A stretch of DNA of 64,000 nt from Phytohabitans maris (lineage in GTDB: Bacteria > Actinomycetota > Actinomycetes > Mycobacteriales > Micromonosporaceae), in contig NZ_JAVHUY010000051.1 of assembly GCF_031085175.1 (NCBI RefSeq), forward strand, positions 1-64,000. The letters are read 5' to 3'. Under the pieces are notes generated by a model, which was not told where the DNA came from, made no database searches, and saw only the letters and a list, made by a program, of their open reading frames with translations. Of this stretch, positions 1-64,000 are shown in pieces. Position 1 is the first letter of the stretch; each line of letters starts with the position of its first letter. The translations under genes were made by a program, and so were the position numbers.

Positions 1-2
1 GG

Positions 3-1545
3 CTCGTCCTCGTCGACGGCCTGGACGAGGTCCTCGACGCCGACCGGCGCCGCACGGTGGTCCGCAAGCTCACCGCGGTCCCGGGCGACCGCTATCGGTT
101 CGTCGTCGCCACCCGGCCGCTGGCCGACGGTGAGCTGCCGAAGGCGGGGTGGCCCCGGTTCGAGCTGCTGCCGCTGGCGGCGGGGCTGACCGGCTTCGCC
201 GAGCGGTGGTTCGCCGCCCTTGGCCTGCCCGATCCGGCCGCGTCCGCGGCCGGCTTCACCCGGGCGGTACGCTATACGTCCCTCGCCGAGTTGGCCCGCA
301 CGCCGCTGATCGCCACGATGCTGTGCCAGCTGTTCGTCCTGCGCCCCGAGCGGGACCTGCCCCAGGGGCGCGCCGGCGTGTACCAGTCCTTTGTAGACCT
401 CCTTCGGGAGCGCCGGTTCGCCGCCGACGGCGGCATCCACCCCAGCTGGAGAAGGGATTCGAACGGTACGGCCACTCCGCCGTCGACGCCGCCGCCCATC
501 TCGCCGATTGGTTCGACGGGCTGCTCGGGCGCCTGGCGGCGGCCCGGCACGCCGACGACACCACACCGGCGATCGACCTGCTGGCGCGCTGGACCGGCCA
601 GCTGCGCCCGGCGCACGTACCCGATGGGATTTGGCGATCGTCCATAGCGGACCTGCTACGGCGCGGCGGGCTGATGGTGCAGCACGGCGACGACTTCGCG
701 TTCTTCCACCAGACTGTCGGCGAGTTCCTCGCCGCGGCCCACCTCGCCGCCGATCCCCGCCGCAGCGACAAGCTGTTCCGCGCCATGTTCCACTGGCGGC
801 TGCACCCGGACGCGCGCGCGAGGGAGTGGGCGAGCTCGTGGGGAGGGCGGGCGAGCCGGTGGCGCATACCCCGCGACGAGTCCTTCGCCTCGTTCCTCGT
901 CGCCGCCTGGCAGGGGCGGCCCGACCTCACCGGCGCGCTACTCAAGGTGGCCCGCCGCAGCGGCGCGGACGGTGGCAAGTTCATCGCCACGCTGACGACC
1001 GACGGCGTGGTCACCGACCGCCGCCTGATCGACACGGCCGCCCAGACGCCTCTCAAGACCTCACGCAGCCCCGGCTGGTGGAGCCCGCAGTACACGACGG
1101 CGACGGCGGTCGGCCGCATGGGTGACCCGCGCGGCGGCGACCGGCTCGCCGAAACCGTCGCCGATCCGCGCATCGCATCCGTCACCCGCCGGTACGCCGC
1201 TCGCGAGCTGCACAGCCTGGACAACCCGCGGGGCGCTGACCTCCTACTCACCATGGCCACCGACGAGACCGCCAACACCTACGACCGGATCGACGCCGCG
1301 ATCCAGCTCGCCTGGCTGCCACCCGCCCCTCCGAACCCCTGGTCAGCGGCTGGGCCGCCAACCAGCTCGCCAAAATCAGCACCAACGGCTCGGCCGCCGA
1401 CCAACTCGCCGCCATCGCCAATGACCCCGCGAGCAGCGCCGGCCGTCACCGTCTCGCCCGCGAAGCGCTGACCATCCTCGGTGACCGCCGAGGCTACCGG
1501 GGTCCGCGCCGCATCGCCCTGCTACTCAAAGCCCGCCGCCGCTGA
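3..1545 (+). pseudogene. NACHT-type STAND NTPase, 5'-truncated by window edge and frameshifted
   Basis: The window opens inside a NACHT NTPase: the Walker B-like stretch LVLVDGLDEV (codons from base 3) is followed by the sensor-like VVATRP and the typical 'L..LARTPLIATMLC' helical region. Frame 3 reads to about base 440, then continues in frame 2 (QLEKGFERYGHSAVDAAAHL to DAAIQLAWLP), and about base 1320 it continues in frame 1 (SGWAANQLAKISTNGS to ALLLKARRR, stop 1543-1545). Two frame changes make it a pseudogene unless they are sequencing errors. The second half is helical and HEAT-like. The Walker A half lies outside the window. NACHT proteins often act in signalling or phage defence; nothing here shows which. 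Confidence 0.75.
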
Positions 1546-1559
1546 CCCGTTCCGCACAC

Positions 1560-1830
1560 ACGACGCGCCGGTCGCCCAGACCGTGACCCACCGCAACGAC
1601 GGGCTCCACGGCAAGGTGGACGACCCGGGCGCCCAGGCGCTGGGCGGCGACCAGGGTGTCCCGTACTCCCAGAGCGAGCACCTGGCCGCGGCGCTGCACG
1701 CGTACGGCGTACGCTGCGATCTCTACCCAGTGCCGGGCGCCGGCCACGTCTTCCAGGGTGCGCCGGACGCGGCCGCTTGATCGAGGCGTCCCTGGACTTC
1801 CTCGACGACGTACTCAAACCCGATCAGGGT
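1560..1830 (+). pseudogene. Alpha/beta-hydrolase C-terminal remnant
   Basis: The reading VPYSQSEHLAAALHAYGV and then VPGAGHVFQG resembles the last third of BD-FAE or prolyl-oligopeptidase-like alpha/beta hydrolases, where GAGH carries the catalytic histidine. The frame is lost near 1772, and the final helix (LIEASLDFLDDVLKP) continues in another frame. No nucleophile elbow or N-terminal part is present. It lies between two other broken genes and has no start of its own, so it is dead. Confidence 0.6.
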
Positions 1831-1939
1831 GCGCGGCTGGGCCCTCCGGCCGGGCGTGACGGGGTAGCCTCCGCGCAGCTCGGCGCGCACCCGCGGATAC
1901 CCGGTCCGACAGAACGACGCGAAGTCCCGGGTCAGCCGG

Positions 1940-2601
1940 CAACACGGCAACACGCCACAGTCCGCGCCCCCGGCGAACGAGCGGTAACCACCCTCGAGAC
2001 ACTGCAGCCCAACCTGCCCGTCAACGCCACCTTCACCGGCTCCATCACGATCACCCCGATCGCCGGCGCCTCGATCACCTGCACCATCACCAACACCCAA
2101 CAGGCCACAGCACAGCTGACCCTGGCGAAGGCGTGGCAAGACGGGGCAGCCGGTGACAGCGCCACCCTGACCGCCACCGGCAGCAGTACGGTGCCGGGTG
2201 GCAGCGGCTCCACGGTGGCTCAGGTGCCCGACACCGGTACCGGCACCTCGGCCGAGACCGTGGTCATCGCGGTGATCGCGGGCGAGACGGTCCAGCTGGT
2301 CGAGGCCAAGACCGCCGGCAACACCGGCGCATACACCACCACCATGTCCTGCAACCAAGGCCGTCTGGACGCCGCCACCGGTGTACTCACCGTGCCCGAC
2401 CCGCTGAACGGCAACATCACCTGCACATTCACCAACGCACGGATCGCCCCCGCACCCGGTCCGCCCGGGGCGCTGCCCGTCACCGGCAAACCCTTGCTCG
2501 ACACGATCATGACCGGCGTCCTCCTCACGGCGCCGGGCACCGCACTCATGCTGATCTCCCGCCGCACTCGGCAGAAACGCAATACCTTGCCAAACTCGTA
2601 A
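1940..2601 (+). pseudogene. LPXTG cell-wall surface protein, C-terminal remnant
   Basis: From about 1980 the frame encodes beta-rich extracellular sequence with repeated 'CTITNT' / 'CTFTNA' motifs typical of SpaA/DUF11-like prealbumin-fold repeats. It ends with a sortase signal: LPVTG, a hydrophobic segment (TIMTGVLLTAPGTALMLI) and the basic tail SRRTRQKR. No start or signal peptide belongs to it; the frame runs straight in from the hydrolase remnant at 1777. It is therefore the 3' end of a surface-protein gene joined to unrelated sequence somewhere between 1830 and 2000. It could only be expressed by read-through. Confidence 0.65.
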
Positions 2602-2602
2602 A

Positions 2603-2895
2603 CTGCCGCACCTGGACGAGCCGATTCCGGCCTCCGCAGGACGGTACACGGGCGACCACACCGCCGCTGGTCGCGGACGATCGACCGGTTCGACGGCTAC
2701 GTGTTCGTCACCCCGGAGTACAACCGCTCCACCTCCGGTGTACTGAAGAACGCCATCGACTACCTCTACCGCGAGGGAACGACCGTGCGGCCGGATTCGT
2801 CAGCTACGGCGTCGCCGGCGGCGTGCGCGGTCGAACATCTGCGGCTCGTCGCGGCCGAGCTGCAGCTGGCCACGGTACGCACCCAGGTAGGCGAT
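2603..2895 (+). pseudogene. NADPH-dependent FMN reductase remnant
   Basis: Three frames together give [20 protein letters not shown], then [20 protein letters not shown] and [16 protein letters not shown], then [13 protein letters not shown] and [20 protein letters not shown]. This is the distal part of an SsuE/azoreductase-like NADPH-dependent FMN reductase (family motif 'TPEYN.S..G.LKNA.D'). Frame changes fall near 2664, 2776 and 2825. The N-terminal half is missing, and the sequence starts right after the stop of the LPXTG remnant. This is a clear pseudogene. Confidence 0.75.
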
Positions 2896-2972
2896 TGCCT
2901 CGACCTCGATCCGCAGGTCCGGATTCGACAGCGGCGCCAGCACCGTCGAGCGGGCGTCGTCCAGGCTGCACG
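2800..2972 (-). pseudogene. RidA-family C-terminal remnant
   Basis: Read on the minus strand directly behind the flavin reductase stop, the sequence gives [20 protein letters not shown] followed by VEAIAYLG, the C-terminal strand pair of a RidA/YjgF protein. It then runs into the antisense of the FMN reductase remnant and stops at 2800-2802. The N-terminal three quarters are absent. It may be the deleted last gene of the LLM operon. Confidence 0.55.
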
Positions 2973-2974
2973 GG

Positions 2975-3493
2975 TCACGCGGCCTGCCGCTCGACCGTTG
3001 CGGAGGGCGGTGCCAACGACGTGTACCGGCCCATGTGGTAGATCAGCGGGGCGGCGCTGTGCGTGTGCTGGCCGTGCAGCGGCTCGGCCAGCACGATCGC
3101 GTGGTCGCCGGCCGTCACGTGTTCGGTGACGCGGCACAGCAGCCAGGCGACCGCTGAGTCCAGCAGCGGTACGCCGTGCGGGCCGTCTCGCCAGCCGGTG
3201 TGCGCGGCGAAGCGGTCGATGCCGCTCGTCGCGAACGTCCTCGCCACCTCGTACTGGTCCTCGCCGAGCAGGTGTACGCCCACGTGCCCGGCGCGTTCCA
3301 GCGTTGGCCAGCTGGACGAGCCACGGTCCAGGCAGAACGAGACCAGCGGCGGACGCAGCGACACCGACGTGAACGACGTGGCGGTGAAGCCGACCGGCGG
3401 CGAGCCGGGCGCCGTGACCACGGTGACGGTGGCGGCCTGGCGGCGCAGCAGGGTGCGGAACGCGTCCGCGTCGAGCCCGTTCACGGCCCTCAC
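2975..3493 (-). CDS. Flavin reductase (NADH:FMN oxidoreductase, DIM6/NTAB type)
   Basis: A 172-residue flavin reductase-like split-barrel protein with family landmarks [20 protein letters not shown], '[15 protein letters not shown]' and '[15 protein letters not shown]'. It should supply reduced FMN to the two LLM monooxygenases of the operon. The GTG start at 3493 overlaps the hydrolase stop (GTGA), a translational coupling that fixes the start. It is the last intact gene of the operon. Function is confident at family level; the partner enzyme is inferred from context. Confidence 0.85.
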
Positions 3494-4227
3494 CAGCTGC
3501 TCGACTCGACGTGGACGACCGGCGTGATCGGTGTACCGCCGCGCAGCGCTTCCAGGAACGCCACCACTTCCGCGGCCACCGAGCGGTGCTGCAGGTCGTT
3601 GAGGACGTCGTGGTGCGCGCCACGGACGACCGAGAGTCGCACCGCGGGCAGCGACTTGACCAGGCGGGCGAGGTCGGCGCGGCTGACCAGCGGGTCCTCG
3701 TCGCCGACCAGCAGCAGATGCGGCTGTTCGGCGGTGCTGCCGTACGCGGCGTCGAGCAGGGCCGCTGGCACGGTCTCGGCGAAAGCTCCACGTTGGAGGA
3801 ACACGTCGCCGGTCAGTACGCCGCGGTGCACCGGGCAGTGGGTGCGGACGTCGAGCTCGTCGTCCCATCCGCCGGTGTGGTGTGCGTCGTAGCCCGGCAG
3901 GCCGGCCAGCACCACCGCGTCGGGCCACCAGGCGGCGCCGGGACAGGGCTTGGCGACGAGGGCGCCCACCGCGGCGGCCGCGGCGTCGGCACCGGCCAGC
4001 GCCAGCGGGCGTACCAGGTCGGGAATCCCGGCGACCGCGTCGGCGAGGTTTTCGGCCAGGTGGGACGGCGCGAAGGGCAGTACGCGTACTCGGTAGGCGT
4101 CCGCGGCGAGGCGGGCGCCGAACCGGCCGTAGCTGGCCGGCGTCTCGCCGCGGCCGGCGACCACCAGCACGGTGCCGCGGACGCGGAGCCCTTCCGGCGC
4201 GGCAAAGTCACCGTAGTGCGAGGTCAT
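3490..4227 (-). CDS. Alpha/beta hydrolase
   Basis: A 245-residue alpha/beta hydrolase (TVLVVAGRGETPASYGRFG near the oxyanion region; 'LLLVGDEDPLVSRADL' carries the acid and 'VRGAHHDVLND' the catalytic histidine). The nucleophile position sits in LALAGADAAAAAVGAL, where the usual G-x-S-x-G serine is not obvious, so it may be an atypical member. ATG at 4227 is chosen over the upstream GTG at 4236 because GGAAG lies 9 nt before it. The gene overlaps the monooxygenase stop by 20 nt. It probably hydrolyses an ester or lactone formed by the oxygenases. Confidence 0.75.
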   Translation of the reverse strand: MTSHYGDFAAPEGLRVRGTVLVVAGRGETPASYGRFGARLAADAYRVRVLPFAPSHLAENLADAVAGIPDLVRPLALAGADAAAAAVGALVAKPCPGAAWWPDAVVLAGLPGYDAHHTGGWDDELDVRTHCPVHRGVLTGDVFLQRGAFAETVPAALLDAAYGSTAEQPHLLLVGDEDPLVSRADLARLVKSLPAVRLSVVRGAHHDVLNDLQHRSVAAEVVAFLEALRGGTPITPVVHVESSSW

Positions 4228-5917
4228 GGGTGGCACCTTCCGTCGAGGTGGGGGTGGGCGCGGAGCGGCCGAGCACGCGGTCGAGCACCGCCGCGGCGGC
4301 GCCGCCGGGCGGCAGCTCCGTGCCGCGCCAGGCCACGTGCTGGTCGGGTCGGACGAGAACGTTGCCGGCGCCGTACACCCGGCGGGCCGCCTCGTCGGTC
4401 AGGTGCACGACGGTGAACGGCAGTCCTCGCTCGCCGGCGATGGAGGCGAAGGCGCGTTCCACCGTGCGGTCGCCGGTGAGTACCAGGAGCGCGAGGTCGT
4501 TGCCGGCCCGGTCGTAGAGGGTGTCGCCCCACGGGTCGACGTAGCCGTCGGGGGCACGGTGGCCTGGGCGCGGGTCGTCCTCGTACCGGTCCGCATCCCA
4601 CGGCGGCTCGCTGGTGAGCTGGTCGTCCTCGTACCAGATGGCGTCCGAGGCGTCGTAGCGCTCGTCGAAGAGCACGCCCGGCGCCTCGCCCCGCTCCCCC
4701 GCCAGCAGCCGGCGGATCTCCTCGCGGCGGGCCTCCGCCTCGGCGCTGGTGTCGGCGTCGTCGGGCACCCCGACGCGGCGGATCTCGGCGAGCCGCTCCC
4801 GGGCCCGGCGGGCCCGGTCGAGGGCGTGGTCGGCGACCCGCCAGTTGTGCGGCCGCCGTTCCTGGTCGTACGAGTCGAGCAGCGCGTCCGCACCGTGTCC
4901 GCTGAGGACGGCGGCTAGCTTCCAGCCGAGGTTGACGACATCGCCGAAGCCCTCGCCCAGGTTGCCGCCCGGCGTGCGCACGTGGGCGGCGTCGCCGGCG
5001 AGCAGCACGCGCCCTTTACGAAACGTCGCCGCGATCCTCGTCGCCTGGTAGAAGGTGGTCGAGGAGGCAAGCTTGAGGTCGAGGTCGAAACCGAACGCGG
5101 CCCGTGCGGTGGCGAGGAACTCGTCTTCGCGCGGGTCGGCGTCCAGCGGGTACGGGCCGGCGTACACCCGCCACTCCCGCGGGCTGATCGCGGCGAGGAA
5201 GCCGGACGCGCGCTGGTTGAAGACGATGTTCGTGCCGCTGGGCGCGGCACCGGTCCGTTCGAAGACGTCGCCGGTGCGCACGACGAGGCGGAACATCTTC
5301 TCCTCCGCGTACCCGCCCTCGCGCGGGATGCCGGTAAGCCGGCGAACGGTGCTGCCGCCGCCATCGGCGCCGATGACGTAGGCCGAGCGGATGACCCGGG
5401 TCTGGCCACCCGAGACCACCGTCGTGAAGACCCGGTCGCCGGTGTCCCGCAACGACTCGACCCGCCACCCGCCGGCCACGGTAACGCCGCGCTCGCCGAG
5501 GTGGTCCAGGAAGACCTGCTGCAGCGCGGTCTGCGGGCGGCGGATGGGCGGGTGGAGCGAGTGCCGGAGCGGGCCGAGCTCGTCGAAGCCGCGCCGCGGC
5601 CGAGGACCGAGGTCGTGCCCGACCAGGGAGGTGGCGAGGCGGATGCCATGGTTCCACTCCGGTGGAAACGTCCACGCCTCCCGCACCCGCTGCAGCACGC
5701 CCCAGCGGCGGAAGTGCTCGACGACGCGGGGCGAGTGGCCCATCGCGCCGGCCCGCACCAGCGTCGCCCGCACCGCCGCGTCGACCACGGCGACGTCCAC
5801 GCCCCGCCCGGCCAGCTCGACCGCCGCGGACAGGCCGACCGGTCCGCCGCCGACGACCAGCACCGCGACTTCCTCGGGCGGCGCGGCCACCGGAAACTCC
5901 ACGTCGTGGGGGCTCAT
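4208..5917 (-). CDS. FAD-dependent aromatic monooxygenase (PHBH/MhpA-like)
   Basis: A 569-residue class A flavoprotein monooxygenase. The FAD Rossmann motif GGGPVG lies at residues 23-28, the DG motif is YVIGADGGGSTVRRL, and the GD motif is VLLAGDAAHVRTPGGNLGEG, followed by the usual 'NLGWKLAAVL'. A C-terminal thioredoxin-like extension (about 440-560) is typical of MhpA/RdmE relatives. The start codon ATG overlaps the stop of the upstream LLM gene (ATGA). It should hydroxylate an aromatic or heteroaromatic intermediate with NAD(P)H and O2. The substrate is unknown. Confidence 0.88.
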   Translation of the reverse strand: MSPHDVEFPVAAPPEEVAVLVVGGGPVGLSAAVELAGRGVDVAVVDAAVRATLVRAGAMGHSPRVVEHFRRWGVLQRVREAWTFPPEWNHGIRLATSLVGHDLGPRPRRGFDELGPLRHSLHPPIRRPQTALQQVFLDHLGERGVTVAGGWRVESLRDTGDRVFTTVVSGGQTRVIRSAYVIGADGGGSTVRRLTGIPREGGYAEEKMFRLVVRTGDVFERTGAAPSGTNIVFNQRASGFLAAISPREWRVYAGPYPLDADPREDEFLATARAAFGFDLDLKLASSTTFYQATRIAATFRKGRVLLAGDAAHVRTPGGNLGEGFGDVVNLGWKLAAVLSGHGADALLDSYDQERRPHNWRVADHALDRARRARERLAEIRRVGVPDDADTSAEAEARREEIRRLLAGERGEAPGVLFDERYDASDAIWYEDDQLTSEPPWDADRYEDDPRPGHRAPDGYVDPWGDTLYDRAGNDLALLVLTGDRTVERAFASIAGERGLPFTVVHLTDEAARRVYGAGNVLVRPDQHVAWRGTELPPGGAAAAVLDRVLGRSAPTPTSTEGATHDLALR

Positions 5918-7248
5918 CGCCGTGCCTCCGCCATTGTCCAGCGGTTTCGCGGTACGGGCAGGCCGAGGTTGCCGCGCAGCGTGTCCGCCTCGTACTCGGT
6001 GCGGAACAGCCCGCGCGCCTGGAGCAGCGGCACCACGTCCGCGACGAACCGGTCCAGGTCCTCGTGGGTGCGGAAGCCCAGGTTGAGGCCGTCGAACGCG
6101 CCGGCGGCGAACCAGCTCGCGATGGTGTCCGCCACCGTGCGTGGGTCGCCGGTGAACGGGGACGGCTGGTAGTCGGTGAACGCGAGGACCGTCTCGCGCA
6201 GCGTCCAGCCCTCCTCGCGGGCCCGCCGGACGATCTCGGTGCCGCGGGTGCGGCCGCTGCGTTCGGCGAGCGCGGCCACGTCCGGGAACGGCGCGTCGAG
6301 GTCGTGCTGGGAGAAGTCGTAGGCGCCGAAGGAGCGGCCGAACTGGGCGAGCTTGCGCGGGAAGTCGTTGTCCGCGTCGAAGATCTCGCGGGACAGGCGG
6401 TGCGCCTCGGCGTCGGTGCCGGCGACCACCGGCTGGGCGCCGAGGAAGATGAGGACGTGCTCGGGGTCGCGGCCGATCGCGGCGGTGCGGCGTTTGATGT
6501 CGGCGTAGTAGTCGCGCGCCGATCGCAGCGACCCGCCCGGCGCGTAGATGCCCTCGGCGACGTGTGCCGCCAGGTTGCGCCCCTCCTCGGAGACGCCGGC
6601 CTGGAAGATCACCGGCTGGCCCTGCGGCGAGCGGGAGATGTTGAGCGGCCCGGCGACCCGGAAGTGCTCGCCCACGTGGTTGAGCGGGTGCAGCTTGGCC
6701 GGGTCGAGGAAGACGTCCCGCTCCACGTCGGCAGGAAACGCGTCGTCCTCATAGGAGTCCCACAGTCCACGTACGACGGTCACGTGCTCCAGTGCCCGGC
6801 CGTACCGGGTGGCGTAGTCGAGGTGCTCGTCGAGGCCGTAGTTGCCGGAGGTGCCGGAGTCGAGGCTGGTGACCACGTTCCAGCCGGCGCGGCCGCGGCT
6901 GATGTGGTCGAGCGAGGCGAAGCGGCGTGCCACGTTGAACGGCGAGTTGTACGTCGAGCTGAGCGTGCCGACCAGCCCGATGTGTCGAGTGTGGACCGCC
7001 ACGGCCGACAGCAGTGTCAGCGGTTCGAGCCGGTTGAGGTAGTGCGGCGGGTAGGTGGCGTCGATGAACTGGCTGTCCACGATGAACAGCGCGTCGAACT
7101 TCGCGTGCTCGGCCGCTTTCGACTGCGCGATGTACCAGTCGATGTCGATGCTGGCGTTCTTCGGGACGCGCGGGTCCTTCCACAGGCTGTGCTGGCCGGG
7201 TCCCCCGACGCCGTACGCCCGCAGCGCGAGCCGGATCTGGCGGGTCAT
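5914..7248 (-). CDS. LLM-class FMN-dependent monooxygenase (NtaA/SnaA/DszA family), copy 1
   Basis: A 444-residue bacterial luciferase-like monooxygenase with landmarks of the NtaA/SnaA/DszA/SoxA branch: AYGVGGPGQHSLWKDP, YLNRLEPLTLLSAVAV, GRAGWNVVTS, HPLNHVGEHF and SRSPQGQPVIFQAG, ending RGNLGLPVP. These enzymes use FMNH2 from a separate reductase to cleave C-S or C-N bonds or make Baeyer-Villiger products. ATG at 7248 is set by the ATGA overlap with the upstream ATPase stop. It is clearly a paralogue of the first gene of the operon (12172-13518). Confidence 0.9.
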   Translation of the reverse strand: MTRQIRLALRAYGVGGPGQHSLWKDPRVPKNASIDIDWYIAQSKAAEHAKFDALFIVDSQFIDATYPPHYLNRLEPLTLLSAVAVHTRHIGLVGTLSSTYNSPFNVARRFASLDHISRGRAGWNVVTSLDSGTSGNYGLDEHLDYATRYGRALEHVTVVRGLWDSYEDDAFPADVERDVFLDPAKLHPLNHVGEHFRVAGPLNISRSPQGQPVIFQAGVSEEGRNLAAHVAEGIYAPGGSLRSARDYYADIKRRTAAIGRDPEHVLIFLGAQPVVAGTDAEAHRLSREIFDADNDFPRKLAQFGRSFGAYDFSQHDLDAPFPDVAALAERSGRTRGTEIVRRAREEGWTLRETVLAFTDYQPSPFTGDPRTVADTIASWFAAGAFDGLNLGFRTHEDLDRFVADVVPLLQARGLFRTEYEADTLRGNLGLPVPRNRWTMAEARR

Positions 7249-8063
7249 GCTGGTCCTCCGATGGTCTGCAGCAACGCGCGAAGCTCTTCGCGCTCGGCGC
7301 GGTCGGCGGCGGCCGAGCGAAGGGTCGGCGCGGAGCCGACGAGCAGCCGGGTGTACGGGTGCTCCGCGGCGTTGACGATCGTGCGGGCGGGTCCGGTCTC
7401 GACGATTTCGCCCTGGTAGAGCACGGCGATGCGGTCGGCGATCCCGGCGACCGAGCCGAGGTCGTGCGAGATGAACAGCAGCGCGGTCCCGGAGGCGCGC
7501 AGCTGTTTGAAGAACTCCAGCGCGCGGACCCGGGTCGCCGCGTCGAGCGCGCTCACCGGCTCGTCGAGGATGACCACCCGGGGCTCGGTGATCAGTGCGC
7601 GGGCGACCGTAACGCGCTGGCGCTGGCCGCCGGAGAGCTCGCCGGGCAGCCGGGACAGCAGCGCCTCGTCGAGGTGCACCCGGGCGGCGAGCTCGCGGGC
7701 CCGTTCGGCCGCCGCGCGCCGGGGCCGGCCCTGGATCAGCAGCGGCTCCACGATGGACTCCTCGACGGTGAGGTCGGGGTCGAGGCTGCGCAGCGGGTCC
7801 TGGAAGACGTACTGCACGAGGCCGCGGCGGCGCAGGGCCCGCCACCGCCGGCCGCGGTAGCCGGTCACGTCCTCGCCTGCGACGGTGACCCGGCCGGCGG
7901 AGGGGCGGACCAGGCCGACGACGGCTCGGGCCAGTGTGGACTTGCCCGACCCGGTCTCGCCGATGAGGCCGACGGTCTCGCCGGCCGCGACCGAGAGTGA
8001 GGCGCCGCGCAGGGCGTGGGTGCGTCCGTAGTGGACGTCCAGGTTGGACACTTCAAGCGACAT
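7245..8063 (-). CDS. Dpp/Opp-type ABC importer ATPase (second ATPase of operon B)
   Basis: A 272-residue ABC ATPase: Walker A GETGSGKST at about 35-43, Q-loop 'YVFQDPLRSLDP', signature ELSGGQRQR, Walker B VVILDEPVSALD, H-loop FISHDL. It has the DppF-like 'HPYTRLL' segment, but the C-terminal cysteine-rich oligopeptide-transporter domain seen in the other three systems of this window is missing. It pairs with the ATPase encoded just upstream, whose stop it overlaps by 11 nt. Confidence 0.9.
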   Translation of the reverse strand: MSLEVSNLDVHYGRTHALRGASLSVAAGETVGLIGETGSGKSTLARAVVGLVRPSAGRVTVAGEDVTGYRGRRWRALRRRGLVQYVFQDPLRSLDPDLTVEESIVEPLLIQGRPRRAAAERARELAARVHLDEALLSRLPGELSGGQRQRVTVARALITEPRVVILDEPVSALDAATRVRALEFFKQLRASGTALLFISHDLGSVAGIADRIAVLYQGEIVETGPARTIVNAAEHPYTRLLVGSAPTLRSAAADRAEREELRALLQTIGGPA

Positions 8064-8874
8064 GGTCCAGCTCCTTCTCCTCCGTGAACCGGTCCAGGCC
8101 GTACTGCTCGTGCTCGGCGATGAGCAGCTTCGTGTACTCGTGCCGCGGCTCGTAGAGGATCCGCTCCACCGGTCCCTGCTCGACGGTCTCGCCGGCCCGC
8201 AGCACCAGGACCTCGTCGCAGAGCTGGGCGACGACGGCGAGGTCGTGCGAGACCACGACGAGCGCCAGGCCGGTCCGCTCGCGCAGGTCGGCGAGCAGGT
8301 CGAGGATCTCCGCCTGCACGGTCACGTCCAGGGCGGTCGTGGCCTCGTCGGCGATGAGCACCTTCGGGTCGGCGGCGATCGCGGCGGCGATGAGGACCCG
8401 CTGGAGCATGCCGCCGGACAGCTCGTGCGGATACTGCCGGTAGACCCGCTCCGGGTCACGCAGCCGCACCGCGCCGAGCAGCTCGATCGCCCGCTGTCTG
8501 GCGTCCCGCCGGCCGAGTCCCTTCTTGACTCGCACGACCTCGGCGACCTGCGTGCCGACCTTGAGCGACGGGTTGAGGTACGAGGCCGGGTCCTGGAACA
8601 CAGCGCCGATCGTGGTGCCACGCACCGCGGTCCACTCCTTCTGGGTGAGCGTGGAGACGTCGCGGCCCTCGATCTCGATCTGGCCGCCGGAGACCGCGAA
8701 GTGCTCCGGCAGGATGCCCAGCACCGCCTGGCAGGTGAGGGTCTTGCCGCTGCCGGACTCCCCCACGATGCCGACCGCCTTTCCGGGCGTCAGCGCGAAC
8801 GAGACGCCGTGCACGAGATCCCGCCGGCCGACGCCGTCGTGGATCCGTACGTCACGCAGTGACAGCAGAGCCAT
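8053..8874 (-). CDS. Dpp/Opp-type ABC importer ATPase (first ATPase of operon B)
   Basis: A 273-residue DppD-like ATPase with Walker A GESGSGKT (about 38-45), Q-loop 'AVFQDPASYLNP', signature LSGGMLQR, Walker B VLIADEATTALD and H-loop VVSHDL. Like its partner it is short and lacks the C-terminal CRFAPRC-type domain. It overlaps the end of the DppC-like permease by 23 nt. Together with the neighbouring permeases and lipoprotein it forms a complete five-component importer. Confidence 0.9.
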   Translation of the reverse strand: MALLSLRDVRIHDGVGRRDLVHGVSFALTPGKAVGIVGESGSGKTLTCQAVLGILPEHFAVSGGQIEIEGRDVSTLTQKEWTAVRGTTIGAVFQDPASYLNPSLKVGTQVAEVVRVKKGLGRRDARQRAIELLGAVRLRDPERVYRQYPHELSGGMLQRVLIAAAIAADPKVLIADEATTALDVTVQAEILDLLADLRERTGLALVVVSHDLAVVAQLCDEVLVLRAGETVEQGPVERILYEPRHEYTKLLIAEHEQYGLDRFTEEKELDHVA

Positions 8875-9715
8875 CGGCCACCTTCCTCGTGTTGAGCAGT
8901 GCCCGCCCGGCCTGGCCGGTGACGTCGCGGATGGCGTCGGCGAGCAGGTTGCAGGCCCAGACCGTGGCCATGATGAGCGCGGTCGGCGCCAGCGGCGCCC
9001 ACGGCTGGAAGCTCAGGTAGCCCAGCTCGGAGGCGAGCACGCCGCCCCAGGTGGGCGCCGGTGGCTGCACGCCGATGCCGAGGAAGGTCAGGCTGGACAC
9101 GATGACGAAGCCGACGCCGGTGGTGTTGGCCAGCGCCACCGCGATGGGTGGGAGCACCTTGACCCACACGTGCTTGCGCACCACCCAGCCGACTGAGGCG
9201 CCGGCGACGATCGCCGCCTCGACGTACTGGGAGCGGGCCACCGACAGCGTGGCGGCCCGGGCCACCCGGTAGAACAGCGGGGAGACCATGATGCCGACCA
9301 CGAACATCGCCTGCGGGATGCCGTTGCCGAGCAGAGCGGTGACCGCGACGGCGAAGACGAGGAACGGCAGCGCGACGAGCGTGTCCGCCAGCCGCAGTGT
9401 CACCCACTCGAAGGCACGTCCGAAGTAGACGGACAGGATGCCCGGCACCACGCCGACGACGAGCGCGATGAGCGCCACCTGCACGGCGCCCAGTACGCTC
9501 ACCCGGGAGCCGTCGAGCAGCCGGCTGAGCACGTCGCGGCCGAGGTAGTCGGTGCCGAGCAGGTGCGCGCTCGACGGGTTGGCGAGGATGTCGGTGGTGC
9601 CTTCGAGCGGGTCCTGCGGCGCCAGGATCGGGCCGAAGACCGCCAGGAACGCGATGAAGCCGAGGATGCCGATGGCGATGCGGCCGCTGGTGAGCCTCAG
9701 TACGCGGCGGATCAC
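8852..9715 (-). CDS. Dpp/Opp-type ABC permease, DppC-like (operon B)
   Basis: A 287-residue inner-membrane permease with an N-terminal membrane segment, the DppC hallmark HLLGTDYLGRDVLSRLL, and the EAA loop QYVEAAIVAGASVGWVVRKH before the last membrane spans. GTG at 9715 follows the DppB stop by 1 nt and is preceded by GAGAGGAG. It forms the translocation pore with the DppB-like protein. Confidence 0.9.
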   Translation of the reverse strand: MIRRVLRLTSGRIAIGILGFIAFLAVFGPILAPQDPLEGTTDILANPSSAHLLGTDYLGRDVLSRLLDGSRVSVLGAVQVALIALVVGVVPGILSVYFGRAFEWVTLRLADTLVALPFLVFAVAVTALLGNGIPQAMFVVGIMVSPLFYRVARAATLSVARSQYVEAAIVAGASVGWVVRKHVWVKVLPPIAVALANTTGVGFVIVSSLTFLGIGVQPPAPTWGGVLASELGYLSFQPWAPLAPTALIMATVWACNLLADAIRDVTGQAGRALLNTRKVADGSAVTA

Positions 9716-9716
9716 G

Positions 9717-10673
9717 TCACACTCCTCTCGCGGACGCTGGCGCCACCCGGGCGAGGACGAGGTTGACCAGCAGGTTGAATACCACGACCAGCACGATCGA
9801 GACGACCAGCACGCCCTGCACGGCGGGTACGTCGCCGCGCTGTGCCGAGTTCGCCGCGAACTGCCCGAAGCCCGGCATCCCGAATATCGCCTCGGTGACG
9901 ACGGCGCCACCGAGCAGGTTGGGAAACTTGAGGCCGAGGACGGCCAGCGCCGGCCCGACGCCGTTGCGCAGCACGTGCCGGAAGAAGACCCGGCGCGGGC
10001 TGAGGCCGCGCACGACCGCGCCGGTCACGTAGTTCTCCCGGTACGCGGCGACGAGCCCGGCCCGTAGCTGCCGGGCCACGTCGGAGACGGTGTCGAAGCT
10101 GAGCGCGATCGCCGGCAGCGTGATGTGCGCGAGCCACACGCCGACCCCCCGGTCCGCCGGTGCGTACCCGGCGGAGGGGAACCACCCGAGCCCGACCGCG
10201 AAGACGCCGACGAGCACGATGCCGACGACGAACGACGGCATGACCGAGATGAACGTCGTGAACCCCGTGATGGCGCGGTCCACCCAGGTGGTCCGGCGCA
10301 GCGCCGCGAGGACACCGAAGCCGAACCCGAACACCACGCCGATCACCAGCGCCAGCCCGGCCACCGAGAGGCTAATGGCCGCACCCTCTACCAGCAGCCG
10401 GGAGATGTCCGCACCGTTGTACCAGCTCTTGCCCAGGTCGCCGGAGAGCATGTCGCCGAACCAGTCGAAGTACTGGGTCAGGAACGGTCGGTCCAGCCCC
10501 CACTGGTGCTCGATCTGCGCGATCGCCTCCGGCGTGGCCGACTCGCCCAGCTGCAGGCTCGCCGGGCTCAGCCCGCTCAGCGCCCGTAGCGCGAACGTCA
10601 CGAACGTGGCGACCAGGAAGACCGGTACGAAGATCGCGACCGAGCGGGCGAGGATGGAGAGCGCCTTTCTCAC
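9717..10673 (-). CDS. Dpp/Opp-type ABC permease, DppB-like (operon B)
   Basis: A 318-residue permease with six predicted membrane segments. It has the DppB N-terminal pattern 'ATPEAIAQIEHQWGLDRPF', the periplasmic LGKSWYNG region, and the EAA loop YVTGAVVRGLSPRRVFFRHV, then TEAIFGMPGFG. The GTG start overlaps the lipoprotein stop as GTGA. A much longer in-frame extension upstream is only antisense/alternate-frame sequence of the binding-protein gene and is not part of this protein. Confidence 0.9.
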   Translation of the reverse strand: MRKALSILARSVAIFVPVFLVATFVTFALRALSGLSPASLQLGESATPEAIAQIEHQWGLDRPFLTQYFDWFGDMLSGDLGKSWYNGADISRLLVEGAAISLSVAGLALVIGVVFGFGFGVLAALRRTTWVDRAITGFTTFISVMPSFVVGIVLVGVFAVGLGWFPSAGYAPADRGVGVWLAHITLPAIALSFDTVSDVARQLRAGLVAAYRENYVTGAVVRGLSPRRVFFRHVLRNGVGPALAVLGLKFPNLLGGAVVTEAIFGMPGFGQFAANSAQRGDVPAVQGVLVVSIVLVVVFNLLVNLVLARVAPASARGV

Positions 10674-12175
10674 GGCTCGACCTTCAGGCCGGTCCAGTGG
10701 ATCTGGCCTGGGATCGGAGTTATCGCGGAGACTTTCCTGCTCTTCACGAAGATGTTCGGCTGCGAGTACGTGAACACCAGCGCCCGGCTCTCCAGCCCGG
10801 CGCGGGTGGCGGCCTGCAGGTTCTTCGCATAGTCCGGCGAGTCCAGCGGCGTGCCGCGGGCCAGCGAGACCGCCTTCTCGAAACCCTCCGGCTGGTACGG
10901 CGTGCTGAGGTTGAGCGGGCCGTTCGGTCCGAAATGGGCGGTCAGCGTCTGCACGGGCGACTCGCGCCCGGTCGTACCGTACAGCGACAGCGCCAGGTCC
11001 TTGGCGAAGAACGGCTTCTCCCAGTTCGGGTCCACCTTGATGGTGATGTCGAAGCCGACCGCGTTCAGCTGCGACTGGACGATCTCCGAGGCGGTCGCGT
11101 ACGTCTGCCCGGCGATGACCAGGTCGAGCTTGAGCTGACCGGGCGCGTACCCGGCCTCGGCGAGCAGCGACCTGGCCTTCTCCGGGTCGTACGGGTACCT
11201 GTTGGCGGACCGCTGGTCGTAGGCGAGGTACTCGGGCGGGAACGGCTGGTCGGTCGCCTTCCCGTACCCGAAGGTGACCTTGTCGACGAACTCCTGGCGG
11301 TTCGTCGCGTAGCGCACGGCGTCGACCACCTTGGGGTTGGTGAACGGCGCCTTGTTGACGTTGATGCTGATGTTCGAGGCGTTGAAGCCGGGCTGGAACA
11401 CCACGTCGAGCCCGGCCGCCTCGGCCGCCTTGACCTGGCTGGCGGTGAGGTTCGCGAAGTCGTACACGCCGGTCTTGAGGCCGGAGACGACGGTGGCCGC
11501 GTCCGGCGCGGTCTGGAGCTCGACCCGGTCGATGTGGATGTTCGCGGCGTCCCAGTAGTCCGGGTTCTTCCTGAGGTAGACGTGCGAGCCGGGCACGAGC
11601 TCGGTGACGACGAACGGGCCGGCGCCGACCGGCGACTGGTCCAGCTTGGCCGGGTCCTGGGCCGCCTTCGGGCTGGTGATCTGCGCGACCCGCTCGCCGA
11701 GCAGCAGCGGGATCTGGTGGTCCACCTGGGTCAGCTGGATGACCACATCGAGGTCGCCCTGCGCGGTCACCGACTCGATCGAAGTGAGGTCGCCGTCGAG
11801 GGCGGAGTTCTCCTGCGTCTTGGCCCGTTCCAGGTAGGCCTTGACGGCGGCGGCGTTCAGCGGTTCGCCGTCCGAAAACCTCAGGCCCGGCCGCAGGTGG
11901 AACGTCACCTGGTCGCCCTTGTCGTTGTAGTCCCAGCTCTGCGCGAGGTTCGGCACCGCCTTGCCGTGCTCGTCGATCTCGGTGAGCGACGCGTACGCGA
12001 GCGAGAGGATGCGGAACTGCGCGCCGCTGCCGCTGACCACCGGGTCCCAGTGCGCGGGCAGCGTGACCGCCCACCGCAGGGTGGACTCGCCGGCGGCACC
12101 GGCACCACCGTCACCCGCGCAGGCGGAAAGTCCGAGAACGGCGGCGGCGAGGACGGCCAACGCTTTCTGTCTCAT
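10670..12175 (-). CDS. Extracellular solute-binding lipoprotein, family 5 (operon B)
   Basis: A 501-residue SBP_bac_5 protein. A short signal peptide ends in the lipobox LSAC with Cys19, so it is a Sec-exported lipoprotein. Family motifs include FHLRPGLRFSDGEPLNA and 'VGAGPFVVTELVPGSHVYLR'. It should capture the operon's substrate outside the cell and hand it to the permeases. The ATG overlaps the stop of the upstream LLM gene (ATGA), so binding protein and monooxygenase are translationally coupled. Confidence 0.92.
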   Translation of the reverse strand: MRQKALAVLAAAVLGLSACAGDGGAGAAGESTLRWAVTLPAHWDPVVSGSGAQFRILSLAYASLTEIDEHGKAVPNLAQSWDYNDKGDQVTFHLRPGLRFSDGEPLNAAAVKAYLERAKTQENSALDGDLTSIESVTAQGDLDVVIQLTQVDHQIPLLLGERVAQITSPKAAQDPAKLDQSPVGAGPFVVTELVPGSHVYLRKNPDYWDAANIHIDRVELQTAPDAATVVSGLKTGVYDFANLTASQVKAAEAAGLDVVFQPGFNASNISINVNKAPFTNPKVVDAVRYATNRQEFVDKVTFGYGKATDQPFPPEYLAYDQRSANRYPYDPEKARSLLAEAGYAPGQLKLDLVIAGQTYATASEIVQSQLNAVGFDITIKVDPNWEKPFFAKDLALSLYGTTGRESPVQTLTAHFGPNGPLNLSTPYQPEGFEKAVSLARGTPLDSPDYAKNLQAATRAGLESRALVFTYSQPNIFVKSRKVSAITPIPGQIHWTGLKVEP

Positions 12176-13518
12176 CGGGACGCTCCGATCAGGCGCTTGG
12201 CGGTGTGCGCGTTCTCCGGGACGGGCAGGCCGAGGTTGCCGCGGAGGGTGGATGCCTCGTACTCGCGGCGCACCACCCCGCGCTCGCGCAGGATCGGCAG
12301 CACGCCGTCGGTGAAGCGGGCGAACTCGCTGGGCGCGTTGACGGTGACGTTGACGCCGTCGAACGCGCCGGCCTCGAACCACCGCTGGATCTCGTTCGCC
12401 ACCGTGAGCGGCGAGCCGACGAACGGCGACCGCCACGAGTCGAGCGTGTGCTGGACCACCTGGCGCAGCGTGTACCCGTTGTCGCGGGCCAGCTTCTTTA
12501 TCCGCTCGGCCTGGGTGCGGAAGCTGCGGTCGCCGGCGTCGCCGACGTCCGGGAACGGCGCGTCGAGGTCGTACCGGGTGAAGTCGTGCCACCCGAACGG
12601 GCGGCCGAGCTCTCGCAGCGCTCGGTCGAAGTCCTTGCTGCCGCGCAGCGCGCGCTCCTTGTCCCGCGCCTTCGCGTCGGTGTCCGCGATGACCAGGCTG
12701 ATCCCGGGAACGATGAGCACGTTCTCCGGGTCGCGCCCCTTGGCCGCCGCGCGGGCCCGGATGTCGTTCGCGAACGCCTGGCCCTGCTCGATCGTCTGCG
12801 CGTGCGTGAAGATCGCCTCGGCGATGCTCGCGCCAAGGTCGCGCCCCTCGTCGGAGTCGCCGGCCTGGAAGATGACCGGCCGCCCCTGCGGTGAGCGCTG
12901 GATGTTGAGCGGCCCGACGACGGAGAAGTGCTCGCCGACGTGGTTGAGCGGGTGCTGCTTGGAGGGATCGAAGAAGACACCGCGCTCCTTGTCGCGCGGG
13001 AAGGCGTCGTCCTCGTAGGAGTCCCACAGCCCCTGCACGACCAGCACGTGCTCCAGCGCGCGGCCGTACCGGGTGGCGTAGTCGTAATGCTCGGCCCGGC
13101 CGTAGTTGCCCGCCGTCCCGCCGTCGCCGGTGGCCACGACGTTCCAGCCGGCGCGGCCGCCGCTGATCAGGTCCAGCGAGGCCAGGCGACGGGCCACGTT
13201 GAACGGGTCGTTGTACGACGTGGTGAGCGTGCCGACCAGCCCGATGTGCGTGGTGTGCACGGCGACGGCGGAGAGCAGCGTCAGCGGCTCGAGCCGGTTG
13301 AGGTAGTGATTCGGCGAGTTCGGCGTAATGAACTGGCTGTCCACGATGAAGACGTGGTCGAACTTCGCGGCCTCGGCCTCCTGGGCGCGGGCGATGTACC
13401 AGCGGATGTCCACGCTCGCGTCGCCGGGTATCTCCGGGTCGAGCCAGGTGTTGTGCTGGCCGGGCCCGCCCACCCCGAGGAGGACGGCGCCCAGCTTGAG
13501 TTGTCTACGGTTGGTCAC
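12172..13518 (-). CDS. LLM-class FMN-dependent monooxygenase (NtaA/SnaA/DszA family), copy 2, first gene of operon
   Basis: A 448-residue paralogue of the 5914-7248 enzyme with the same landmarks (LLGVGGPGQHNTWLDPEIPG, YLNRLEPLTLLSAVAV, GGRAGWNVVATGDGG, HPLNHVGEHFSVVGPLNIQR, STLRGNLGLPVP). It leads the ten-gene operon and follows a 26-codon leader peptide at 13593-13673. In this enzyme branch, known substrates include sulfones, nitrilotriacetate and streptogramin precursors. The leader and the two copies point to oxidation of an organosulfur compound, but this is inference. Confidence 0.9.
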   Translation of the reverse strand: MTNRRQLKLGAVLLGVGGPGQHNTWLDPEIPGDASVDIRWYIARAQEAEAAKFDHVFIVDSQFITPNSPNHYLNRLEPLTLLSAVAVHTTHIGLVGTLTTSYNDPFNVARRLASLDLISGGRAGWNVVATGDGGTAGNYGRAEHYDYATRYGRALEHVLVVQGLWDSYEDDAFPRDKERGVFFDPSKQHPLNHVGEHFSVVGPLNIQRSPQGRPVIFQAGDSDEGRDLGASIAEAIFTHAQTIEQGQAFANDIRARAAAKGRDPENVLIVPGISLVIADTDAKARDKERALRGSKDFDRALRELGRPFGWHDFTRYDLDAPFPDVGDAGDRSFRTQAERIKKLARDNGYTLRQVVQHTLDSWRSPFVGSPLTVANEIQRWFEAGAFDGVNVTVNAPSEFARFTDGVLPILRERGVVRREYEASTLRGNLGLPVPENAHTAKRLIGASR

Positions 13519-13592
13519 GGCAACGCCGCCCTTCGTGATCGACGAGGGTACGCAAGAGTCCCGCGCTCAGGCGGGGAACGAGGCGGAAGCCG

Positions 13593-13673
13593 TCAGCGAC
13601 AGAGGGTCGCGGCGATGCGGCCTTGGTCGAGCCAGCGGCGGCTGGTTAGCGTCGCTGCGGGGCGCTGGCTCAT
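13593..13673 (-). CDS. Putative sulfur-type leader peptide, 26 aa
   Basis: A small open frame starts at ATG 13673 and ends TGA 13593-13595, 74 nt before the first LLM gene and on the same strand. Its C-terminal part, TSRRWLDQGRIAATLCR, fits the recurrent actinobacterial leader pattern (S/T)RR..D..R.A...CR. Such peptides are found before cysteine, sulfate and other sulfur-assimilation genes, where a Cys codon near the end (here Cys25) is thought to sense cysteinyl-tRNA supply. This supports a link of the whole operon to sulfur supply. I recognise the pattern; translation is not proven. Confidence 0.7.
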   Translation of the reverse strand: MSQRPAATLTSRRWLDQGRIAATLCR

Positions 13674-13729
13674 GTACCCGAGTATGTGTGGCCGTCCCGC
13701 GCGGCGTCCAACGAAAGATCGTGATGAGC

Positions 13730-13752
13730 ATCCATTACCACAGGTGATGGAT
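13730..13752. promoter_or_regulatory. LysR-type operator (T-N11-A)
   Basis: A perfect inverted repeat ATCCAT - 11 bases - ATGGAT, which places the canonical T-N11-A of LysR-family boxes exactly at the inner edges. It lies 20 bases before the lysR start codon and upstream of the leader peptide, the usual place for an autoregulatory and divergent-activation site. Confidence 0.7.
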
Positions 13753-13772
13753 TTCCTAGTAAACTGATAGGC

Positions 13773-14624
13773 ATGACCAGGAATCTCGGCATCGTTCCGC
13801 TCCGGAGCTTCGTGGCCGTCGCGGACTGCGGCGGTTTCCAGCGCGCGGCCACCTCCCTGCACCTGACCCAGGGGGCGGTGAGCCAGCATGTGCGCCGGCT
13901 GGAGGAGGCGCTGGGCCGCACGCTCGTCGAGCGGCAGGGGCGCGGCTCCCGGTTCACCGCCGACGGCGAGGCACTCCTGGGCCACGCACGGCGGATCCTC
14001 GGCCTGCACGACGAGACCCTGCGCGAGTTCGGCGTCGAGCCGGGCCGCACGCTGGTCATCGGGTCGACCGAGCACGCCGCCGCCCAGCTGCTGCCCGAGC
14101 TGGCCGCCTCGCTCAGCGACACGTTCGCGCACTGCCGGGTCCGGTTCCGGATCGACCGTGGCGCTCAGCTGCGTGCCCGGCTGGCCGACGGCCGCATCGA
14201 CCTCGCGCTGCTGCTCGGCCCGCCCGAGGAGCCCGACGCGCGCACCGTCGGCGAGCTGGAGCTGACCTGGTACTCGGCGCCCCACTGGACGCCGCCCGAG
14301 CACGGCGAGCCCCTCCCGCTCGTGGCGTTCGACGCGCCCTGCGCGCTACGCACCCTGGCCCTGGAGACCCTCGCCGAGCACGGCGTGCCGGCCGAGGTGG
14401 GTTGCGAGGCCGCGCACCTCGCGGGCGTGCAGGCGGCCGTGCGCGCCGGCCTCGGCATCGCCCTGATGGCCACGCTCGGCAAGAGCCCCGAGGGCCTGAT
14501 CGCCCGCGACGACCTCCCCTCCGCCAAGCCGCTGCCGCTGTCCGTGACCCCGCGCCGGGGCCTCCCCGCCGATCTCGCGTCCGGCGCCGCCGCCTCGTTG
14601 ACCCGCCTGCTAGGAGCCGCCTGA
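13773..14624 (+). CDS. LysR-family transcriptional regulator
   Basis: A 283-residue LTTR. The N-terminal winged HTH is clear (LRSFVAVADCGGFQRAATSL, 'HLTQGAVSQHVRRLEEALG', residues about 8-60), followed by a substrate-binding domain ('IGSTEHAAAQLLPELAASL', 'DGRIDLALLLGPPEE', 'VQAAVRAGLGIALM'). It is divergent from the LLM operon and has a perfect LTTR box in its promoter, so it most likely controls that operon. It overlaps the cupin gene (TGATG), so the two are co-translated. Confidence 0.9.
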   Translation: MTRNLGIVPLRSFVAVADCGGFQRAATSLHLTQGAVSQHVRRLEEALGRTLVERQGRGSRFTADGEALLGHARRILGLHDETLREFGVEPGRTLVIGSTEHAAAQLLPELAASLSDTFAHCRVRFRIDRGAQLRARLADGRIDLALLLGPPEEPDARTVGELELTWYSAPHWTPPEHGEPLPLVAFDAPCALRTLALETLAEHGVPAEVGCEAAHLAGVQAAVRAGLGIALMATLGKSPEGLIARDDLPSAKPLPLSVTPRRGLPADLASGAAASLTRLLGAA

Positions 14625-15121
14625 TGCCTCCACTGCACGTTCCCGCATTCCGTACCCCCAGCGGGGTCGTCCTGCCGGCGGACATCGACCCGTTTCACCG
14701 GCGGCTGCACCGGGTCGCGCCGTCCGGGCTCGTCGACCAGACCTCGCAGACCTCGGGGATGAAGCGGCGGGAGGCGATCAGCGGCAAGACCGTCGGTGCC
14801 CGCCACCTCTGGATGGGCCAGACCCACGTGCCGGGCGCCACCAGCTCCGGCAACCACCATCACGGCGCCTCCGAGACCGCCATCTTCGTGGTATCGGGCA
14901 CGCCCGCCTTCGTCTTCCTTGACGTGGAGGGCGACGAGCCGGTGGAGACCCGCATCCAGACCGGGCCGGGCGACTACGTGTTCGTGCCACCGTACGTACC
15001 GCATCGCGAGGAGAACCCCGACCCCGACACCGAGGCCGTCGTCGTGATCGCCCGCACCACCCAGGAGGCGATAGTGGTCAACCTCGACGGCCTCGACTGG
15101 ACCGAGGTCACCCTCGGCTGA
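14624..15121 (+). CDS. Cupin-domain protein
   Basis: A 165-residue single-domain cupin: motif 1 'NHHHGASETAIFVVSGTPAF' and motif 2 'GPGDYVFVPPYVPHREEN' give the expected His/Glu metal ligands. ATG 14624 overlaps the lysR stop. Small cupins beside catabolic operons are often isomerases, dioxygenases or ligand sensors. The likely role is in the same sulfur or xenobiotic pathway, but the reaction cannot be named. Confidence 0.8.
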   Translation: MPPLHVPAFRTPSGVVLPADIDPFHRRLHRVAPSGLVDQTSQTSGMKRREAISGKTVGARHLWMGQTHVPGATSSGNHHHGASETAIFVVSGTPAFVFLDVEGDEPVETRIQTGPGDYVFVPPYVPHREENPDPDTEAVVVIARTTQEAIVVNLDGLDWTEVTLG

Positions 15122-15567
15122 CTCCAGCGCGCCAGGCAGAGGCTTGCCCTCCGGAAAGCGCCGTACCCGGGTCCGGATGCGCTGGCCGATGCGTGGGCTG
15201 CCCCAGCCGGGGCCGGCCAGGGGCGGGGCCGGTCGTCGGTTGGGTTGGCGTACACGTGCGCGGGGCGCATACTGGCGGTGACCTCGTCGGGGATCTTGTG
15301 TGGTAACTCGATCAAACCCCGACGAGGTCTTTCCTATGTGGACCCACCTTGACTTTGGCGGGTTAGAGACAAAACCTCTGGCCAGGCGCTTAGGCCGGCA
15401 ACACGATCGTCGACGCCGAGACCATCCAGGCCGACAACGGCAAGCTGGAGTTCTGCCTTATCCTCGGCGACGACAAGACGGTCACCCGGATCGACGTCGT
15501 CGTCATCCAGGTCTGCCAGTCACTGATTCAGGCGGCCGGATGGTGGTCGGTACCACGTGTGGACTAC
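15122..15567. other. Intergenic region with large inverted repeat and a short unidentified coding-like fragment
   Basis: The first 160 bases show nothing. A 13-bp perfect inverted repeat lies at 15280-15329. From about 15397 a short open frame reads NTIVDAETIQADNGKLEFC and then LILGDDKTVTRIDVVVIQVC, which has coding-like composition but no start and no family I recognise. It is probably another gene fragment, in keeping with the relics that follow. Confidence 0.4.
15280..15329. repeat. 13-bp inverted repeat (possible terminator or element end)
   Basis: GACCTCGTCGGGG (15280-15292) and CCCCGACGAGGTC (15317-15329) are perfect inverted copies around a 24-base loop, followed by TTTCCT. As RNA this is a strong hairpin and could terminate lysR-cupin transcription, although the T-run is weak. 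It also marks the border between the intact operon and the relic zone, so it could be the end of a lost element. Confidence 0.5.
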
Positions 15568-16398
15568 CTAGCGGGTGTGGAGGGTGTTGCGTACGACGTA
15601 CGGCATGATTCCGCCGTGCCGGTAGTAGTCGGCCTCGCGTGGCGTGTCGAGGCGTGCCGTGGCCCGGAACGTCGCGTGTCCGGCGTGGACGGTGACCATG
15701 CCGGGGACGGCGCCGGTCAGCCCGGTGACCGTGAAGGTCTCGTGTCCGCTGAGGCCGAGCGACTCGGCGCTGTCGCCGGGCAGGAACTGCAGGGGCAGGA
15801 TGCCCATGCCGACGAGGTTCGAGCGGTGGATGCGTTCGAACGACTCGGCGAGGACGGCGCGGACGCCGAGCAGGGCCGGGCCCTTGGCCGCCCAGTCACG
15901 CGAGGAGCCCGCGCCGTAGTCCTTGCCGGCCAGCACGAGCAGTGGTACGCCTGCGGCCCGGCACGCCATCGCCGCGTCGTAGACCGGTGTGACCCGTCCA
16001 TCGTGGATGGTGAATCCGCCTTCGGTGTCCGGGGCGAGCTGGTTGCGCAGTCGCACGTTCGCGAAGGTGCCGCGCATCATGACCTCGTGGTTGCCGCGGC
16101 GGGAGGCGTACGTGTTCAGATCCGCGCGGGGCACGCCCAGGCCGAGCAGATGCCGTCCGGCGGGCGTGTGCGGCGGGATGGCGCCGGCGGGCGAGATGTG
16201 GTCGGTGGTGACCGAGTCGCCGAGCTTGACCAGGACCCGCGCGCCGCTGATGTCGGCCAGCGGTGGCGGTTCGGCGGCCAGCGCTTCGATGTAGGGCGGT
16301 CGGCGCAGGTACGTGGACGAGTCGTCCCAGGCGAAGGTGGCGCCGTCTGGTGTGGCCAGCTGCTGCCAGCGCGGGTCGCCGGTGAAGACGTCGGCGTA
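15568..16398 (-). pseudogene. Aconitate hydratase C-terminal (swivel) domain remnant
   Basis: The minus strand encodes [20 protein letters not shown], the linker '[18 protein letters not shown]', the invariant [20 protein letters not shown], and '[20 protein letters not shown]', then '[19 protein letters not shown]'. This is the last quarter of an AcnA-type aconitase with a normal C-terminus (stop 15568). The Fe-S-binding domains 1-3 are absent. Upstream it joins, out of frame, a truncated sugar-ABC permease at about 16397-16402. It cannot be catalytic. Confidence 0.85.
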
Positions 16399-16654
16399 GG
16401 GTGTTGCGGACGGCGATCCAGAACCGAGGGTCCTGTGCGATCTGCGCGAAGTTGTCCAGGCCGACGAACCGCGTGTCGCGCACCGACCAGTCGGTAAAGG
16501 CGGTCCCGACGAGCAGGCCGATGGCGACCACGTAGAACGTGGCGAACAGGGCCACGCCGGGCGCCACCGAGAGCGCGACCGCGAGCCGGTTGCCCGTCCT
16601 CATCGGTCGGCGCGGGATTCGCCGGCGCGGCCTCGTCTGTGGAAGCGGGTTCAT
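16397..16654 (-). pseudogene. Sugar ABC transporter permease (MalF/UgpA-like), 3'-truncated
   Basis: The frame starts at ATG 16654 and encodes the first membrane segment ([20 protein letters not shown]) and '[20 protein letters not shown]', then '[11 protein letters not shown]', the N-terminal 80 or so residues of a binding-protein-dependent sugar permease. It then ends abruptly in the aconitase remnant. The missing part would hold five membrane spans and the EAA loop. It follows the binding-protein gene by 14 bases, the usual operon order, so a sugar importer operon was broken here. Confidence 0.8.
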
Positions 16655-16668
16655 TGGTTGGCGCGGGC

Positions 16669-17900
16669 TCACTTGTTGAAGTGGGCGAGGAACGTCCTGG
16701 TGTCCATCGACCCCTGCACGTACGCCGGCCAGTAGTTGTCCCACTCGTCCCACATGCTCTGCGGCATGCTGTCGAGCAGCGGGTAGACGTTGGCGACCGC
16801 CTCTGACGCCTCGTGGAGCTCGAGCGCGAGCGGGTTGAGCTTCTCCCGGTCGGCCGTGTCGAACTCGCCGCGCACGGGCGGGAACGCGGCCGTCGCGGTC
16901 GACCGGATCACCTGCTCCGGCCAGGCGTACGCGAACTTGACGAACGCCCAGACCGCGTCCTGCTTCGCCGCCTCCCGGGCGCCGCTCGCCCAGCCGCTCC
17001 CCCGGCCGGAGATGGCGACGCCGTTGCCCGGGGCGGGCCCGTACGTCACCGCCTCGGCGAGGCCTGGCTCCGCGGTCTCGGACGAGATGACCGGCGCGTA
17101 CCAGGGTCCGTTCGCCATCGCGGCGGCGTCGCCGGACAGGAACGGCTGGGAGGCCCGGTCGAACTGGCCGGTGAACGCGTCCTCGTTGACGAAGCCACTG
17201 GTGTGCAGCTCCTTGAGCCGCTCGACGGCCGTGACCCAGAGCGGGTTGTTCTCCAGCCCGCCTGCGAGCAGGTCGCCGGAGCCGAGGTAGTCGGCTCCGC
17301 CGGGCTGCGTGCCGATCAGGTGCGCGAGCCAGTTGAGCGTCACGAACAGGCCGTCCATGGCCAGCGGGATCTTGCCGGCGGCGCGGATGGCCGCGGCCGC
17401 CTGCAACAGCTCCGGGTACGAGGTCGGTGGCCGCGCGACTCCGGCCTCGGCCAGGATCTGTTCGTTCCAGAAGACGCCCAGCACGTTGCGGCCGTCGGGG
17501 ACCGCCAGCAACCGGTCGAGCCCGCGCGGAGACCGCAGCATCTCGGGGAAGAACGTGTCCCGGAACGTCGTGTCGGCCTCGAACCGTGGACGGAAGTCCA
17601 TGAGCCCGGCCGACTCGTCCAGCGGGACCAGATGGAGTTCGCCGAGGAAGAACAGGTCGGGCAGGTCGTCGACGAGGGCCAGGCGGGAGAGCTGCTGTAC
17701 CCCCTCGGGGGTGTTCTCGTCGATGTTGGGTATGGCCTTCACCTGGTAGCGTCCGGCGTTGGCCTCGTTGAACCGCTTCACGAGGTCGGCCCGGTACGTG
17801 CCGATCGCGTCGGCGTCGGAGTAGGGCTGGCACACCGAACAGGTGATGACGACCTCGCCACCTTGGCTCTCCTCGGGCGATCCACCGATGTCCAACTTCC
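16669..17900 (-). pseudogene. Sugar ABC solute-binding protein lacking its signal peptide
   Basis: From GGSPEESQGGEVVITCSVCQ onward the sequence is a full family-1 extracellular solute-binding protein ('VKRFNEANAGRYQVKAIPNI', 'FWNEQILAEAGVARPPTSYP', 'GDAAAMANGPWY', 'WDEWDNYWPAYVQGSMDT', stop 16669). The family normally begins with a lipoprotein signal ending just before 'CGGS'. Here the cysteine and signal are replaced by unrelated sequence (the frame stays open to a possible ATG at 18027). Without export it should be non-functional. The 5' junction is near 17885-17895. Confidence 0.75.
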
Positions 17901-18375
17901 ACCCTGCTGAGGCCACCCATGGACCGCGAAAGGTCTCCGTGGCGATACCGAGCGCCGAAGATGCCGCCGCCCGATCTGGCCGCACCGTGCCAGCGACTTT
18001 CAGAAAGGACCCTTTCGTGACTCTCACCCCTCGAACGCGCTTCGGCCGAACGCCGACTCCTTGGACCCGCCCCCCCTTGGGTCATAGCGCTCCAGGGAGC
18101 CGCAGCGCTGGCCGCCAGCAACGGAGTCGGCGTGGCTGCTTCTCTCGCGCTGATGCCGCTCACGCGAGACGTCACGGTCTGGTCAGGGGTTGCGCCTCAT
18201 CGCCGGGTTCACCAGCGCGCTCGCCTTGGTCTATGCGGTCGGGGCGCTGCTGTCCGGACTGCGCCGACCGGCCCTGCACCTGATCGGGTGGGATTCGGTG
18301 TATTGGCGCGGGATCGTGTTCTCGGGACTGCGCGAGCGCAAGGTGGGTCACAGACCGACCACGAGGGAGAACTCG

Positions 18376-18570
18376 ATGCAGACGCGAACCCTGGGCAAGA
18401 CCGGCCTAGCCGTTTCCGGGTTGGGCCTGGGCGCGATGGGCATGTCCGGTGTCTACGGCGCGGCCGACCGCGCGGAGAGCATCGGCGCTGTGCATGCCGC
18501 GCTGGCGGCCGGCGTCACGCTGATCGACACCGGCGACTGTTGGGTGTCGCTGGGATGGTGGGGTTCGTAG
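18376..18570 (+). pseudogene. Aldo/keto reductase N-terminal remnant
   Basis: ATG 18376 is preceded by GAGGGAGA and starts MQTRTLGKTGLAVSGLGLGA, then 'MGMSGVYGAADRAESIGAVH' and 'LIDTGD', the first 54 residues of an AKR with the catalytic Asp region. The next conserved part (the Tyr motif) is missing; the frame runs into unrelated codons and stops at 18568-18570. The barrel is lost. Confidence 0.75.
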
Positions 18571-19072
18571 CGGTGCACTGGGACAACCACATCGGAGCCC
18601 GGCAGGGCCGACTAGGCCGGCTCGCTCTGCTGTTGGCCGCCCGCAGGATCCGGCGGGGCAAGGCGGGGCTCACCCGGGCGGACGGCCGCCCGATGCAGAC
18701 CATCGACGAGATACGCGCCGAGTACGGCCAGGGTGTGCTCGACGACGCCGTCCGCGACCCTGCCCTGGACCGCGTCCTGAACACCTACGTCGACCAGATC
18801 ACCGCCCTCACGAGCGCGCCGGGCGTGGACAAGCAACGGCGGCGTCGTCCGCTTGGACGGCGCGGTACGCATGGCCCCGCGCTAGCCTGCTTCGGGGACC
18901 GTGGTCGCGCCGTGGACGCGGAACCTGCGGCCATCGTCGTGTGTGAGTCGGTACTGCCGCAGGTGCGCCTGCGGCTGGACGTCGAGTGGTTTTGCATATC
19001 CAGGAAGACCGCCTTGCGGCACCCACCCCTCAGGGCTGGCATGACGCAGGCCCGAACACGTGAGATGACCGG
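18571..19072. other. About 500 bases with no convincing gene
   Basis: A plus-strand frame that can start at ATG 18555 reads RLALLLAARRIRRGKAGL and PMQTIDEIRAEYGQGVLDDA, then 'VRDPALDRVLNTYVDQITAL', up to about 18830. It looks like a helical protein fragment but I do not recognise it. On the minus strand 18882-19030 a frame ends 'HDDGRRFRVHGATTVPEAG'. Neither has a start with an RBS. Probably degraded sequence. Confidence 0.35.
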
Positions 19073-19795
19073 TCACCCCTGGATGAGGTACCCACCGTCG
19101 ACGGGGAGGACGGTGCCGGTGATGTAGCTGGCAGCGTCGCTTGCCAGGAAGAGGATCGCGGCGGCCACCTCCTCTGGCTGCCCCACGCGGCGCTGCGGGA
19201 TGCGGTCGGCGAGTCGGCCGGCGACCTCGGGCATGTCGAGGCTGGCCGCGTTCATGCTGGTGCGGATGGCGCCGGGCGCGACGGCGTTGACCCGTATCTC
19301 GAGTGGGGCGAGTTCGACGGCGAGGGCTCGGGTGAGCGACTCGATCGCCCCCTTGGACGCGTGGTACGCGGCGTCGCCGGTGAAGCCCAGCCGGGCCCGG
19401 ATCGAGGAGACGGTGACGACGGACGCTCCGGGGCCGAGGTACGGCAGCAGCGCCCGTAGGATCTCGACGCCGGCCCAGACGTTGACGTCCATGACCCGGC
19501 TCCACAGTGCGTGGTCGAGGTCGCCGAGGGCGGCCCGCGGGTCGATGCCCGCGTTGCTGACGAAGTAGTCGACCCGGCCGGGACCGCCCGCGACGTGGCT
19601 GGTCAGCTGGTCGACGGTGGCGCGATCGGTGATGTCGCCGACGACGCTCACGAGCGGGTGGGCGCGAGTGTCCACGCCGATTACCCGGGCGCCGCTTTCG
19701 GCACCGGCGGCGGCGACCGCGGCGCCGATGCCGCTCGCCGCGCCGGTAACGACAACGACCTTGCCGGCCAGCGAGCCCGCGAACGGGTATGGCAT
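19073..19795 (-). CDS. SDR-family NAD(P)-dependent dehydrogenase
   Basis: A 240-residue classical short-chain dehydrogenase: the cofactor motif TGAASGIG near residues 18-25, 'NAG' in VDYFVSNAGID, catalytic Ser in VVTVSSIRARLG, and the YHASK motif, ending 'VLPVDGGYL'. ATG 19795 is chosen because GAAAGG lies 8 nt before it. It is divergent from the IclR gene and shares its operator region. In the context of the mannonate-dehydratase-like protein downstream it may be an oxidoreductase for a sugar acid (a UxuB-type step), which is inference. Confidence 0.88.
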   Translation of the reverse strand: MPYPFAGSLAGKVVVVTGAASGIGAAVAAAGAESGARVIGVDTRAHPLVSVVGDITDRATVDQLTSHVAGGPGRVDYFVSNAGIDPRAALGDLDHALWSRVMDVNVWAGVEILRALLPYLGPGASVVTVSSIRARLGFTGDAAYHASKGAIESLTRALAVELAPLEIRVNAVAPGAIRTSMNAASLDMPEVAGRLADRIPQRRVGQPEEVAAAILFLASDAASYITGTVLPVDGGYLIQG

Positions 19796-19871
19796 CTGGT
19801 GCGCCTTTCGTCGATCCTGGAGCCGACCGCCGCAGCATAAGTCCATCGCGTATCACAGGACAAGCGGTGGT

Positions 19872-19893
19872 TGTGTAGGGTGCAACTTACACA
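19872..19893. promoter_or_regulatory. Candidate IclR operator
   Basis: The inverted repeat TGTGTA - 10 bases - TACACA lies midway between the divergent SDR and IclR genes, 26 bases before the IclR start. Position and symmetry fit a dimer-binding autoregulatory site. Confidence 0.5.
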
Positions 19894-19919
19894 TCCACTC
19901 TGAGGATTGGCGGTCATTC

Positions 19920-20705
19920 ATGGCGGTACGCGACAGCGAGGTCGAGCCCGAGACCGGCGCGAGCCCGGTGCGGACCCTTGCGCGCGGACTGACGCTGCTT
20001 GAGCTGATCGCCGGCGAGCCGGACGGCGTCAGCATCACCGAGCTGGCCAGCGGCAGCGGCCTTGACAAGGGCACCGCCTGGCGGCTGGTCGCCGCGCTCC
20101 GCGACCGGGGCTACGTGCGGCAGCGCACCGGCGACCGACGGTACGTCCTCACGGGCAAGCTGCTCAACCTCTCGCAGGGCTTCATCGGTCGGCTCGACCT
20201 GCGCTCCGCGGCGCGTCCGCACCTGGAGCGGCTCCGCGAGCGGAGCCGGGAGACCGTCCACCTGGCGGTGCTCGACGGTGCGACCGTGGTCTACATCGAC
20301 CACCTGGAGCCCGACCGGGCCGTCCGGGTGCGCTCGGCCGTCGGCAACGTGCTGCCGCTGCACGTCACCGCCATGGGGCGGGCCATCCTCGCGGCGTTCC
20401 CCGAGTCGTCGCACGCTCAGGTCCTGGCCGAGAGCCGCCTCGACGCCAGCCACGACCACCTGGTGTACGACCTGGACCGGCTCGCCGAGGCGGTCGAGTT
20501 CGCTGTCGCGCGCGGCTGGGCCACGGTCAGCCGGCAAGACGAGGTGAGCCGCGTCGGCGCGGCCATCACCGAAGCCGGCGGCCGCCCGGTCGGCGCGGTG
20601 AGCGTCTCCGGCCCGGCGTACCGGATGAACGGCGACCTGAGCTGGGCGGGCGATCTCGTGCGCGAGGCGGCGGCGGCGATCTCGGCGGAGCTTGGCGCGG
20701 CCTGA
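19920..20705 (+). CDS. IclR-family transcriptional regulator
   Basis: A 261-residue regulator with an N-terminal HTH (VSITELASGSGLDKGTAWRL, about residues 39-58) and the IclR effector domain ('LERLRERSRETVHLAVLDGA', 'VVYIDHLEP', 'LPLHVTAMGRAILAAF', 'RGWATVSRQDEVSRVGA'). ATG 19920 follows the TGTGTA-N10-TACACA repeat. It stands between the divergent SDR gene and the downstream ABC/aldolase/dehydratase operon and probably controls both. Confidence 0.9.
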   Translation: MAVRDSEVEPETGASPVRTLARGLTLLELIAGEPDGVSITELASGSGLDKGTAWRLVAALRDRGYVRQRTGDRRYVLTGKLLNLSQGFIGRLDLRSAARPHLERLRERSRETVHLAVLDGATVVYIDHLEPDRAVRVRSAVGNVLPLHVTAMGRAILAAFPESSHAQVLAESRLDASHDHLVYDLDRLAEAVEFAVARGWATVSRQDEVSRVGAAITEAGGRPVGAVSVSGPAYRMNGDLSWAGDLVREAAAAISAELGAA

Positions 20706-20942
20706 CCCGCGCGTCACACACGACCCTGCGGCACCCGCTCGTAGGGGCGGCGGAGCCATGCCCGGCGCTCGCCCGCGGGGGCGGCGGAGCCGTGTTCGGC
20801 GTCCCCGCGTTACAAGATCGCAACAGGGGCTTGACAGCCCGATCACCTGCGATGTTCGCTGTAACCTGCACAACAGCGTTGCGTTAAACACAACAACACG
20901 CTTCGTGGGAGGGGACACGATGGATCGGCAGCAGGGCACGGG
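20706..20942. other. Promoter region of the second ABC operon
   Basis: These 237 bases contain a 34-bp-spaced direct repeat of GGGGCGGCGGAGCC (20744-20757 and 20778-20791), a TTGACA hexamer at 20831-20836, and an AT-richer stretch with the imperfect dyad GTTG-N9-CAAC at 20878-20894. GGGAGGGG at 20907-20914 is too far from the GTG at 20943 to be its RBS. No small gene was found. Confidence 0.4.
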
Positions 20943-21893
20943 GTGGCCACCGTGCTGAGGTTCGTGGGTCGCCGCCTCCTCCAGACCGTGCCGGTCGTCG
21001 TGATCATGAGCTTCGTCGTGTTCGCCGTGACGAGCCTGCTCCCCGGCGACGCCGCCCGTTCAGTGGCGGGGGAGGGCGCCTCGCAGGAGCAGGTTGACCG
21101 GATCCGCGAGCAGCTCGGCCTCGACGACAACGTCTTCGTCCGGTACGTCAGCTGGTGCGGCCGGCTTCTCCGCGGCGACCTGGGCACGTCGCTGACCAGC
21201 GGGCAGAGCGTGCGGGAGATGCTGGCCATCGCGGTGCCGGTGACCGCGGAGCTGGCCCTGCTCGCCATCCTCGTCGCCCTGCTGATCGGGCTCCCGGCCG
21301 GTGCGCTGACCGCGACCCGCCGTGCCGGCTGGATCGACACCGCGGTCAGCGGGCTCGCCCTGGTCGGCGTCTCGATGCCCTGGTTCTGGCTCGGCTTGCT
21401 GCTGGTTCTCGGCCTGTCACTGGGGCTGCCCTGGTTCCCAGCCAGCGGCTACACGGCGTTCACGACCGACCCGGTCGACAACCTGACCCACATGGTGCTG
21501 CCCACGCTCACTGTCGCGGTCGGCCTGCTCGCCCTGGTACTGCGGCAGACCCGAGCCGCGCTGCTCAACGTGATGTCGGAGGACTACATGCGTACCGCGA
21601 CAGCCAAAGGGCTGAGCCGCGGCCGGGTGGTGGTGCGCCATGGGCTGCGCAACGCCCTGATGCCGGTCGTCACCGTCGTGGGCCTACAGGCGGGCGCGCT
21701 GCTCGGCGGCGCCGTCATCACCGAGACCGTGTTCGGCCTGCCCGGGCTGGGCCGCATGCTGGTCAACGGCATCTTTTCCCGGGACTACCCGGTGATCCAG
21801 GGCGCCGTCCTGGTCATCGTGCTCGCCGTCCTGGCGGTGAACGTGGTGACCGACGTGCTCTACGCCGCCCTCGATCCGCGGGTGCAGCTGTGA
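20943..21893 (+). CDS. Dpp/Opp-type ABC permease, DppB-like (operon D)
   Basis: A 316-residue permease starting at GTG 20943. It has the N-terminal membrane span (TVPVVVIMSFVVFAVTSLLP), 'GEGASQEQVDRIREQLGLDD', the LRGDLGTSL motif, the EAA loop YMRTATAKGLSRGRVVVRHG and 'TETVFGLPGLGRMLVNG'. It is the first gene of an operon running to 28314. Confidence 0.92.
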   Translation: MATVLRFVGRRLLQTVPVVVIMSFVVFAVTSLLPGDAARSVAGEGASQEQVDRIREQLGLDDNVFVRYVSWCGRLLRGDLGTSLTSGQSVREMLAIAVPVTAELALLAILVALLIGLPAGALTATRRAGWIDTAVSGLALVGVSMPWFWLGLLLVLGLSLGLPWFPASGYTAFTTDPVDNLTHMVLPTLTVAVGLLALVLRQTRAALLNVMSEDYMRTATAKGLSRGRVVVRHGLRNALMPVVTVVGLQAGALLGGAVITETVFGLPGLGRMLVNGIFSRDYPVIQGAVLVIVLAVLAVNVVTDVLYAALDPRVQL

Positions 21894-22014
21894 GCGCGCG
21901 AGTTGGCGCGGCGGCGTCTGGACGGAGCCGGCCCGCCGACGAAGTCGGGATTTCGGGCCGGCGGAGGAAGACGTCGCCTTCAGCGCCGCACGAGCAAGCG
22001 AACCAGGAGGCACT

Positions 22015-22980
22015 GTGAGCGGCCGCGGGTCCACCGGGGCGGACAGCTATCTGCGGCTGATCGGGCGCCGGTTCGGCAGCGCACCGCTCGCGGTCGCCGG
22101 GGCCGTGGTGCTCGCGCTGCTGGTCGTGGTCGCCGTCTTCGCTCCGCTGATCGCGCCGTACAGCCCGGACGCGGTCGACGTCGGCCAGGTGCTCAAGCCG
22201 CCGAGCGGTGCGCACCTGTTCGGCACCGACGAGCTCGGCCGCGACATCCTCAGCCGCTCCCTGTACGGCGCCCGCGTCTCGCTGCTCGTCGTCGGTGCCG
22301 CCCTGACCGTCGCCCTGTTGGTCGGCGCGGCTGTCGGTGTCCTCAGTGGATACCTCGGCGGCTGGTTCGACGCGCTCGTCATGCGGATCGCCGACGCGCT
22401 GCTGGCGTTCCCGATTTTGGTGCTGGCGCTGGCCATCGTGGCCGCCCTAGGGCCGAACATCCGCAACGCGGCGATCGCCATCGCCGTGGTCAACATCCCC
22501 GGCTTCGCCCGCCTGGCCCGCGGCGAGGTGCTGGCGCTGCGGCACCGGGAGTTCATCGAGGCGGCCCGGGCGGCGGGCAGCTCGACGTTCAGCATCCTGG
22601 TCAACCACGTGTCCCGCAGCATCGCCGGCACCATGCTGGTGTACGGCTCGCTGCGCGCCTCGGTCGGCATCATCACCGAGTCCGCCCTGTCGTACCTGGG
22701 CCTGGGCGCCCAGCCGCCGACCCCGACCTGGGGCGGGATGGTCGCCACCGGCTCGCAGTACATCACCGAGGCCTGGTGGCCCAGCTTCTTCCCCGGCCTG
22801 GCCATCTTCCTGGCGGTGTTCAGCCTCAACGCCGTGGGGGACGGGCTCAACGACGCTCTCAACGTACGCATCGGTGCCGTCGTCCGGCGGCGGCGCAGGT
22901 GGGGCCGGCTGTTTTCCCCGCCCGCACGCCCCGGCGCCGCGCCTGTCGCGGAGTCCTCCGCTCCATCCGTCCGTCCATAG
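22015..22980 (+). CDS. Dpp/Opp-type ABC permease, DppC-like (operon D)
   Basis: A 321-residue permease with the DppC hallmark HLFGTDELGRDILSRSLYGA and the EAA loop EFIEAARAAGSSTFSILVNH, then 'ESALSYLGLGAQPPTPTWGG'. GTG 22015 has CAGGAGG 5 bases upstream. It has a longer Pro/Ala/Arg-rich cytoplasmic C-terminus (about 30 residues) than usual. Confidence 0.92.
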   Translation: MSGRGSTGADSYLRLIGRRFGSAPLAVAGAVVLALLVVVAVFAPLIAPYSPDAVDVGQVLKPPSGAHLFGTDELGRDILSRSLYGARVSLLVVGAALTVALLVGAAVGVLSGYLGGWFDALVMRIADALLAFPILVLALAIVAALGPNIRNAAIAIAVVNIPGFARLARGEVLALRHREFIEAARAAGSSTFSILVNHVSRSIAGTMLVYGSLRASVGIITESALSYLGLGAQPPTPTWGGMVATGSQYITEAWWPSFFPGLAIFLAVFSLNAVGDGLNDALNVRIGAVVRRRRRWGRLFSPPARPGAAPVAESSAPSVRP

Positions 22981-22988
22981 GAGACGAT

Positions 22989-24566
22989 ATGAACCGTCCG
23001 TTTCGCCGCGGCCGGCGCGCGCTCGCGCTCGGCCTGACGGCCTTCGTCATGCTTGCCGGCGCCTGCTCGTCCACATCGGACAGCGGCGGGCACGCCGGCG
23101 GCGGCGCGCCGGTGCGCGGCGGCACGCTCACCGTCGGGCTGCAGGTCGCGCCGAAGAGCCTCGACCCGCTCTTCGGAAACGCGCCCGACCTCGACCGCAA
23201 TGTTTTCAACGCCTTCTACCAGACGCTGGTGCGGATCGAGCCAGGCGGCAAGGTCGCCGACGTGCTGGCCAGCCGGCACACCGTCTCCGCCGACGGCCGC
23301 ACGTACACGTTCACGCTTCGGCAGGGGGTGACGTTCGGCGACGGCACGCCGTTCGACGCGGACGCGGTCGTGTTCAACCTGAAGCGGGTCACCGACCCGG
23401 CGAACAACTCGCCCCGCGCGGTCGACCTCGTGGCGATCGACACCGTCACCGCTACCGACCCCCAGACGGTCACCGTCACGCTGAAGCAGCCCACCGCCGC
23501 CTTCCTGGCCGGGCTCGCCGGCGAGGCGGGCATGATGGTCTCCCCGACCGCGGCCGCCAAGGGCGCCGACGCGCTGCAGCGCGACCCGGTCGGCACCGGT
23601 CCGTTCGTCTTCGACGGATTCCTCAACGGCGCGGACATCAAGGCCAAGCGCAACCCGGCGTACTGGGAGAAGACCGACGACGGCGGCCAGCTGCCGTACT
23701 TCGACGCGATCACGTTCCGGGTCATCCCGGACGCGAACGTCAAGATGACCGACCTCAAGACCGGCGGGGTACAGCTGATCGACACCGTACCGATCCGCCA
23801 GGCGGCGGCGCTCGCGTCGGACGACGGGTACCAGCTCATTGAGGGGCGCGGCGTGGAGAAGTGGATGGCGTTCAACACCACCCGGGCGCCCTTCGACGAC
23901 GTGCGCGTACGCCAGGCCGTCGCGTACGCGATCGACCGGAACGCGATCTCCTCGGCGATCACCAACGGGCAGGGCAGCGTCCCGGCGACGCTCTGCACCA
24001 AGACCGAGATCTGCTACGACGACGCGGTCAAGCCGACCGCGACCGACGCGGCGAAGGCCCGCTCGCTGCTGGCCGAGGCCGGCCGGAGCAGCCTCACCGT
24101 CACCGTCAGCGTGATCAACCGGGAGCCGGACAACACGATCGCCCAGCTGGTACAGGCCCAGCTCAAGGAGGTCGGCGTGACGGTGAACATCCAGACCTAC
24201 GAGCGCGAGAAGTGGATCAACTCGGTGCTCGCCCACGACTTCGACCTCGCCACGCTTCAGATCGGCGTACCGCGGCTCGACCCGTCGCTGGCGTTCAACG
24301 GCAGCTTCCTGGCGGAGTCGGCGCAGAACTGGGCAGGGGTGAACGACCCCGACCTGTTCGCCGCGGTGGGTGCGGCCAACGCCGGCGCCGACCCGACCGA
24401 GCGGCGGGCCGACTTCGCCCGCGCCCAGCAGATCCTGCTGGAGAAGGCGTACTACGTCTTCTTCTACTGGAACACCGACCCGGCCGGGGCGAGCGCCCGG
24501 CTGCACGGGGTTACCGGCGACCAGTCGGGTGCCTGGAACCTCACCCGCGCCTGGCTCACGAGCTGA
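22989..24566 (+). CDS. Extracellular solute-binding lipoprotein, family 5 (operon D)
   Basis: A 525-residue SBP_bac_5 protein. The signal peptide with a basic N-region (MNRPFRRGRRALALG) ends at lipobox LAGAC, Cys26. Family motifs: VGLQVAPKSLDPLFGNAPDL, TFTLRQGVTFGDGTPFDADA, DPVGTGPFVFDGF. ATG 22989 follows the DppC stop by 8 bases, with AGGAGA in between. A strong hairpin at 24577-24610 follows the gene. Confidence 0.93.
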   Translation: MNRPFRRGRRALALGLTAFVMLAGACSSTSDSGGHAGGGAPVRGGTLTVGLQVAPKSLDPLFGNAPDLDRNVFNAFYQTLVRIEPGGKVADVLASRHTVSADGRTYTFTLRQGVTFGDGTPFDADAVVFNLKRVTDPANNSPRAVDLVAIDTVTATDPQTVTVTLKQPTAAFLAGLAGEAGMMVSPTAAAKGADALQRDPVGTGPFVFDGFLNGADIKAKRNPAYWEKTDDGGQLPYFDAITFRVIPDANVKMTDLKTGGVQLIDTVPIRQAAALASDDGYQLIEGRGVEKWMAFNTTRAPFDDVRVRQAVAYAIDRNAISSAITNGQGSVPATLCTKTEICYDDAVKPTATDAAKARSLLAEAGRSSLTVTVSVINREPDNTIAQLVQAQLKEVGVTVNIQTYEREKWINSVLAHDFDLATLQIGVPRLDPSLAFNGSFLAESAQNWAGVNDPDLFAAVGAANAGADPTERRADFARAQQILLEKAYYVFFYWNTDPAGASARLHGVTGDQSGAWNLTRAWLTS

Positions 24567-24576
24567 CCTGGTACGC

Positions 24577-24610
24577 GGGCGCCGGCCGGTCCTCCTTCCG
24601 GCCGGCGCCC
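24577..24610 (+). terminator. 13-bp hairpin after the binding-protein gene (intra-operon)
   Basis: GGGCGCCGGCCGG and its exact inverted copy CCGGCCGGCGCCC flank the loop TCCTCCTT. There is no T-run behind it, and it sits between the binding protein and ATPase genes. It more likely protects the 3' end of a binding-protein-rich transcript, or gives partial termination, than acts as a full terminator. Confidence 0.65.
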
Positions 24611-24643
24611 CGGCCCCTTGAACGAACCGAGGAGTTTGTCCGG

Positions 24644-25654
24644 ATGGCCCTGCTGGAAGTCGACGACCTGCACGTCACCGTCACCACTGAGGACGGCCCG
24701 GCCTCCGTGATCGACGGCGTCAGCCTCCGGGTGGACGCCGGGGAGACGGTGTGCCTGGTCGGTGAGTCGGGCAGCGGCAAGAGCGTCACCGCGATGTCCG
24801 TGCTGCGGCTCAACCCGGAACCGGCGTTCGCCTATCCACGCGGCGCCATCCGGGTGGCCGGCGTGGACACGCTGCGGATGCCGGCGCGGCAACTGCGCGC
24901 GACCCGGGGCGGCACGGTAGCGATGGTCTTCCAGGACCCGACGACGAGCCTGAACCCCGCCCACCGCATCGGCGACCAGATCGTCGAGGCGATCCGCGCG
25001 CACCAGGATATGAGCCGCGCCGACGCCCGCCGGCGCGCGCTGGAGGTGCTGACCGACGTGGCGATCGCCGAGCCGGGGCGGCGGCTCGACCAGTACCCGC
25101 ACCAGCTCTCCGGCGGTATGCGTCAGCGGGTGCTCATCGCGATGGCGCTGGCCTGCCGGCCCCGCCTGCTCATCGCCGACGAACCCACCACGGCCCTCGA
25201 CGTCACCACCCAGGCCCGCATCCTGCAGCTGCTGCGCGAGCTGGGCGCCAAGTACGAGCTGGCGCTCCTGCTGGTCACCCACGACCTGGGGGTGGTGGCG
25301 CAGATGGCCGACCGGGTGCTGGTGATGTACGCCGGCCGGATCGTCGAGGCCGCCGCCAGCCGCGACCTGTTCTACGACCCGCTGATGCCGTACACCGACG
25401 GGCTGCTCAACTCCCGGCCGCGCGGCGTCGCCGACGGGGGCGGCCTGACCCCGATCCCCGGTGCGCCGCCGCGCCTCGGCGACTGGGGCGCCGGCTGCCG
25501 CTTCGCGCCGCGCTGCCGGCTCGCCGAAGCCCGCTGCCGTACCGAGCCGCCGGCACTGACCGCCGCGGACGGCGGGCACCTGCGCGCCTGTCTGCTCGAC
25601 GTCGACGACGTACGGGCCCGCCGGCTCGTCCACCGCCAGGCGGCGGCCCGATGA
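24644..25654 (+). CDS. Dpp/Opp-type ABC importer ATPase, DppD-like (operon D)
   Basis: A 336-residue ATPase: Walker A GESGSGKSV, Q-loop 'MVFQDPTTSLNP', signature LSGGMRQR, Walker B LLIADEPTTALD, H-loop LVTHDLGVV, and the C-terminal oligopeptide-transporter domain with CRFAPRCRLAEARC. ATG 24644 has GAGG 12 bases upstream, a long spacing. The gene overlaps its DppF partner by 4 bases (ATGA). Confidence 0.92.
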   Translation: MALLEVDDLHVTVTTEDGPASVIDGVSLRVDAGETVCLVGESGSGKSVTAMSVLRLNPEPAFAYPRGAIRVAGVDTLRMPARQLRATRGGTVAMVFQDPTTSLNPAHRIGDQIVEAIRAHQDMSRADARRRALEVLTDVAIAEPGRRLDQYPHQLSGGMRQRVLIAMALACRPRLLIADEPTTALDVTTQARILQLLRELGAKYELALLLVTHDLGVVAQMADRVLVMYAGRIVEAAASRDLFYDPLMPYTDGLLNSRPRGVADGGGLTPIPGAPPRLGDWGAGCRFAPRCRLAEARCRTEPPALTAADGGHLRACLLDVDDVRARRLVHRQAAAR

Positions 25655-26658
25655 GCGAGCTGCTGCGCTGCGAGGACCTGACCGTGCACTACCCCATCCG
25701 GGCCGGCCTGGGGCGGCGCGGGCGCTCGGTGGTCCGCGCGGTCGACGGGGTCTCGCTGCGTCTCGACGCCGGCCGTACCACCGCCCTGGTCGGCGAGTCC
25801 GGCTGCGGCAAGTCCAGCCTCGCCCGCGCCCTGCTCCAGCTGGAACGCCACACCCGCGGCACGGTCCTGCTCGACGGCCGCCCGGTCGGCACCGGCGTCG
25901 GGATCGCCGAGTTCCGCCGCAGCGTGCAGGTGGTCTTCCAGGACCCGTACGCGAGCCTGGACCCGCGCATGTCGGTCGGGCGCAGCATCGAGGAGCCGCT
26001 GCGCGCGTTCCGGCTCGGCGACGCCACGGCCCGCGGGCGCCGGGTCGGCGAGGTGCTGGAGCGCGTCGGGCTGCGGGCGAGCGACGCCCGCCGGTACCCG
26101 CACGAGTTCTCCGGCGGCCAGCGCCAGCGGATCGCGATCGCCCGCGCGCTCGCCCCGAACCCTCGCCTCGTCGTCTGCGACGAGGCGGTCAGCGCTCTCG
26201 ACGTCTCGGTACAGGCGCAGATCGTCGCCCTGCTCCGCGAGGTGCAGGCGGAGTCGGGGCTGGCGTACCTGTTCGTCTCCCACGACCTCGGGATCGTCCG
26301 GCAGGTCGCCGACACGGTGGCGGTCATGTACCTCGGCCGGCTCGTCGAGCACAACGGGGTCGAGGAGCTGTACACGAGCCCGCGCCACCCGTACACCGAG
26401 GCGCTGCTGTCGGCCGTACCGGTGGCCGACCCCGACGTCGAGCGGAGCCGGGAGCGGATCATCCTCGCCGGCCAGATCCCCTCGCCGGCGAGGCCGCCGG
26501 CGGGCTGCCGCTTCCACACCCGGTGCCCCCGGGTCCAGCCGCGCTGCGAGACCGAACCGCCGGACCTGCTGCCGCTCCCGCCCAGCGGGACGACCGCCTG
26601 CCATTTCCCCCTGGAACCCGTCACGCACAAGCACACGGAGGAACCGCACGATGGCTAA
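25651..26658 (+). CDS. Dpp/Opp-type ABC importer ATPase, DppF-like (operon D)
   Basis: A 335-residue ATPase: Walker A GESGCGKSS, Q-loop 'VVFQDPYASLDP', signature FSGGQRQR, Walker B LVVCDEAVSALD, H-loop FVSHDLGIV, and a C-terminal Cys motif (CRFHTRCPRVQPRC). The start overlaps the DppD stop (ATGA), and its own end overlaps the RraA-family gene by 8 bases, so importer and enzymes are coupled. Confidence 0.92.
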   Translation: MSELLRCEDLTVHYPIRAGLGRRGRSVVRAVDGVSLRLDAGRTTALVGESGCGKSSLARALLQLERHTRGTVLLDGRPVGTGVGIAEFRRSVQVVFQDPYASLDPRMSVGRSIEEPLRAFRLGDATARGRRVGEVLERVGLRASDARRYPHEFSGGQRQRIAIARALAPNPRLVVCDEAVSALDVSVQAQIVALLREVQAESGLAYLFVSHDLGIVRQVADTVAVMYLGRLVEHNGVEELYTSPRHPYTEALLSAVPVADPDVERSRERIILAGQIPSPARPPAGCRFHTRCPRVQPRCETEPPDLLPLPPSGTTACHFPLEPVTHKHTEEPHDG

Positions 26659-27352
26659 CCCCTACCGCTACCCGCTGCCCGTCGAGGAGCTGATCGAGCG
26701 GTACCGCCAGCTGTACTCGGGCGCCGTCTACGACGTGCTCGACGGGTTCGGCCTGCCCCACCAGGCCCTGGCGACCGACCTCAAGCCGGTCGCCCAGGAC
26801 ATGGTGATCGCCGCCCCCGCGTTCCCGCTCAAAGGGGTGCCGGACAACGTCGGCAAGGAGGAGCTGCGGTCCCGGCGCATCCACATGTTCAACGACATGC
26901 GGGCCACCGGCGTACCCCTGGTCGACGTGCGGGACTGTAGCTTCGACACCCAGGTCGCCCACTACGGCGAGATGAACGCCGTCGTCGGCCGGGCCAGCGG
27001 GGTCGTCGGCGCGGTGGTCGACGGCGGCTGCCGGGACACCGGGTACCTCATCCGCACCGGCTTCCCGGTCTTCTGCCGTTACCAGACGCCGGTCGAGGCG
27101 TTTCGCCGGTGGAGCTACCTGGAGTGGGGCGGCCCGGTCGGGCTGCGCGGCGCACTGTCGTCGATCGTGCCGGTCAGCCCGGGCGACTTCGTCTTCGGCG
27201 ACCTGGACGGCGTGGTGATCGTCCCCCGCGAGCTGGTCGTCACCGTCCTGGAGAAGACCGAGGACCTGATCCGGCAGGAGAACGACGCCCGCCGCGAGTT
27301 CTCCTCCGGCGAGGACCCGGTCGCCGTCTACCAGCGGTACGGTCGGCTCTGA
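26651..27352 (+). CDS. RraA-family protein (HMG/CHA-type aldolase fold)
   Basis: A 233-residue RraA-like protein. The conserved active-site Arg-Asp is in VVDGGCRDTGYLIRTGFPVF, and the family end 'PGDFVFGDLDGVVIVPREL' is present; 'YDVLDGFGLPHQAL' is the N-terminal signature. Enzymes of this fold are divalent-metal 4-hydroxy-4-methyl-2-oxoglutarate/oxaloacetate aldolases. RNase E inhibition is a different subgroup. Next to a mannonate-dehydratase-like gene it may cleave the resulting 2-keto sugar acid. ATG has GGAGGAACC before it. Confidence 0.82.
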   Translation: MANPYRYPLPVEELIERYRQLYSGAVYDVLDGFGLPHQALATDLKPVAQDMVIAAPAFPLKGVPDNVGKEELRSRRIHMFNDMRATGVPLVDVRDCSFDTQVAHYGEMNAVVGRASGVVGAVVDGGCRDTGYLIRTGFPVFCRYQTPVEAFRRWSYLEWGGPVGLRGALSSIVPVSPGDFVFGDLDGVVIVPRELVVTVLEKTEDLIRQENDARREFSSGEDPVAVYQRYGRL

Positions 27353-28314
27353 TGCGGTTCGCCGAGTACCTGCGCCCGGGCCAGGTGACCGAGCGCCGCC
27401 TCTTCGTCCAGGCCGGCGTCACCGATGCCGTGTACCGGCTGCCCGAGGCCGACACCAACGCCGCCGTGCTCGACCTCGCCGGCCTGGAACGCGCGCGGGC
27501 CGAGCTCGCGGCGGACGGGCTGACCCTGTCGGTGGTCGAGCCGGTGCCGCCGATGGAGGCGGTCAAGCAGGGGTTGCCCGGCCGCGACCGCGAGCTGGCC
27601 CGCCTGACCGCGCTGATCGAGGCGATGGGACGGCTGGGCATCCCGGTGCTCTGCTACAACTTCATGGCCGTCTTCGGCTGGACCCGCTCCCACGTCGACC
27701 TGCCCGGGCGGGGCGGGGCGACGGTGAGCGGGTTCAACCTCGACGCGTTCGAGCGGGCCGCCCCGGCGGCGCACCACATCAGCGACGACGACATGTGGGC
27801 GCACTACCGGTACTTCCTCGACGCGGTCCTGCCCGCCGCCGAGCGCGCCGGCGTGACCCTCGCGCTGCACCCGGACGACCCTCCGGTGCCGTCCCTGCGC
27901 GGCGTGGCCCGGATCATGCGCAGCCCGGACAACATCGCCCGCGCCCTGGCCATGTCCGACAGCCCGGCCCACCAGCTCACCTTCTGCCAGGGCACGTTCG
28001 CCACCATGGGCGCCGACATCCCGGCCACCATCCGCCGCTTCGCCGACCGGATCGCGTTCGTGCACTTCCGCGACATCCGCGGCGAGGCGGCGGACTTCGT
28101 GGAGACGTTCCACGACGAGGGGAAGACCGACATGTACGCCGCCATGCGCGCCTACGTGGAGATCGGCTTCTCCGGCCCGGTCCGCACCGACCACGCCCCG
28201 ACCATGTACGGCGAGAGCAACGACCACCCGGGGTACGCCACCCTCGGCCGCCTCTTCGCGATCGGTTACCTCAAGGGCCTGTACGAGGCGGCGCGCGCCG
28301 GCGCCGCCTCGTAG
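27352..28314 (+). CDS. Mannonate dehydratase-like protein (UxuA family)
   Basis: A 320-residue TIM-barrel protein with UxuA landmarks: 'VPPMEAVKQGLPGRD', 'CYNFMAVFGWTRS', LHPDDPPVPSLRGVARIM, the metal Cys in LTFCQGTFATMG, the metal His in FVHFRDIRG, 'DEGKTDM', and TDHAPTMYGES. True UxuA enzymes convert D-mannonate to 2-keto-3-deoxygluconate. This one is shorter than typical UxuA (about 360-390), so the substrate may differ. The start overlaps the RraA stop (TGATG). Last gene of the operon. Confidence 0.85.
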   Translation: MRFAEYLRPGQVTERRLFVQAGVTDAVYRLPEADTNAAVLDLAGLERARAELAADGLTLSVVEPVPPMEAVKQGLPGRDRELARLTALIEAMGRLGIPVLCYNFMAVFGWTRSHVDLPGRGGATVSGFNLDAFERAAPAAHHISDDDMWAHYRYFLDAVLPAAERAGVTLALHPDDPPVPSLRGVARIMRSPDNIARALAMSDSPAHQLTFCQGTFATMGADIPATIRRFADRIAFVHFRDIRGEAADFVETFHDEGKTDMYAAMRAYVEIGFSGPVRTDHAPTMYGESNDHPGYATLGRLFAIGYLKGLYEAARAGAAS

Positions 28315-28322
28315 CTCCGTCC

Positions 28323-29822
28323 CTACTGGTACGCCAGGTAGTCCAGGCCGACCCAGGCGCCCGACGACGCGGGGTTGCTGCCGTTGAGCACGAGCCGCAC
28401 GGTGTGTGAGCCGGCGGCCAGCCCGCCGCGCTGGAAGACCCCGGCCTGGGAGTAGTCCGCCACCGCGTACGTGTCGGCCGAGGCGACGAACGCGCCGTCC
28501 ACGTACACGTCGAACTTCCCGCCGGAGGGGAGCTTGCGCGCGTGCACCCGCAACGAGGTGCCGGTGAACGTCGCCTCGGCCCAGGCGCCGGCCGTGTTCG
28601 ACACCGACTTGGTGCCGGCGTGGTAGAGCGGGTCGGCGGAGTGCGTCCAGGTGCCGCCGTACGTGAACGCGGCGCTGGCATCGTCCACAATGGTCGGTAG
28701 CGGCACGCTCACCCCGATCTCATCGAGGTTGAGCGTCCACGGGTCGTTCATCAGGTCGGCGGCCCCCGGGTTGCCCCGGATGCTGAAGTTCGTGCTCATC
28801 CGCATCCAGAACATGAAGAACGCCATGTCCGGGAAGTGTGTCTTGATCTCGTTGAGCACGACGGTGCTGTTGCCGCCGGTGCCGGTGGCGAGCCCGACCT
28901 CGCTGAAGCCGAGCACCTTGCCGTACGTGGCGCTGCGGAAGTGGTCGTAGTACGTGCGGTTGGTGTAGCTGGCCCCGTACCGGTCGAACGCGACGATGTC
29001 GACGTACCCGTTGCCGGGGTAGCGGGCGGTCACCTTGGTGCCGAACGCCTGGCCGACGTCGGGCGACCACGCCCAGAGCAGGTTGTCGAGGCCGCGGGTG
29101 GCGGTCAGGTAGTCGTACATGTGCCGCCAGACGGTGACGAAGTCGGGGTTGCTGCCGCCGCCCCACCAGAACCAGCCGCCGTTGAGCTCGTGGAACGGCC
29201 GCCAGATGACCGGCACCTGGTTGTCCTCGAACCACTGCAGGCCGTCGGCGATCGCGTCCAGCCAGGTCATCCACTGGGTGTTGGCGGCGGTGCCGGTGGT
29301 GGCGATCTCGGCGAGGGTGTGGCCGGAGGGGATTGTCGACCAGGCGTGCGCGCCGCTGAACGGGTTGGCGGCGTGCCAGGTCAGGTGGACGATCCCGCCC
29401 TGGTCGCTGTAGTCCTTGGCGAGCTGGCGGAAGTTGGTGAAGTCGGGCATGTTCTCCGCCGCGGTGCCGCCCTGGTAGGTGCGGTTGGACGGGTCGAAGC
29501 CGACCAGCCCGACGTACTCGCCGGTGAGGTCGTGCAGCTCCTCGACGTGGTAGTCCCACGCGTCCTGGACGGTGGGCATGCCGTACTCGGGGCGGCCGTA
29601 GTTCGGGCTGACGAACTGGCCGGAGACGACCTTCGTGTGCATCCGCCGGGGCAGCTCGGAAAGCCAGTCCAGCAAGTCGGCGGCGTACGGGGCGGTGTTC
29701 GGGTTGGACGGTGCCTGGTCGGCCAGGGCCGGGCGGGCGGCGACGGCGGAGCTGAGCAGCGTGACCGCGAGGGCGGTGAGGACCAGGAACACGCGCCGGA
29801 GCGCTCGGGGGACGGAGGCCAT
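28323..29822 (-). CDS. Secreted GH26 beta-mannanase with C-terminal carbohydrate-binding-like domain
   Basis: A 499-residue secreted protein. The signal peptide ends at about residue 34 (ARPALA-DQ). A GH26 barrel follows, with the acid/base in VIWRPFHELNGGWFWWGG and the nucleophile in KVLGFSEVGLATG. The last 125 or so residues (from IVDDASAAFTYGGTWTHSAD) form a beta-sandwich, probably carbohydrate-binding. ATG 29822 is preferred over the upstream in-frame ATG (29828) and GTG (29837) because GGAAAGG lies 6 bases before it. It probably cuts beta-1,4-mannan outside the cell. It converges with the UxuA-like gene, 8 bases apart. Confidence 0.9.
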   Translation of the reverse strand: MASVPRALRRVFLVLTALAVTLLSSAVAARPALADQAPSNPNTAPYAADLLDWLSELPRRMHTKVVSGQFVSPNYGRPEYGMPTVQDAWDYHVEELHDLTGEYVGLVGFDPSNRTYQGGTAAENMPDFTNFRQLAKDYSDQGGIVHLTWHAANPFSGAHAWSTIPSGHTLAEIATTGTAANTQWMTWLDAIADGLQWFEDNQVPVIWRPFHELNGGWFWWGGGSNPDFVTVWRHMYDYLTATRGLDNLLWAWSPDVGQAFGTKVTARYPGNGYVDIVAFDRYGASYTNRTYYDHFRSATYGKVLGFSEVGLATGTGGNSTVVLNEIKTHFPDMAFFMFWMRMSTNFSIRGNPGAADLMNDPWTLNLDEIGVSVPLPTIVDDASAAFTYGGTWTHSADPLYHAGTKSVSNTAGAWAEATFTGTSLRVHARKLPSGGKFDVYVDGAFVASADTYAVADYSQAGVFQRGGLAAGSHTVRLVLNGSNPASSGAWVGLDYLAYQ

Positions 29823-29904
29823 GCTCATCCTTTCCACTTCCCGGGGAGCGGTTCAGAGAACGCAACCGCGTTGTACTGGGAAGAAATCAGAGCGCGTCAT
29901 GGCG

Positions 29905-29969
29905 TCAATGTCAACAGTTTGTTTCAAGAGATAGCATTGGCCGATCTTCTGTTGCGGACATTGAAACAA
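29905..29969. promoter_or_regulatory. Inverted repeats upstream of the GH26 gene
   Basis: TTGTTTCAA (29919-29927) has an exact inverted copy, TTGAAACAA (29961-29969). TCAATGTC (29905-29912) is likewise matched by GACATTGA (29957-29964). The pairs are nested and lie 83-147 bases upstream of the mannanase start, in sequence much more AT-rich than the surroundings. Likely operator half-sites for a sugar-responsive regulator; the protein is not identified. Confidence 0.45.
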
Positions 29970-30187
29970 TTGGCCAGATGTGGGTTTGCATGGCAGGGGC
30001 GGCTGGAGCCCTCGACGGTCACGCCGCCGTCGCGGTGGCGCGAAGCAGATCGGGACCATGATGGTGCAGGCGAGAGCCAACCCGTGCTGGCCAAGGGCTC
30101 GACCGTGCGGGTGTACGCCGAGAGCGGCGGTGTCGCGGCGAGGTCATACCCGCATGATCACGCTCCGACTGCTTACCTTGGCTCATT

Positions 30188-30210
30188 GTCTGACCATATG
30201 ATAGTCTGAC
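30188..30210. promoter_or_regulatory. GntR/FCD operator pair (GTCTGAC boxes)
   Basis: GTCTGAC occurs at 30188-30194 and 30204-30210, 16 bases apart. The first is embedded in TTGTCTGACCA, which matches the FadR-subfamily consensus TnGTnnnACnA. It lies 35-57 bases before the gntR start. The same box pair with the same 16-base spacing occurs at 41560-41582. Confidence 0.6.
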
Positions 30211-30244
30211 GGACAGCATTCCTCCAGCCGTCGAAAGATCTTCG

Positions 30245-31030
30245 ATGTCATCATCAGCGACGCCCGCAACTCCGCCCGAGCCGATGGGATTGGAGGCCGG
30301 GGAGATCCAGCGCTCGACCTTGGCCGAGACGTTGACCACCAAGCTGCGGGAGCAGATCCTCTCCGGCCGGTTGGGGGCTGGCATGCCGCTACCGACGGAA
30401 CGGAACATCGGCCTCGCGTTCGGTGTCGGCCGCACCACGGTGCGTGAGGCGTTGCGGAGCCTGCTGGCCGCTGGCTTCGTGGAGCGGCAGGGCAAGAAGC
30501 TCATCGTCCGGGACCCCCGGTCGGTGCCGCCGCGGGAGGCCGACCACGGCGCGATCGCGGTCCGCGCCTCGATCCAGGAGGTCTTCGACACCCGCCGCCT
30601 GCTGGAGGTGGAGGGCGCCCGGCTGGCGGCCAGAAACCGCACCCCGGAGGACCTGGCCGCGCTGCGGCGCGTGCTGGACCGGATGAATCCCGCCGACCCC
30701 GAGGACTACCACGCGCTGGACGAGGAGTTCCACACCCTGGTCATGGCGGCCAGCGGAAACTCCATCCTGGCGCAGGTCTACCGCACCTCGCGGCAGATGT
30801 TCTTCAAGGGCCCCGCGTTCTGGCGGGTCTTCGGCCAGCTCTCCCTCGCCGACGGTGCGCCCCCGCCGGTGGTCGGCGGCCGGCAGAGCCACGAGGATAT
30901 CTACCAGGCGATCGACGCCAAGGACGCCGAGGGGGCGGCGCGGGTCGTCGCCGAGCACCTCACCCGGGTCGAGCGGGCCCTCGTCCAGCGGGTCGGCCGC
31001 ACCGACCAGCAGGCGGCCGCCATCCGCTGA
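30245..31030 (+). CDS. GntR-family regulator, FCD (FadR/VanR) subfamily
   Basis: A 261-residue regulator: winged HTH with LPTERNIGLAFGVGRTTVRE then 'LLAAGFVERQG' (about residues 50-85), followed by an all-helical FCD domain ('FDTRRLLEVEGARLAARNRT', metal-ligand candidates in LDEEFHTLV, SHEDIYQAI and AEHL). FCD regulators usually sense organic acids. It is convergent with the nine-gene catabolic operon, and boxes like its own operator lie in the divergent promoter of that operon. Confidence 0.9.
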   Translation: MSSSATPATPPEPMGLEAGEIQRSTLAETLTTKLREQILSGRLGAGMPLPTERNIGLAFGVGRTTVREALRSLLAAGFVERQGKKLIVRDPRSVPPREADHGAIAVRASIQEVFDTRRLLEVEGARLAARNRTPEDLAALRRVLDRMNPADPEDYHALDEEFHTLVMAASGNSILAQVYRTSRQMFFKGPAFWRVFGQLSLADGAPPPVVGGRQSHEDIYQAIDAKDAEGAARVVAEHLTRVERALVQRVGRTDQQAAAIR

Positions 31031-31041
31031 GCGCCGGCCCA

Positions 31042-31557
31042 TCACCGAAACCAGCCGGTACCGTCGCCGCCGGTCAGCGCGTGGAACCGGCCGCCGAAGA
31101 ACGCCAGCGGCTCCCCTGGGCGGAACCGGGCCGCCAGCACATGGCCGATGAGCACCAGGTGGTCGCCGGCGGGCACCCGGTTCTCCACCACGCATTCCAG
31201 CTGCGCCAGGGCGTCCGGCACCACCGGGGTGCCGAGCGCGCCGAACGTCAGCGGCAACCCGTCGAAGTGCTGCTCGCCGCGCCGGGCGAAGCGGACCGCG
31301 AGCCGCTCCTGCCGGGCGGAGAGGATGCTGATCGCGAACCTGCCGCTCGCCTCGACCGCGGTGGTGGTCCGGGCTCCGGTGGTCAGGCACACGAGGATCA
31401 GCGGCGGATCCAGCGCCACCGAGGTGAGCGAGTTGACCGTCATGCCGTGCGCCGCGCCGTCGGCGTACGCGGTGACGATGGCGACCCCGGTGGTGAAGTG
31501 GCCCATCGCCCGCCGCAGCAGCAGTGGGTCGACGGCGGGCGCCTGTCGGGCGGTCAC
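31042..31557 (-). CDS. Flavin reductase (two-component monooxygenase partner)
   Basis: A 171-residue flavin reductase-like protein ('MGHFTTGVAIVTAYADGAAH', 'MTVNSLTSVALDPPLILVCL', 'FRPGEPLAFFGGRFHAL'). It should make FADH2 for the HpaB-type oxygenase encoded two genes upstream, as HpaC does for HpaB. GTG 31557 overlaps the cupin stop as GTGA. Last gene of the operon; 11 bases separate it from the convergent gntR. Confidence 0.87.
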   Translation of the reverse strand: MTARQAPAVDPLLLRRAMGHFTTGVAIVTAYADGAAHGMTVNSLTSVALDPPLILVCLTTGARTTTAVEASGRFAISILSARQERLAVRFARRGEQHFDGLPLTFGALGTPVVPDALAQLECVVENRVPAGDHLVLIGHVLAARFRPGEPLAFFGGRFHALTGGDGTGWFR

Positions 31558-31895
31558 CGGTACCGGACCTCGAACGTCAGGCAGCCCGAATCGGACCGCC
31601 ACGGGCCGTGTGGCATCCCCGGCGGCCGGCAGGCGTACATCCCGGTGGTGAACGTCTCGCCGAGCCGCAGGTCGGTGATGGCGCCGTCGAGGATGTAGAC
31701 CTCCTCCCAGAAGTCGTGCTCCTGCACCCCGTTGGCCGTGGTGTCGGTGCCCGGCGGGAAGCGCAGGATCCGGGTGGCCACCCCGCGCTCGGGATCGGCG
31801 GCCAGGATCCGTTCCACAAGCTCGGGTACCGCCCCTGCGCAGGACCGGAACGGCACCTCGTCGACCGGGAAGAACTCGTGCTCCGGCTTGGCCAT
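31554..31895 (-). CDS. Cupin-domain protein
   Basis: A 113-residue single cupin: RFPPGTDTTANGVQEHDFWE then 'EVYILDGAITDLRLGETFTT' and 'CRPPGMPHGPW', the ChrR/anti-sigma-like or dioxygenase-like small cupin form with His and Glu ligands. It is coupled to the flavin reductase. Its reaction is unknown; a role on a ring-cleavage or keto-acid intermediate is possible. Confidence 0.75.
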   Translation of the reverse strand: MAKPEHEFFPVDEVPFRSCAGAVPELVERILAADPERGVATRILRFPPGTDTTANGVQEHDFWEEVYILDGAITDLRLGETFTTGMYACRPPGMPHGPWRSDSGCLTFEVRYR

Positions 31896-31915
31896 CGCGG
31901 CATCTCCTCAGCGGC

Positions 31916-33364
31916 TCAGTTGGCGGTGTCGTAGCTGTCCAGAAACGCGTCGACGGTGGCCAGCGGCGCGTCGAAGCCGTAGTTGCGAAAGGCGTAGTTG
32001 CGGGCCACGAACGGCGCGCCCGCGTAGAACATCTCGTACTGCTGGTGGCGGCCGCCGAACTCGCTGCCGACCACGTCCCACACCAGCTTGAACAGCTTCA
32101 CCCGCTGCTCCGCGTCGACCTTCGGGGAGCGCACGTACCGGTCCAGGTCGGCGCGTACGGCCGGGTCGCGCAGGTCGGCCACACTCGCCGGCACCTGGAG
32201 CACCCCGCCGCCGGCCAGCTCCCGCAGGATGCCGATGGCCCGGGGGTACAGCTCGGCCTGGAGGCCCATCGCGCCGTACAGGGCCCGTGGCCCCGGGCGC
32301 CACAGGCCGGCGGCGTCCGGCTCGGCGGTCTGCTCGGCGGCGATCACCGCGGACTCCACGAGGGACGCGATGCTGGCCAGCTCACCGAGCTTCTCGATCA
32401 CCCCGGGAAACCTGTCGATCTCGTTGACCTGGGCGACCTTGCGGGCCAGCCCGGCGATGAACTGGAGCTTGACGGTGAGCCGCAGCTGCGCCTGCCAGTT
32501 GCCCAGCTGGTGCGCGCCGGTGGCGAAGAACTGCCGCTGCAGCCCTGCCACGTCCCGGCAGACGAAGACCCGCTCCCAGGGCACCAGCACGTCGTCGAAG
32601 ACCACCAGCGCGTCCGTCTCGTCGTACCGGGTGCTCAGTGGATAGTCGTACCCGCTGCTGGCCGCCGGCGCGTACGGCCGGCGGCAGTGCAGCCGCAGGC
32701 CCGGGGTGGCCAGCGGAAGGGCGAAGGCGAGCGCGAAGTCGCGGTCCTCCGGGGAGAGCGGCTTGATGCACGAGACGAACAGCTCGTCGGCGACCGCGCC
32801 GCCGGTGGCGAGCATCTGCGCGCCGCGGACCACGATGCCGTCCGGCCGCTGCGCCACGACCGCGGCCTGTACCGGCTCGTCGTCCCAGGCGTGCGCGGTG
32901 ACCGCGCGGGAGAACTGCGGCGGGATGATCGCGTACGCCACGTAGCGGTGTTCGCGCTGCAGACGGCGGTGGTACGCGACGACGTTGGCGCCGAAGCTGT
33001 GCTCGTCGGTGTCGAACGCCTCCGGGTGGGCGGCGAACGCGGACACGAACGCCCCCACGTGGTCCGGTCCGCGTCCCACCCAGCCGTGGTTGTGATGTGC
33101 CCACGTCAGGATCGCCTCGCGCAGCGCCGCCAGGTCGGCGCGGCTGCGCGGGGCCACGAAGACCCGGTTGGTGACCTCACCGGTGGCGGGGTCCTGGCAG
33201 GTCATCCCCGAGCCGGGCGCGGCCGCCAGGTCGAACAGCTCGGCCACCCGGTGGGCGACCGGGGCGAACGCGGGATGGGTACGCACATCGTCGACCCGGG
33301 CACCGTCCAGATACACGGCCCGGCCGTCGGTCAGCGCGGCGAGATAGTCGGATCCGGCGCGCAT
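31916..33364 (-). CDS. 4-Hydroxyphenylacetate 3-hydroxylase (HpaB)-family oxygenase
   Basis: A 482-residue acyl-CoA-dehydrogenase-fold flavin monooxygenase. Landmarks: 'AILTWAHHNHGWVGRGPDHV', 'DDEPVQAAVVAQRPDGIVVR', 'FVSCIKPLSPEDRDFALAFA', 'LVVFDDVLVPWERVFVCRDV', 'LQFIAGLARKVAQVNEIDRF', and 'GGGVLQVPASVADLRDPAVR'. The Cys/His cluster ligands of the related 4-hydroxybutyryl-CoA dehydratase are not seen, so it is a true FADH2-dependent hydroxylase. ATG 33364 has AGGAG 6 bases upstream. It probably ortho-hydroxylates a phenolic substrate with the reductase at the operon end. Confidence 0.87.
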   Translation of the reverse strand: MRAGSDYLAALTDGRAVYLDGARVDDVRTHPAFAPVAHRVAELFDLAAAPGSGMTCQDPATGEVTNRVFVAPRSRADLAALREAILTWAHHNHGWVGRGPDHVGAFVSAFAAHPEAFDTDEHSFGANVVAYHRRLQREHRYVAYAIIPPQFSRAVTAHAWDDEPVQAAVVAQRPDGIVVRGAQMLATGGAVADELFVSCIKPLSPEDRDFALAFALPLATPGLRLHCRRPYAPAASSGYDYPLSTRYDETDALVVFDDVLVPWERVFVCRDVAGLQRQFFATGAHQLGNWQAQLRLTVKLQFIAGLARKVAQVNEIDRFPGVIEKLGELASIASLVESAVIAAEQTAEPDAAGLWRPGPRALYGAMGLQAELYPRAIGILRELAGGGVLQVPASVADLRDPAVRADLDRYVRSPKVDAEQRVKLFKLVWDVVGSEFGGRHQQYEMFYAGAPFVARNYAFRNYGFDAPLATVDAFLDSYDTAN

Positions 33365-33366
33365 GG

Positions 33367-34062
33367 TCAGCTCCTGTCGCTCGTGGTGTGCCGGTCGCTC
33401 GTGGTGTACGTGTGGGTGAGCCGGCGCCCGTCCGGCAGGTCGAGCCGCAGCCACCAGGTCCGGCCGGGCACGAAGTGGCCGTCGAGCAGCGGCAGCGTGC
33501 CGCCGAAGAGGACCAGGTCACCGCCGGGGTCACCGGTCGCGGCCACGGCGCGCCGCCACAGGTCGCCGGGGGTCCGCAGGGCGCTGAGCCGCCCGGCCTG
33601 GTACGGCACGGCGTCGACTTCGCTGGCCGCGGCGATGCCGTCCCAGTCGAGACTGTCCGGGCCGTCGGGCAGGGCCACGACCTCGCCGCCGACCGGTTTC
33701 GGGCACGTCGCCTTGGCCCCGGCGATGTCGACCCGTTCCAGGTCGCGGTCGGTGTGGTCGGAGCCGACCCCGAGGTACCACCGGCCGGCGGCGCGGATCA
33801 GGACCGGTTCCACCTCGCCGGAGGTGTTGGTCCCGGTGACCGCGACCTCGTAGGCCGTGGTCACCAGCGCCGGGTCCAGCGGGTAGAACGTGGGTACGGT
33901 CGGTGGCGGCGGGATCCCGGCCGCCGCCAGCTCCTCGATGTGGGCCCGGACCACCGCTTCGTCCCGCCCGGTGTAGCCGGCCACGATCAGCCGGCGAGGG
34001 GTCAGCCGGACCGGTGCGTCCGCGCCGGCGACGCGCAGGGTGAGCGCCGTCGCGCCGGTCAT
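33367..34062 (-). CDS. DUF2848-family protein
   Basis: A 231-residue protein of the DUF2848 family: the pattern RRLIVAGYTGRDEAVVRAHI, 'TNTSGEVEPVLIRAAGRWYL', and VGSDHTDRDLERVDIAGAKA followed by 'CPKPVGGEV' is typical. The family resembles fumarylacetoacetate-hydrolase-like folds, but its reaction is not established. It overlaps the UbiD stop (ATGA) and precedes the HpaB gene by 2 bases. Co-occurrence with UbiD suggests action on a keto or enol acid. Confidence 0.8.
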   Translation of the reverse strand: MTGATALTLRVAGADAPVRLTPRRLIVAGYTGRDEAVVRAHIEELAAAGIPPPPTVPTFYPLDPALVTTAYEVAVTGTNTSGEVEPVLIRAAGRWYLGVGSDHTDRDLERVDIAGAKATCPKPVGGEVVALPDGPDSLDWDGIAAASEVDAVPYQAGRLSALRTPGDLWRRAVAATGDPGGDLVLFGGTLPLLDGHFVPGRTWWLRLDLPDGRRLTHTYTTSDRHTTSDRS

Positions 34063-35576
34063 CGTGGGCCTCCGTCCCAGCCGGTGAAGCCGTACTCTGC
34101 CCAGCGGCCGCGGACCAGGTCGAGGTCCTCGGGGGCGGGCGCCACGGTCGGCGGGAAGCGGGCGCCGCCCCACTGCGGTTGTGGGGGGTATCGCCAGGTC
34201 CGGGTGGCGTCGACGAGCATCCGGTTCCACAGTCCCGAGCCGAGGTCGGCGATGGACCGGTCCTCCAGCGGAGTGCTCGGGTCGATCGGTGAGCCGAAGG
34301 TGCCGGGGAAGACGACGATGTCGTCGCTGCCCGGCCGGACCCGGTACGCGATCGCCCAGTCGATCGCCGAGTAGTCACTGGGATCGATGTCCTCGTCGAC
34401 GACGATGACGTACTTGTACCGGTACAGCGCGGCCCCGGTGCTCCACAGCGCCGCCGCCACCCACTTGGCGTGCCCTTCGTTGACCTTGTCGATCTGGACC
34501 ACGATGGTGGTGCCGTTGGTGACCGGGTGCACGTACACGTCGGTGATCCCGGGTACCCCCGCGGTGGTGAGCGCGTGCCAGGCTATCGCCGCCCGCTGCA
34601 CCGAGGACATGTAGCTGTTCTCGCCCGAGGCGCCGGGCAGCGAGCCTTCGAGGGTGCCCCGGAAGATCGGGGAGCTGCGGTGGGTGATCGCGGTGACCTC
34701 GACCGTCGGCCGTGGTGTGGGCAGGTCGCTGACGTATCCGGTGAACTCGCCGAACGGGCCCTCCAGCCGGTAGCGGTCCGGGTCGGGCGAGATGTAGCCC
34801 TCCACGACGAGTTCCGCCGAGGCCGGTACCTCCAGGTCGACCGTCCGGCAGCGCACCAGCTCCACCGGTTCGCCGAGGTAGGCGCCCATCACGTCGTACT
34901 CGCAGACGTCGCGCGGGATCGGGCTGCCGGCCAGGAAGTCCATCACCGGGTGCCAGCCGTACACCGAGGCGACCGGCATCGGTTCGCCGCGGCGCAGGTA
35001 CTCGGCCCAGTGCCGGCCCCAGTGCTGGCTCGGCACCAGCAGCATGGAGATCTTGTCGCGGTCTGCGATCATCCCCCGGTACACGCCCGCGTTGCCGATG
35101 CCGGAGACCGGGTCCTTGGTCACCACCGCCCCGAACGTGTTGATGTAGCGCCCGCCGTCGAGGTGGTGCCAGTGCGGTACGGGGAACGCGGTGAGGTCGA
35201 CGTCGTCGCCGAGCAGCACGTTCTCGTGTACCGGGCCGTCGGCGACGAGCTTCGGGGTGACCCGTTCCCGGTTCGTACGGGTCACGTAGTCGACGAGCGA
35301 GCGGTTGTCGATCGACGGGTCGAGGCCGAGCAGCAACGCGATCCGGCGGTGGCTGGCCAGGATGCTGGTGACCACCTGCCCGCACCGGGCGTCCGGGCCG
35401 TTGTAGTCCTTGATGTTGCGAAACAGCAGCGCCGGGCCTTTGCGGCGCAGCGTCTCCCGGGCGACCGTGCCGAGCTCCCGGTTCCAGTCGACCTCGGCGG
35501 TCACCTCGGCGAGCTCCCCGGCGCCCCGGAGCATCCCCAGGGCCGAGCGCAGATCGGGGGCGTCAGTCGTGGCCAC
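34059..35576 (-). CDS. UbiD-family prenylated-FMN decarboxylase
   Basis: A 505-residue UbiD-like (de)carboxylase. Conserved elements: 'RRKGPALLFRNIKDYNG', 'HENVLLGDDVDLTAFPVPHW', 'GIGNAGVYRGMIADRDKISM', and LEGPFGEFTGYVSDLPTPRP, which carries the catalytic Glu pair of the E-R-E triad. Such enzymes use prenylated FMN to (de)carboxylate aromatic or alpha,beta-unsaturated acids. No ubiX (prenyltransferase) gene is in the window, so the cofactor must come from elsewhere. GTG 35576 has GGAGG 9 bases upstream and overlaps the ETF stop by 14 bases. Confidence 0.9.
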   Translation of the reverse strand: MATTDAPDLRSALGMLRGAGELAEVTAEVDWNRELGTVARETLRRKGPALLFRNIKDYNGPDARCGQVVTSILASHRRIALLLGLDPSIDNRSLVDYVTRTNRERVTPKLVADGPVHENVLLGDDVDLTAFPVPHWHHLDGGRYINTFGAVVTKDPVSGIGNAGVYRGMIADRDKISMLLVPSQHWGRHWAEYLRRGEPMPVASVYGWHPVMDFLAGSPIPRDVCEYDVMGAYLGEPVELVRCRTVDLEVPASAELVVEGYISPDPDRYRLEGPFGEFTGYVSDLPTPRPTVEVTAITHRSSPIFRGTLEGSLPGASGENSYMSSVQRAAIAWHALTTAGVPGITDVYVHPVTNGTTIVVQIDKVNEGHAKWVAAALWSTGAALYRYKYVIVVDEDIDPSDYSAIDWAIAYRVRPGSDDIVVFPGTFGSPIDPSTPLEDRSIADLGSGLWNRMLVDATRTWRYPPQPQWGGARFPPTVAPAPEDLDLVRGRWAEYGFTGWDGGPR

Positions 35577-37386
35577 GGTCGCCCGCCTCCGCGCCGGCGT
35601 GCACGGCCGCCACCCAGCCGCTCGGCAGCAGAGGGCGCGCGGACTCGCGGGCGGCGAGCACCGCCTCGGCGACCGGCCGCCAGTCGGCGACGATGCCGAG
35701 GTCGACCGAGCCGAAGATCGGTGCCGTCGGGTCGGTGTTGACCGCGACGATCCGGCCGGCCCGGGCCACCCCGTTCAGGTGGGTCGACTTGCCGGCCAGG
35801 CCCAGCGCGAGATAGACGTCGGGGGCGATGCTGCGGCCGGTGATGCCGACCTGGCGGGCGTGCGGCAGCCAGCCGTTGTCGGTCACCGCCCGGCTGGCGG
35901 CGAGCTCGCCGCCGACCGCGGCGGCGAAGGCGTGCAGCAGGCGGTAGTCGGTGACCGCGACGCCCCGGCCGACCCCGACCACGACCCGCGCGGCGGCCAG
36001 CCGGTCCACGCCCACGTCGCGGCGCAGGGGTCCGTGACCGACCCGGCCGTCGACCGGCGCGGCGACCCGGGTCACCGGTACCGCGGCGCTGGGCCGGGGC
36101 ACCGGCACCGGCAGCACCCCGGGCCGGACGGTGGCGAGCTGGGTCGGGGTCCGCGCCCACACCGCGGCCCGGACCGCGCCGTTGGCCACCGGCTTCCAGC
36201 TGCGCAGGGCGGCGCCCTCGGTCAGGTCCAGGGCGACCGCGTCACCGGTCAGCCCGGCACCGAGCCTGGCCGCCACCCGGGCGGCGACCTCCCGCCCCCA
36301 GCTCGTACCCGGGGCCAGCAGCACCCGGGGCACGACGGTGGCGCACCAGCCGGCCAGGGCGTGGGCGGCCTGCGCCTCGGTCACGGCGCCGTCGACGAGC
36401 ACCGCGTCGTCGGCACCCCACGCGCCCACCCGCTCCACGGCCGGGTCGCCGGCCAGCAGGACGGCGGTGACCAGGCCGCCGTACGGTCCGGCCAGCCGGG
36501 CCGCCTCGCCGAGCAGCTCCCGGGTCAGCCGGCCGCGCTCGGGTTGCCCGACCACCACGAGCCGTGGGCCGTACGGCGCGGCGGCCGGCGACGGGACGGC
36601 CGGTGCCGGCGGCCGGACGGACGGCGCGTCGAGCACCGCGAGCAGCCGGGACACCTGCGCGTCGAGGTCGCCGGTGACGACCACCCCGGCGCGCCGGGGC
36701 AGCGCGCCGTCGGCGAGCTCGCCGACCCACGTGGGGCTGCCGGCCGCGCCCCACGGCCCGGGGCCCAGGTCGGCCGCGCCGAGCCGGCGGACCCGCGCCC
36801 GCCAGGCTTCCGGGTCGGCGACCACCGGTACCTTGGCCGGGGCGCAGAGCCGTTCCGCGCAGGCCAGCACGGCGGGCAGCGCGACGGTGGACTCCCGGCT
36901 GCCCTCGTCGAGTTGGCACTGGGTCCACACGGTGCTCCCGTCGGTCCGCAGCTCCCGCACGGCGGCCAGGAACGGCAGCCCGGCCAGCTCGGCGACCTGC
37001 GGCCCCACCTGGCCGGTGTCCGCGTCGACCGAGTTCCGTCCGGTCAGCACGAGGTCGTACGGTCCGGTCCGGTCCAGCGCGGCGACCAGGGCGCGGGCGG
37101 TGGCCAGGGTGTCCGAGCCGGCGAAGGCCGGATCGGTGATCAGCACCGCGTCGTCGGCGCCCCAGGCGAGCGACTCGACGAGGACCGCCTCGGCGGACGG
37201 CGGCCCCATCGTGAACACGGTGCAGGTGCCGCCGCTCTCCCGGGCCAGCTCGACCCCCTTGGCGACCGCCCGGCGGCAATGCGGATTGATCTCGCTCGGT
37301 ACGCCGTCGCGGCGCAGCCGGCCGTCGGGGCCGAGGGCCAGCCCGTCGGTGAGCGGCACCTGCTTGATCAGTACGGCGATGCGCAC
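35563..37386 (-). CDS. Fused electron-transfer flavoprotein, beta-alpha single chain
   Basis: A 607-residue protein that starts as ETF beta/FixA (VRIAVLIKQVPLTDGLALGP, 'EINPHCRRAVAKGVELARES', DLVLTGRNSVDADTGQVGPQ, about residues 1-255). From about 272 it continues as ETF alpha/FixB, ending in the FAD-binding region (RAVTDNGWLPHARQVGITGR, 'SIAPDVYLALGLAGKSTHLN', VNTDPTAPIFGSVDLGIVAD). ETF subunits are normally separate genes; here the frame is continuous without a stop. It accepts electrons from a flavin dehydrogenase, but none is in the operon except the HpaB-fold protein. GTG 37386 has GAGGAGG 7 bases upstream. Confidence 0.9.
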   Translation of the reverse strand: MRIAVLIKQVPLTDGLALGPDGRLRRDGVPSEINPHCRRAVAKGVELARESGGTCTVFTMGPPSAEAVLVESLAWGADDAVLITDPAFAGSDTLATARALVAALDRTGPYDLVLTGRNSVDADTGQVGPQVAELAGLPFLAAVRELRTDGSTVWTQCQLDEGSRESTVALPAVLACAERLCAPAKVPVVADPEAWRARVRRLGAADLGPGPWGAAGSPTWVGELADGALPRRAGVVVTGDLDAQVSRLLAVLDAPSVRPPAPAVPSPAAAPYGPRLVVVGQPERGRLTRELLGEAARLAGPYGGLVTAVLLAGDPAVERVGAWGADDAVLVDGAVTEAQAAHALAGWCATVVPRVLLAPGTSWGREVAARVAARLGAGLTGDAVALDLTEGAALRSWKPVANGAVRAAVWARTPTQLATVRPGVLPVPVPRPSAAVPVTRVAAPVDGRVGHGPLRRDVGVDRLAAARVVVGVGRGVAVTDYRLLHAFAAAVGGELAASRAVTDNGWLPHARQVGITGRSIAPDVYLALGLAGKSTHLNGVARAGRIVAVNTDPTAPIFGSVDLGIVADWRPVAEAVLAARESARPLLPSGWVAAVHAGAEAGDRGHD

Positions 37387-37409
37387 TCGGGGTCCTCCTC
37401 GCTCGAGGT

Positions 37410-38636
37410 TCACAGTTGGGTCAGCACGGGAGGCAGCTTGTTGACCGAGCGCGCGCCGTCCGGGGTGATGACGAAGGTGTCCCCGATGAACACGCCCCGC
37501 CGCACGTCCGCCGTACACGGGTGGATCTCCACGCAGCAGGCCATGTTCGGTTCGAGCACGATGTCTTTGTCCGGACGGTGCGAGGTGCCGACGAACGGAC
37601 CGGCGTCGATCGGGTTGAACACGCCGTGCACCAGCGGCGCGACGATCTGGTACCCCCGGTCCACGATCACCTGGCCGGCGGCGCGCAGCTCCTTCGCCGT
37701 ACAGCCGGGTTTGAGCGCCGCCACGACCTGCTGGTACGCGGTGAACATCACGTCCAACAGGTCCTCGCACTCCGGGCTGGGCGGGCCGAAGATGATGGGT
37801 TTGCCGGTCTGCGCCTCGTACCCGTGCGCCTCCCGGGCGCCGAGCTCCAGCAGCAGCACGTCGCCGGTGGCGACGGTCCGGTCGATCGGGCGAGGGCGCT
37901 GGAAGCCGCTGACCGGGTGGTACATCGACTCGGACGCGGCCAGGACCATGGTCGGGATCTCGCCGCCCTCGCGGGCGAAGGTGTCGTAGATAATGGCGAA
38001 CAGGTCCCGCTCGGCCATGCCCGGCCGCAGGTTGTCGATGACGGCCTGTACCGCGCAGTCGCCGATCCGGCCGGCCTCCTCCAGGCAGGCGAGCTCCTCG
38101 TCGGAGAGGACCAGCCGCAGCTTCCAGAACTCGTCGGAGAACTCGGCGAACCGGGCCCGCGGAAACGCCTCCGCCAGGGCGGCGTGGTGGTCGGCCGGGA
38201 TCGAGAGCCAGGGCGCCGGCCGGACGATACCGATCCGCCCGGACTCGAGCCCCAGCTCGCGCAGCCGCTCGACCACGATCACCGAGGTGTTCAGCGCGCC
38301 GCGCACGTCGGGGATCACCGAGCGGGCGATCCGGTCTGGCAGCCGCGCGTTCAACCCGAGGATGGCCAGGGTCGGCTCGCCCTCGCGCGGGAAGATCACG
38401 TACGCGTCGAGCTCCATGGTGCCGATGAAGTTGGAGAGCCAGCGGACGTTGGCCCAGCCCCGCTCCCACAGCGCGCAGGTGCCGCTGATCAGCAGGCAGT
38501 CCAGGTCGTTGTCGGCCAGAAAGCCGCGGACCAGGTCGTGCCGGCGGGCGAACTCGGCCGCCGAGAAGGTCGGCCAGGGGTAGTCCTCCCGGTGCAGCTC
38601 GTGCTCGTACCGGATGATTTTGTGGGTGGTCGACAT
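37410..38636 (-). CDS. M24 'pita-bread' family hydrolase, creatinase-like
   Basis: A 408-residue two-domain protein of the creatinase/prolidase superfamily (N-domain with 'NDLDCLLISGTCALWERGWA', C-domain with 'EELACLEEAGRIGDCAVQAV'). Metallopeptidase ligands are not conserved: the first Asp is Glu in VLLLELGAREAHGYEAQTGK, the second Asp position is Gln, the last Glu is Gly in GVFIGDTFVI. His in APLVHGVF and Glu in CCVEIHP remain. This fits a metal-free, creatinase-type C-N hydrolase better than an aminopeptidase. ATG 38636 starts MSTTHKII. Confidence 0.82.
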   Translation of the reverse strand: MSTTHKIIRYEHELHREDYPWPTFSAAEFARRHDLVRGFLADNDLDCLLISGTCALWERGWANVRWLSNFIGTMELDAYVIFPREGEPTLAILGLNARLPDRIARSVIPDVRGALNTSVIVVERLRELGLESGRIGIVRPAPWLSIPADHHAALAEAFPRARFAEFSDEFWKLRLVLSDEELACLEEAGRIGDCAVQAVIDNLRPGMAERDLFAIIYDTFAREGGEIPTMVLAASESMYHPVSGFQRPRPIDRTVATGDVLLLELGAREAHGYEAQTGKPIIFGPPSPECEDLLDVMFTAYQQVVAALKPGCTAKELRAAGQVIVDRGYQIVAPLVHGVFNPIDAGPFVGTSHRPDKDIVLEPNMACCVEIHPCTADVRRGVFIGDTFVITPDGARSVNKLPPVLTQL

Positions 38637-38652
38637 GCGGTCCCTCGTGTTC

Positions 38653-40230
38653 TCACCAGGCGGTGGCGGCGGCACCGCGCCGGCCGTCGGCGACGGCGTA
38701 CAGGCCGGTGCAGGGGGTGTGTCCGACGACCGTGGCGCTGCCGAAGAGGTCGTCGTCGGCGCAGTTCTCGCTGATCCGGACGTCGTACCCGAGGTCGCGC
38801 AGCCGGTCGGCGGTCCGGCCCGGCAGCCCGGGCTCCAGGTAGAGGGTGCTGTCCTCGGCGTAGCGCCGGGGGGTGCCGTGCAGCCAGCGGGCGTGTTCGA
38901 CGGCGGCCAGCGGGCCCATCCCGTGGTCGACGAGGTTGGTCAGGATCTGGAAGTTGGTCTGCACCTGCCCCCGGCCGCCGGGGGTCGCACCGGCGATGAC
39001 CACCCGGTCGTGCCGCTTGACGAGGTAGGCGTTGAGGGTGTGCGGCGGCCGGGCGCCGGGCACGAAGCGGGGGCCCGGCTGGTCGCCGAGCCGCAGCGTG
39101 GCGAGCCGGTCGTTGAGGAGCACGCCGGTACCGTCGACGAGCTCCCGGGAGCCGAACGCGTTGAACAGGCTGTGGATCATCGTCACCGTCAGTCCGGCGG
39201 CGTCGGTCACCGCCAGGCAGGTGGTGTCGGTGCCGCCGGCCACCGGTACGGACTGCCGCTGAGGCAGGTCGGGCAGCCGGTCCCGCCAGTACGCGGCGCG
39301 GGCGTCGGCGAGCTGCTCATCGGGTCCGGTGAGGCCGGACGGTCCACCCGGCAGATCCGCGAAGGCGGCCAGCTTGCAGCGCACCATCAGGTCGATCAGC
39401 TCGGGGGTGCCCGGCCGCAGCGCGGCGAGGTCGAACCGCTCGACGATCCGGAGCGCGGCGAGCATCGCCACGCCGAGCGACACCGGCGGGGTCTGGTAGA
39501 CCTGGTAGCCCCGGTAGTCGATCGACAGCGGTGCCACCCAGGCCGCCTCGTGCCGGGCGAGGTCGGCCCGGTCGAGCAGGCCGCCCCGCTCGCCCAGGTG
39601 GGCGCTCAGCCGGTCGGCGAATTCGCCCTGGTAGAACCACTCGGCGCCGAACCGGCCCAGCGCCTCCAGGGTGTGCCCGAGGTCGGGCTGGCTGAACATC
39701 GCCCCCGGCGTACCCCCGTTGCGGTCCAGCAGCGCGGCGAGCTGGGGGTGGTCGGCGAGGGCGGGACGCACCTCGGCCAGCGCCCGGGCGAGCCGCGCGT
39801 CGATCTGGAAGCCGTCGTAGGCCAGCTTGATCGCCGGACCGAGCAGCTCGGACAGCGGCCGGGAGCCGAACCGGTCGGCCGCGAGCTGCCACGCCATCGG
39901 CAGCCCGGGCACCGCGACGGAGAGCGGGCCGAAGCGCGGCACCTGGTCGAGTCCGTTCAGCTGCGGGCCGGTACGGGCGGGCGCGGCGCCGCTGCCGTTG
40001 AGCGCGACGACGCCGGCCTCCTCGTGGTGCAGCAGCATGAACATGTCGCCGCCCACCCCGCACCACGGGAACTCCACGACGCACTGGACGGCCGAGGCGG
40101 CGATGGCGGCGTCGACCGCGGTGCCACCGGCCGCCAGGACCTCGACGGCGGCGGTCGCCGCCGGCGCGCTGCCGGCGGCGACAGCACCGCGGTAGCCGTG
40201 GGCGATCGACCCCCGCGGTACGCCGGTCAA
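38653..40230 (-). CDS. Gamma-glutamyltransferase/acylase-family Ntn hydrolase
   Basis: A 525-residue GGT-family protein. The self-cleavage site and catalytic Thr lie in GGTDTTCLAVTDAAGLTVTM, followed by 'NAFGSRELVDGTGVLLNDR' and the conserved 'ATPGGRGQVQTNFQ'. The N-terminal 'AATAAVEVLAAGGTAVDAAI' and 'CGVGGDMFMLLHHEEAG' are also typical. It could remove a gamma-glutamyl or other acyl group from an imported conjugate. No signal peptide is visible, so it is likely cytoplasmic. The start is taken as TTG 40230, which overlaps the amidohydrolase stop (TTGA); the RBS is weak, so the start is uncertain. Confidence 0.82.
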   Translation of the reverse strand: MTGVPRGSIAHGYRGAVAAGSAPAATAAVEVLAAGGTAVDAAIAASAVQCVVEFPWCGVGGDMFMLLHHEEAGVVALNGSGAAPARTGPQLNGLDQVPRFGPLSVAVPGLPMAWQLAADRFGSRPLSELLGPAIKLAYDGFQIDARLARALAEVRPALADHPQLAALLDRNGGTPGAMFSQPDLGHTLEALGRFGAEWFYQGEFADRLSAHLGERGGLLDRADLARHEAAWVAPLSIDYRGYQVYQTPPVSLGVAMLAALRIVERFDLAALRPGTPELIDLMVRCKLAAFADLPGGPSGLTGPDEQLADARAAYWRDRLPDLPQRQSVPVAGGTDTTCLAVTDAAGLTVTMIHSLFNAFGSRELVDGTGVLLNDRLATLRLGDQPGPRFVPGARPPHTLNAYLVKRHDRVVIAGATPGGRGQVQTNFQILTNLVDHGMGPLAAVEHARWLHGTPRRYAEDSTLYLEPGLPGRTADRLRDLGYDVRISENCADDDLFGSATVVGHTPCTGLYAVADGRRGAAATAW

Positions 40231-41480
40231 CTGTCCGCGCCCTGAGCGGCCGCCACGGTGGCTTCCGGAGCCGGCGAGTCCCAGGGGGTACTGAGCAGGC
40301 GCAGGTAGCGGATCGCGTTCTCGCCCATGAGCTTGCGGGTCGCCGACTCGCCGATGGTGTCGCGCCAGGCGATCACGTGGTCGGTGTGGTCCGGGAACAT
40401 GCACTCCGGGTGCGGGAAGTCCGAGGAGTACATGAGCACGTCCTCGCCGAGCACGTCGATCGTCGACCTGGTGAGCTGGGGTCCCTCGTGCGCCTCGATC
40501 GCGCAGAAGACCTTGCCCATCTGCACGTACTCCAGCGGGGTGTGCTTGAGGTCGTCCCGGACGCCGCCCTTGACGTACGACACCTGGCTGGTGAGCCGGA
40601 CGATCCAATGGGCCAGCCAGCTGTGGCCGGTCTCGACGGTGGCGATCCGCAGGCTCGGGTAGCGGTCCAGCATCCCGCTGATCAGCACGTACGAGATGAG
40701 CCGCTGGGCGCCCCAGACGTGCGCGGCGGTCCGGGCGACCACCGGGTTGTCCCAGATGTCCCGGTAACCGGGGAAGTACGGGGGCTCGTAGAAGAAGCTG
40801 TGGTGCAGCAGCGGCAGGTCCGCCTCGTCCATCGCCTCGAAGATGGGCGCGAGGTCCGGGTCGTCGACCGGCAGGCCCTCGGGCAGCAGCGGCCAGACCG
40901 CCGCGACCCAGTCCTCACCGGCCAGCTCGCGGATCGTCTTGGCGGCCCACTGCGGGTCGTTGCCGGGCGCGAGGATCAGACCCTTGAGCCGGCGCGGATC
41001 GGCCGAACAGAAGTCGGCCTGGTACCGGTGGTACGAGCGGTACAGCCCGAGGGCCAGTTCCGGGTCGAGCGCGGTGCTGCCGGGCGCCCACGGGGCCGGG
41101 ATGAGCACGTTGATGTCGACGCCCTCGATGTCCATGTCCAGCAGCCGGCCGTGCGAGTTGTCGTGCTGGATCCGGTCGCGGGGCTTGCCTTTGGCGAGGT
41201 TTTCCACCCGACCCTCCAGCGCGCCCTTGCTGCCGGCACCGGTCCGCTCCACCTCGCCGGACTTCATACCGGCGACCCGCTTGTACGGCCGGGGGTCGAC
41301 CCGGAGCACCTCGTACGGCTCGGTGGGGTGGCCGCGGCCAGGGACCGGAGTCATGGTGCGGGTGTACGGCGCCAGCTCGTCCTTGCGGTCGAGCAGTCCA
41401 CGGTCGGCGTAGCGCAGCAGCACCTCCAGCGAGGGCGTCACGTGGGTGTCCACGTCGACGACCCGGTACCCGTCTCTCAT
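40227..41480 (-). CDS. Amidohydrolase-2 (ACMSD-like) family protein, first gene of operon E
   Basis: A 417-residue metal-dependent hydrolase/decarboxylase: the D-x-H motif in YRVVDVDTHVTPSLEV, 'GRLLDMDIEGVDINVLIPAP', the His in LPLLHHSFFYEPP, the His in VETGHSWLAHW, and the Asp in MYSSDFPHPECMF. Members include ACMSD, gamma-resorcylate and related non-oxidative decarboxylases. ATG 41480 is chosen for GAAGGAG 8 bases upstream. A UbiD is also present, so the operon encodes two potential decarboxylases. Expression should start in the shared regulatory region 41481-41802. Confidence 0.87.
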   Translation of the reverse strand: MRDGYRVVDVDTHVTPSLEVLLRYADRGLLDRKDELAPYTRTMTPVPGRGHPTEPYEVLRVDPRPYKRVAGMKSGEVERTGAGSKGALEGRVENLAKGKPRDRIQHDNSHGRLLDMDIEGVDINVLIPAPWAPGSTALDPELALGLYRSYHRYQADFCSADPRRLKGLILAPGNDPQWAAKTIRELAGEDWVAAVWPLLPEGLPVDDPDLAPIFEAMDEADLPLLHHSFFYEPPYFPGYRDIWDNPVVARTAAHVWGAQRLISYVLISGMLDRYPSLRIATVETGHSWLAHWIVRLTSQVSYVKGGVRDDLKHTPLEYVQMGKVFCAIEAHEGPQLTRSTIDVLGEDVLMYSSDFPHPECMFPDHTDHVIAWRDTIGESATRKLMGENAIRYLRLLSTPWDSPAPEATVAAAQGADS

Positions 41481-41559
41481 CTCACTCGCTCCTTCGTCGG
41501 TCACTGGGCGGGCCCCGCGCCGTCCGCACGGCAGTCCCGGGGCCTCACGTTGTCACCAT

Positions 41560-41582
41560 GTCAGATGGTCTCATCGTCAGAC
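41560..41582. promoter_or_regulatory. GntR/FCD operator pair, minus-strand operon
   Basis: GTCAGAT (41560-41566) and GTCAGAC (41576-41582) lie 16 bases apart, about 80-102 bases upstream of the amidohydrolase start. GTCAGAC is the reverse complement of the GTCTGAC boxes before gntR, and the spacing is identical, so the same regulator dimers probably bind here. Confidence 0.6.
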
Positions 41583-41730
41583 ATTAGGCCGGGCCGCGCG
41601 GACCCGTCAAGGCGTCGCCCGCGCCGCCCTCGTACCCTCCCCACCGCGCGCCACCAGATGTTTCATTGAGATTTCCGATCCGGACAGCCTCTTGACGGCG
41701 CTTCCCAGAAGGCGCAACGTGTGGTAGTCA

Positions 41731-41741
41731 GTCTGTCAGAC
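41731..41741. promoter_or_regulatory. GntR/FCD operator, plus-strand operon
   Basis: GTCTGTCAGAC is a perfect 5-1-5 palindrome containing the same GTCAGAC box. A related GTCAGTC precedes it at 41727-41733. It lies about 62 bases before the chosen start of the GlcG/HbpS gene, where it could block or overlap the promoter. Confidence 0.55.
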
Positions 41742-41802
41742 AATGCGCCGTCCACCTGTGGCTGAACGTCCCGAGCCGCCCACCGATGTGGAGGGAGGAC
41801 CC

Positions 41803-42213
41803 GTGCTCGACTTCGACCGCGCACTTGAGTACGTGCTCCGGGCCAGGAAGATCGGGGCCGAGCTGGGTCTGCGGGTGACCGTCGCGGTGCACGACCCAGC
41901 CGGCCACCCCGTCCTCGTCGCCCGCGGCGGCGACAAGTGGCACGGCCCCTACATGGCGATGGGCAAGGCCCGCCTCGCCGCCGCCTTCCGTAAACCCACC
42001 TCGGTCCTGTTGGAAAACTGGCGGGACCGGCCGATGTTCCCCCTCAGCCTCACCGAGGTGCTGCCCGGCGGAGTGACCCTCAACCCGGGCGGCTACCCGA
42101 TCGTCGAGCACGGCGAGTTCGTGGGGGCCATAGGCGTCGGCGGCGGCTCGCCCGACCAGGACGAGCTTGTGGCGCGCCGCACGGTCGCCGAGCTGGCCGA
42201 CACCATCCCCTGA
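41803..42213 (+). CDS. GlcG/HbpS-family heme- or ligand-binding protein
   Basis: A 136-residue HbpS/GlcG protein: 'VTVAVHDPAGHPVLVARGGD' (the classic 'V.D..G.....R.DG' region), 'AMGKARLAAAFRKPTSVLLE', 'LPGGVTLNPGGYPIVEHGEF', and VGAIGVGGGSPDQDELVA. Start GTG 41803 follows a GGAGGGAGG run. An upstream ATG at 41743 would begin within 2 bases of the operator palindrome and is less likely. The family often accompanies degradation operons for small organic acids; a chaperone or ligand-sensing role is suspected. Confidence 0.8.
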   Translation: MLDFDRALEYVLRARKIGAELGLRVTVAVHDPAGHPVLVARGGDKWHGPYMAMGKARLAAAFRKPTSVLLENWRDRPMFPLSLTEVLPGGVTLNPGGYPIVEHGEFVGAIGVGGGSPDQDELVARRTVAELADTIP

Positions 42214-42347
42214 CCGGACCCACGGGACCCCCCGATCCCCACCGGGTCATGCACATACAGCGTCACCCGAATCCTGCGTCACCGACGCTGCCCCGACCGC
42301 GGCCCCCGTCACCCACTCCCCCAAGCGGATGCGAAACGAGGCCAACC

Positions 42348-43889
42348 ATGGACCATCACCGATCTGGCAGGCTGAGCTGTCTGCTCGCCACCGGCACCCT
42401 TTTGTTCGCTACCGCGGCCTGCGGCGGATCCACCGCCAGCGGCGGCGGCCAGGGACCCGCGGGACGTACCTCCGGAGACCTGGTGGTCGCCGTCGCCACC
42501 GAGCCGTCCACCCTGGACCCACAGCTCGTCAACGACCGCAGTTCCCGGATCGTGACCGACAACGTCTTCGAGACCCTGCTGGTCCGGGACGGTTCCGCGC
42601 AGATCCAGCCGAAGCTGGCCGACAGCTACGAGCGGGTGGACGACACCACCTGGCGGTTCGTCCTGCACCCGGGCGTCACGTTCCACGACGGCAGCCCGTT
42701 GGACGCCGACGCGGTGGTGTTCAGCATCGAACGCATCATCGACCCGGAATTCGACACCCAGCGCACCTCGTACACCGAGGGCATCGCGGGCGCCAAGAAG
42801 GTCGACGACCGGACCGTCGACATCCTCACCGACGGCAAGAACCCGGTGCTGCCGGCCGAGATGACCAGCATCCCGATGGTGTCCCCCGCTTCGGCGCAGC
42901 AGCAGTCCTTCGGTCACGAGGTGGTCGTCGGCACCGGACCGTACACGTTCAAGAGCTGGCAGCGTGGCCGGGAGATCCAGCTTGAGCGCCACGACGGGTA
43001 CTGGGCCGAGAAGCCCTCGATCCCCGCCTTCACCGTCCGGGTGGTGCCGGACGCGCAGACCGCCCTGTCCGCGCTCCAGGCCGGTGAGGTCGACCTCGTC
43101 TTCGACCTCTTCCCCGAGCAGTCCGCACTCGCCCCGCAGGTCAAGGAGGTCCAGGCCAGCGACTTCAGCTACGTCGCGTTCAACACCTACAAGAAGGAGC
43201 TGTCCGACCCGCGGGTACGGCGGGCGATGAACCTCGCCGTCGACAAGGAGAGCCTGGCCAAGACGATCTACCAGGGCCACGCCTCGCCGAACCAGGCACA
43301 GCACCTGGCCAAGGGGATGCTCGGCTTCAGCCCCGGCCTCGCCCCGTTCCCGTACGACCCGGAGCAGGCCAAGAGGCTGCTCGCGGAGGCCGGCTACCCG
43401 GACGGGTTCGACCTCGAACTGCACGTTCCGATCGGCCGGTACAGCAAGGGCGAGGAGAGCGCCGACTTCGTCGCCGCGGCCCTCGACGCTGTGGGTGTCC
43501 ACACCAAGGTGGTCAAGCACGACTGGAACGACTACCGCACCCTCGGCCGGGTCAAGGGCACCGAACAGGACGCCTTCGACCTGAAGTACGGCTGGAACTC
43601 CAACGAGTGGTTCGACGCGGCCCGGATCAAGTCGCACATCACCTGCGAGGGCGCGTCGAGCAAGTTCTGCAACAAGTCCGTGGACCAGCTTGTCGACGCC
43701 GGTGCCAACACCTTCGACCAGGCCGATCGCCAGCGCGACTACGAGCAGATGTGGGCCACGCTGCATGACGACCCGTACTCGATCTACCTGCTCCAGCAGC
43801 ACTACATCTTCGGCACCAGCAAGCGCCTGGTCTGGGATCCCCGGCCAGACGACGCGTACTTCGTCTCGACCATGAAGCTGACGAGCTGA
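42348..43889 (+). CDS. Extracellular solute-binding lipoprotein, family 5 (operon E)
   Basis: A 513-residue SBP_bac_5 protein. The signal peptide ends at lipobox 'ATAAC' with Cys25. Motifs: VVAVATEPSTLDPQLVNDRS, 'RFVLHPGVTFHDGSPLDADA', VGTGPYTFKSWQRGREIQLE, 'LAEAGYPDGFDLELHVPIGR'. ATG 42348 is chosen because upstream in-frame codons do not give a signal peptide. It is the receptor of the third importer and probably binds the substrate handled by the divergent operon. Confidence 0.92.
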   Translation: MDHHRSGRLSCLLATGTLLFATAACGGSTASGGGQGPAGRTSGDLVVAVATEPSTLDPQLVNDRSSRIVTDNVFETLLVRDGSAQIQPKLADSYERVDDTTWRFVLHPGVTFHDGSPLDADAVVFSIERIIDPEFDTQRTSYTEGIAGAKKVDDRTVDILTDGKNPVLPAEMTSIPMVSPASAQQQSFGHEVVVGTGPYTFKSWQRGREIQLERHDGYWAEKPSIPAFTVRVVPDAQTALSALQAGEVDLVFDLFPEQSALAPQVKEVQASDFSYVAFNTYKKELSDPRVRRAMNLAVDKESLAKTIYQGHASPNQAQHLAKGMLGFSPGLAPFPYDPEQAKRLLAEAGYPDGFDLELHVPIGRYSKGEESADFVAAALDAVGVHTKVVKHDWNDYRTLGRVKGTEQDAFDLKYGWNSNEWFDAARIKSHITCEGASSKFCNKSVDQLVDAGANTFDQADRQRDYEQMWATLHDDPYSIYLLQQHYIFGTSKRLVWDPRPDDAYFVSTMKLTS

Positions 43890-43908
43890 GCGGCGAGGGG
43901 CGTCCGAC

Positions 43909-44916
43909 GTGACGAGCACCCAGCAAGCGGCCCCGGCACCCGCGGCTGCGCCGGGGCCCGCCCCCCGCACGCGGCGATCCCGCACCCGTTCCTCGCTCGG
44001 CCGGCTCGTGCTGTCCCGGCTGCGCGACGCGGTGATCGTCCAGTTCCTGGTGGTCGTGACGATCTTCGTCATCGGCTTCTACGTCGGCGACCCGGTCACC
44101 GCCTTCGCCCCACCGGACGCGACCGAGGAACAGCTGGCGCAGCTGCGCCACTCGCTCGGGCTGGACCAGCCGTTCTGGGTGCAGTTCGCCCGGTACCTGG
44201 AAAACCTCATCCAGCTCGACGTCGGCACCTCCGTCTGGCAGCAGCGGCCCGCCATGGACGCGGTCTGGGAGGTGATCGGCAACACGGTGCTGCTCGCCGT
44301 GCTCGGCGCCATCGCCGCCGCGATCTTCGGCGTCGTCGGGGGTGTCCTGGCCGGTACCCGGCCCGGCTCCCTCACCGACCGGGTCATCAACCTGATCGCC
44401 GTGGTGTCGCTGTCGGTGGCGAGCTTCTGGATCGGCCTGCTCCTGATCATCATCTTCGCGGTCCGGCTGGACCTCGTGCCGACCTCCGGCTTGTACGAGT
44501 GGCGCTCGCTGATCCTGCCGGTCGCCACGCTCGGGTTCATCCACGGCGGCCGGATCTGCCAGGTGACCCGCTCGGTGGTGCTCGACGAGATGTCCAAGCC
44601 GTACGTCCTGGTGGCTCGCAGCCGGGGACTGCCGTGGCGCCGGCTGGTCGCCAGGCACATCCTGCGCAACGTCGCGGCCACCGTGCTGACCACCGCCGGG
44701 TGGGAGTTCGCCCGGATGTTCGGCGGCTCGATCTACCCCATCGAGGTGGTTTTCGCCTGGCCGGGACTGGGGCCGCTGATGACCACCGCGGCACACCGGC
44801 ACGACTTCGCGATCGTGGAGGCCGCCGTCCTGATCACCGGAGCGCTGGTGATCCTGGTGAACCTCGTCGTCGACGTCGCCAGCCACCTGCTCGACCGTCG
44901 GCTTCGGCCGCAGTGA
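43909..44916 (+). CDS. Dpp/Opp-type ABC permease, DppB-like (operon E)
   Basis: A 335-residue permease with a Pro/Ala/Arg-rich cytoplasmic N-terminus of about 38 residues before the first membrane span (longer than usual). It has 'DATEEQLAQLRHSLGLDQPF', the EAA loop PYVLVARSRGLPWRRLVARH and 'IEVVFAWPGLGPLMTTAAHR'. Starts GTG 43909, 19 bases after the binding-protein stop; GGCGAGGGG precedes it. Confidence 0.9.
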   Translation: MTSTQQAAPAPAAAPGPAPRTRRSRTRSSLGRLVLSRLRDAVIVQFLVVVTIFVIGFYVGDPVTAFAPPDATEEQLAQLRHSLGLDQPFWVQFARYLENLIQLDVGTSVWQQRPAMDAVWEVIGNTVLLAVLGAIAAAIFGVVGGVLAGTRPGSLTDRVINLIAVVSLSVASFWIGLLLIIIFAVRLDLVPTSGLYEWRSLILPVATLGFIHGGRICQVTRSVVLDEMSKPYVLVARSRGLPWRRLVARHILRNVAATVLTTAGWEFARMFGGSIYPIEVVFAWPGLGPLMTTAAHRHDFAIVEAAVLITGALVILVNLVVDVASHLLDRRLRPQ

Positions 44917-44926
44917 GGCGGTAACC

Positions 44927-45808
44927 ATGGACCAGACCCCTGCCCCACCGGCGGATCCTGTACCGGCCCGCCGCACGCCCCGTCTCCGCCGCAACCCGCT
45001 GCGGGGACGCCTCTGGGTCCTCTGGGTGGCCGTGCTCGGCGTCATCGCGCTGTGGGCGGTTGCCGGCAACCTTCTCGCCCCGATGGACCCCTACGCCCAA
45101 CTGCCCGCGGTCCGGCTGCTCCCCCCGCTGGCCCGCACCGAGGCCGGGCTGCACCTGCTGGGCACCGACGCCCTGGGCCGCGACCTGTTCTCGCAGATCG
45201 TCGTCGCGTCCCGGCTCACCCTGCTCATCGGCACCTGCGCCACCCTCATCGGCCTCGCGGTCGGAGCGGTCGTCGGGATCTGCGCGGGCTACTTCGGCGG
45301 GTGGATCGACCGCGTCGCGATGCGGCTCACCGAGGCGCAGACCGCCATGCCGATGTTCCTGTTCGCCATCCTGCTCATGGCGGTCGCCGGCCCGTCGGTG
45401 GCGAACCTGATCGCCCTGCTACCCACGTTCATCTGGCCCACGGTCGCCCGGGTGATCCGCGCGGAGACCCTCCGCCTGCGCACGGAGCCCTTCGTGGTCG
45501 GCGCCATCGCGCTCGGCGCCAACAGGCGCCAGGTCGTGTTCAACCATCTGCTGCCCAACCTGACGCCCCGGCTGGCTGTCCTGTTCGTCATCGACGTGGG
45601 GCAGATCGTGCTTGCCGAGGCGGGCCTCAGCTTTCTCGGCGCCGGGGTGCAGGAACCGGACCTCACCTGGGGAGTGCTGATCGCCGAGGGACGGCCGTAC
45701 CTGGCCGTGGCGTGGTGGTTGACCGTCATGCCCGGGCTGGCCCTCGCCGCGGCGGTCCTGTCGGTGAGCATGCTCTCCCGCGAGATGGAACGGAGATCCC
45801 AGACGTGA
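44927..45808 (+). CDS. Dpp/Opp-type ABC permease, DppC-like (operon E)
   Basis: A 293-residue permease: 'LHLLGTDALGRDLFSQIVVA', 'YFGGWIDRVAMRLTEAQTAM', the EAA loop PFVVGAIALGANRRQVVFNH and 'AEAGLSFLGAGVQEPDLTWG'. ATG 44927 follows the DppB stop by 10 bases, with GAGGCGG between. The end overlaps the DppD start by 4 bases (GTGA). Confidence 0.92.
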   Translation: MDQTPAPPADPVPARRTPRLRRNPLRGRLWVLWVAVLGVIALWAVAGNLLAPMDPYAQLPAVRLLPPLARTEAGLHLLGTDALGRDLFSQIVVASRLTLLIGTCATLIGLAVGAVVGICAGYFGGWIDRVAMRLTEAQTAMPMFLFAILLMAVAGPSVANLIALLPTFIWPTVARVIRAETLRLRTEPFVVGAIALGANRRQVVFNHLLPNLTPRLAVLFVIDVGQIVLAEAGLSFLGAGVQEPDLTWGVLIAEGRPYLAVAWWLTVMPGLALAAAVLSVSMLSREMERRSQT

Positions 45809-46815
45809 CCTCCCCACGGCTACTCGAGGTGGACAACCTCACCGTCTGCTTCTCCACGTCCCGCGGTGAGGTGTACGGCACCGACGATGTGTCGTTCAGC
45901 CTCGACCACGGCGAGACGCTCGGCGTGGTCGGCGAGAGCGGCAGCGGCAAGTCGGTCACCGCCACCTCGCTGATCGGGGTGCATCCACCGCTGACCCGGG
46001 TCCGCACCACCGGCTCGGCCAAGCTGGAGGGGCGGGACCTGCTCACCATGTCGGAGCAGGAACTCCGGGCCGTCCGCGGCGCCGAGATCGGGTACGTCTT
46101 CCAGGACCCGCTGACCGCGCTGAACCCGTCGCTGACCGTCGGACACCACCTGGTGGAAACGATGCTGGTGCACACCGACATGAACCGATCGGCGGCCCGG
46201 CGGCGCGCGGCGGAGCTGCTCGACCTCGTCGGCATCCCCAACTCCGCCGGCGCGCTGGACAGCTACCCGGACCAGTTCAGCGGCGGCATGCGGCAGCGGG
46301 TCCTGGTCGCCCTGGCCATCTCCTGCCGGCCCAAGCTGCTGATCGCCGACGAAGCCACCACCGCACTCGACCCGACCGTGCAGAGCCAGATCCTGGCCCT
46401 GCTGCGGTCGCTCTGCCGGGAGCTCAGCATGGCCATGATCATGATCACCCATGATTTCGGGGTGATCGCCGCGACCTGCGACCGGGTTCAGGTGATGTAC
46501 GCCGGCCGCATCGTCGAACGCGGCCCCGTCGCCGACGTGCTGGCACATCCCGGACACCCGTACACCGCCGGCCTGCTCCGGCTGGCCCCGCGCTTCGAGC
46601 TCAACCACCACCACCGGCTGCACCCCATTCCCGGACGGGCACCCACGGTCATCCGGCCGCAGCCCGGCTGCCGGTTCGCCCCCCGATGCGAACTCGCCGA
46701 CGACCGCTGCGAGCGGGAGGTACCGCCGCTGTCGGCGGACGCGGCACACACCCACGCCTGCTGGCGCAGCTCGGCGGAGCTGGCCGCGTTCACCGAGGAC
46801 AGGACGGCAGAATGA
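45805..46815 (+). CDS. Dpp/Opp-type ABC importer ATPase, DppD-like (operon E)
   Basis: A 336-residue ATPase: Walker A GESGSGKSV, Q-loop 'YVFQDPLTALNP', signature FSGGMRQR, Walker B LLIADEATTALD, H-loop MITHDFGVI, and the C-terminal CRFAPRCELADDRC motif. GTG 45805 overlaps the DppC stop, and the end overlaps the DppF start (ATGA), so both ATPases are translated in step. Confidence 0.92.
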   Translation: MTSPRLLEVDNLTVCFSTSRGEVYGTDDVSFSLDHGETLGVVGESGSGKSVTATSLIGVHPPLTRVRTTGSAKLEGRDLLTMSEQELRAVRGAEIGYVFQDPLTALNPSLTVGHHLVETMLVHTDMNRSAARRRAAELLDLVGIPNSAGALDSYPDQFSGGMRQRVLVALAISCRPKLLIADEATTALDPTVQSQILALLRSLCRELSMAMIMITHDFGVIAATCDRVQVMYAGRIVERGPVADVLAHPGHPYTAGLLRLAPRFELNHHHRLHPIPGRAPTVIRPQPGCRFAPRCELADDRCEREVPPLSADAAHTHACWRSSAELAAFTEDRTAE

Positions 46816-47930
46816 CCCGGACCACGCACCAACCGACCGACCAGGAGCCGGCCGGCCTCGACAACCGCGCCGCCCGGCCCGCCGGCCGCCGCCCGGCTCC
46901 CACCCGCAAGCGCCAGGACCGTCCCGATCCGGTCCTACGGGTACGCGACCTCGTGGTCCGGCATAGCGCCAGCACCGGCGCCGAGTTGACCGCCGTCGAC
47001 GGCATCGACCTGGAGGTACGCGCCGGTGAGACGCTCGGCCTGGTCGGCGAGAGCGGATGCGGCAAGTCGAGCCTGGCCAACGCCGTCCTGCGGCTGATCC
47101 CCACAGCCGGCGGCAGCATCTGCTTCGACGGCACCGAACTAGTCGGCCGGTCACCCGCGCAGATGCGCGACATCCGCCGGGACCTCCAGGTGGTCTTCCA
47201 GGACCCCCGCAGCTCGCTGGACCCCCGGATGCGCCTCGGCGCCATCGTCACCGAGGCGCTGCGCCTGCACGGCCTGAACAACCGACGAGAACGCCGGAGG
47301 ATCGCCCTGCAACGCCTCGCCGAGGTGGGGATCGACCCGGCACTGGCCCACCGCCGGCCGGCCCAGCTCTCCGGCGGCCAGCAGCAACGGGTGGCGCTGG
47401 CCCGGGCCCTGGTCACCCAGCCCCGCCTCGTCGTCCTCGACGAACCGGTGTCCGCGCTGGACGTCTCGGTGCAGGCCCAGGTGATCAACCTGCTCCAGGA
47501 CATGCAGCGGACGTACGGCACCGCGTACCTGTTCATCGCACACAACCTGGCCGTGGTCCGGCATCTCAGCCACCGGGTGGCGGTGATGTACCTCGGCAAG
47601 ATCGTCGAGCAGGCACCCGCGCACAACCTCTTCAGACGGCCGGTCCACCCGTACACCAAGGCCCTGATCGCCTCCGTGCTGCCCCCGAGACCGGACGCGC
47701 GAGCCCGGTTGGAGGCGGTACGCCGGCTCGCCCCCGGAGAGGTACCGAGCCTGGCCGCCGTGCCAAGCGGCTGCCGCTACCACACCCGCTGCCCGTTCGC
47801 CGACACCACCTGCAAAGCGGTCGAGCCGACGCTCGTCCGGATCGAGGGCGACCACGCCGGCGGCCACCGGGTCGCCTGCCACCACTGGGAGCGGGTCCAG
47901 GCCGCCGCGCCGCAGGTGCAGGCCAGGTAA
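46812..47930 (+). CDS. Dpp/Opp-type ABC importer ATPase, DppF-like (operon E)
   Basis: A 372-residue ATPase: an unusual hydrophilic N-terminal extension of about 40 residues, then Walker A GESGCGKSS, Q-loop 'VVFQDPRSSLDP', signature LSGGQQQR, Walker B LVVLDEPVSALD, H-loop FIAHNLAVV (Asn in place of the usual Asp after His), and the C-terminal CRYHTRCPFADTTC. Complete and in operon order. Confidence 0.92.
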   Translation: MTRTTHQPTDQEPAGLDNRAARPAGRRPAPTRKRQDRPDPVLRVRDLVVRHSASTGAELTAVDGIDLEVRAGETLGLVGESGCGKSSLANAVLRLIPTAGGSICFDGTELVGRSPAQMRDIRRDLQVVFQDPRSSLDPRMRLGAIVTEALRLHGLNNRRERRRIALQRLAEVGIDPALAHRRPAQLSGGQQQRVALARALVTQPRLVVLDEPVSALDVSVQAQVINLLQDMQRTYGTAYLFIAHNLAVVRHLSHRVAVMYLGKIVEQAPAHNLFRRPVHPYTKALIASVLPPRPDARARLEAVRRLAPGEVPSLAAVPSGCRYHTRCPFADTTCKAVEPTLVRIEGDHAGGHRVACHHWERVQAAAPQVQAR

Positions 47931-47945
47931 CCGGAGGAAGCCGCG

Positions 47946-48338
47946 ATGACCGAGCGATACCGCCGCGAGGCGGTCCAGACCACCGACGCCCCCACCCCCA
48001 CCGGACCCTTCAACCAGGCAATCCGGATCGGGCCACTGATCTTCACCGCCGGCCAGGCCGGCCGCGACCGGGACACCGGCACCATGGGCGACCTCGCCGA
48101 ACAGACCGAGTGGGCGCTACGCAACCTCGACGGCATCCTCCGGGCGGCCGGTTCCACCCTCACGCAGGCCGTCAAGCTCACCATCTACCTGCGCGACGAC
48201 CAGGACACGGCGGCGTTGAACGAGGTCTACCGCCACTGGTTCAGCGACCCCCTGCCCGCCCGCAGCCTGGTCCAGGTCAGCCGGCTGAAAGGACCAGAGA
48301 TGCTGGTCGAGATCGAGGCGGTCGCCGTAACGACCTGA
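47946..48338 (+). CDS. RidA/YjgF-family deaminase
   Basis: A 130-residue RidA protein: 'TGPFNQAIRIGPLIFTAGQA' near the N-terminus, 'NLDGILRAAGSTLTQAVKLT', and the active-site Arg in LPARSLVQVSRLKGPEMLVE then 'IEAVAV'. RidA enzymes hydrolyse reactive enamines/imines to ketones and ammonia. Its place in this operon suggests that an enamine or 2-amino acid intermediate arises in the pathway. RBS GGAGG 9 bases before ATG 47946. Last gene of the plus-strand operon. Confidence 0.9.
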   Translation: MTERYRREAVQTTDAPTPTGPFNQAIRIGPLIFTAGQAGRDRDTGTMGDLAEQTEWALRNLDGILRAAGSTLTQAVKLTIYLRDDQDTAALNEVYRHWFSDPLPARSLVQVSRLKGPEMLVEIEAVAVTT

Positions 48339-48360
48339 CATGGACCGCCGCTCAGCGGAT

Positions 48361-49085
48361 CTCGCTTGCCAACCGCCATCGGCCGGCCCCCAGGTCGCCG
48401 CCGCCACCATCGGCGGATGGGCCACCACAGCCGCCGTCGCCCTACTGTTCTACCTCTACGGCGCCCGGATCTCACCACGCGAAGCCCGGGCCGGCGCCTC
48501 GCACTGGCGGCTGCACCTCGCCGTACTGCTGACCACCATCGCGCTCTTTCCAGCGTTCGGGTTGCTGCTTGCGCTACTGCCCTCGACGGTGCTCGATCCC
48601 CAGCTCCAGCACGGCCTGCTGGTCCTCTGCGCCGCGCCATCCACCGTGCAGAGCGCGATCGCGCTCACCTCGATCGCCGGCGGCAACGTACCGGCCGCCA
48701 TCTTCAGCGCCTCGTTCTCCAGCGTCGCCGGCATCGTGCTGACCCCGCTGCTGGTCAGCGCGACGATGAACGGTGTCGGCGACGCCCGCCTCAACCGCCA
48801 CGGCATTCGCCGACATCGCGGTACGGCTCCTGCTGCCGTTCCTCGCCGGCCAACTGCTACAGCCAAGGCTCGGCGAGCGGCTCGACCAAGAGCGCGGCCG
48901 CCGGCCTGCCCATGGCCACCGTCCTGTTCTCCGGCACCATCGCCAGCCTCCTCGTCCTGCCGCTCATCATCTTCCACCAACTCCAACTCGTCACCGGCAC
49001 CATCCTCGCCCGCCACTGGGCGAGCAAACACCAAGCAAGACCCGGTGACGACCCCAGACCAGAAGCACAGCCGTCACCCGCATAG
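48361..49085 (+). pseudogene. Bile acid:sodium symporter (BASS) family transporter remnant
   Basis: Frame 1 encodes 'ATTAAVALLFYLYGARISPR', 'HWRLHLAVLLTTIALFPAFG', 'LLVLCAAPSTVQSAIALTSI' and 'GGNVPAAIFSASFSSVAGIV'. Frame 2 continues with FADIAVRLLLPFLAGQLLQP, and frame 3 ends with STKSAAAGLPMATVLFSGTI and 'LVLPLIIFHQLQLVTGTILA'. The first span is missing, there are two frame changes (near 48800 and 48890), and about 90 residues of the middle are deleted. It begins 1-20 bases after ridA, so it may once have belonged to that operon. Confidence 0.8.
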
Positions 49086-49349
49086 CGGCCGGCTCGAGAA
49101 CCCGGCGAGAAAGCGTCGGCCACGATGGTGCGTCCCGTCCGCCGTCCAAAGAGGACGAGTTCGTGGCACGCACCGGGCAGGAACGAGCGTCGACATGGCT
49201 ACGTCGCCTGGACCCGCTCAACCGGATCGTCGAAGCGGATGGTGGACGATGAGGCCGACGGCTAACAGCGGCTCGCCGCCGTGCTCGGCCGCGCCCACCT
49301 GGTCGGCGATGAGAAAGGCCGCCGGTCTACGACCTGCAGGAGGCGGCCC
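49086..49349. other. No convincing gene
   Basis: A short frame about 49147-49250 reads EFVARTGQERASTWLRRLDP then 'LNRIVEADGG' and stops. It looks like a fragment of a real protein but I do not recognise it. The rest is open only in shadow frames. Confidence 0.35.
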
Positions 49350-49620
49350 GCCTACCACGCCGAACTCGACCGCCTGATCGCGCTGTTCGGCGCCGACAGC
49401 GTCGCGGTGGAGTTGGTCGACCACAGCGACCCGGGCGACCGGGATCGTAACGACGCGCTCGCCGACCTCGCGGCCACCGCGCGGGTACGGTGTGGTGACG
49501 GACAGCGTGCACCGCCACGCTCCGCGGCGGCGGAGGTTGGCGACCGTCGTGGCCGCCATGCGGGCCCGTTCCAGCCTCGACGACCTGGACCCGTACTACT
49601 GGTACTGCCGGGCGGGAGGC
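49350..49620 (+). pseudogene. Error-prone DNA polymerase (DnaE2) PHP-domain remnant
   Basis: ELDRLIALFGADSVAVELVD, then 'HSDPGDRDRNDALADLAATA', then after a frame change near 49482 'YGVVTDSVHRHAPRRRRLAT' and VVAAMRARSSLDDLD match the DnaE2/DnaE PHP region ('VEL.DHG.P.D..RN.AL..LA...', 'HYATP.RR.LA.ALAA.RARRSLD'). Only about 90 residues of a roughly 1,100-residue protein survive. Confidence 0.7.
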
Positions 49621-51837
49621 TCATTCGTCCGGTTCGACGAACCGGTAGCGGTGACGCCGGTTGATCAGGACGATCGTGACCACCGCGGCCGATCCGATCA
49701 CGACGAGGCCGGCGGCCGTGCCGAGCATTGGTGTCAGGACCGCACCGGACACTGGCAGGACGGTCCAGATCTTCGTGGCGGTGGCCGTCGCCTCACCGGG
49801 TCCGCACAGCCGGTCCCCGTTTTCGTCCTGGCAGACGGTGATGGTGTCGGTGCCGGCGTTCCTGCCCCGGTAGGTGAAGGTGGCCGTCCCGGACTCGTCG
49901 GTCCTCGCCCGGCCCGCGACCGTGCTCTCGCCGCCGGCCGTGTTGGCGCCGCCGGCGGCGAAGATGACGTTGGCCTGGGACACCGGATCGCCCGCCTCGG
50001 TGGTCAGCGTCGCGGTCACGGTGTGGTCGTCCCCGACCATGTTCGTCGCGGTCGGTGGGGTCAGCTCCAGCGTGGTGGCCACCCAGGTTTTGGTGGCGGT
50101 GACGGTCTGCTCGCCCGGATCGCACTGGCCGTTTCCGGTCGCGTCGAAGCATGCGGTGATCGTGTCGGTGCCCGGCTCGGTGCCCGTGTAGGCGAGCTCC
50201 GCCTCGCCGCTGTCCGCGGTGAGTGCCTCACCGTCCCTCGGGTTGGCACCCGTCACGACGAACACGATCTCGCCGTTCTGGACCCGTGTCGGCCCACCGT
50301 TTCCGGTGAGGGTGGCGATCTCCGTATGGTTGACACCGACGGGGTTGGTGTCGTCGAGCGGGGTGATGGTCAGCCCGGGGCCGGCCATGACCCAGGTCTT
50401 GGTCGCCGTGTCGCGCACCTCGCCGGCGTCGCACAGGGTGTTGCCGTTCGCGTCGAAGCAGGCGATGATCTCGTCGGCCCCGACACCGTTGCCGGTGTAC
50501 GTGAAGGCGGCCTCGCCCGCGGCGTCGGTGTCGACAGCCGTGGGTTGGATGTCCGCGTTCGCCCCCGCGACGGTGAACACGATCGAGCCGTCCTCGATCG
50601 GGTCCCCGGCGCCGTCGACAACACTCGCGATCACGGTGTGCGTCTGACCCACCACGTTGGTCGCGTCCGGCGGCGTGAGGGTGAGCTCGGGCGGCGCCGT
50701 CTCCCAGGTCTTGAGCACCGTCGAGACGGGTTCGTCCGGCGGGTCGCAGCCCCCATTTCCGTTGACATCGAAGCAGGCCGTGATCGAGTCCTGCCCGACG
50801 TTGCCGCCGGTGTAGGTGAAGGTCGCTTCGCCGCCGGCACCGGTGGTCACCGTGCCGGTCGTGGGATTCGCGCCCGCCACGGTGAAGATGACGTTGCCGC
50901 CGTCGACGGGAGCACCGGTGTCGGCGTCGGCGAGCGTCGCGGTGACCGTGTGCGCGTCGCCGGGCGGGTTAACCGCGAACGGCGGGGTCAGCCCAAGGTT
51001 GAACGACCGCACTACCGATCCTTCGGGACAGTCTTCGGGCGTGGCAGCGAAGGTCAGCGCGAGGTTGTCCACGAACGCGGCCGAGTCGTAGACGGTGTCT
51101 CCCTGGTCGAAGATTGACAGGAACAGCGAATGGGGGCCGGGACTGACCAGCGTGCCGGCGGTGAGCAGTGGCGTGGCCCCGTCGTACGCGGTGTCCGCGG
51201 CGAACTGTGGCTGCATCGTGGTCGCGCCCGTCGTGTTGATCGTGACCGGCGCCCCGGTGGGGTCGAACGCGAAGTTGTTCGGCGCGCTGATGGTGCTGCC
51301 GGACGTGGTCCAGGTCGAGCTGTCCAACTCAGCTATGAAGGCGTCGTTGTACGGCGAGCCGACGTACTCCGGAAACTCGTCCGAGAGGAACTTGAAGTCG
51401 AAGTGGACGCAGTTGAGCACGGTCGGCACGACGAAGTCGATGCGCAGGACGGTGACGTCGAAGTCCGTATCACCGCGCACGTTGGGGCCCTGATCGTCCA
51501 CGCTGGCGAAGTTGCCCTGCGGAGGCTGTCCGGCCAGGTTCGCGTCACCGGTGGTGAGGATGGCATAGGTGTCGCCGTCGGTCGGAAACCCGGCCAGGGG
51601 TGAATCACCGATGGCGTGCGGCATACCGATCGGCGGGACCGTGACGAAGGCGGCCCCGGTCGGTGTCACGCCCGGCGACACGATGGCCTCGGTCAGCACC
51701 ACCGGGTCCGCCGTGGTAATCACCGCAGCCGCTGCCGGCATCGCGGTCGCGATCACGATGCCCACCGCCGCCCCGGCCGCGGCGAGCACCCGCACCCGGC
51801 GGCGCCCCCACGTGCCTGCTGCGAGACGAACGCCCAT
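49621..51837 (-). CDS. Cell-surface protein: choice-of-anchor L domain, four Ig-like repeats, sortase-like anchor
   Basis: A 738-residue exported protein. Signal peptide (hydrophobic VRVLAAAGAAVGIVIATAMP, cut after AAAA near residue 35). A choice-of-anchor-L domain follows ('FDFKFLSDEFPEYVGSPYND', 'GPHSLFLSIFDQGDTVYDSA'), then four Big_1-like repeats of about 100 residues. Each ends in a loop such as CFDVNGNGGCDP, CFDANGNTLCDA, CFDATGNGQCDP or CQDENGDRLCGP, which pairs two Cys around a Ca-type Asp/Asn loop. The end is LPVSG, a membrane span and a short basic/mixed tail, a variant LPXTG sortase signal. ATG 51837 starts the signal peptide; the open frame upstream is an IS3 remnant. Confidence 0.85.
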   Translation of the reverse strand: MGVRLAAGTWGRRRVRVLAAAGAAVGIVIATAMPAAAAVITTADPVVLTEAIVSPGVTPTGAAFVTVPPIGMPHAIGDSPLAGFPTDGDTYAILTTGDANLAGQPPQGNFASVDDQGPNVRGDTDFDVTVLRIDFVVPTVLNCVHFDFKFLSDEFPEYVGSPYNDAFIAELDSSTWTTSGSTISAPNNFAFDPTGAPVTINTTGATTMQPQFAADTAYDGATPLLTAGTLVSPGPHSLFLSIFDQGDTVYDSAAFVDNLALTFAATPEDCPEGSVVRSFNLGLTPPFAVNPPGDAHTVTATLADADTGAPVDGGNVIFTVAGANPTTGTVTTGAGGEATFTYTGGNVGQDSITACFDVNGNGGCDPPDEPVSTVLKTWETAPPELTLTPPDATNVVGQTHTVIASVVDGAGDPIEDGSIVFTVAGANADIQPTAVDTDAAGEAAFTYTGNGVGADEIIACFDANGNTLCDAGEVRDTATKTWVMAGPGLTITPLDDTNPVGVNHTEIATLTGNGGPTRVQNGEIVFVVTGANPRDGEALTADSGEAELAYTGTEPGTDTITACFDATGNGQCDPGEQTVTATKTWVATTLELTPPTATNMVGDDHTVTATLTTEAGDPVSQANVIFAAGGANTAGGESTVAGRARTDESGTATFTYRGRNAGTDTITVCQDENGDRLCGPGEATATATKIWTVLPVSGAVLTPMLGTAAGLVVIGSAAVVTIVLINRRHRYRFVEPDE

Positions 51838-51884
51838 GCACGGCCAAACGATGCATCGCGCGCAGTGGTTACGACAGCAGGCAA

Positions 51885-52070
51885 CGTTCTCGCCCTCGTC
51901 GCGGGTACGCCACGATCTCCGGTAGACCCGCTCGGTCTTGAACGTGGACCAGAAGTTCTCCACCAACACGCTGTCGTACTGTCCCCTGTGGACTCATCGA
52001 GGCGAGGATTCCGTTGTCGGACAGGCGAATGCTGAACCGAAACGGCGTGTGTTCGATCCCCTGTCGGCGA
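51885..52070 (-). mobile_element. IS3-family transposase (OrfB) remnant
   Basis: The minus strand reads HTPFRFSIRLSDNGILASMS and then, in the next frame, SVLVENFWSTFKTERVYRRS followed by 'WRTRDE'. This matches the catalytic C-terminal part of IS3 OrfB ('L...GI.ASMS..G...DN...E.F...LKTE..YR..W.TR.EA'). Frameshifts and lack of the 'GWYNPRRLHS' end show that it is dead. It is fused in frame to the sequence before the surface-protein signal peptide. Confidence 0.75.
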
Positions 52071-52254
52071 GGTGCCGTTGGTGAGGCCCCCTTTCCGTCG
52101 GCCTCTTCCCGAACCGTGCTGGCCGCTTTCGCGACACACGGCCTTTGCCAGCGGACATGAGAACTGGCTCTTGGCGATGATCTTGTGATGGGCTGTCGCG
52201 GCGGCGCCTTGTCCTTTGTGGACTGTGATAGCTGATCGCGGTGCGATCTTGCCG

Positions 52255-52385
52255 GTCTTGCTGTTCTGCTGCCGCACCTGGGGGATGCGGGTCGGCCGGG
52301 ACACCCTGTTGGGACTGCTGCGCCGGCTGCCCGAGCCGGACGTCGGGCAGGTCACCGTGCTTGGGGTCGACTTATCCCGATCCTG
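52255..52385 (+). mobile_element. ISL3-family transposase remnant
   Basis: MRVGRDTLLGLLRRLPEPDV then 'GQVTVLGVD' matches the linker before the catalytic Asp of ISL3 transposases ('V...TLL.L.R.LP.P....V..LGVDDFA'). The match ends at 'VDLSR' where 'VDDFA' should follow. Less than 45 residues remain and no terminal repeats were identified. Confidence 0.6.
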
Positions 52386-52475
52386 TGGTTATCCCGATGC
52401 TGTTCTGGGTGGTCTGTGGAGTTGATGGTGGCGCCCTGGTTCAGGGGATCCAAAGCGCCACCGTTGGCGGGACAA

Positions 52476-52620
52476 TCACAGGCTTTCCAGGAAGGCGAGC
52501 AGTGTAGGTGGGGCGGTAGCGGCCCGGTTTGATGGATGGTGGTGTGGTGCGTGCGAGAGCTCGTTCTTTGATGGTCATGTCGGCGTGGAGGTAGAGCTGG
52601 GTTGAGCTGGTCATGTGCCT
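52476..52620 (-). mobile_element. Tyrosine recombinase/integrase C-terminal remnant
   Basis: The minus strand encodes TSSTQLYLHADMTIKERALA then 'RTTPPSIKPGRYRPT' and, after a frame change, 'TLLAFLESL' with stop 52476-52478. This is the very end of a XerC/D-like integrase family found in actinobacteria, with the nucleophile Tyr in STQLYLHAD. Only about 45 residues are left. Confidence 0.65.
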
Positions 52621-52658
52621 GGGGCCGCCTACGGGGAGCAGAGCGGATTTTTTAGTGG

Positions 52659-53636
52659 TCAGGAGTCCGCGCCAATCTCGTCGAGGCGGTGGCAGGCTGC
52701 CTGGCTGGTTCCGGCCGGTCGTAGCAGCGGGACGCTGCCACAGACGTCGGCCGTGTGCGGGCAGCGCGGCCGGAACGCGCAGCCGTCGACCTGGCTGGCG
52801 GCTCTGGGCACCTCGCCGACCGGAACCGGAGCCGCGTCGGCGTTGACCAGTGGTCCGGACGCGCTGGCCGAGGCCACGAGCATCCGGGTGTAGGGGTGCC
52901 GGGGGCGGTTGAACACCTCTTCCGTCGGGCCATACTCGACGATGCGGCCGAGGTACATGACCGCCATCCGGTGGCTGAGGTGCCGGGCGATGTCGATCTC
53001 GTGCGTGATGATCATGCAGGTGAGGTCGAACGAGCGCTGAACGTCGAGCAGCAGGTTCATGATGCGCGCCTTGGTCGTGAGGTCGACGCTCGACGTCGGC
53101 TCGTCGAGCAGCAGCACGGACGGCTCGATGGCGAGCGCCCGCGCGACCACCACCCGCTGCAGTTCGCCGACGCTCATCCCGACCGGAAGACGCGGCAGGT
53201 AGTCGGCCGACAGCCCGACCCGCTCCAACAGGGTAGCGGCCCGCCGTTCCTGCTCCGCCGTGTCGGCGCCGATGCGGTGCACTCGCAGGGGTTGGGTCAG
53301 CGCGTGGCGGATGGACCGGCTTCGGTTCAGCGAGGAGAGCGGGTTCTGCGGCACGAGCTGGACGGCCCGCCGGTGCCGGCGCAGCGCGCGCCGCTGGCTG
53401 ATGTCGGTGTCGCCGACGAAGATGTGCCCGGCGGATGCCTGGTAGATGCCCGCGATCGTCCGCACCAGCGTCGACTTGCCGCAGCCGCTCTCCCCCACCA
53501 GGGCCAGGGTCTGGCCCGGCTCGATGGTCAGCGAGACGTCGTCGACCGCGTGCACGGCCGCCGTCCGCCCGGTCCGCCAGGAGCCGCGACCGTGGAACGT
53601 CTTGGACAGGCCCTCGACCCGCAGCCGCTGGCTCAT
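52659..53636 (-). CDS. Dpp/Opp-type ABC importer ATPase, OppF/DppF-like (operon G)
   Basis: A 325-residue ATPase: Walker A GESGCGKST, Q-loop 'LVPQNPLSSLN', Walker B VLLLDEPTSSVD, H-loop IITHEIDIA, and C-terminal 'CAFRPRCPHTADVC'. The ABC signature is MSVGELQR rather than LSGGQ, and the H-loop has Glu after His, so it is divergent from the other three DppF proteins here. ATG 53636 overlaps the DppD stop (ATGA). Last gene of operon G. Confidence 0.88.
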   Translation of the reverse strand: MSQRLRVEGLSKTFHGRGSWRTGRTAAVHAVDDVSLTIEPGQTLALVGESGCGKSTLVRTIAGIYQASAGHIFVGDTDISQRRALRRHRRAVQLVPQNPLSSLNRSRSIRHALTQPLRVHRIGADTAEQERRAATLLERVGLSADYLPRLPVGMSVGELQRVVVARALAIEPSVLLLDEPTSSVDLTTKARIMNLLLDVQRSFDLTCMIITHEIDIARHLSHRMAVMYLGRIVEYGPTEEVFNRPRHPYTRMLVASASASGPLVNADAAPVPVGEVPRAASQVDGCAFRPRCPHTADVCGSVPLLRPAGTSQAACHRLDEIGADS

Positions 53637-54634
53637 CGGTCCTCCCCGAGGTCGCTGGGCGTGCCGCCGCCGGCCGGATAGCGATGGCAGGCCACCTGGC
53701 CGCCGGCGGCCGGCAGCAGCTCGGGTGTGTTCTCGTGGCAGACCTCGACGGCGATCGCGCAACGTGGGGCGAACGAGCAGCCGCGGCGGTCCTCCGGCAG
53801 GCTGGACACGCTCCCGGCCAGCACCGGCATCGGCTCGAGCGGGGTGTGCCGGCCGGGGATCGAGTCGAGGAGCGCGCGGGTGTAGGGGTGCCGCGGCTCG
53901 TCGAAGATGGATCGGACGTCGCCCTCCTCGACGATGTCGCCGGCGTACATCACGTAGACCCGGTCGCAGAGCTGCGCGACCGACCGCAGGTCGTGGCTGA
54001 CGAACACGATGGCCAGTCCCAGCTCGTCGCGCAGGTCGCGCAGCAGCCGCAGGATCTGCGCGGCCACGGTCGGGTCGAGCGTGGTCGTCGGCTCGTCGGC
54101 GAACAGCAGCCGCGGGCGGGCGCCGACGGCGGCGATCGCGATCAGCAGCCGCTGGAGCTGGCCGCCGGAGAACTGGTGCGGATAGTTGTCCAGTCGACCG
54201 GTGACGCCGCCGAGGCCGACCCGGTGCAGCAGGTCGGCGATCGTCGCGTCGGACCGCGCCGGATCCTCGGACCGGTGGTGCCTCAACAGCCGCCGGATCT
54301 GCCGGCGGACCCGCGTCACCGGGCTGAGCGAGGTCATCGGCCGCTGCGGCACCAGACCGATCTCGCGGCCGCGGACGGAGCGCAGCACCGCCTCGCCGGC
54401 CGTCCGCAGGTCGACCCCGTCGAAGAGCAGTCGGCCCGAGACCACCTCGGCGTTCGGCGGGAGCAGACCGAGCACCGACATCAGCGCCGTGCTCTTGCCG
54501 CTGCCCGACTCGCCGACGATGCCCACCACCTCACCGGCGTGGACGACGAACGACGCGTCCCGCACCGCGGTGCGGGTGCGGCCCTGCCGGCGGTAGGTCG
54601 TCCGCAGGGAGTCGACCTCCAGCAACGGTTCCAT
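53633..54634 (-). CDS. Dpp/Opp-type ABC importer ATPase, DppD-like (operon G)
   Basis: A 333-residue ATPase: Walker A GESGSGKST, Q-loop 'LVPQRPMTSLSP', signature FSGGQLQR, Walker B LLFADEPTTTLD, H-loop FVSHDLRSV, and C-terminal 'CSFAPRCAIAVEVC'. 22 bases behind the DppC gene; start ATG 54634 gives MEPLLEVDSL. Confidence 0.92.
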   Translation of the reverse strand: MEPLLEVDSLRTTYRRQGRTRTAVRDASFVVHAGEVVGIVGESGSGKSTALMSVLGLLPPNAEVVSGRLLFDGVDLRTAGEAVLRSVRGREIGLVPQRPMTSLSPVTRVRRQIRRLLRHHRSEDPARSDATIADLLHRVGLGGVTGRLDNYPHQFSGGQLQRLLIAIAAVGARPRLLFADEPTTTLDPTVAAQILRLLRDLRDELGLAIVFVSHDLRSVAQLCDRVYVMYAGDIVEEGDVRSIFDEPRHPYTRALLDSIPGRHTPLEPMPVLAGSVSSLPEDRRGCSFAPRCAIAVEVCHENTPELLPAAGGQVACHRYPAGGGTPSDLGEDR

Positions 54635-54656
54635 GCGCGCTTTCTCCGTTCCTGGC

Positions 54657-55610
54657 TCAGTCGCGAAGCTGGGGGGACAGCCGGTCGGTCAATGCGTCGC
54701 CGACGAGGTTGAGGCCGACGATCACGATCATCAGCACCGCTCCCGGCAGCACCGAGTACCACCAGGCCCCGTGGAGCACATAGTTGCGGGCATCGTGCAA
54801 GAGGTTGCCGAGCGTGGGGTCGGGGGCCTGGACTCCCAGACCGAGGAAGCTCAGCGCCGCCTCCGCGAAGATCGCCACCGCCATCCAGAGGAACGCCTGC
54901 ACGAGCACGGGCGGCAGCACGTTGATGGAGATCTCGCCGAAGATGATCCGGAACCGGGATACCCCGATGACCCGCAGCGAGTCGGCGTAGTCCTCCTCCC
55001 GTTCGACCATCGTCGCCGCCCGGGCCACCCGGGCGAACTTCGGCAGCGTCGTGATCGCGATGACGATGACCACCTGGACCTCGACCGGTGTCGGAACGCC
55101 GAGGATGGTGCCGCCACTGCCCCGGCTGAGGCCGAGGAAGACGACGCCAAGGATGAACAGCGGCAGCGCCATGATGACGTCGAGGCACCGCATGATCAGT
55201 TCGTCGATCCAGGTGCGGGCGAAGTAGCCGGCCACCATCCCGAGCGGCATGGCCACCGCCAGGCCCAGCACGACACTGGCCAGGGCGACCGCCAGCGACA
55301 GCCGGGCGCCGGCCGCCGTCCGGGCGAAGATGTCGCGGCCGAGCTGGTCGGTGCCGAACAGGTGCTCCGCGCCGGGTGGCGCGAGAATATCGTCGCCCTG
55401 AGCCAGCGGGTCGCCGCCGACGAAGAGGCCGACGACGACCACGGCCAGATAGACGACGATGAGGAGCAGGCCGATCCGCGACGACCAGGTCGCGACGACC
55501 GCCTGGCCGAAAGAGCGCAGCCCGGCCAGCCGCGGTCGGGGTACCGCCGCGGTCGTCTCGACCGGCGGCGGGACCATCGCCGGGGCGGGCGACGTCGACG
55601 TCGATGCCAT
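54657..55610 (-). CDS. Dpp/Opp-type ABC permease, DppC-like (operon G)
   Basis: A 317-residue permease: a Pro/Thr-rich N-terminus, 'HLFGTDQLGRDIFARTAAGA', the EAA-like loop DYADSLRVIGVSRFRIIFGE, and 'AEAALSFLGLGVQAPDPTLG'. It is 13 bases behind DppB, with an AGGA-containing RBS ('CTAGGAAGGACGCGGCC') before ATG 55610. Confidence 0.92.
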   Translation of the reverse strand: MASTSTSPAPAMVPPPVETTAAVPRPRLAGLRSFGQAVVATWSSRIGLLLIVVYLAVVVVGLFVGGDPLAQGDDILAPPGAEHLFGTDQLGRDIFARTAAGARLSLAVALASVVLGLAVAMPLGMVAGYFARTWIDELIMRCLDVIMALPLFILGVVFLGLSRGSGGTILGVPTPVEVQVVIVIAITTLPKFARVARAATMVEREEDYADSLRVIGVSRFRIIFGEISINVLPPVLVQAFLWMAVAIFAEAALSFLGLGVQAPDPTLGNLLHDARNYVLHGAWWYSVLPGAVLMIVIVGLNLVGDALTDRLSPQLRD

Positions 55611-55623
55611 GGCCGCGTCCTTC

Positions 55624-56601
55624 CTAGAGATCCCGGACCGAGACCCGCTGGCGGTAGAGCTCCCGAACCCTCGGGTTGATCACCGCGTACAGCAGGTCGA
55701 CGACGAGGTTCAGCACGACGCAGAACAGCGCGATGAACAGGGTGCAGCCGATCGCCAGCGGGAAGTCCTGCTTCTCGAACGAGTCGATCATCAGCTGGCC
55801 GATCCCGGGGATGGTGAACACGACCTCCACGATCACCGTGCCGCCGATCAGGTAGGCCAGCGCCAATCCGATGACGGTCGCCGTCGGGATGATCGCGTTC
55901 GGGAGCGCCACCTGCCCATTGACCTCCCGCGGCGACAGCGACATGGCCCGCGCGAACATCACGTAGTCGCGCCCGAGCGCGTCCAACATCGACACCCGCA
56001 GGGTCCGCGCGATCATCGCCACATACGGCAGGGCGAGGACGAGCACCGGCAGGATCATGTGCTGGACGTTGCCCCACGGGTCCTCGGTCAGCGGCACCCA
56101 GCCGCCGGTCGGCACGATCCCCGGCAGGTAGAGCCCGAACAGGAACAACAACAGCAGGGCGAGCCAGAAGCCGGGGATGGAGAAGCTGACCAGCGTGCCG
56201 ACCCGGACCGCCGTGTCCAGCTTCGACCCGTACCGGGCGCCGGCCAGCCGGCCGAGCGCGATACCGATCGGTGTCGCCACGATCAGGGCCACGATCGCCA
56301 GTTCGAGGGTCGCCGGGGCGCGCTCCACCACCTCGGTCAGCACGTCGCGGCCGGTGAAGATGGACTGACCGAGGTCGCCGGTGATGGCGTTGGACAGGTA
56401 GGTCAAGTACCGCTCCGGCAACGACCCGTCCAGCCCCATCAGGGTGCGGATGGCGGCGACATCCTCCTCGGTTGCGTCCGCGCCAGCGTAAATGCGGGCC
56501 GGATCGCCGGGAGCGAAGTCCACCAGTACGAACACCAGGGTGGCCACCGCCAGGAGCACGACGAACGAGCCGATCACCCGTCGGACCACGTATCCCGCCA
56601 T
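55624..56601 (-). CDS. Dpp/Opp-type ABC permease, DppB-like (operon G)
   Basis: A 325-residue permease: an N-terminal membrane span, 'GADATEEDVAAIRTLMGLDG', 'AITGDLGQSIFTG', EAA-like loop DYVMFARAMSLSPREVNGQV (the usual Ala-Lys/Arg-Gly core is changed to Ala-Met-Ser), and 'VEVVFTIPGIGQLMIDSFEK'. Located 6 bases after hyuB on the same strand. Confidence 0.9.
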   Translation of the reverse strand: MAGYVVRRVIGSFVVLLAVATLVFVLVDFAPGDPARIYAGADATEEDVAAIRTLMGLDGSLPERYLTYLSNAITGDLGQSIFTGRDVLTEVVERAPATLELAIVALIVATPIGIALGRLAGARYGSKLDTAVRVGTLVSFSIPGFWLALLLLFLFGLYLPGIVPTGGWVPLTEDPWGNVQHMILPVLVLALPYVAMIARTLRVSMLDALGRDYVMFARAMSLSPREVNGQVALPNAIIPTATVIGLALAYLIGGTVIVEVVFTIPGIGQLMIDSFEKQDFPLAIGCTLFIALFCVVLNLVVDLLYAVINPRVRELYRQRVSVRDL

Positions 56602-56607
56602 CGACGG

Positions 56608-58314
56608 CTACCCCTCGTCCGATGGATCGCGCCGGTCGTACACGGCCCGGGTCCGGGCCGAGGTGATGTATCCGTCGCCCAGGTCGGCCGCGATGGCCGC
56701 CGGGTGGCGCCGCCGGGGGTCGCCCCAGCCGCCCCCGCCGGGCGAACACAGCGTCACCGCGTCGCCCGGACCGAGCCGCACGTGTCGCACCTTCCCACCG
56801 TCGACCCGCTCCCGCCGTCCGGCCACGTCCAGATGCACCGTCAACGTCCGGGCCGCGGTGCCGCCGTACACGCCGAAGGGCGCGAACCGGGCCCGATCAC
56901 CGATCAGGCTGATCGACACGGACGGGTCGAGGGATGTGATCTGGTAGGTGTTACCCAGGCCCCCGCGGAACTGCCCGTCGCCGGCCGAGTCGGGGGTCAG
57001 CTCGATCCGCTCGAACCGTACGGGGAACCGCCGTTCCATCATCTCGACGGACGGGTACTTCGCCGTGCCGTGCGGCGGCGGCGCGTTGACCAGCCCGTCG
57101 TCGTCGGGCAGCGCCCCCATGCCGCCGGCTGCCGGCAGCGGGATCGCCACTGGACGGCCGTCCCGACCGACCGCGGCCAGCGACATCACCGCCGACGTCC
57201 CGAACCAGTCGGCCGGCACCCGGTCGGGCACGCACGTGCCGAGGGCGCCCAGCACCACGGTGATCACCCGGGAGGCGCAGTCGAGGTAGCCGCCGACCGG
57301 AGCGGGCCGGCTGGCGTTGAGGAAGGTGTGGTCGCCGACGACGAACGTGATCGGTTCCAGTGCTCCCCCGTTGACCGGCACGTCCGGGAACATGTGCTTG
57401 ATCGCGATGAACGCGGCCGCCGCCGTCGTGTCGCGACCAAGGTTCATCGGGCCGCGGGCCGGCGGCGCCGAACCGGTGAAGTCGAACGTCATCGTGTCGC
57501 CGGCGATCCGCAGGGCGAGCCGCAGCAGCATAGGCCCGCCGCCGGCGCCGTCGTCGTCGAGGTGGTCCTCGAACGTGTACTCGCCGTCGGGCAGCCCGGC
57601 GATGATCTCCCGCATCCGCCCGGCCGCGCGCGCCCGAAGCTCGGTCACGGCGGCCGTGATGGTCGCGGCGCCGAACCGGGCCACCAGCACGTCCAGACGA
57701 CGCCGGCCGACCCGAAGCGCGTTGAGCATCGCCTCCAGGTCAGCCTGCTGCTGCCGGGGGGAGCGGATGTTCTCGAAGATCAGCGCGGCGACGTCCGGAC
57801 ACGCCTTTCCAGCGCGGTAGAGCAGCACCGGTGGGATCCGCAGGCCCTCCGCGTAGCACTCGGTGGCGTCCGGCACGACCGAACCCGGCAGGCTTCCCCC
57901 GACGTCGAGCCAGTGCCCGCTCGTGGCCAGCCAGCAGAACAGGTCGCCGTCGACGAAGTAGGGGGCGATCAGCTTGACGTCCGGGGCGTGGGTGCCGCCA
58001 GCGTACGGGTCGTTGACGATGTAGACGTCGCCGTCGCGCAGCTCGCTCATCCGCCCGCCCTCGCGCAGCAGGCGGACGGTGTGGCCGACGGCGTACCCCA
58101 TGCCGGAGACGAAGATCGGCATGCTCTCCGGCCCCTGGGCGATCGTCGCGCCGTCGGCCGCGTCGTAGAGGCCGGACGCCCGGTCGTCCATCTCGGAGAT
58201 GACCGGCGAGAACGCCGAGCGGACCAGAGTGGTGTCCATCTCGGTGGCGACCTGCTGGAGCGCGGCGCGCAGCACGGCAAGCGTGGTCGCGTCCAGCTCG
58301 GCGCCGGCCGTCAC
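56608..58314 (-). CDS. hyuB: Hydantoinase B/oxoprolinase-family subunit (HyuB-like)
   Basis: A 568-residue HyuB subunit: 'ATEMDTTLVRSAFSPVISEM', DGDVYIVNDPYAGGTHAPDV, 'SGHWLDVGGSLPGSVVPDAT', 'FTGSAPPARGPMNLGRDTTA', 'ELTPDSAGDGQFRGGLGNTY' and 'VTLCSPGGGGWGDPRRR'. It acts with HyuA in ATP-dependent opening of hydantoin/5-oxoproline-type rings or in ketone carboxylation (acetone/acetophenone carboxylases). GTG 58314 overlaps the hyuA stop (GTGA). Confidence 0.88.
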   Translation of the reverse strand: MTAGAELDATTLAVLRAALQQVATEMDTTLVRSAFSPVISEMDDRASGLYDAADGATIAQGPESMPIFVSGMGYAVGHTVRLLREGGRMSELRDGDVYIVNDPYAGGTHAPDVKLIAPYFVDGDLFCWLATSGHWLDVGGSLPGSVVPDATECYAEGLRIPPVLLYRAGKACPDVAALIFENIRSPRQQQADLEAMLNALRVGRRRLDVLVARFGAATITAAVTELRARAAGRMREIIAGLPDGEYTFEDHLDDDGAGGGPMLLRLALRIAGDTMTFDFTGSAPPARGPMNLGRDTTAAAAFIAIKHMFPDVPVNGGALEPITFVVGDHTFLNASRPAPVGGYLDCASRVITVVLGALGTCVPDRVPADWFGTSAVMSLAAVGRDGRPVAIPLPAAGGMGALPDDDGLVNAPPPHGTAKYPSVEMMERRFPVRFERIELTPDSAGDGQFRGGLGNTYQITSLDPSVSISLIGDRARFAPFGVYGGTAARTLTVHLDVAGRRERVDGGKVRHVRLGPGDAVTLCSPGGGGWGDPRRRHPAAIAADLGDGYITSARTRAVYDRRDPSDEG

Positions 58315-60323
58315 GCACCCTCCCGGATGAGCAGGTTGAACTCGGCGTCGACCTCGGCGACGTAGCCGGCTTCGAGGTGGACCGTGGCGTCGTCGGCGAC
58401 CAGCAGCAGCGGTCCGACCAGCCGCTCGCCCGGCGCGAGGTCCCCGCGGTGGCGGACCCCGCCGGCCCCGCCGTCGGCGCGGGGCCCCCGCCCGGCGCCG
58501 GCAACCGGACCGCTGAGGTCGGCGTCGCCGTGGTGGGCGACGAGCGTCGAGCGCAGCGTGACGATCTCGACCACGGCGTCGGCCAGCGTACGGCCGTACC
58601 GCCGCTCGTACGCCTGCCGGTACCGCTTCTCCACACCCGCCCGGTCGATCGGCCGATCGAGCGGGACCCGCAGGTGGTGGCTCTGTCCGCGGTAGCGCAG
58701 GTCGCCTTCCACGACGATCTCGACGTCATCGACCGCGATGCCCGGCTGCTCCGACAGCCGCTCGCGCAACGCCGCCTCCTGCTCGTCCAGCATCCGGTGC
58801 AGCGCCGCCGCCGTGGCGACGTCATCCAGGTCAGCTGCGGCCGCCGGCCACGAGCGGCTGCTCTCGTAGCGCAGGTCGGCCACGGCACAGCCGAGCGCAC
58901 TGACCAGCCCCGGGTGCCGCGGGACGAGGGCGGCCCGCATGCCGGTCTCGCGGAGCAGGGCGCACGCGTGCAGCCCGCCACCGCCACCGAACGAGACGAG
59001 GGTGAACTCGCGCGGATCGTGGCCCCGGGCGGTGAGCACCGACCGAATCGCGTTGGCCATCGTGGTGGTGGCCACCGCCAGGATCCCGCGCGCCGCCACC
59101 GGCACCGGGATACCCAACGGCTCGGCCACGGAGCGCACGGCGGCCGCCGCGAGGTCGGGGTCCAGCCGGCTCTGCCGGCCGGTGCCGAACCGGGCGTCCG
59201 GGTCGATGTGGCCCAGCAGCAGCGCGGCGTCGGTGACGGTGGGCGCGGTTCCGCCCTGGCCGTAGCAGGCGGGGCCCGGGTCGGCGCCGGCCGAGTCCGG
59301 CCCGACGGTCAGCACACCGAGCTCGTCGACACGCGCGATACTGCCGCCGCCGGCACCAACCGCAACAACGTCCAGAGTGGACATGACGAGCGGGAGCCGG
59401 AAGCCGAGGCTCGCATCGTTGACGTAGCGCGGCCGGCCGTCGACCACGACCGACACGTCGGCGCTGGTGCCGCCGATGTCACAGGTGACGATGTTGCTCA
59501 GCCCGGCGCGGCGGCCGATCTCGGCCGCCGCGACGACGCCGGCGACCGGGCCAGAGCGAGCGACCCCGATCGCCAGGTCGCGGGTCTGCTCGATCGACGC
59601 GACCCCGCCGCTGGACTGCATGACGAGCACGGGGCCCGCGTGGCCCAGGTCGGACAGCCGACCGACCAGCCGCCCCAGGTAGGCGCTGACCACCGGCTGG
59701 AGGTACCCGTTGGCCGCCGCCGTAGCGAACCGGACGAACTCGCCGGCCTCCGCGTAGAGGTCGGCCGAGCCGGTCACGTACCGCGGCTCGGGCCAAAACT
59801 CCCGCAGCGCCGCGATCGCCTGGCGCTCGTGGCACGGGTTGACGTCGGAGTGCAGGAAGCACACCGCAACCGCGGCGACGCCGGCCGACAGCAGCTGCCG
59901 GCCGGCGTCCCTGACCTCGTCGAGGTCGAGCGCCTCGACCACGGTGCCGTCGTACGCCAGGCGCTCGCCGACCTCGATCCGGTCACGACGGGCCACGATC
60001 GGCCGGTGAGCGCCGGCGAAACCGTAGATGTGCGGCCGGTCCCGCCGTCCCATCTCGACCACGTCGCGGAAGCCGCGGGTCGTGATGACGCCGCAGCGCG
60101 CGCCGGTCCGCGCGAGGATCGCGTTCGTCGCGACCGTGGTGCTGTGCACGAGAAGGGTCCGCGCGTCCTGCCCGGTGCGGATCTGGTCGATCGCGGCCGC
60201 GATGGCCCGCGACGGATCGTCCGGTGTGGACGGCACCTTCGCCACGCCGACGGGCCGGCCGTTCTCGACGAGGACGGCGTCGGTGAAGGTGCCCCCGACG
60301 TCGACTCCCATGACACGCGTCAT
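58311..60323 (-). CDS. hyuA: Hydantoinase A/oxoprolinase-family ATPase subunit (HyuA-like)
   Basis: A 670-residue HyuA subunit: actin-like phosphate loop GVDVGGTFTDAVLVENGRPV, 'HSTTVATNAILARTGARCGV', 'LVMQSSGGVASIEQTRDLAI', second phosphate motif 'NIVTCDIGGTSADVSVVVDG', 'DSAGADPGPACYGQGGTAPT', and 'TLVSFGGGGGLHACALL'. It supplies ATP-dependent activation for the HyuB reaction. Sandwiched between a binding protein and permease genes, it points to uptake and opening of a cyclic amide or similar substrate. Confidence 0.9.
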   Translation of the reverse strand: MTRVMGVDVGGTFTDAVLVENGRPVGVAKVPSTPDDPSRAIAAAIDQIRTGQDARTLLVHSTTVATNAILARTGARCGVITTRGFRDVVEMGRRDRPHIYGFAGAHRPIVARRDRIEVGERLAYDGTVVEALDLDEVRDAGRQLLSAGVAAVAVCFLHSDVNPCHERQAIAALREFWPEPRYVTGSADLYAEAGEFVRFATAAANGYLQPVVSAYLGRLVGRLSDLGHAGPVLVMQSSGGVASIEQTRDLAIGVARSGPVAGVVAAAEIGRRAGLSNIVTCDIGGTSADVSVVVDGRPRYVNDASLGFRLPLVMSTLDVVAVGAGGGSIARVDELGVLTVGPDSAGADPGPACYGQGGTAPTVTDAALLLGHIDPDARFGTGRQSRLDPDLAAAAVRSVAEPLGIPVPVAARGILAVATTTMANAIRSVLTARGHDPREFTLVSFGGGGGLHACALLRETGMRAALVPRHPGLVSALGCAVADLRYESSRSWPAAAADLDDVATAAALHRMLDEQEAALRERLSEQPGIAVDDVEIVVEGDLRYRGQSHHLRVPLDRPIDRAGVEKRYRQAYERRYGRTLADAVVEIVTLRSTLVAHHGDADLSGPVAGAGRGPRADGGAGGVRHRGDLAPGERLVGPLLLVADDATVHLEAGYVAEVDAEFNLLIREGA

Positions 60324-60332
60324 ACCCTCGCC

Positions 60333-61910
60333 CTAGGCCGCGACGGTGGCCTTCGACAAGTCGAAGGCGTTGAAGCGGTAGGCAGCCGGGTCAAGACCGG
60401 TGAGCTCCTTGCGGTGCCCGATAAGGAACAGCGGATAGACGGGCGGGATGTAGGCCGCTTTTGTGGCGAGCATGTCGCTCCACTGCGCGTAGAGCTTGAC
60501 CCGCTCGGTCGGATCGGTGGCGACCTCGGCACGCTTGGCGATCGCGGTCGACTCCTCGTCGATGAACGAGGTGGAGTTGGACGCGCTGTCGGCCATGAGG
60601 GAGCCGACGCTGCCGTCGATGCTGCGCCCCTGTCCGGTGCCGGCCATCTCGAAGGCAATCTTGAAGCCCCACGGACCGCCCTTCGCGGTCGTGGAGAGCC
60701 AGTCGCCCTGCTGCAGGAACTGGAGCTCGGCGTTGAGCCCGACCGCGGCCCAGTCGGCCTTGAGCACGGCGCCGACATCCCGCAGCACACTGTCATCCTG
60801 CGCTACCCAGGTGAAGGTGACCTCGCGTCCGGAGTACCCGGCCGCGGCGAGCAGCGACCGGACCCGGTCGAGATCGGGCTCCTCGCCGTAGACCTTCGTC
60901 GTGTACTCCCAGCCCTCGTGGCCGGGGCCGACCGGGCCCTGCCCGATCTCGGCCCGGCCGCCGAACACCACGTCACGCATCCGCTTGCGGTTGATAGCGA
61001 AGGCGAGTGCCTGCCGGACGCGCTCGTCCTTGAGGACCGGGTGCGCACAGTTGGGACGCATCGTAATGAGCACCGGCGCCGCGGCCTCGGCCAGCACGAG
61101 GTTCGAGTCGGACGCGATGCGGGTAGCGTCCACGGTGGACACCGCCGGGTAGACGCTCGAGGTGCCCTGGGTCAGGTTGACCATGCGGGCGCCGGACTCC
61201 GGCACGATCCGGAACGTGATCGTGGAGATGTTCGGCGTACCGTCCCGGTACTCGGCGTTGGCGGCCAGCTTGATCTGCACGCCGGGCTGGTGCGACTCGA
61301 GTTTGTAGGGGCCCGTGCCCATCATCGCGTCGTCGCGGTCGAGGAAGTCCCGGTGGATGATCGGGATGAGTGCGAGCTTGAGCGGCAACAGCCCCCACGG
61401 GTTCTTGAACGTGAACCGCACCGTGGTGGCGTCGACCGCCTCGACGCTGGCCAGCGGCCGCAGGTGGAAGATCCAGACCTTGCCCTGCTTGTTGCCGGCG
61501 TTGATGGTGGCGGCGACGTCCTCGGCAGTCAACTCGTCGCCGTTGTGGAACTTGACGCCGGTACGGATCTTCACCTCCGTGGTCAACTCGTCGACGACCG
61601 TCGGCTGGCCATCCGCGAGCCGCGGGATCAGGTTGGTCGAGTTGGGGTCGATGTCGTAGAGCCGTTCCTGGACGTGCCGGTTGACCCACGAGATGTACTG
61701 GTTGTTGATGGTCAACCCGTTGAGCGTGGACGGCTCAAGCGCCATGTCCACAGTGGCCACGCCTGGCGTCGAGGAGGACGCACCGCTCCCGCCCGAGCAT
61801 CCCCCGAGCGCCAGCGCGCCCAGCGCCAGTCCGCCGGCGCCGCCCTTGAGGAGGCCGCGGCGGGTCACCCGATAGTGACCGGCATCCCGTATGAGGCCGA
61901 ACCCATCCAT
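60333..61910 (-). CDS. Solute-binding lipoprotein, family 5, with Tat-type signal (operon G)
   Basis: A 525-residue SBP_bac_5 protein and first gene of operon G. The N-terminus carries a twin-arginine motif (VTRRGLLKGGAGG, Arg17-Arg18) and the lipobox LGGC with Cys38, so it is probably exported folded by Tat and lipidated; the other three binding proteins here have Sec-type signals. Motifs: 'VKIRTGVKFHNGDELTAEDV', 'MMGTGPYKLESHQPGVQIKL', 'HPVLKDERVRQALAFAINRK'. ATG 61910 has GAGGG 7 bases upstream. The operator-like repeat 61962-61978 lies 51 bases upstream. Confidence 0.92.
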   Translation of the reverse strand: MDGFGLIRDAGHYRVTRRGLLKGGAGGLALGALALGGCSGGSGASSSTPGVATVDMALEPSTLNGLTINNQYISWVNRHVQERLYDIDPNSTNLIPRLADGQPTVVDELTTEVKIRTGVKFHNGDELTAEDVAATINAGNKQGKVWIFHLRPLASVEAVDATTVRFTFKNPWGLLPLKLALIPIIHRDFLDRDDAMMGTGPYKLESHQPGVQIKLAANAEYRDGTPNISTITFRIVPESGARMVNLTQGTSSVYPAVSTVDATRIASDSNLVLAEAAAPVLITMRPNCAHPVLKDERVRQALAFAINRKRMRDVVFGGRAEIGQGPVGPGHEGWEYTTKVYGEEPDLDRVRSLLAAAGYSGREVTFTWVAQDDSVLRDVGAVLKADWAAVGLNAELQFLQQGDWLSTTAKGGPWGFKIAFEMAGTGQGRSIDGSVGSLMADSASNSTSFIDEESTAIAKRAEVATDPTERVKLYAQWSDMLATKAAYIPPVYPLFLIGHRKELTGLDPAAYRFNAFDLSKATVAA

Positions 61911-61961
61911 ACCGTTGCCCTCGCATCCTGACTGAACGCCGCGACCGCGACTCTGCCTGGC

Positions 61962-61978
61962 GTTCCACTAGTTGGAAC
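61962..61978. promoter_or_regulatory. Operator-like palindrome GTTCCA-N5-TGGAAC
   Basis: GTTCCA CTAGT TGGAAC is a perfect inverted repeat 51 bases upstream of the binding-protein start. It shares the GTTC-N9-GAAC frame with the two other sites in the same region. Likely operator for operon G; no regulator gene is in the window nearby. Confidence 0.55.
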
Positions 61979-62352
61979 AGGAGCGCCTTGATGTTCTGGA
62001 TTGTTGGGGGCCCTGCCACCGGGTGTCAAGGTCCGTTCATGCAGCGTTCGACCGCCCGCACCGACGCCGGCCGACGCGGAACGAGCGTTCTGTCCCGATT
62101 GCCAGGCCACCGAAACGGACCCGAAACCAGACCGTCGCCGACTACACCGCTTCGATGTGGCGAGTACCACGCCGCGGGGTGACCGCCAGCCGGCCGCGCG
62201 CCGCACCATGCGACCGCAGGACCACATTGACCTCGGAGGATGCGATCCGATCATGGTCGCGGCCCGAGCCCGACAATAACCCGCGTTCCCGGGTGGAGGC
62301 CTTCCGCCCGTCCGCCGACATCCGGCAACTTGCAGAACACGAAGCCATGATC

Positions 62353-62369
62353 GTTCTACGTATCGGAAC
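62353..62369. promoter_or_regulatory. Operator-like GTTC-N9-GAAC site
   Basis: GTTC TACGTATCG GAAC has the same half-sites and spacing as the palindrome at 61962-61978. It lies in the middle of the divergent region. Confidence 0.4.
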
Positions 62370-62532
62370 GTCGGAGCCGGCGACCGGGTTGCACAAGGCC
62401 AACCCGCAGCTCCCCGATCGGGGGCGGACAACAGCACCGCCACATCGACCACCAACGATCGATGTGTTACCTGGGGACGGGCGGCATGATCGGAAACCCT
62501 AGCTTCGGCACATACGAGCGTCAACGGAGAAC

Positions 62533-62549
62533 GTTCCGTGAGCTGAAAC
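62533..62549. promoter_or_regulatory. Operator-like GTTC-N9-AAAC site
   Basis: GTTC CGTGAGCTG AAAC differs by one base from the GTTC-N9-GAAC form. It lies 79-95 bases before the ADC-like gene, the position expected for a second regulated promoter. Confidence 0.35.
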
Positions 62550-62627
62550 ACGGGGACGGATCGTTTGACAGAGCGGAATGTTCACGCGAGGCTGACGACC
62601 ACGACGCGCTCCCGGAAGGGTCTGGAC

Positions 62628-63530
62628 ATGACGCAGACGAGGAACCCCAAGGCCATGCACGGCAACAAGGTCGGCGTGATGTGGCCACAGTCGCCGACCG
62701 GCCGGGCCAGTCTGATGGACCTCAACACGGAGCCCGACCTCGTTCTCTCCGACGACGTGCTCATCGTCGGCTTCAAGGCCGACCCCGAGGCCGTGCGCGC
62801 CTACGTGCCGGAGCCGCTGGAGCTCGACGGCTCAGGAACCATGTACATCAAGGCTGTCCAGCGCTGGGGCTACACCAGCCGCAACGCGACCGAATTCATC
62901 AGCTTCGAGCGGCTCAACCAGACCGAGTCGTTCTTCTGGATCCCCTGCTCGTACGAGGGCAAGGAGTTCTACTTCGTGCCGTTCTCGTGGGGCAACCGTG
63001 ACTGGCTGGGCTATACAGGTCGGCTGGTCGGTATGCCGCACAAGTGGGCCAAGGTCCAGATGACCAGCTTCCACTCGTTCCACCCCACCTACAACGAGGC
63101 ACACGCCGGCGCCCGCATCTGCGCCAGTGTCGAGAACATGGGCCTGGTGCACCGGCTGTACGGCGACCTCAAGGAGGTCATCAGGCCCGAGGACACACCG
63201 TTCAAGTGGGTGCAGGGCTCGTGCCCGCACTTCCTCGGCCACCGCTACATCTGGGACTCCGTCAAGGGCCGCCCACTGGCCAACGACCTGGTCGCGCACT
63301 ACGGCGACGACGTCGAGATGGGTCCGGTGTGGCACGGCGACGGCTGGGTCCAGTTCTTCGACGCCGAGAACGACGAGGTGCTGCAGTTCCAGCCGCGCGA
63401 GATGCTCGGCTCCTGGTTCTTCACGCTGCGGTTCACCCACCAGAAGAGCTCTCCCTACATCGTCTACGACTACGGCGACGAGAGCCCATACGCCAACCGA
63501 CCCCGGATCAAGGAACTGCTCGGCCGCTGA
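62628..63530 (+). CDS. Acetoacetate decarboxylase (ADC)-superfamily protein
   Basis: A 300-residue ADC-like protein: 'PEAVRAYVPEPLELDGSGTM' (the 'P..L.L.D' start of the fold), 'QRWGYTSRNATEFISFERLN', 'YTGRLVGMPHKWAKVQMTSF', 'FQPREMLGSWFFTLRFTHQK'. In classical ADC the Schiff-base lysine lies in a P-K-K motif; here the site reads P-H-K, so the first Lys is His. It may be an ADC-fold aldolase/dehydratase or decarboxylase for another keto acid. ATG 62628 has GGAAGGG 7 bases upstream. Confidence 0.75.
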   Translation: MTQTRNPKAMHGNKVGVMWPQSPTGRASLMDLNTEPDLVLSDDVLIVGFKADPEAVRAYVPEPLELDGSGTMYIKAVQRWGYTSRNATEFISFERLNQTESFFWIPCSYEGKEFYFVPFSWGNRDWLGYTGRLVGMPHKWAKVQMTSFHSFHPTYNEAHAGARICASVENMGLVHRLYGDLKEVIRPEDTPFKWVQGSCPHFLGHRYIWDSVKGRPLANDLVAHYGDDVEMGPVWHGDGWVQFFDAENDEVLQFQPREMLGSWFFTLRFTHQKSSPYIVYDYGDESPYANRPRIKELLGR

Positions 63531-63562
63531 CGCCGGCCCGCTCGCGGATAGGAGACCGGACC

Positions 63563-64000
63563 GTGCGTGACCTCGAAGCCATGCTCTACGTGCCAGCGGG
63601 CGACCCCCGCAAGCTCGACAAGGTGCCGCGGCTGCTGGGCGTCACCACGATCATCCTCGACCTCGAGGACGCCGTCGCCGCCGACCGGAAGGACGTCGCC
63701 CGGGCCGCGTTGGGGCGGGTCCTCGACGGCGTCGGCGCGGCCGCTCCCGGCGAGCGGCGCGGAGAGATCTGGGTCCGGATCAATGCCCCCGGCACCGTGG
63801 CGTTCGAGGCCGACCTCGCCGCCTGCGTCCGGGCCGAGGTCGCCGGCCTGATCGTCCCCAAGGCGACGGCCGACTCGCTGCACACGGTGGCGGCCAGGGT
63901 CGAGGAACGGGAACGGGCGGCCGGGCTCCCGCACGGCTCGGTCGAGCTGATGGGACTAGTCGAGACGATCGCGGGCTGGCACAGCGTCCGGACCGCGACC
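63563..64000 (+). CDS. CitE-like lyase/aldolase (HpcH/HpaI superfamily), cut by window edge
   Basis: The first 146 residues of a CitE-type TIM barrel: MLYVPAGDPRKLDKVPRLLG then 'VTTIILDLEDAVAADRKDVA', 'IWVRINAPGTVAFEADLAAC', 'VAGLIVPKATADSLHTVAAR' and 'VELMGLVETIAGWHSVRTA'. These enzymes cleave or form C-C bonds of acyl-CoA or oxo acids (citramalyl/malyl-CoA type). GTG 63563 has AGGAG 8 bases upstream. It follows the ADC-like gene by 32 bases, probably one operon that continues beyond the window. Confidence 0.85.
   Translation, partial: MRDLEAMLYVPAGDPRKLDKVPRLLGVTTIILDLEDAVAADRKDVARAALGRVLDGVGAAAPGERRGEIWVRINAPGTVAFEADLAACVRAEVAGLIVPKATADSLHTVAARVEERERAAGLPHGSVELMGLVETIAGWHSVRTAT

Follow-up and report, generated by a model that had tools for sequence, protein, structure and literature searches.

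The first gene of a monooxygenase operon in Phytohabitans maris is preceded by a 26-codon open reading frame. We consider it likely that this frame is a leaderless cysteine leader, in which the ribosome reads cysteine at codon 25 (UGU) and thereby sets the expression of the operon. The frame lies in a stretch of 64,000 nucleotides, here called the window, and comparison with related sequences supports the frame itself, its likely start, its conservation, its resemblance to a known family and a constraint on the sensor codon. An earlier note on this DNA had proposed cysteine-responsive attenuation. Its interpretation is supported as essentially right; the attenuation itself, which we favour as a control of Rho-type termination by stalling at UGU, is a step that we infer. 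The features around the frame are the following:

13593..13673, minus strand: leader peptide ORF of 26 codons plus TGA, translated as MSQRPAATLTSRRWLDQGRIAATLCR
13599..13601, minus strand: sensor Cys25 codon TGT, the codon in 142 of the 143 leaders read that have a Cys at Asp+9
13519..13592, minus strand: 74-nt spacer between the stop of the leader and the start of the gene, with 29 C and 23 G (mildly C-rich)
13681..13686, minus strand: predicted -10 element CATACT, ending 7 nt before the leader ATG, with a predicted leaderless start
13706..13711, minus strand: predicted -35 element TTGGAC, 18-19 nt from the -10 element in the same 20 of 27 leaders
13721..13738, no strand assigned: imperfect dyad GTAATG-N6-CATCAC, candidate site of the divergent LysR protein
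13773..14624, plus strand: divergent LysR-family regulator gene

The 26-residue frame is real. Translation and coordinates confirmed that it is on the right strand, with 74 nt between its stop and the next same-strand gene start, a GTG at 13518. The terminal Cys codon described in the earlier note holds in so far as a Cys is found near the stop; Cys25 is however the penultimate residue, and Arg26, which comes last, varies and is not conserved. This is the only Cys of the window leader, whereas mycobacterial polycysteine ORFs are recognised by a run of Cys codons.

The start of the leader is indicated by its promoter. In 20 of the 27 leaders of this operon, an in-frame ATG follows CAnnCT or CCnnCT by exactly 7 nt, with TTGGAC 18-19 nt further upstream. 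The same spacing occurred in 0 of 2350 shuffled upstream sequences, the motif having been derived from the sequences on which the spacing was counted. The arrangement is missing in six Pseudonocardia leaders and in one other (L029). Because a gap of 7 nt has no space for a ribosome-binding site, an mRNA starting at codon 1 of the leader is predicted, and the leader mRNA is thus probably leaderless, judging from the sequence. A sigma-70 scan did not detect the proposed promoter, because its -10 element CATACT and its 19-nt spacer exceed the limits of the scan. The frame had also been placed behind a LysR box; indeed, both the divergent LysR-family gene (13773-14624) and the candidate dyad (13721-13738) are present. 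A dyad resembling GTGATG-N6-CATCAC was found just upstream in 12 of the 27 leader loci with a loose pattern, and the divergent LysR protein probably also controls the same promoter.

The leader is followed by an operon of at least ten genes, tightly spaced or overlapping on the same strand, which was followed as far as 2975:

12172..13518, minus strand: first operon gene, an FMN-dependent luciferase-like monooxygenase of the NtaA/DmoA family (TIGR03860, 484 bits, cut-off 279.7)
10670..12166 (start approximate), minus strand: ABC substrate-binding protein of the Opp/Nik type (best NCBIfam matches NikA/GsiB-like, below cut-offs)
9717-10670 and 8852-9745, minus strand: two Opp/Nik-type ABC permeases (NCBIfam matches below cut-offs)
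8053-8874 and 7245-8063, minus strand: two Opp/Nik-type ABC ATPases (NCBIfam matches below cut-offs)
5914..7260, minus strand: second NtaA/DmoA-family monooxygenase (TIGR03860, 472 bits, cut-off 279.7)
4208-5917, minus strand: FAD-dependent hydroxylase-like protein
3490-4236, minus strand: protein without an NCBIfam match at 1e-10
2975-3490, minus strand: flavin reductase-like protein

TIGR03860, the family of both monooxygenases, takes its name from NtaA and DmoA, and DmoA is a dimethylsulfide monooxygenase. The view that the operon is not otherwise recognisable as sulfur-related therefore did not stand, as both monooxygenases score far over the TIGR03860 (NtaA/DmoA) cut-off. The leader adds an operon that encodes two monooxygenases and an importer of the Opp type to those tied to cysteine supply. 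This indicates an organosulfur substrate, and scavenging of such a compound is the most likely role of the operon. Elsewhere in the window (20943-25654, plus strand), frames read as Opp-type permeases, a substrate-binding protein and an ATPase; neither of the two leader searches of the genome, which score part of the candidates, listed a match there.

Absence of the frame from relatives was one of the outcomes that the earlier note had named as refuting its reading; the frame is conserved. As relatives we took the best 80 of 497 stretches encoding the monooxygenase, and the upstream DNA was read for all 80. The first leaders encountered served to build an 18-residue core profile, which was searched with before a strict pattern was applied. 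With the strict core pattern, 26 of the 80 relatives had a sense-strand leader ahead of the orthologous gene, and a relaxed pattern added two (L024 and L033, from Nakamurella and a Pseudonocardiales MAG), both without Arg at D+3, to give 28 of 80. As controls, the antisense strand of these 700-nt upstream regions and the DNA behind the gene start (673,138 nt over both strands) contained no match to the relaxed pattern. Leaders precede the orthologous gene in Phytohabitans, Asanoa, Catellatospora, Frankia, Actinokineospora, Amycolatopsis, Kineosporia and Pseudonocardia. L9, D16, R19 and C25 are invariant across 25 aligned leaders (24 located before the orthologous gene, plus the antisense one from the L025 locus), an invariance that is partly by choice, since the search patterns require some of these residues. 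A chance open frame could be argued from the fact that the ORF is part of a longer stretch without stops in a GC-rich genome, but the conservation, the promoter spacing seen in none of the shuffles and the zero control matches in 673,138 nt leave this explanation a negligible probability.

The frame might also be a relic that no longer matters, with the LysR protein alone running the operon. This would agree with the 52 of 80 relatives in which no leader was found (two of these have only ~330 nt of upstream DNA), which include six Actinoplanes-type loci whose monooxygenase is 82-85% identical, and with an orphan leader in the same genome that has no co-directional gene. Against it, the leader of the window is identical to that of Phytohabitans suffuscus at 77 of 81 nt, with 4 that differ, and the conserved residues and the TGT codon have been kept. 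We therefore regard a relic as very unlikely. The spacer behind the leader is 74 nt long in the window and 117 nt in P. suffuscus, with 53 of 74 positions identical in a gapped alignment, and the window monooxygenase is 90% and 91% identical to its homologues in P. suffuscus and Asanoa iriomotensis, respectively. In the Pseudonocardia locus L025, a second leader core, LLTRRRVVDLGRTGSAGC, with Cys codon TGT, was observed on the opposite strand (1717-1770, minus strand). It lies ~1.2 kb upstream of the monooxygenase gene and outside the 700-nt stretches.

Cysteine leaders are a known kind of element in actinobacteria. The NCBIfam model NF042933 (leader_Ms5788A) aligned with residues 8-26 of the window peptide at 15.2 bits (E 0.013, cut-off 45). 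The model NF042934 (cis_reg_atten, 'putative leader peptide', cut-off 27 bits) left the peptide unmatched at E up to 1, and a search of its own genome with this model at E up to 10 did not list the window leader. Two of seven other leaders tested, L032 and L038 of Pseudonocardia, which sit at the orthologous place, reached the NF042934 cut-off with 27.4 and 28.1 bits. One of the remaining five scored 24.5 and one 14.4, and three of this operon's Trp type were unmatched (E up to 10). Conversely, when a profile was made solely from the 20 Trp-type rows, 76 of 91 independent NF042934-type leaders outscored all shuffled controls. The pattern of actinobacterial cysteine leaders that the earlier note had seen in the frame was indeed matched at its broad core, namely R, (V/I/L)D, R, and a Cys at D+9 near the stop. 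With NF042934 leaders, those of this operon have in common the core L-x-x-R-x-x-(V/I/L)-D-x-x-R-x5-C and the kinds of downstream gene; the window peptide differs in Trp14, at a position where Ala or His is common. NF042933 (leader_Ms5788A) and NF042936 (leader_Ms4527A), which bear mycobacterial locus names, are Cys-rich, whereas the window peptide has one Cys and no run. On this comparison, the window peptide probably belongs to the actinobacterial cysteine leaders (NF042934, NF042933) as a divergent member that scores below their cut-offs. What is new is the link of this operon to a leader, a Trp-type subgroup missed by the curated models in the members tested, and a near-fixed UGU.

Profile searches, reading of stretches and a Pfam scan identified five further leaders elsewhere in the same genome:

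before a rhodanese-domain gene that by eye resembles sseA
before a gene for a sulfite/nitrite reductase-family protein, followed by one for a PAPS-reductase-family protein
before a DUF4395 gene, with a gene for a thioredoxin-domain protein just upstream
at C78, before a weak oligo_HPY match; a luciferase-like monooxygenase, by eye similar to ssuD, follows ~1.9 kb further on, together with a flavin reductase
at C89:55790 (L123 1291-1353), plus strand: orphan leader MPSTVFLTSRRAIDFGRVASGLCP, with TGT and no close co-directional gene behind it

An alignment of the leaders of this operon picked up three of these other leaders (E 5e-7 to 1.4e-5). The sulfite reductase/PAPS reductase and rhodanese loci bear out the claim that such leaders occur upstream of sulfur-assimilation genes. 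At the C78 locus a LysR gene diverges, much as in the window. Beside the orphan leader, a luciferase-like gene and a flavin reductase gene are found on the opposite strand.

We further surveyed the class in 79 genomes including that of P. maris, of which 62 had a match at E up to 0.001 and 55 one over the cut-off. Among the matches listed, 111 from a longer list were read. They include 91 leaders over the cut-off, from 45 genomes, of which 29 came directly from the search and 62 from further stretches; the further stretches were picked by hand, strong matches first. Two leaders share one stretch (L215). First downstream genes were called mechanically for 87 of the 91 leaders, with some starts surely wrong, and four leaders gave none. 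For these 87 genes, again among the matches listed, Pfam gave Rhodanese (19), NIR_SIR (16), DUF4395 (7), Bac_luciferase (6), PALP (5), NMT1 (5), PAPS_reduct (4), cysteine dioxygenase (4), SDF transporters (3), SBP_bac_5 (2) and others, with 25 of 31 families listed. Four leaders of the form RLWRRVHMDL(V/L)RYAGCVCRPSC (L153, L160, L161 and L162) each stand before a cysteine dioxygenase gene, as assigned by Pfam in 4 of 4 cases.

The codon for the Cys at Asp+9 is TGT in 142 of the 143 leaders read that have this Cys. These comprise 27/27 leaders of this operon, 2/2 from the relaxed pattern, 4/4 further leaders of the P. maris genome in which this position is Cys, 90/90 class leaders with the Cys and 18/19 weaker ones (both among the matches listed), and the antisense leader of L025. 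The sole exception is a poly-Cys leader (L228), with TGC at Asp+9 and TGT at Asp+7. Left out of the 143 are one of the 91 class leaders, which has TAG instead of Cys at Asp+9, one of the 20 weak matches (L229), which is not leader-like, and the C78 leader, whose Cys (TGT) is at Asp+7. In nearby genes, TGT makes up 9-12% of Cys codons (20/164 in the relatives, 22/188 in the own genome and 23/246 in downstream genes). The other Cys codons of the 91 leaders, among the matches listed, are TGT in 22/102 cases, and in 3/36 at Asp+2. If leaders are treated as independent, chance would give 27/27 in this operon with a probability of 2e-25; for the 143 no p-value is given, owing to the relatedness of the leaders. 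The searches used amino-acid patterns or profiles throughout and would equally have picked up TGC variants.

Other wobble positions are not fixed, and the amino-acid-determining codon positions are conserved (121 leaders); choosing leaders by amino-acid patterns favours conservation of amino acids over that of wobble bases. RNA pairing was considered as a reason for the fixed UGU, and none was found. The best duplex that the codon region forms with the next 150 nt was no better than with shuffled RNA (n = 121; the shuffled duplex was weaker in 52%). The wobble base has a mean paired probability of 0.57 in local folds and pairs more often with A (56) than with G (25), its partner positions scatter, and its change to C shifts the folding energy by -0.08 kcal/mol on average.

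The simplest reading of the fixed UGU is a constraint on decoding. Since UGU and UGC encode the same peptide, this near-invariant single base could serve to tell codon decoding from peptide sensing. The distinction bears on a further explanation, in which the leader works mainly as a TnaC-like nascent-chain arrest peptide whose signal is not uncharged tRNA but free cysteine or some other sulfur metabolite. Residues 6 to 16 before the Cys are conserved with free wobble across the 121 leaders and residues after it are variable, as an arrest peptide would have it. However, this conservation is partly a product of selection by amino-acid pattern, and a pure arrest peptide leaves the choice of UGU over UGC unexplained. 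We consider such a peptide, acting in this way, rather unlikely. The conserved amino acids before the Cys nevertheless suggest that the nascent chain takes part; these residues (L, R, V/L-D, R) may work from within the exit tunnel to make a pause at the UGU codon effective.

A sequence pattern gave six places in the genome, one of which is a tRNA-Cys with anticodon GCA; of other tRNA-Cys patterns, one had no match and one a single match. A pattern search of the genome found no tRNA with anticodon ACA, which is not proof of its absence. tRNA-Cys(GCA) reads UGU by G-U wobble, and tRNA-Cys has a sulfur-containing anticodon-loop modification. Decoding of UGU might thus be slow when tRNA-Cys is uncharged or when this modification is missing. 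We tentatively propose that the leaders sense sulfur by codon, with a fixed UGU read through G-U wobble and a nascent peptide that sensitises the ribosome, so that all sulfur operons are switched together. If true, codon sensing would switch a whole set of sulfur operons at once, the window operon included. The accessible part of the literature covered by our search, which did not extend to Canestrari 2020, contains no mention of a fixed UGU in such leaders.

We also asked how stalling could be passed on to the operon. A search for an intrinsic terminator behind the window leader gave no terminator-like site and a fold z-score of -0.04, and thus a classical attenuator with a terminator hairpin and U run is not supported. 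Rfam had no relevant family for this RNA, its single match being a lncRNA far below the gathering score. The RNA behind the leaders is skewed in composition. Over 121 leaders, the C-minus-G skew is 0.03 in the last 30 nt ahead of the leader stop and climbs to 0.24 in the first 30 nt behind it, and C exceeds G in the 60 nt after the stop in 96% of the 121 leaders and in 58% of 166 control upstream stretches (p 7e-19), the controls coming from the window and the 80 loci and most of the 121 leaders from other genomes. For this operon, the skew in the stretch from -90 to -30 is 0.15 with a leader and 0.11 without (p 0.33, not significant). The C-rich RNA after the leader stop could resemble a Rho entry site that is exposed by the departing ribosome.

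According to the mechanism that we favour, a ribosome supplied with ample Cys-tRNA would finish the leader and leave, the C-rich RNA behind the stop would be exposed, and Rho would end transcription. With Cys-tRNA in short supply, the ribosome would wait at UGU and cover the RNA around the stop, and the operon would be made. This proposed logic is like that of E. coli tnaC, where a Rho entry site is covered by a ribosome that has stalled at the leader end; the peptide and the signal differ, and the Rho step is an inferred one here. The 4 cysteine dioxygenases among the 87 downstream genes speak against a switch that is induced by shortage, as they are no simple fit. Cysteine dioxygenase degrades cysteine and its induction by shortage would be odd, so that the polarity may be reversed at those leaders.

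Alternatively, stalling could act on translation: the first gene's ribosome-binding site would be sequestered by the leader RNA and freed once a ribosome stalls at the Cys. For the nearest relatives that have been studied, this model was reportedly put forward (Canestrari 2020), and in the window 4 of 8 paired positions of the ribosome site pair inside the leader, in the part that a stalled ribosome would mask. However, at least four such pairs were found in only 5 of the 27 leaders of this operon. The mean unpaired fraction of the ribosome site is 0.40 for the full RNA, 0.43 for the stalled state and 0.38 with a shuffled leader, and the site is more open in the stalled than in the full state in 15 of 27 leaders. 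Moreover, the leader-to-gene spacers vary widely in length (47-364 nt). We thus view translational attenuation as doubtful for this operon, to about the same degree as an arrest peptide.

Rho-type control set by reading of the UGU codon, our preferred reading, can be compared with several described systems. Mycobacterial polycysteine leaderless ORFs, for which Canestrari and colleagues are said to have put forward a translational attenuation model in 2020, have a Cys near the stop, as does the window leader, whose predicted leaderless start and likely sulfur-gene context would be further points in common. The window leader differs from them in its single Cys, and no conserved structure masking the ribosome site was found for it. 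The relevant part of PMC13236596 cites the Canestrari work as translation attenuation. Leader peptides of cys operons were predicted by Seliverstov et al. 2005 (PMC1262725), who, in the sections consulted, suggested Rho, noted that Rho motifs were not conserved and called the mode of regulation unknown. As described there, those leaders resemble the window leader in having no obvious terminator but differ in their runs of Cys codons and in the genes that follow. Attenuators of Streptomyces lividans TK24 (PMC8079986) include, in the portion consulted, leaderless leader peptides, several of them without a clear terminator, as here; the table of eight leaders given in that portion names none as cysteine-dependent and has none with the core of the window peptide. 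The uORFC-8-2 before cysS of Rhodobacterales (PMC8632094) is a uORF with Cys codons like that of the window, but according to the excerpt consulted UGC is dominant in it and an intrinsic terminator lies behind it. One more frame of the class survey, at G063:C2:85366 (L174), is leader-like with a TAG stop at the position of the sensor Cys, and lies ~0.5 kb from a second, oppositely oriented leader.
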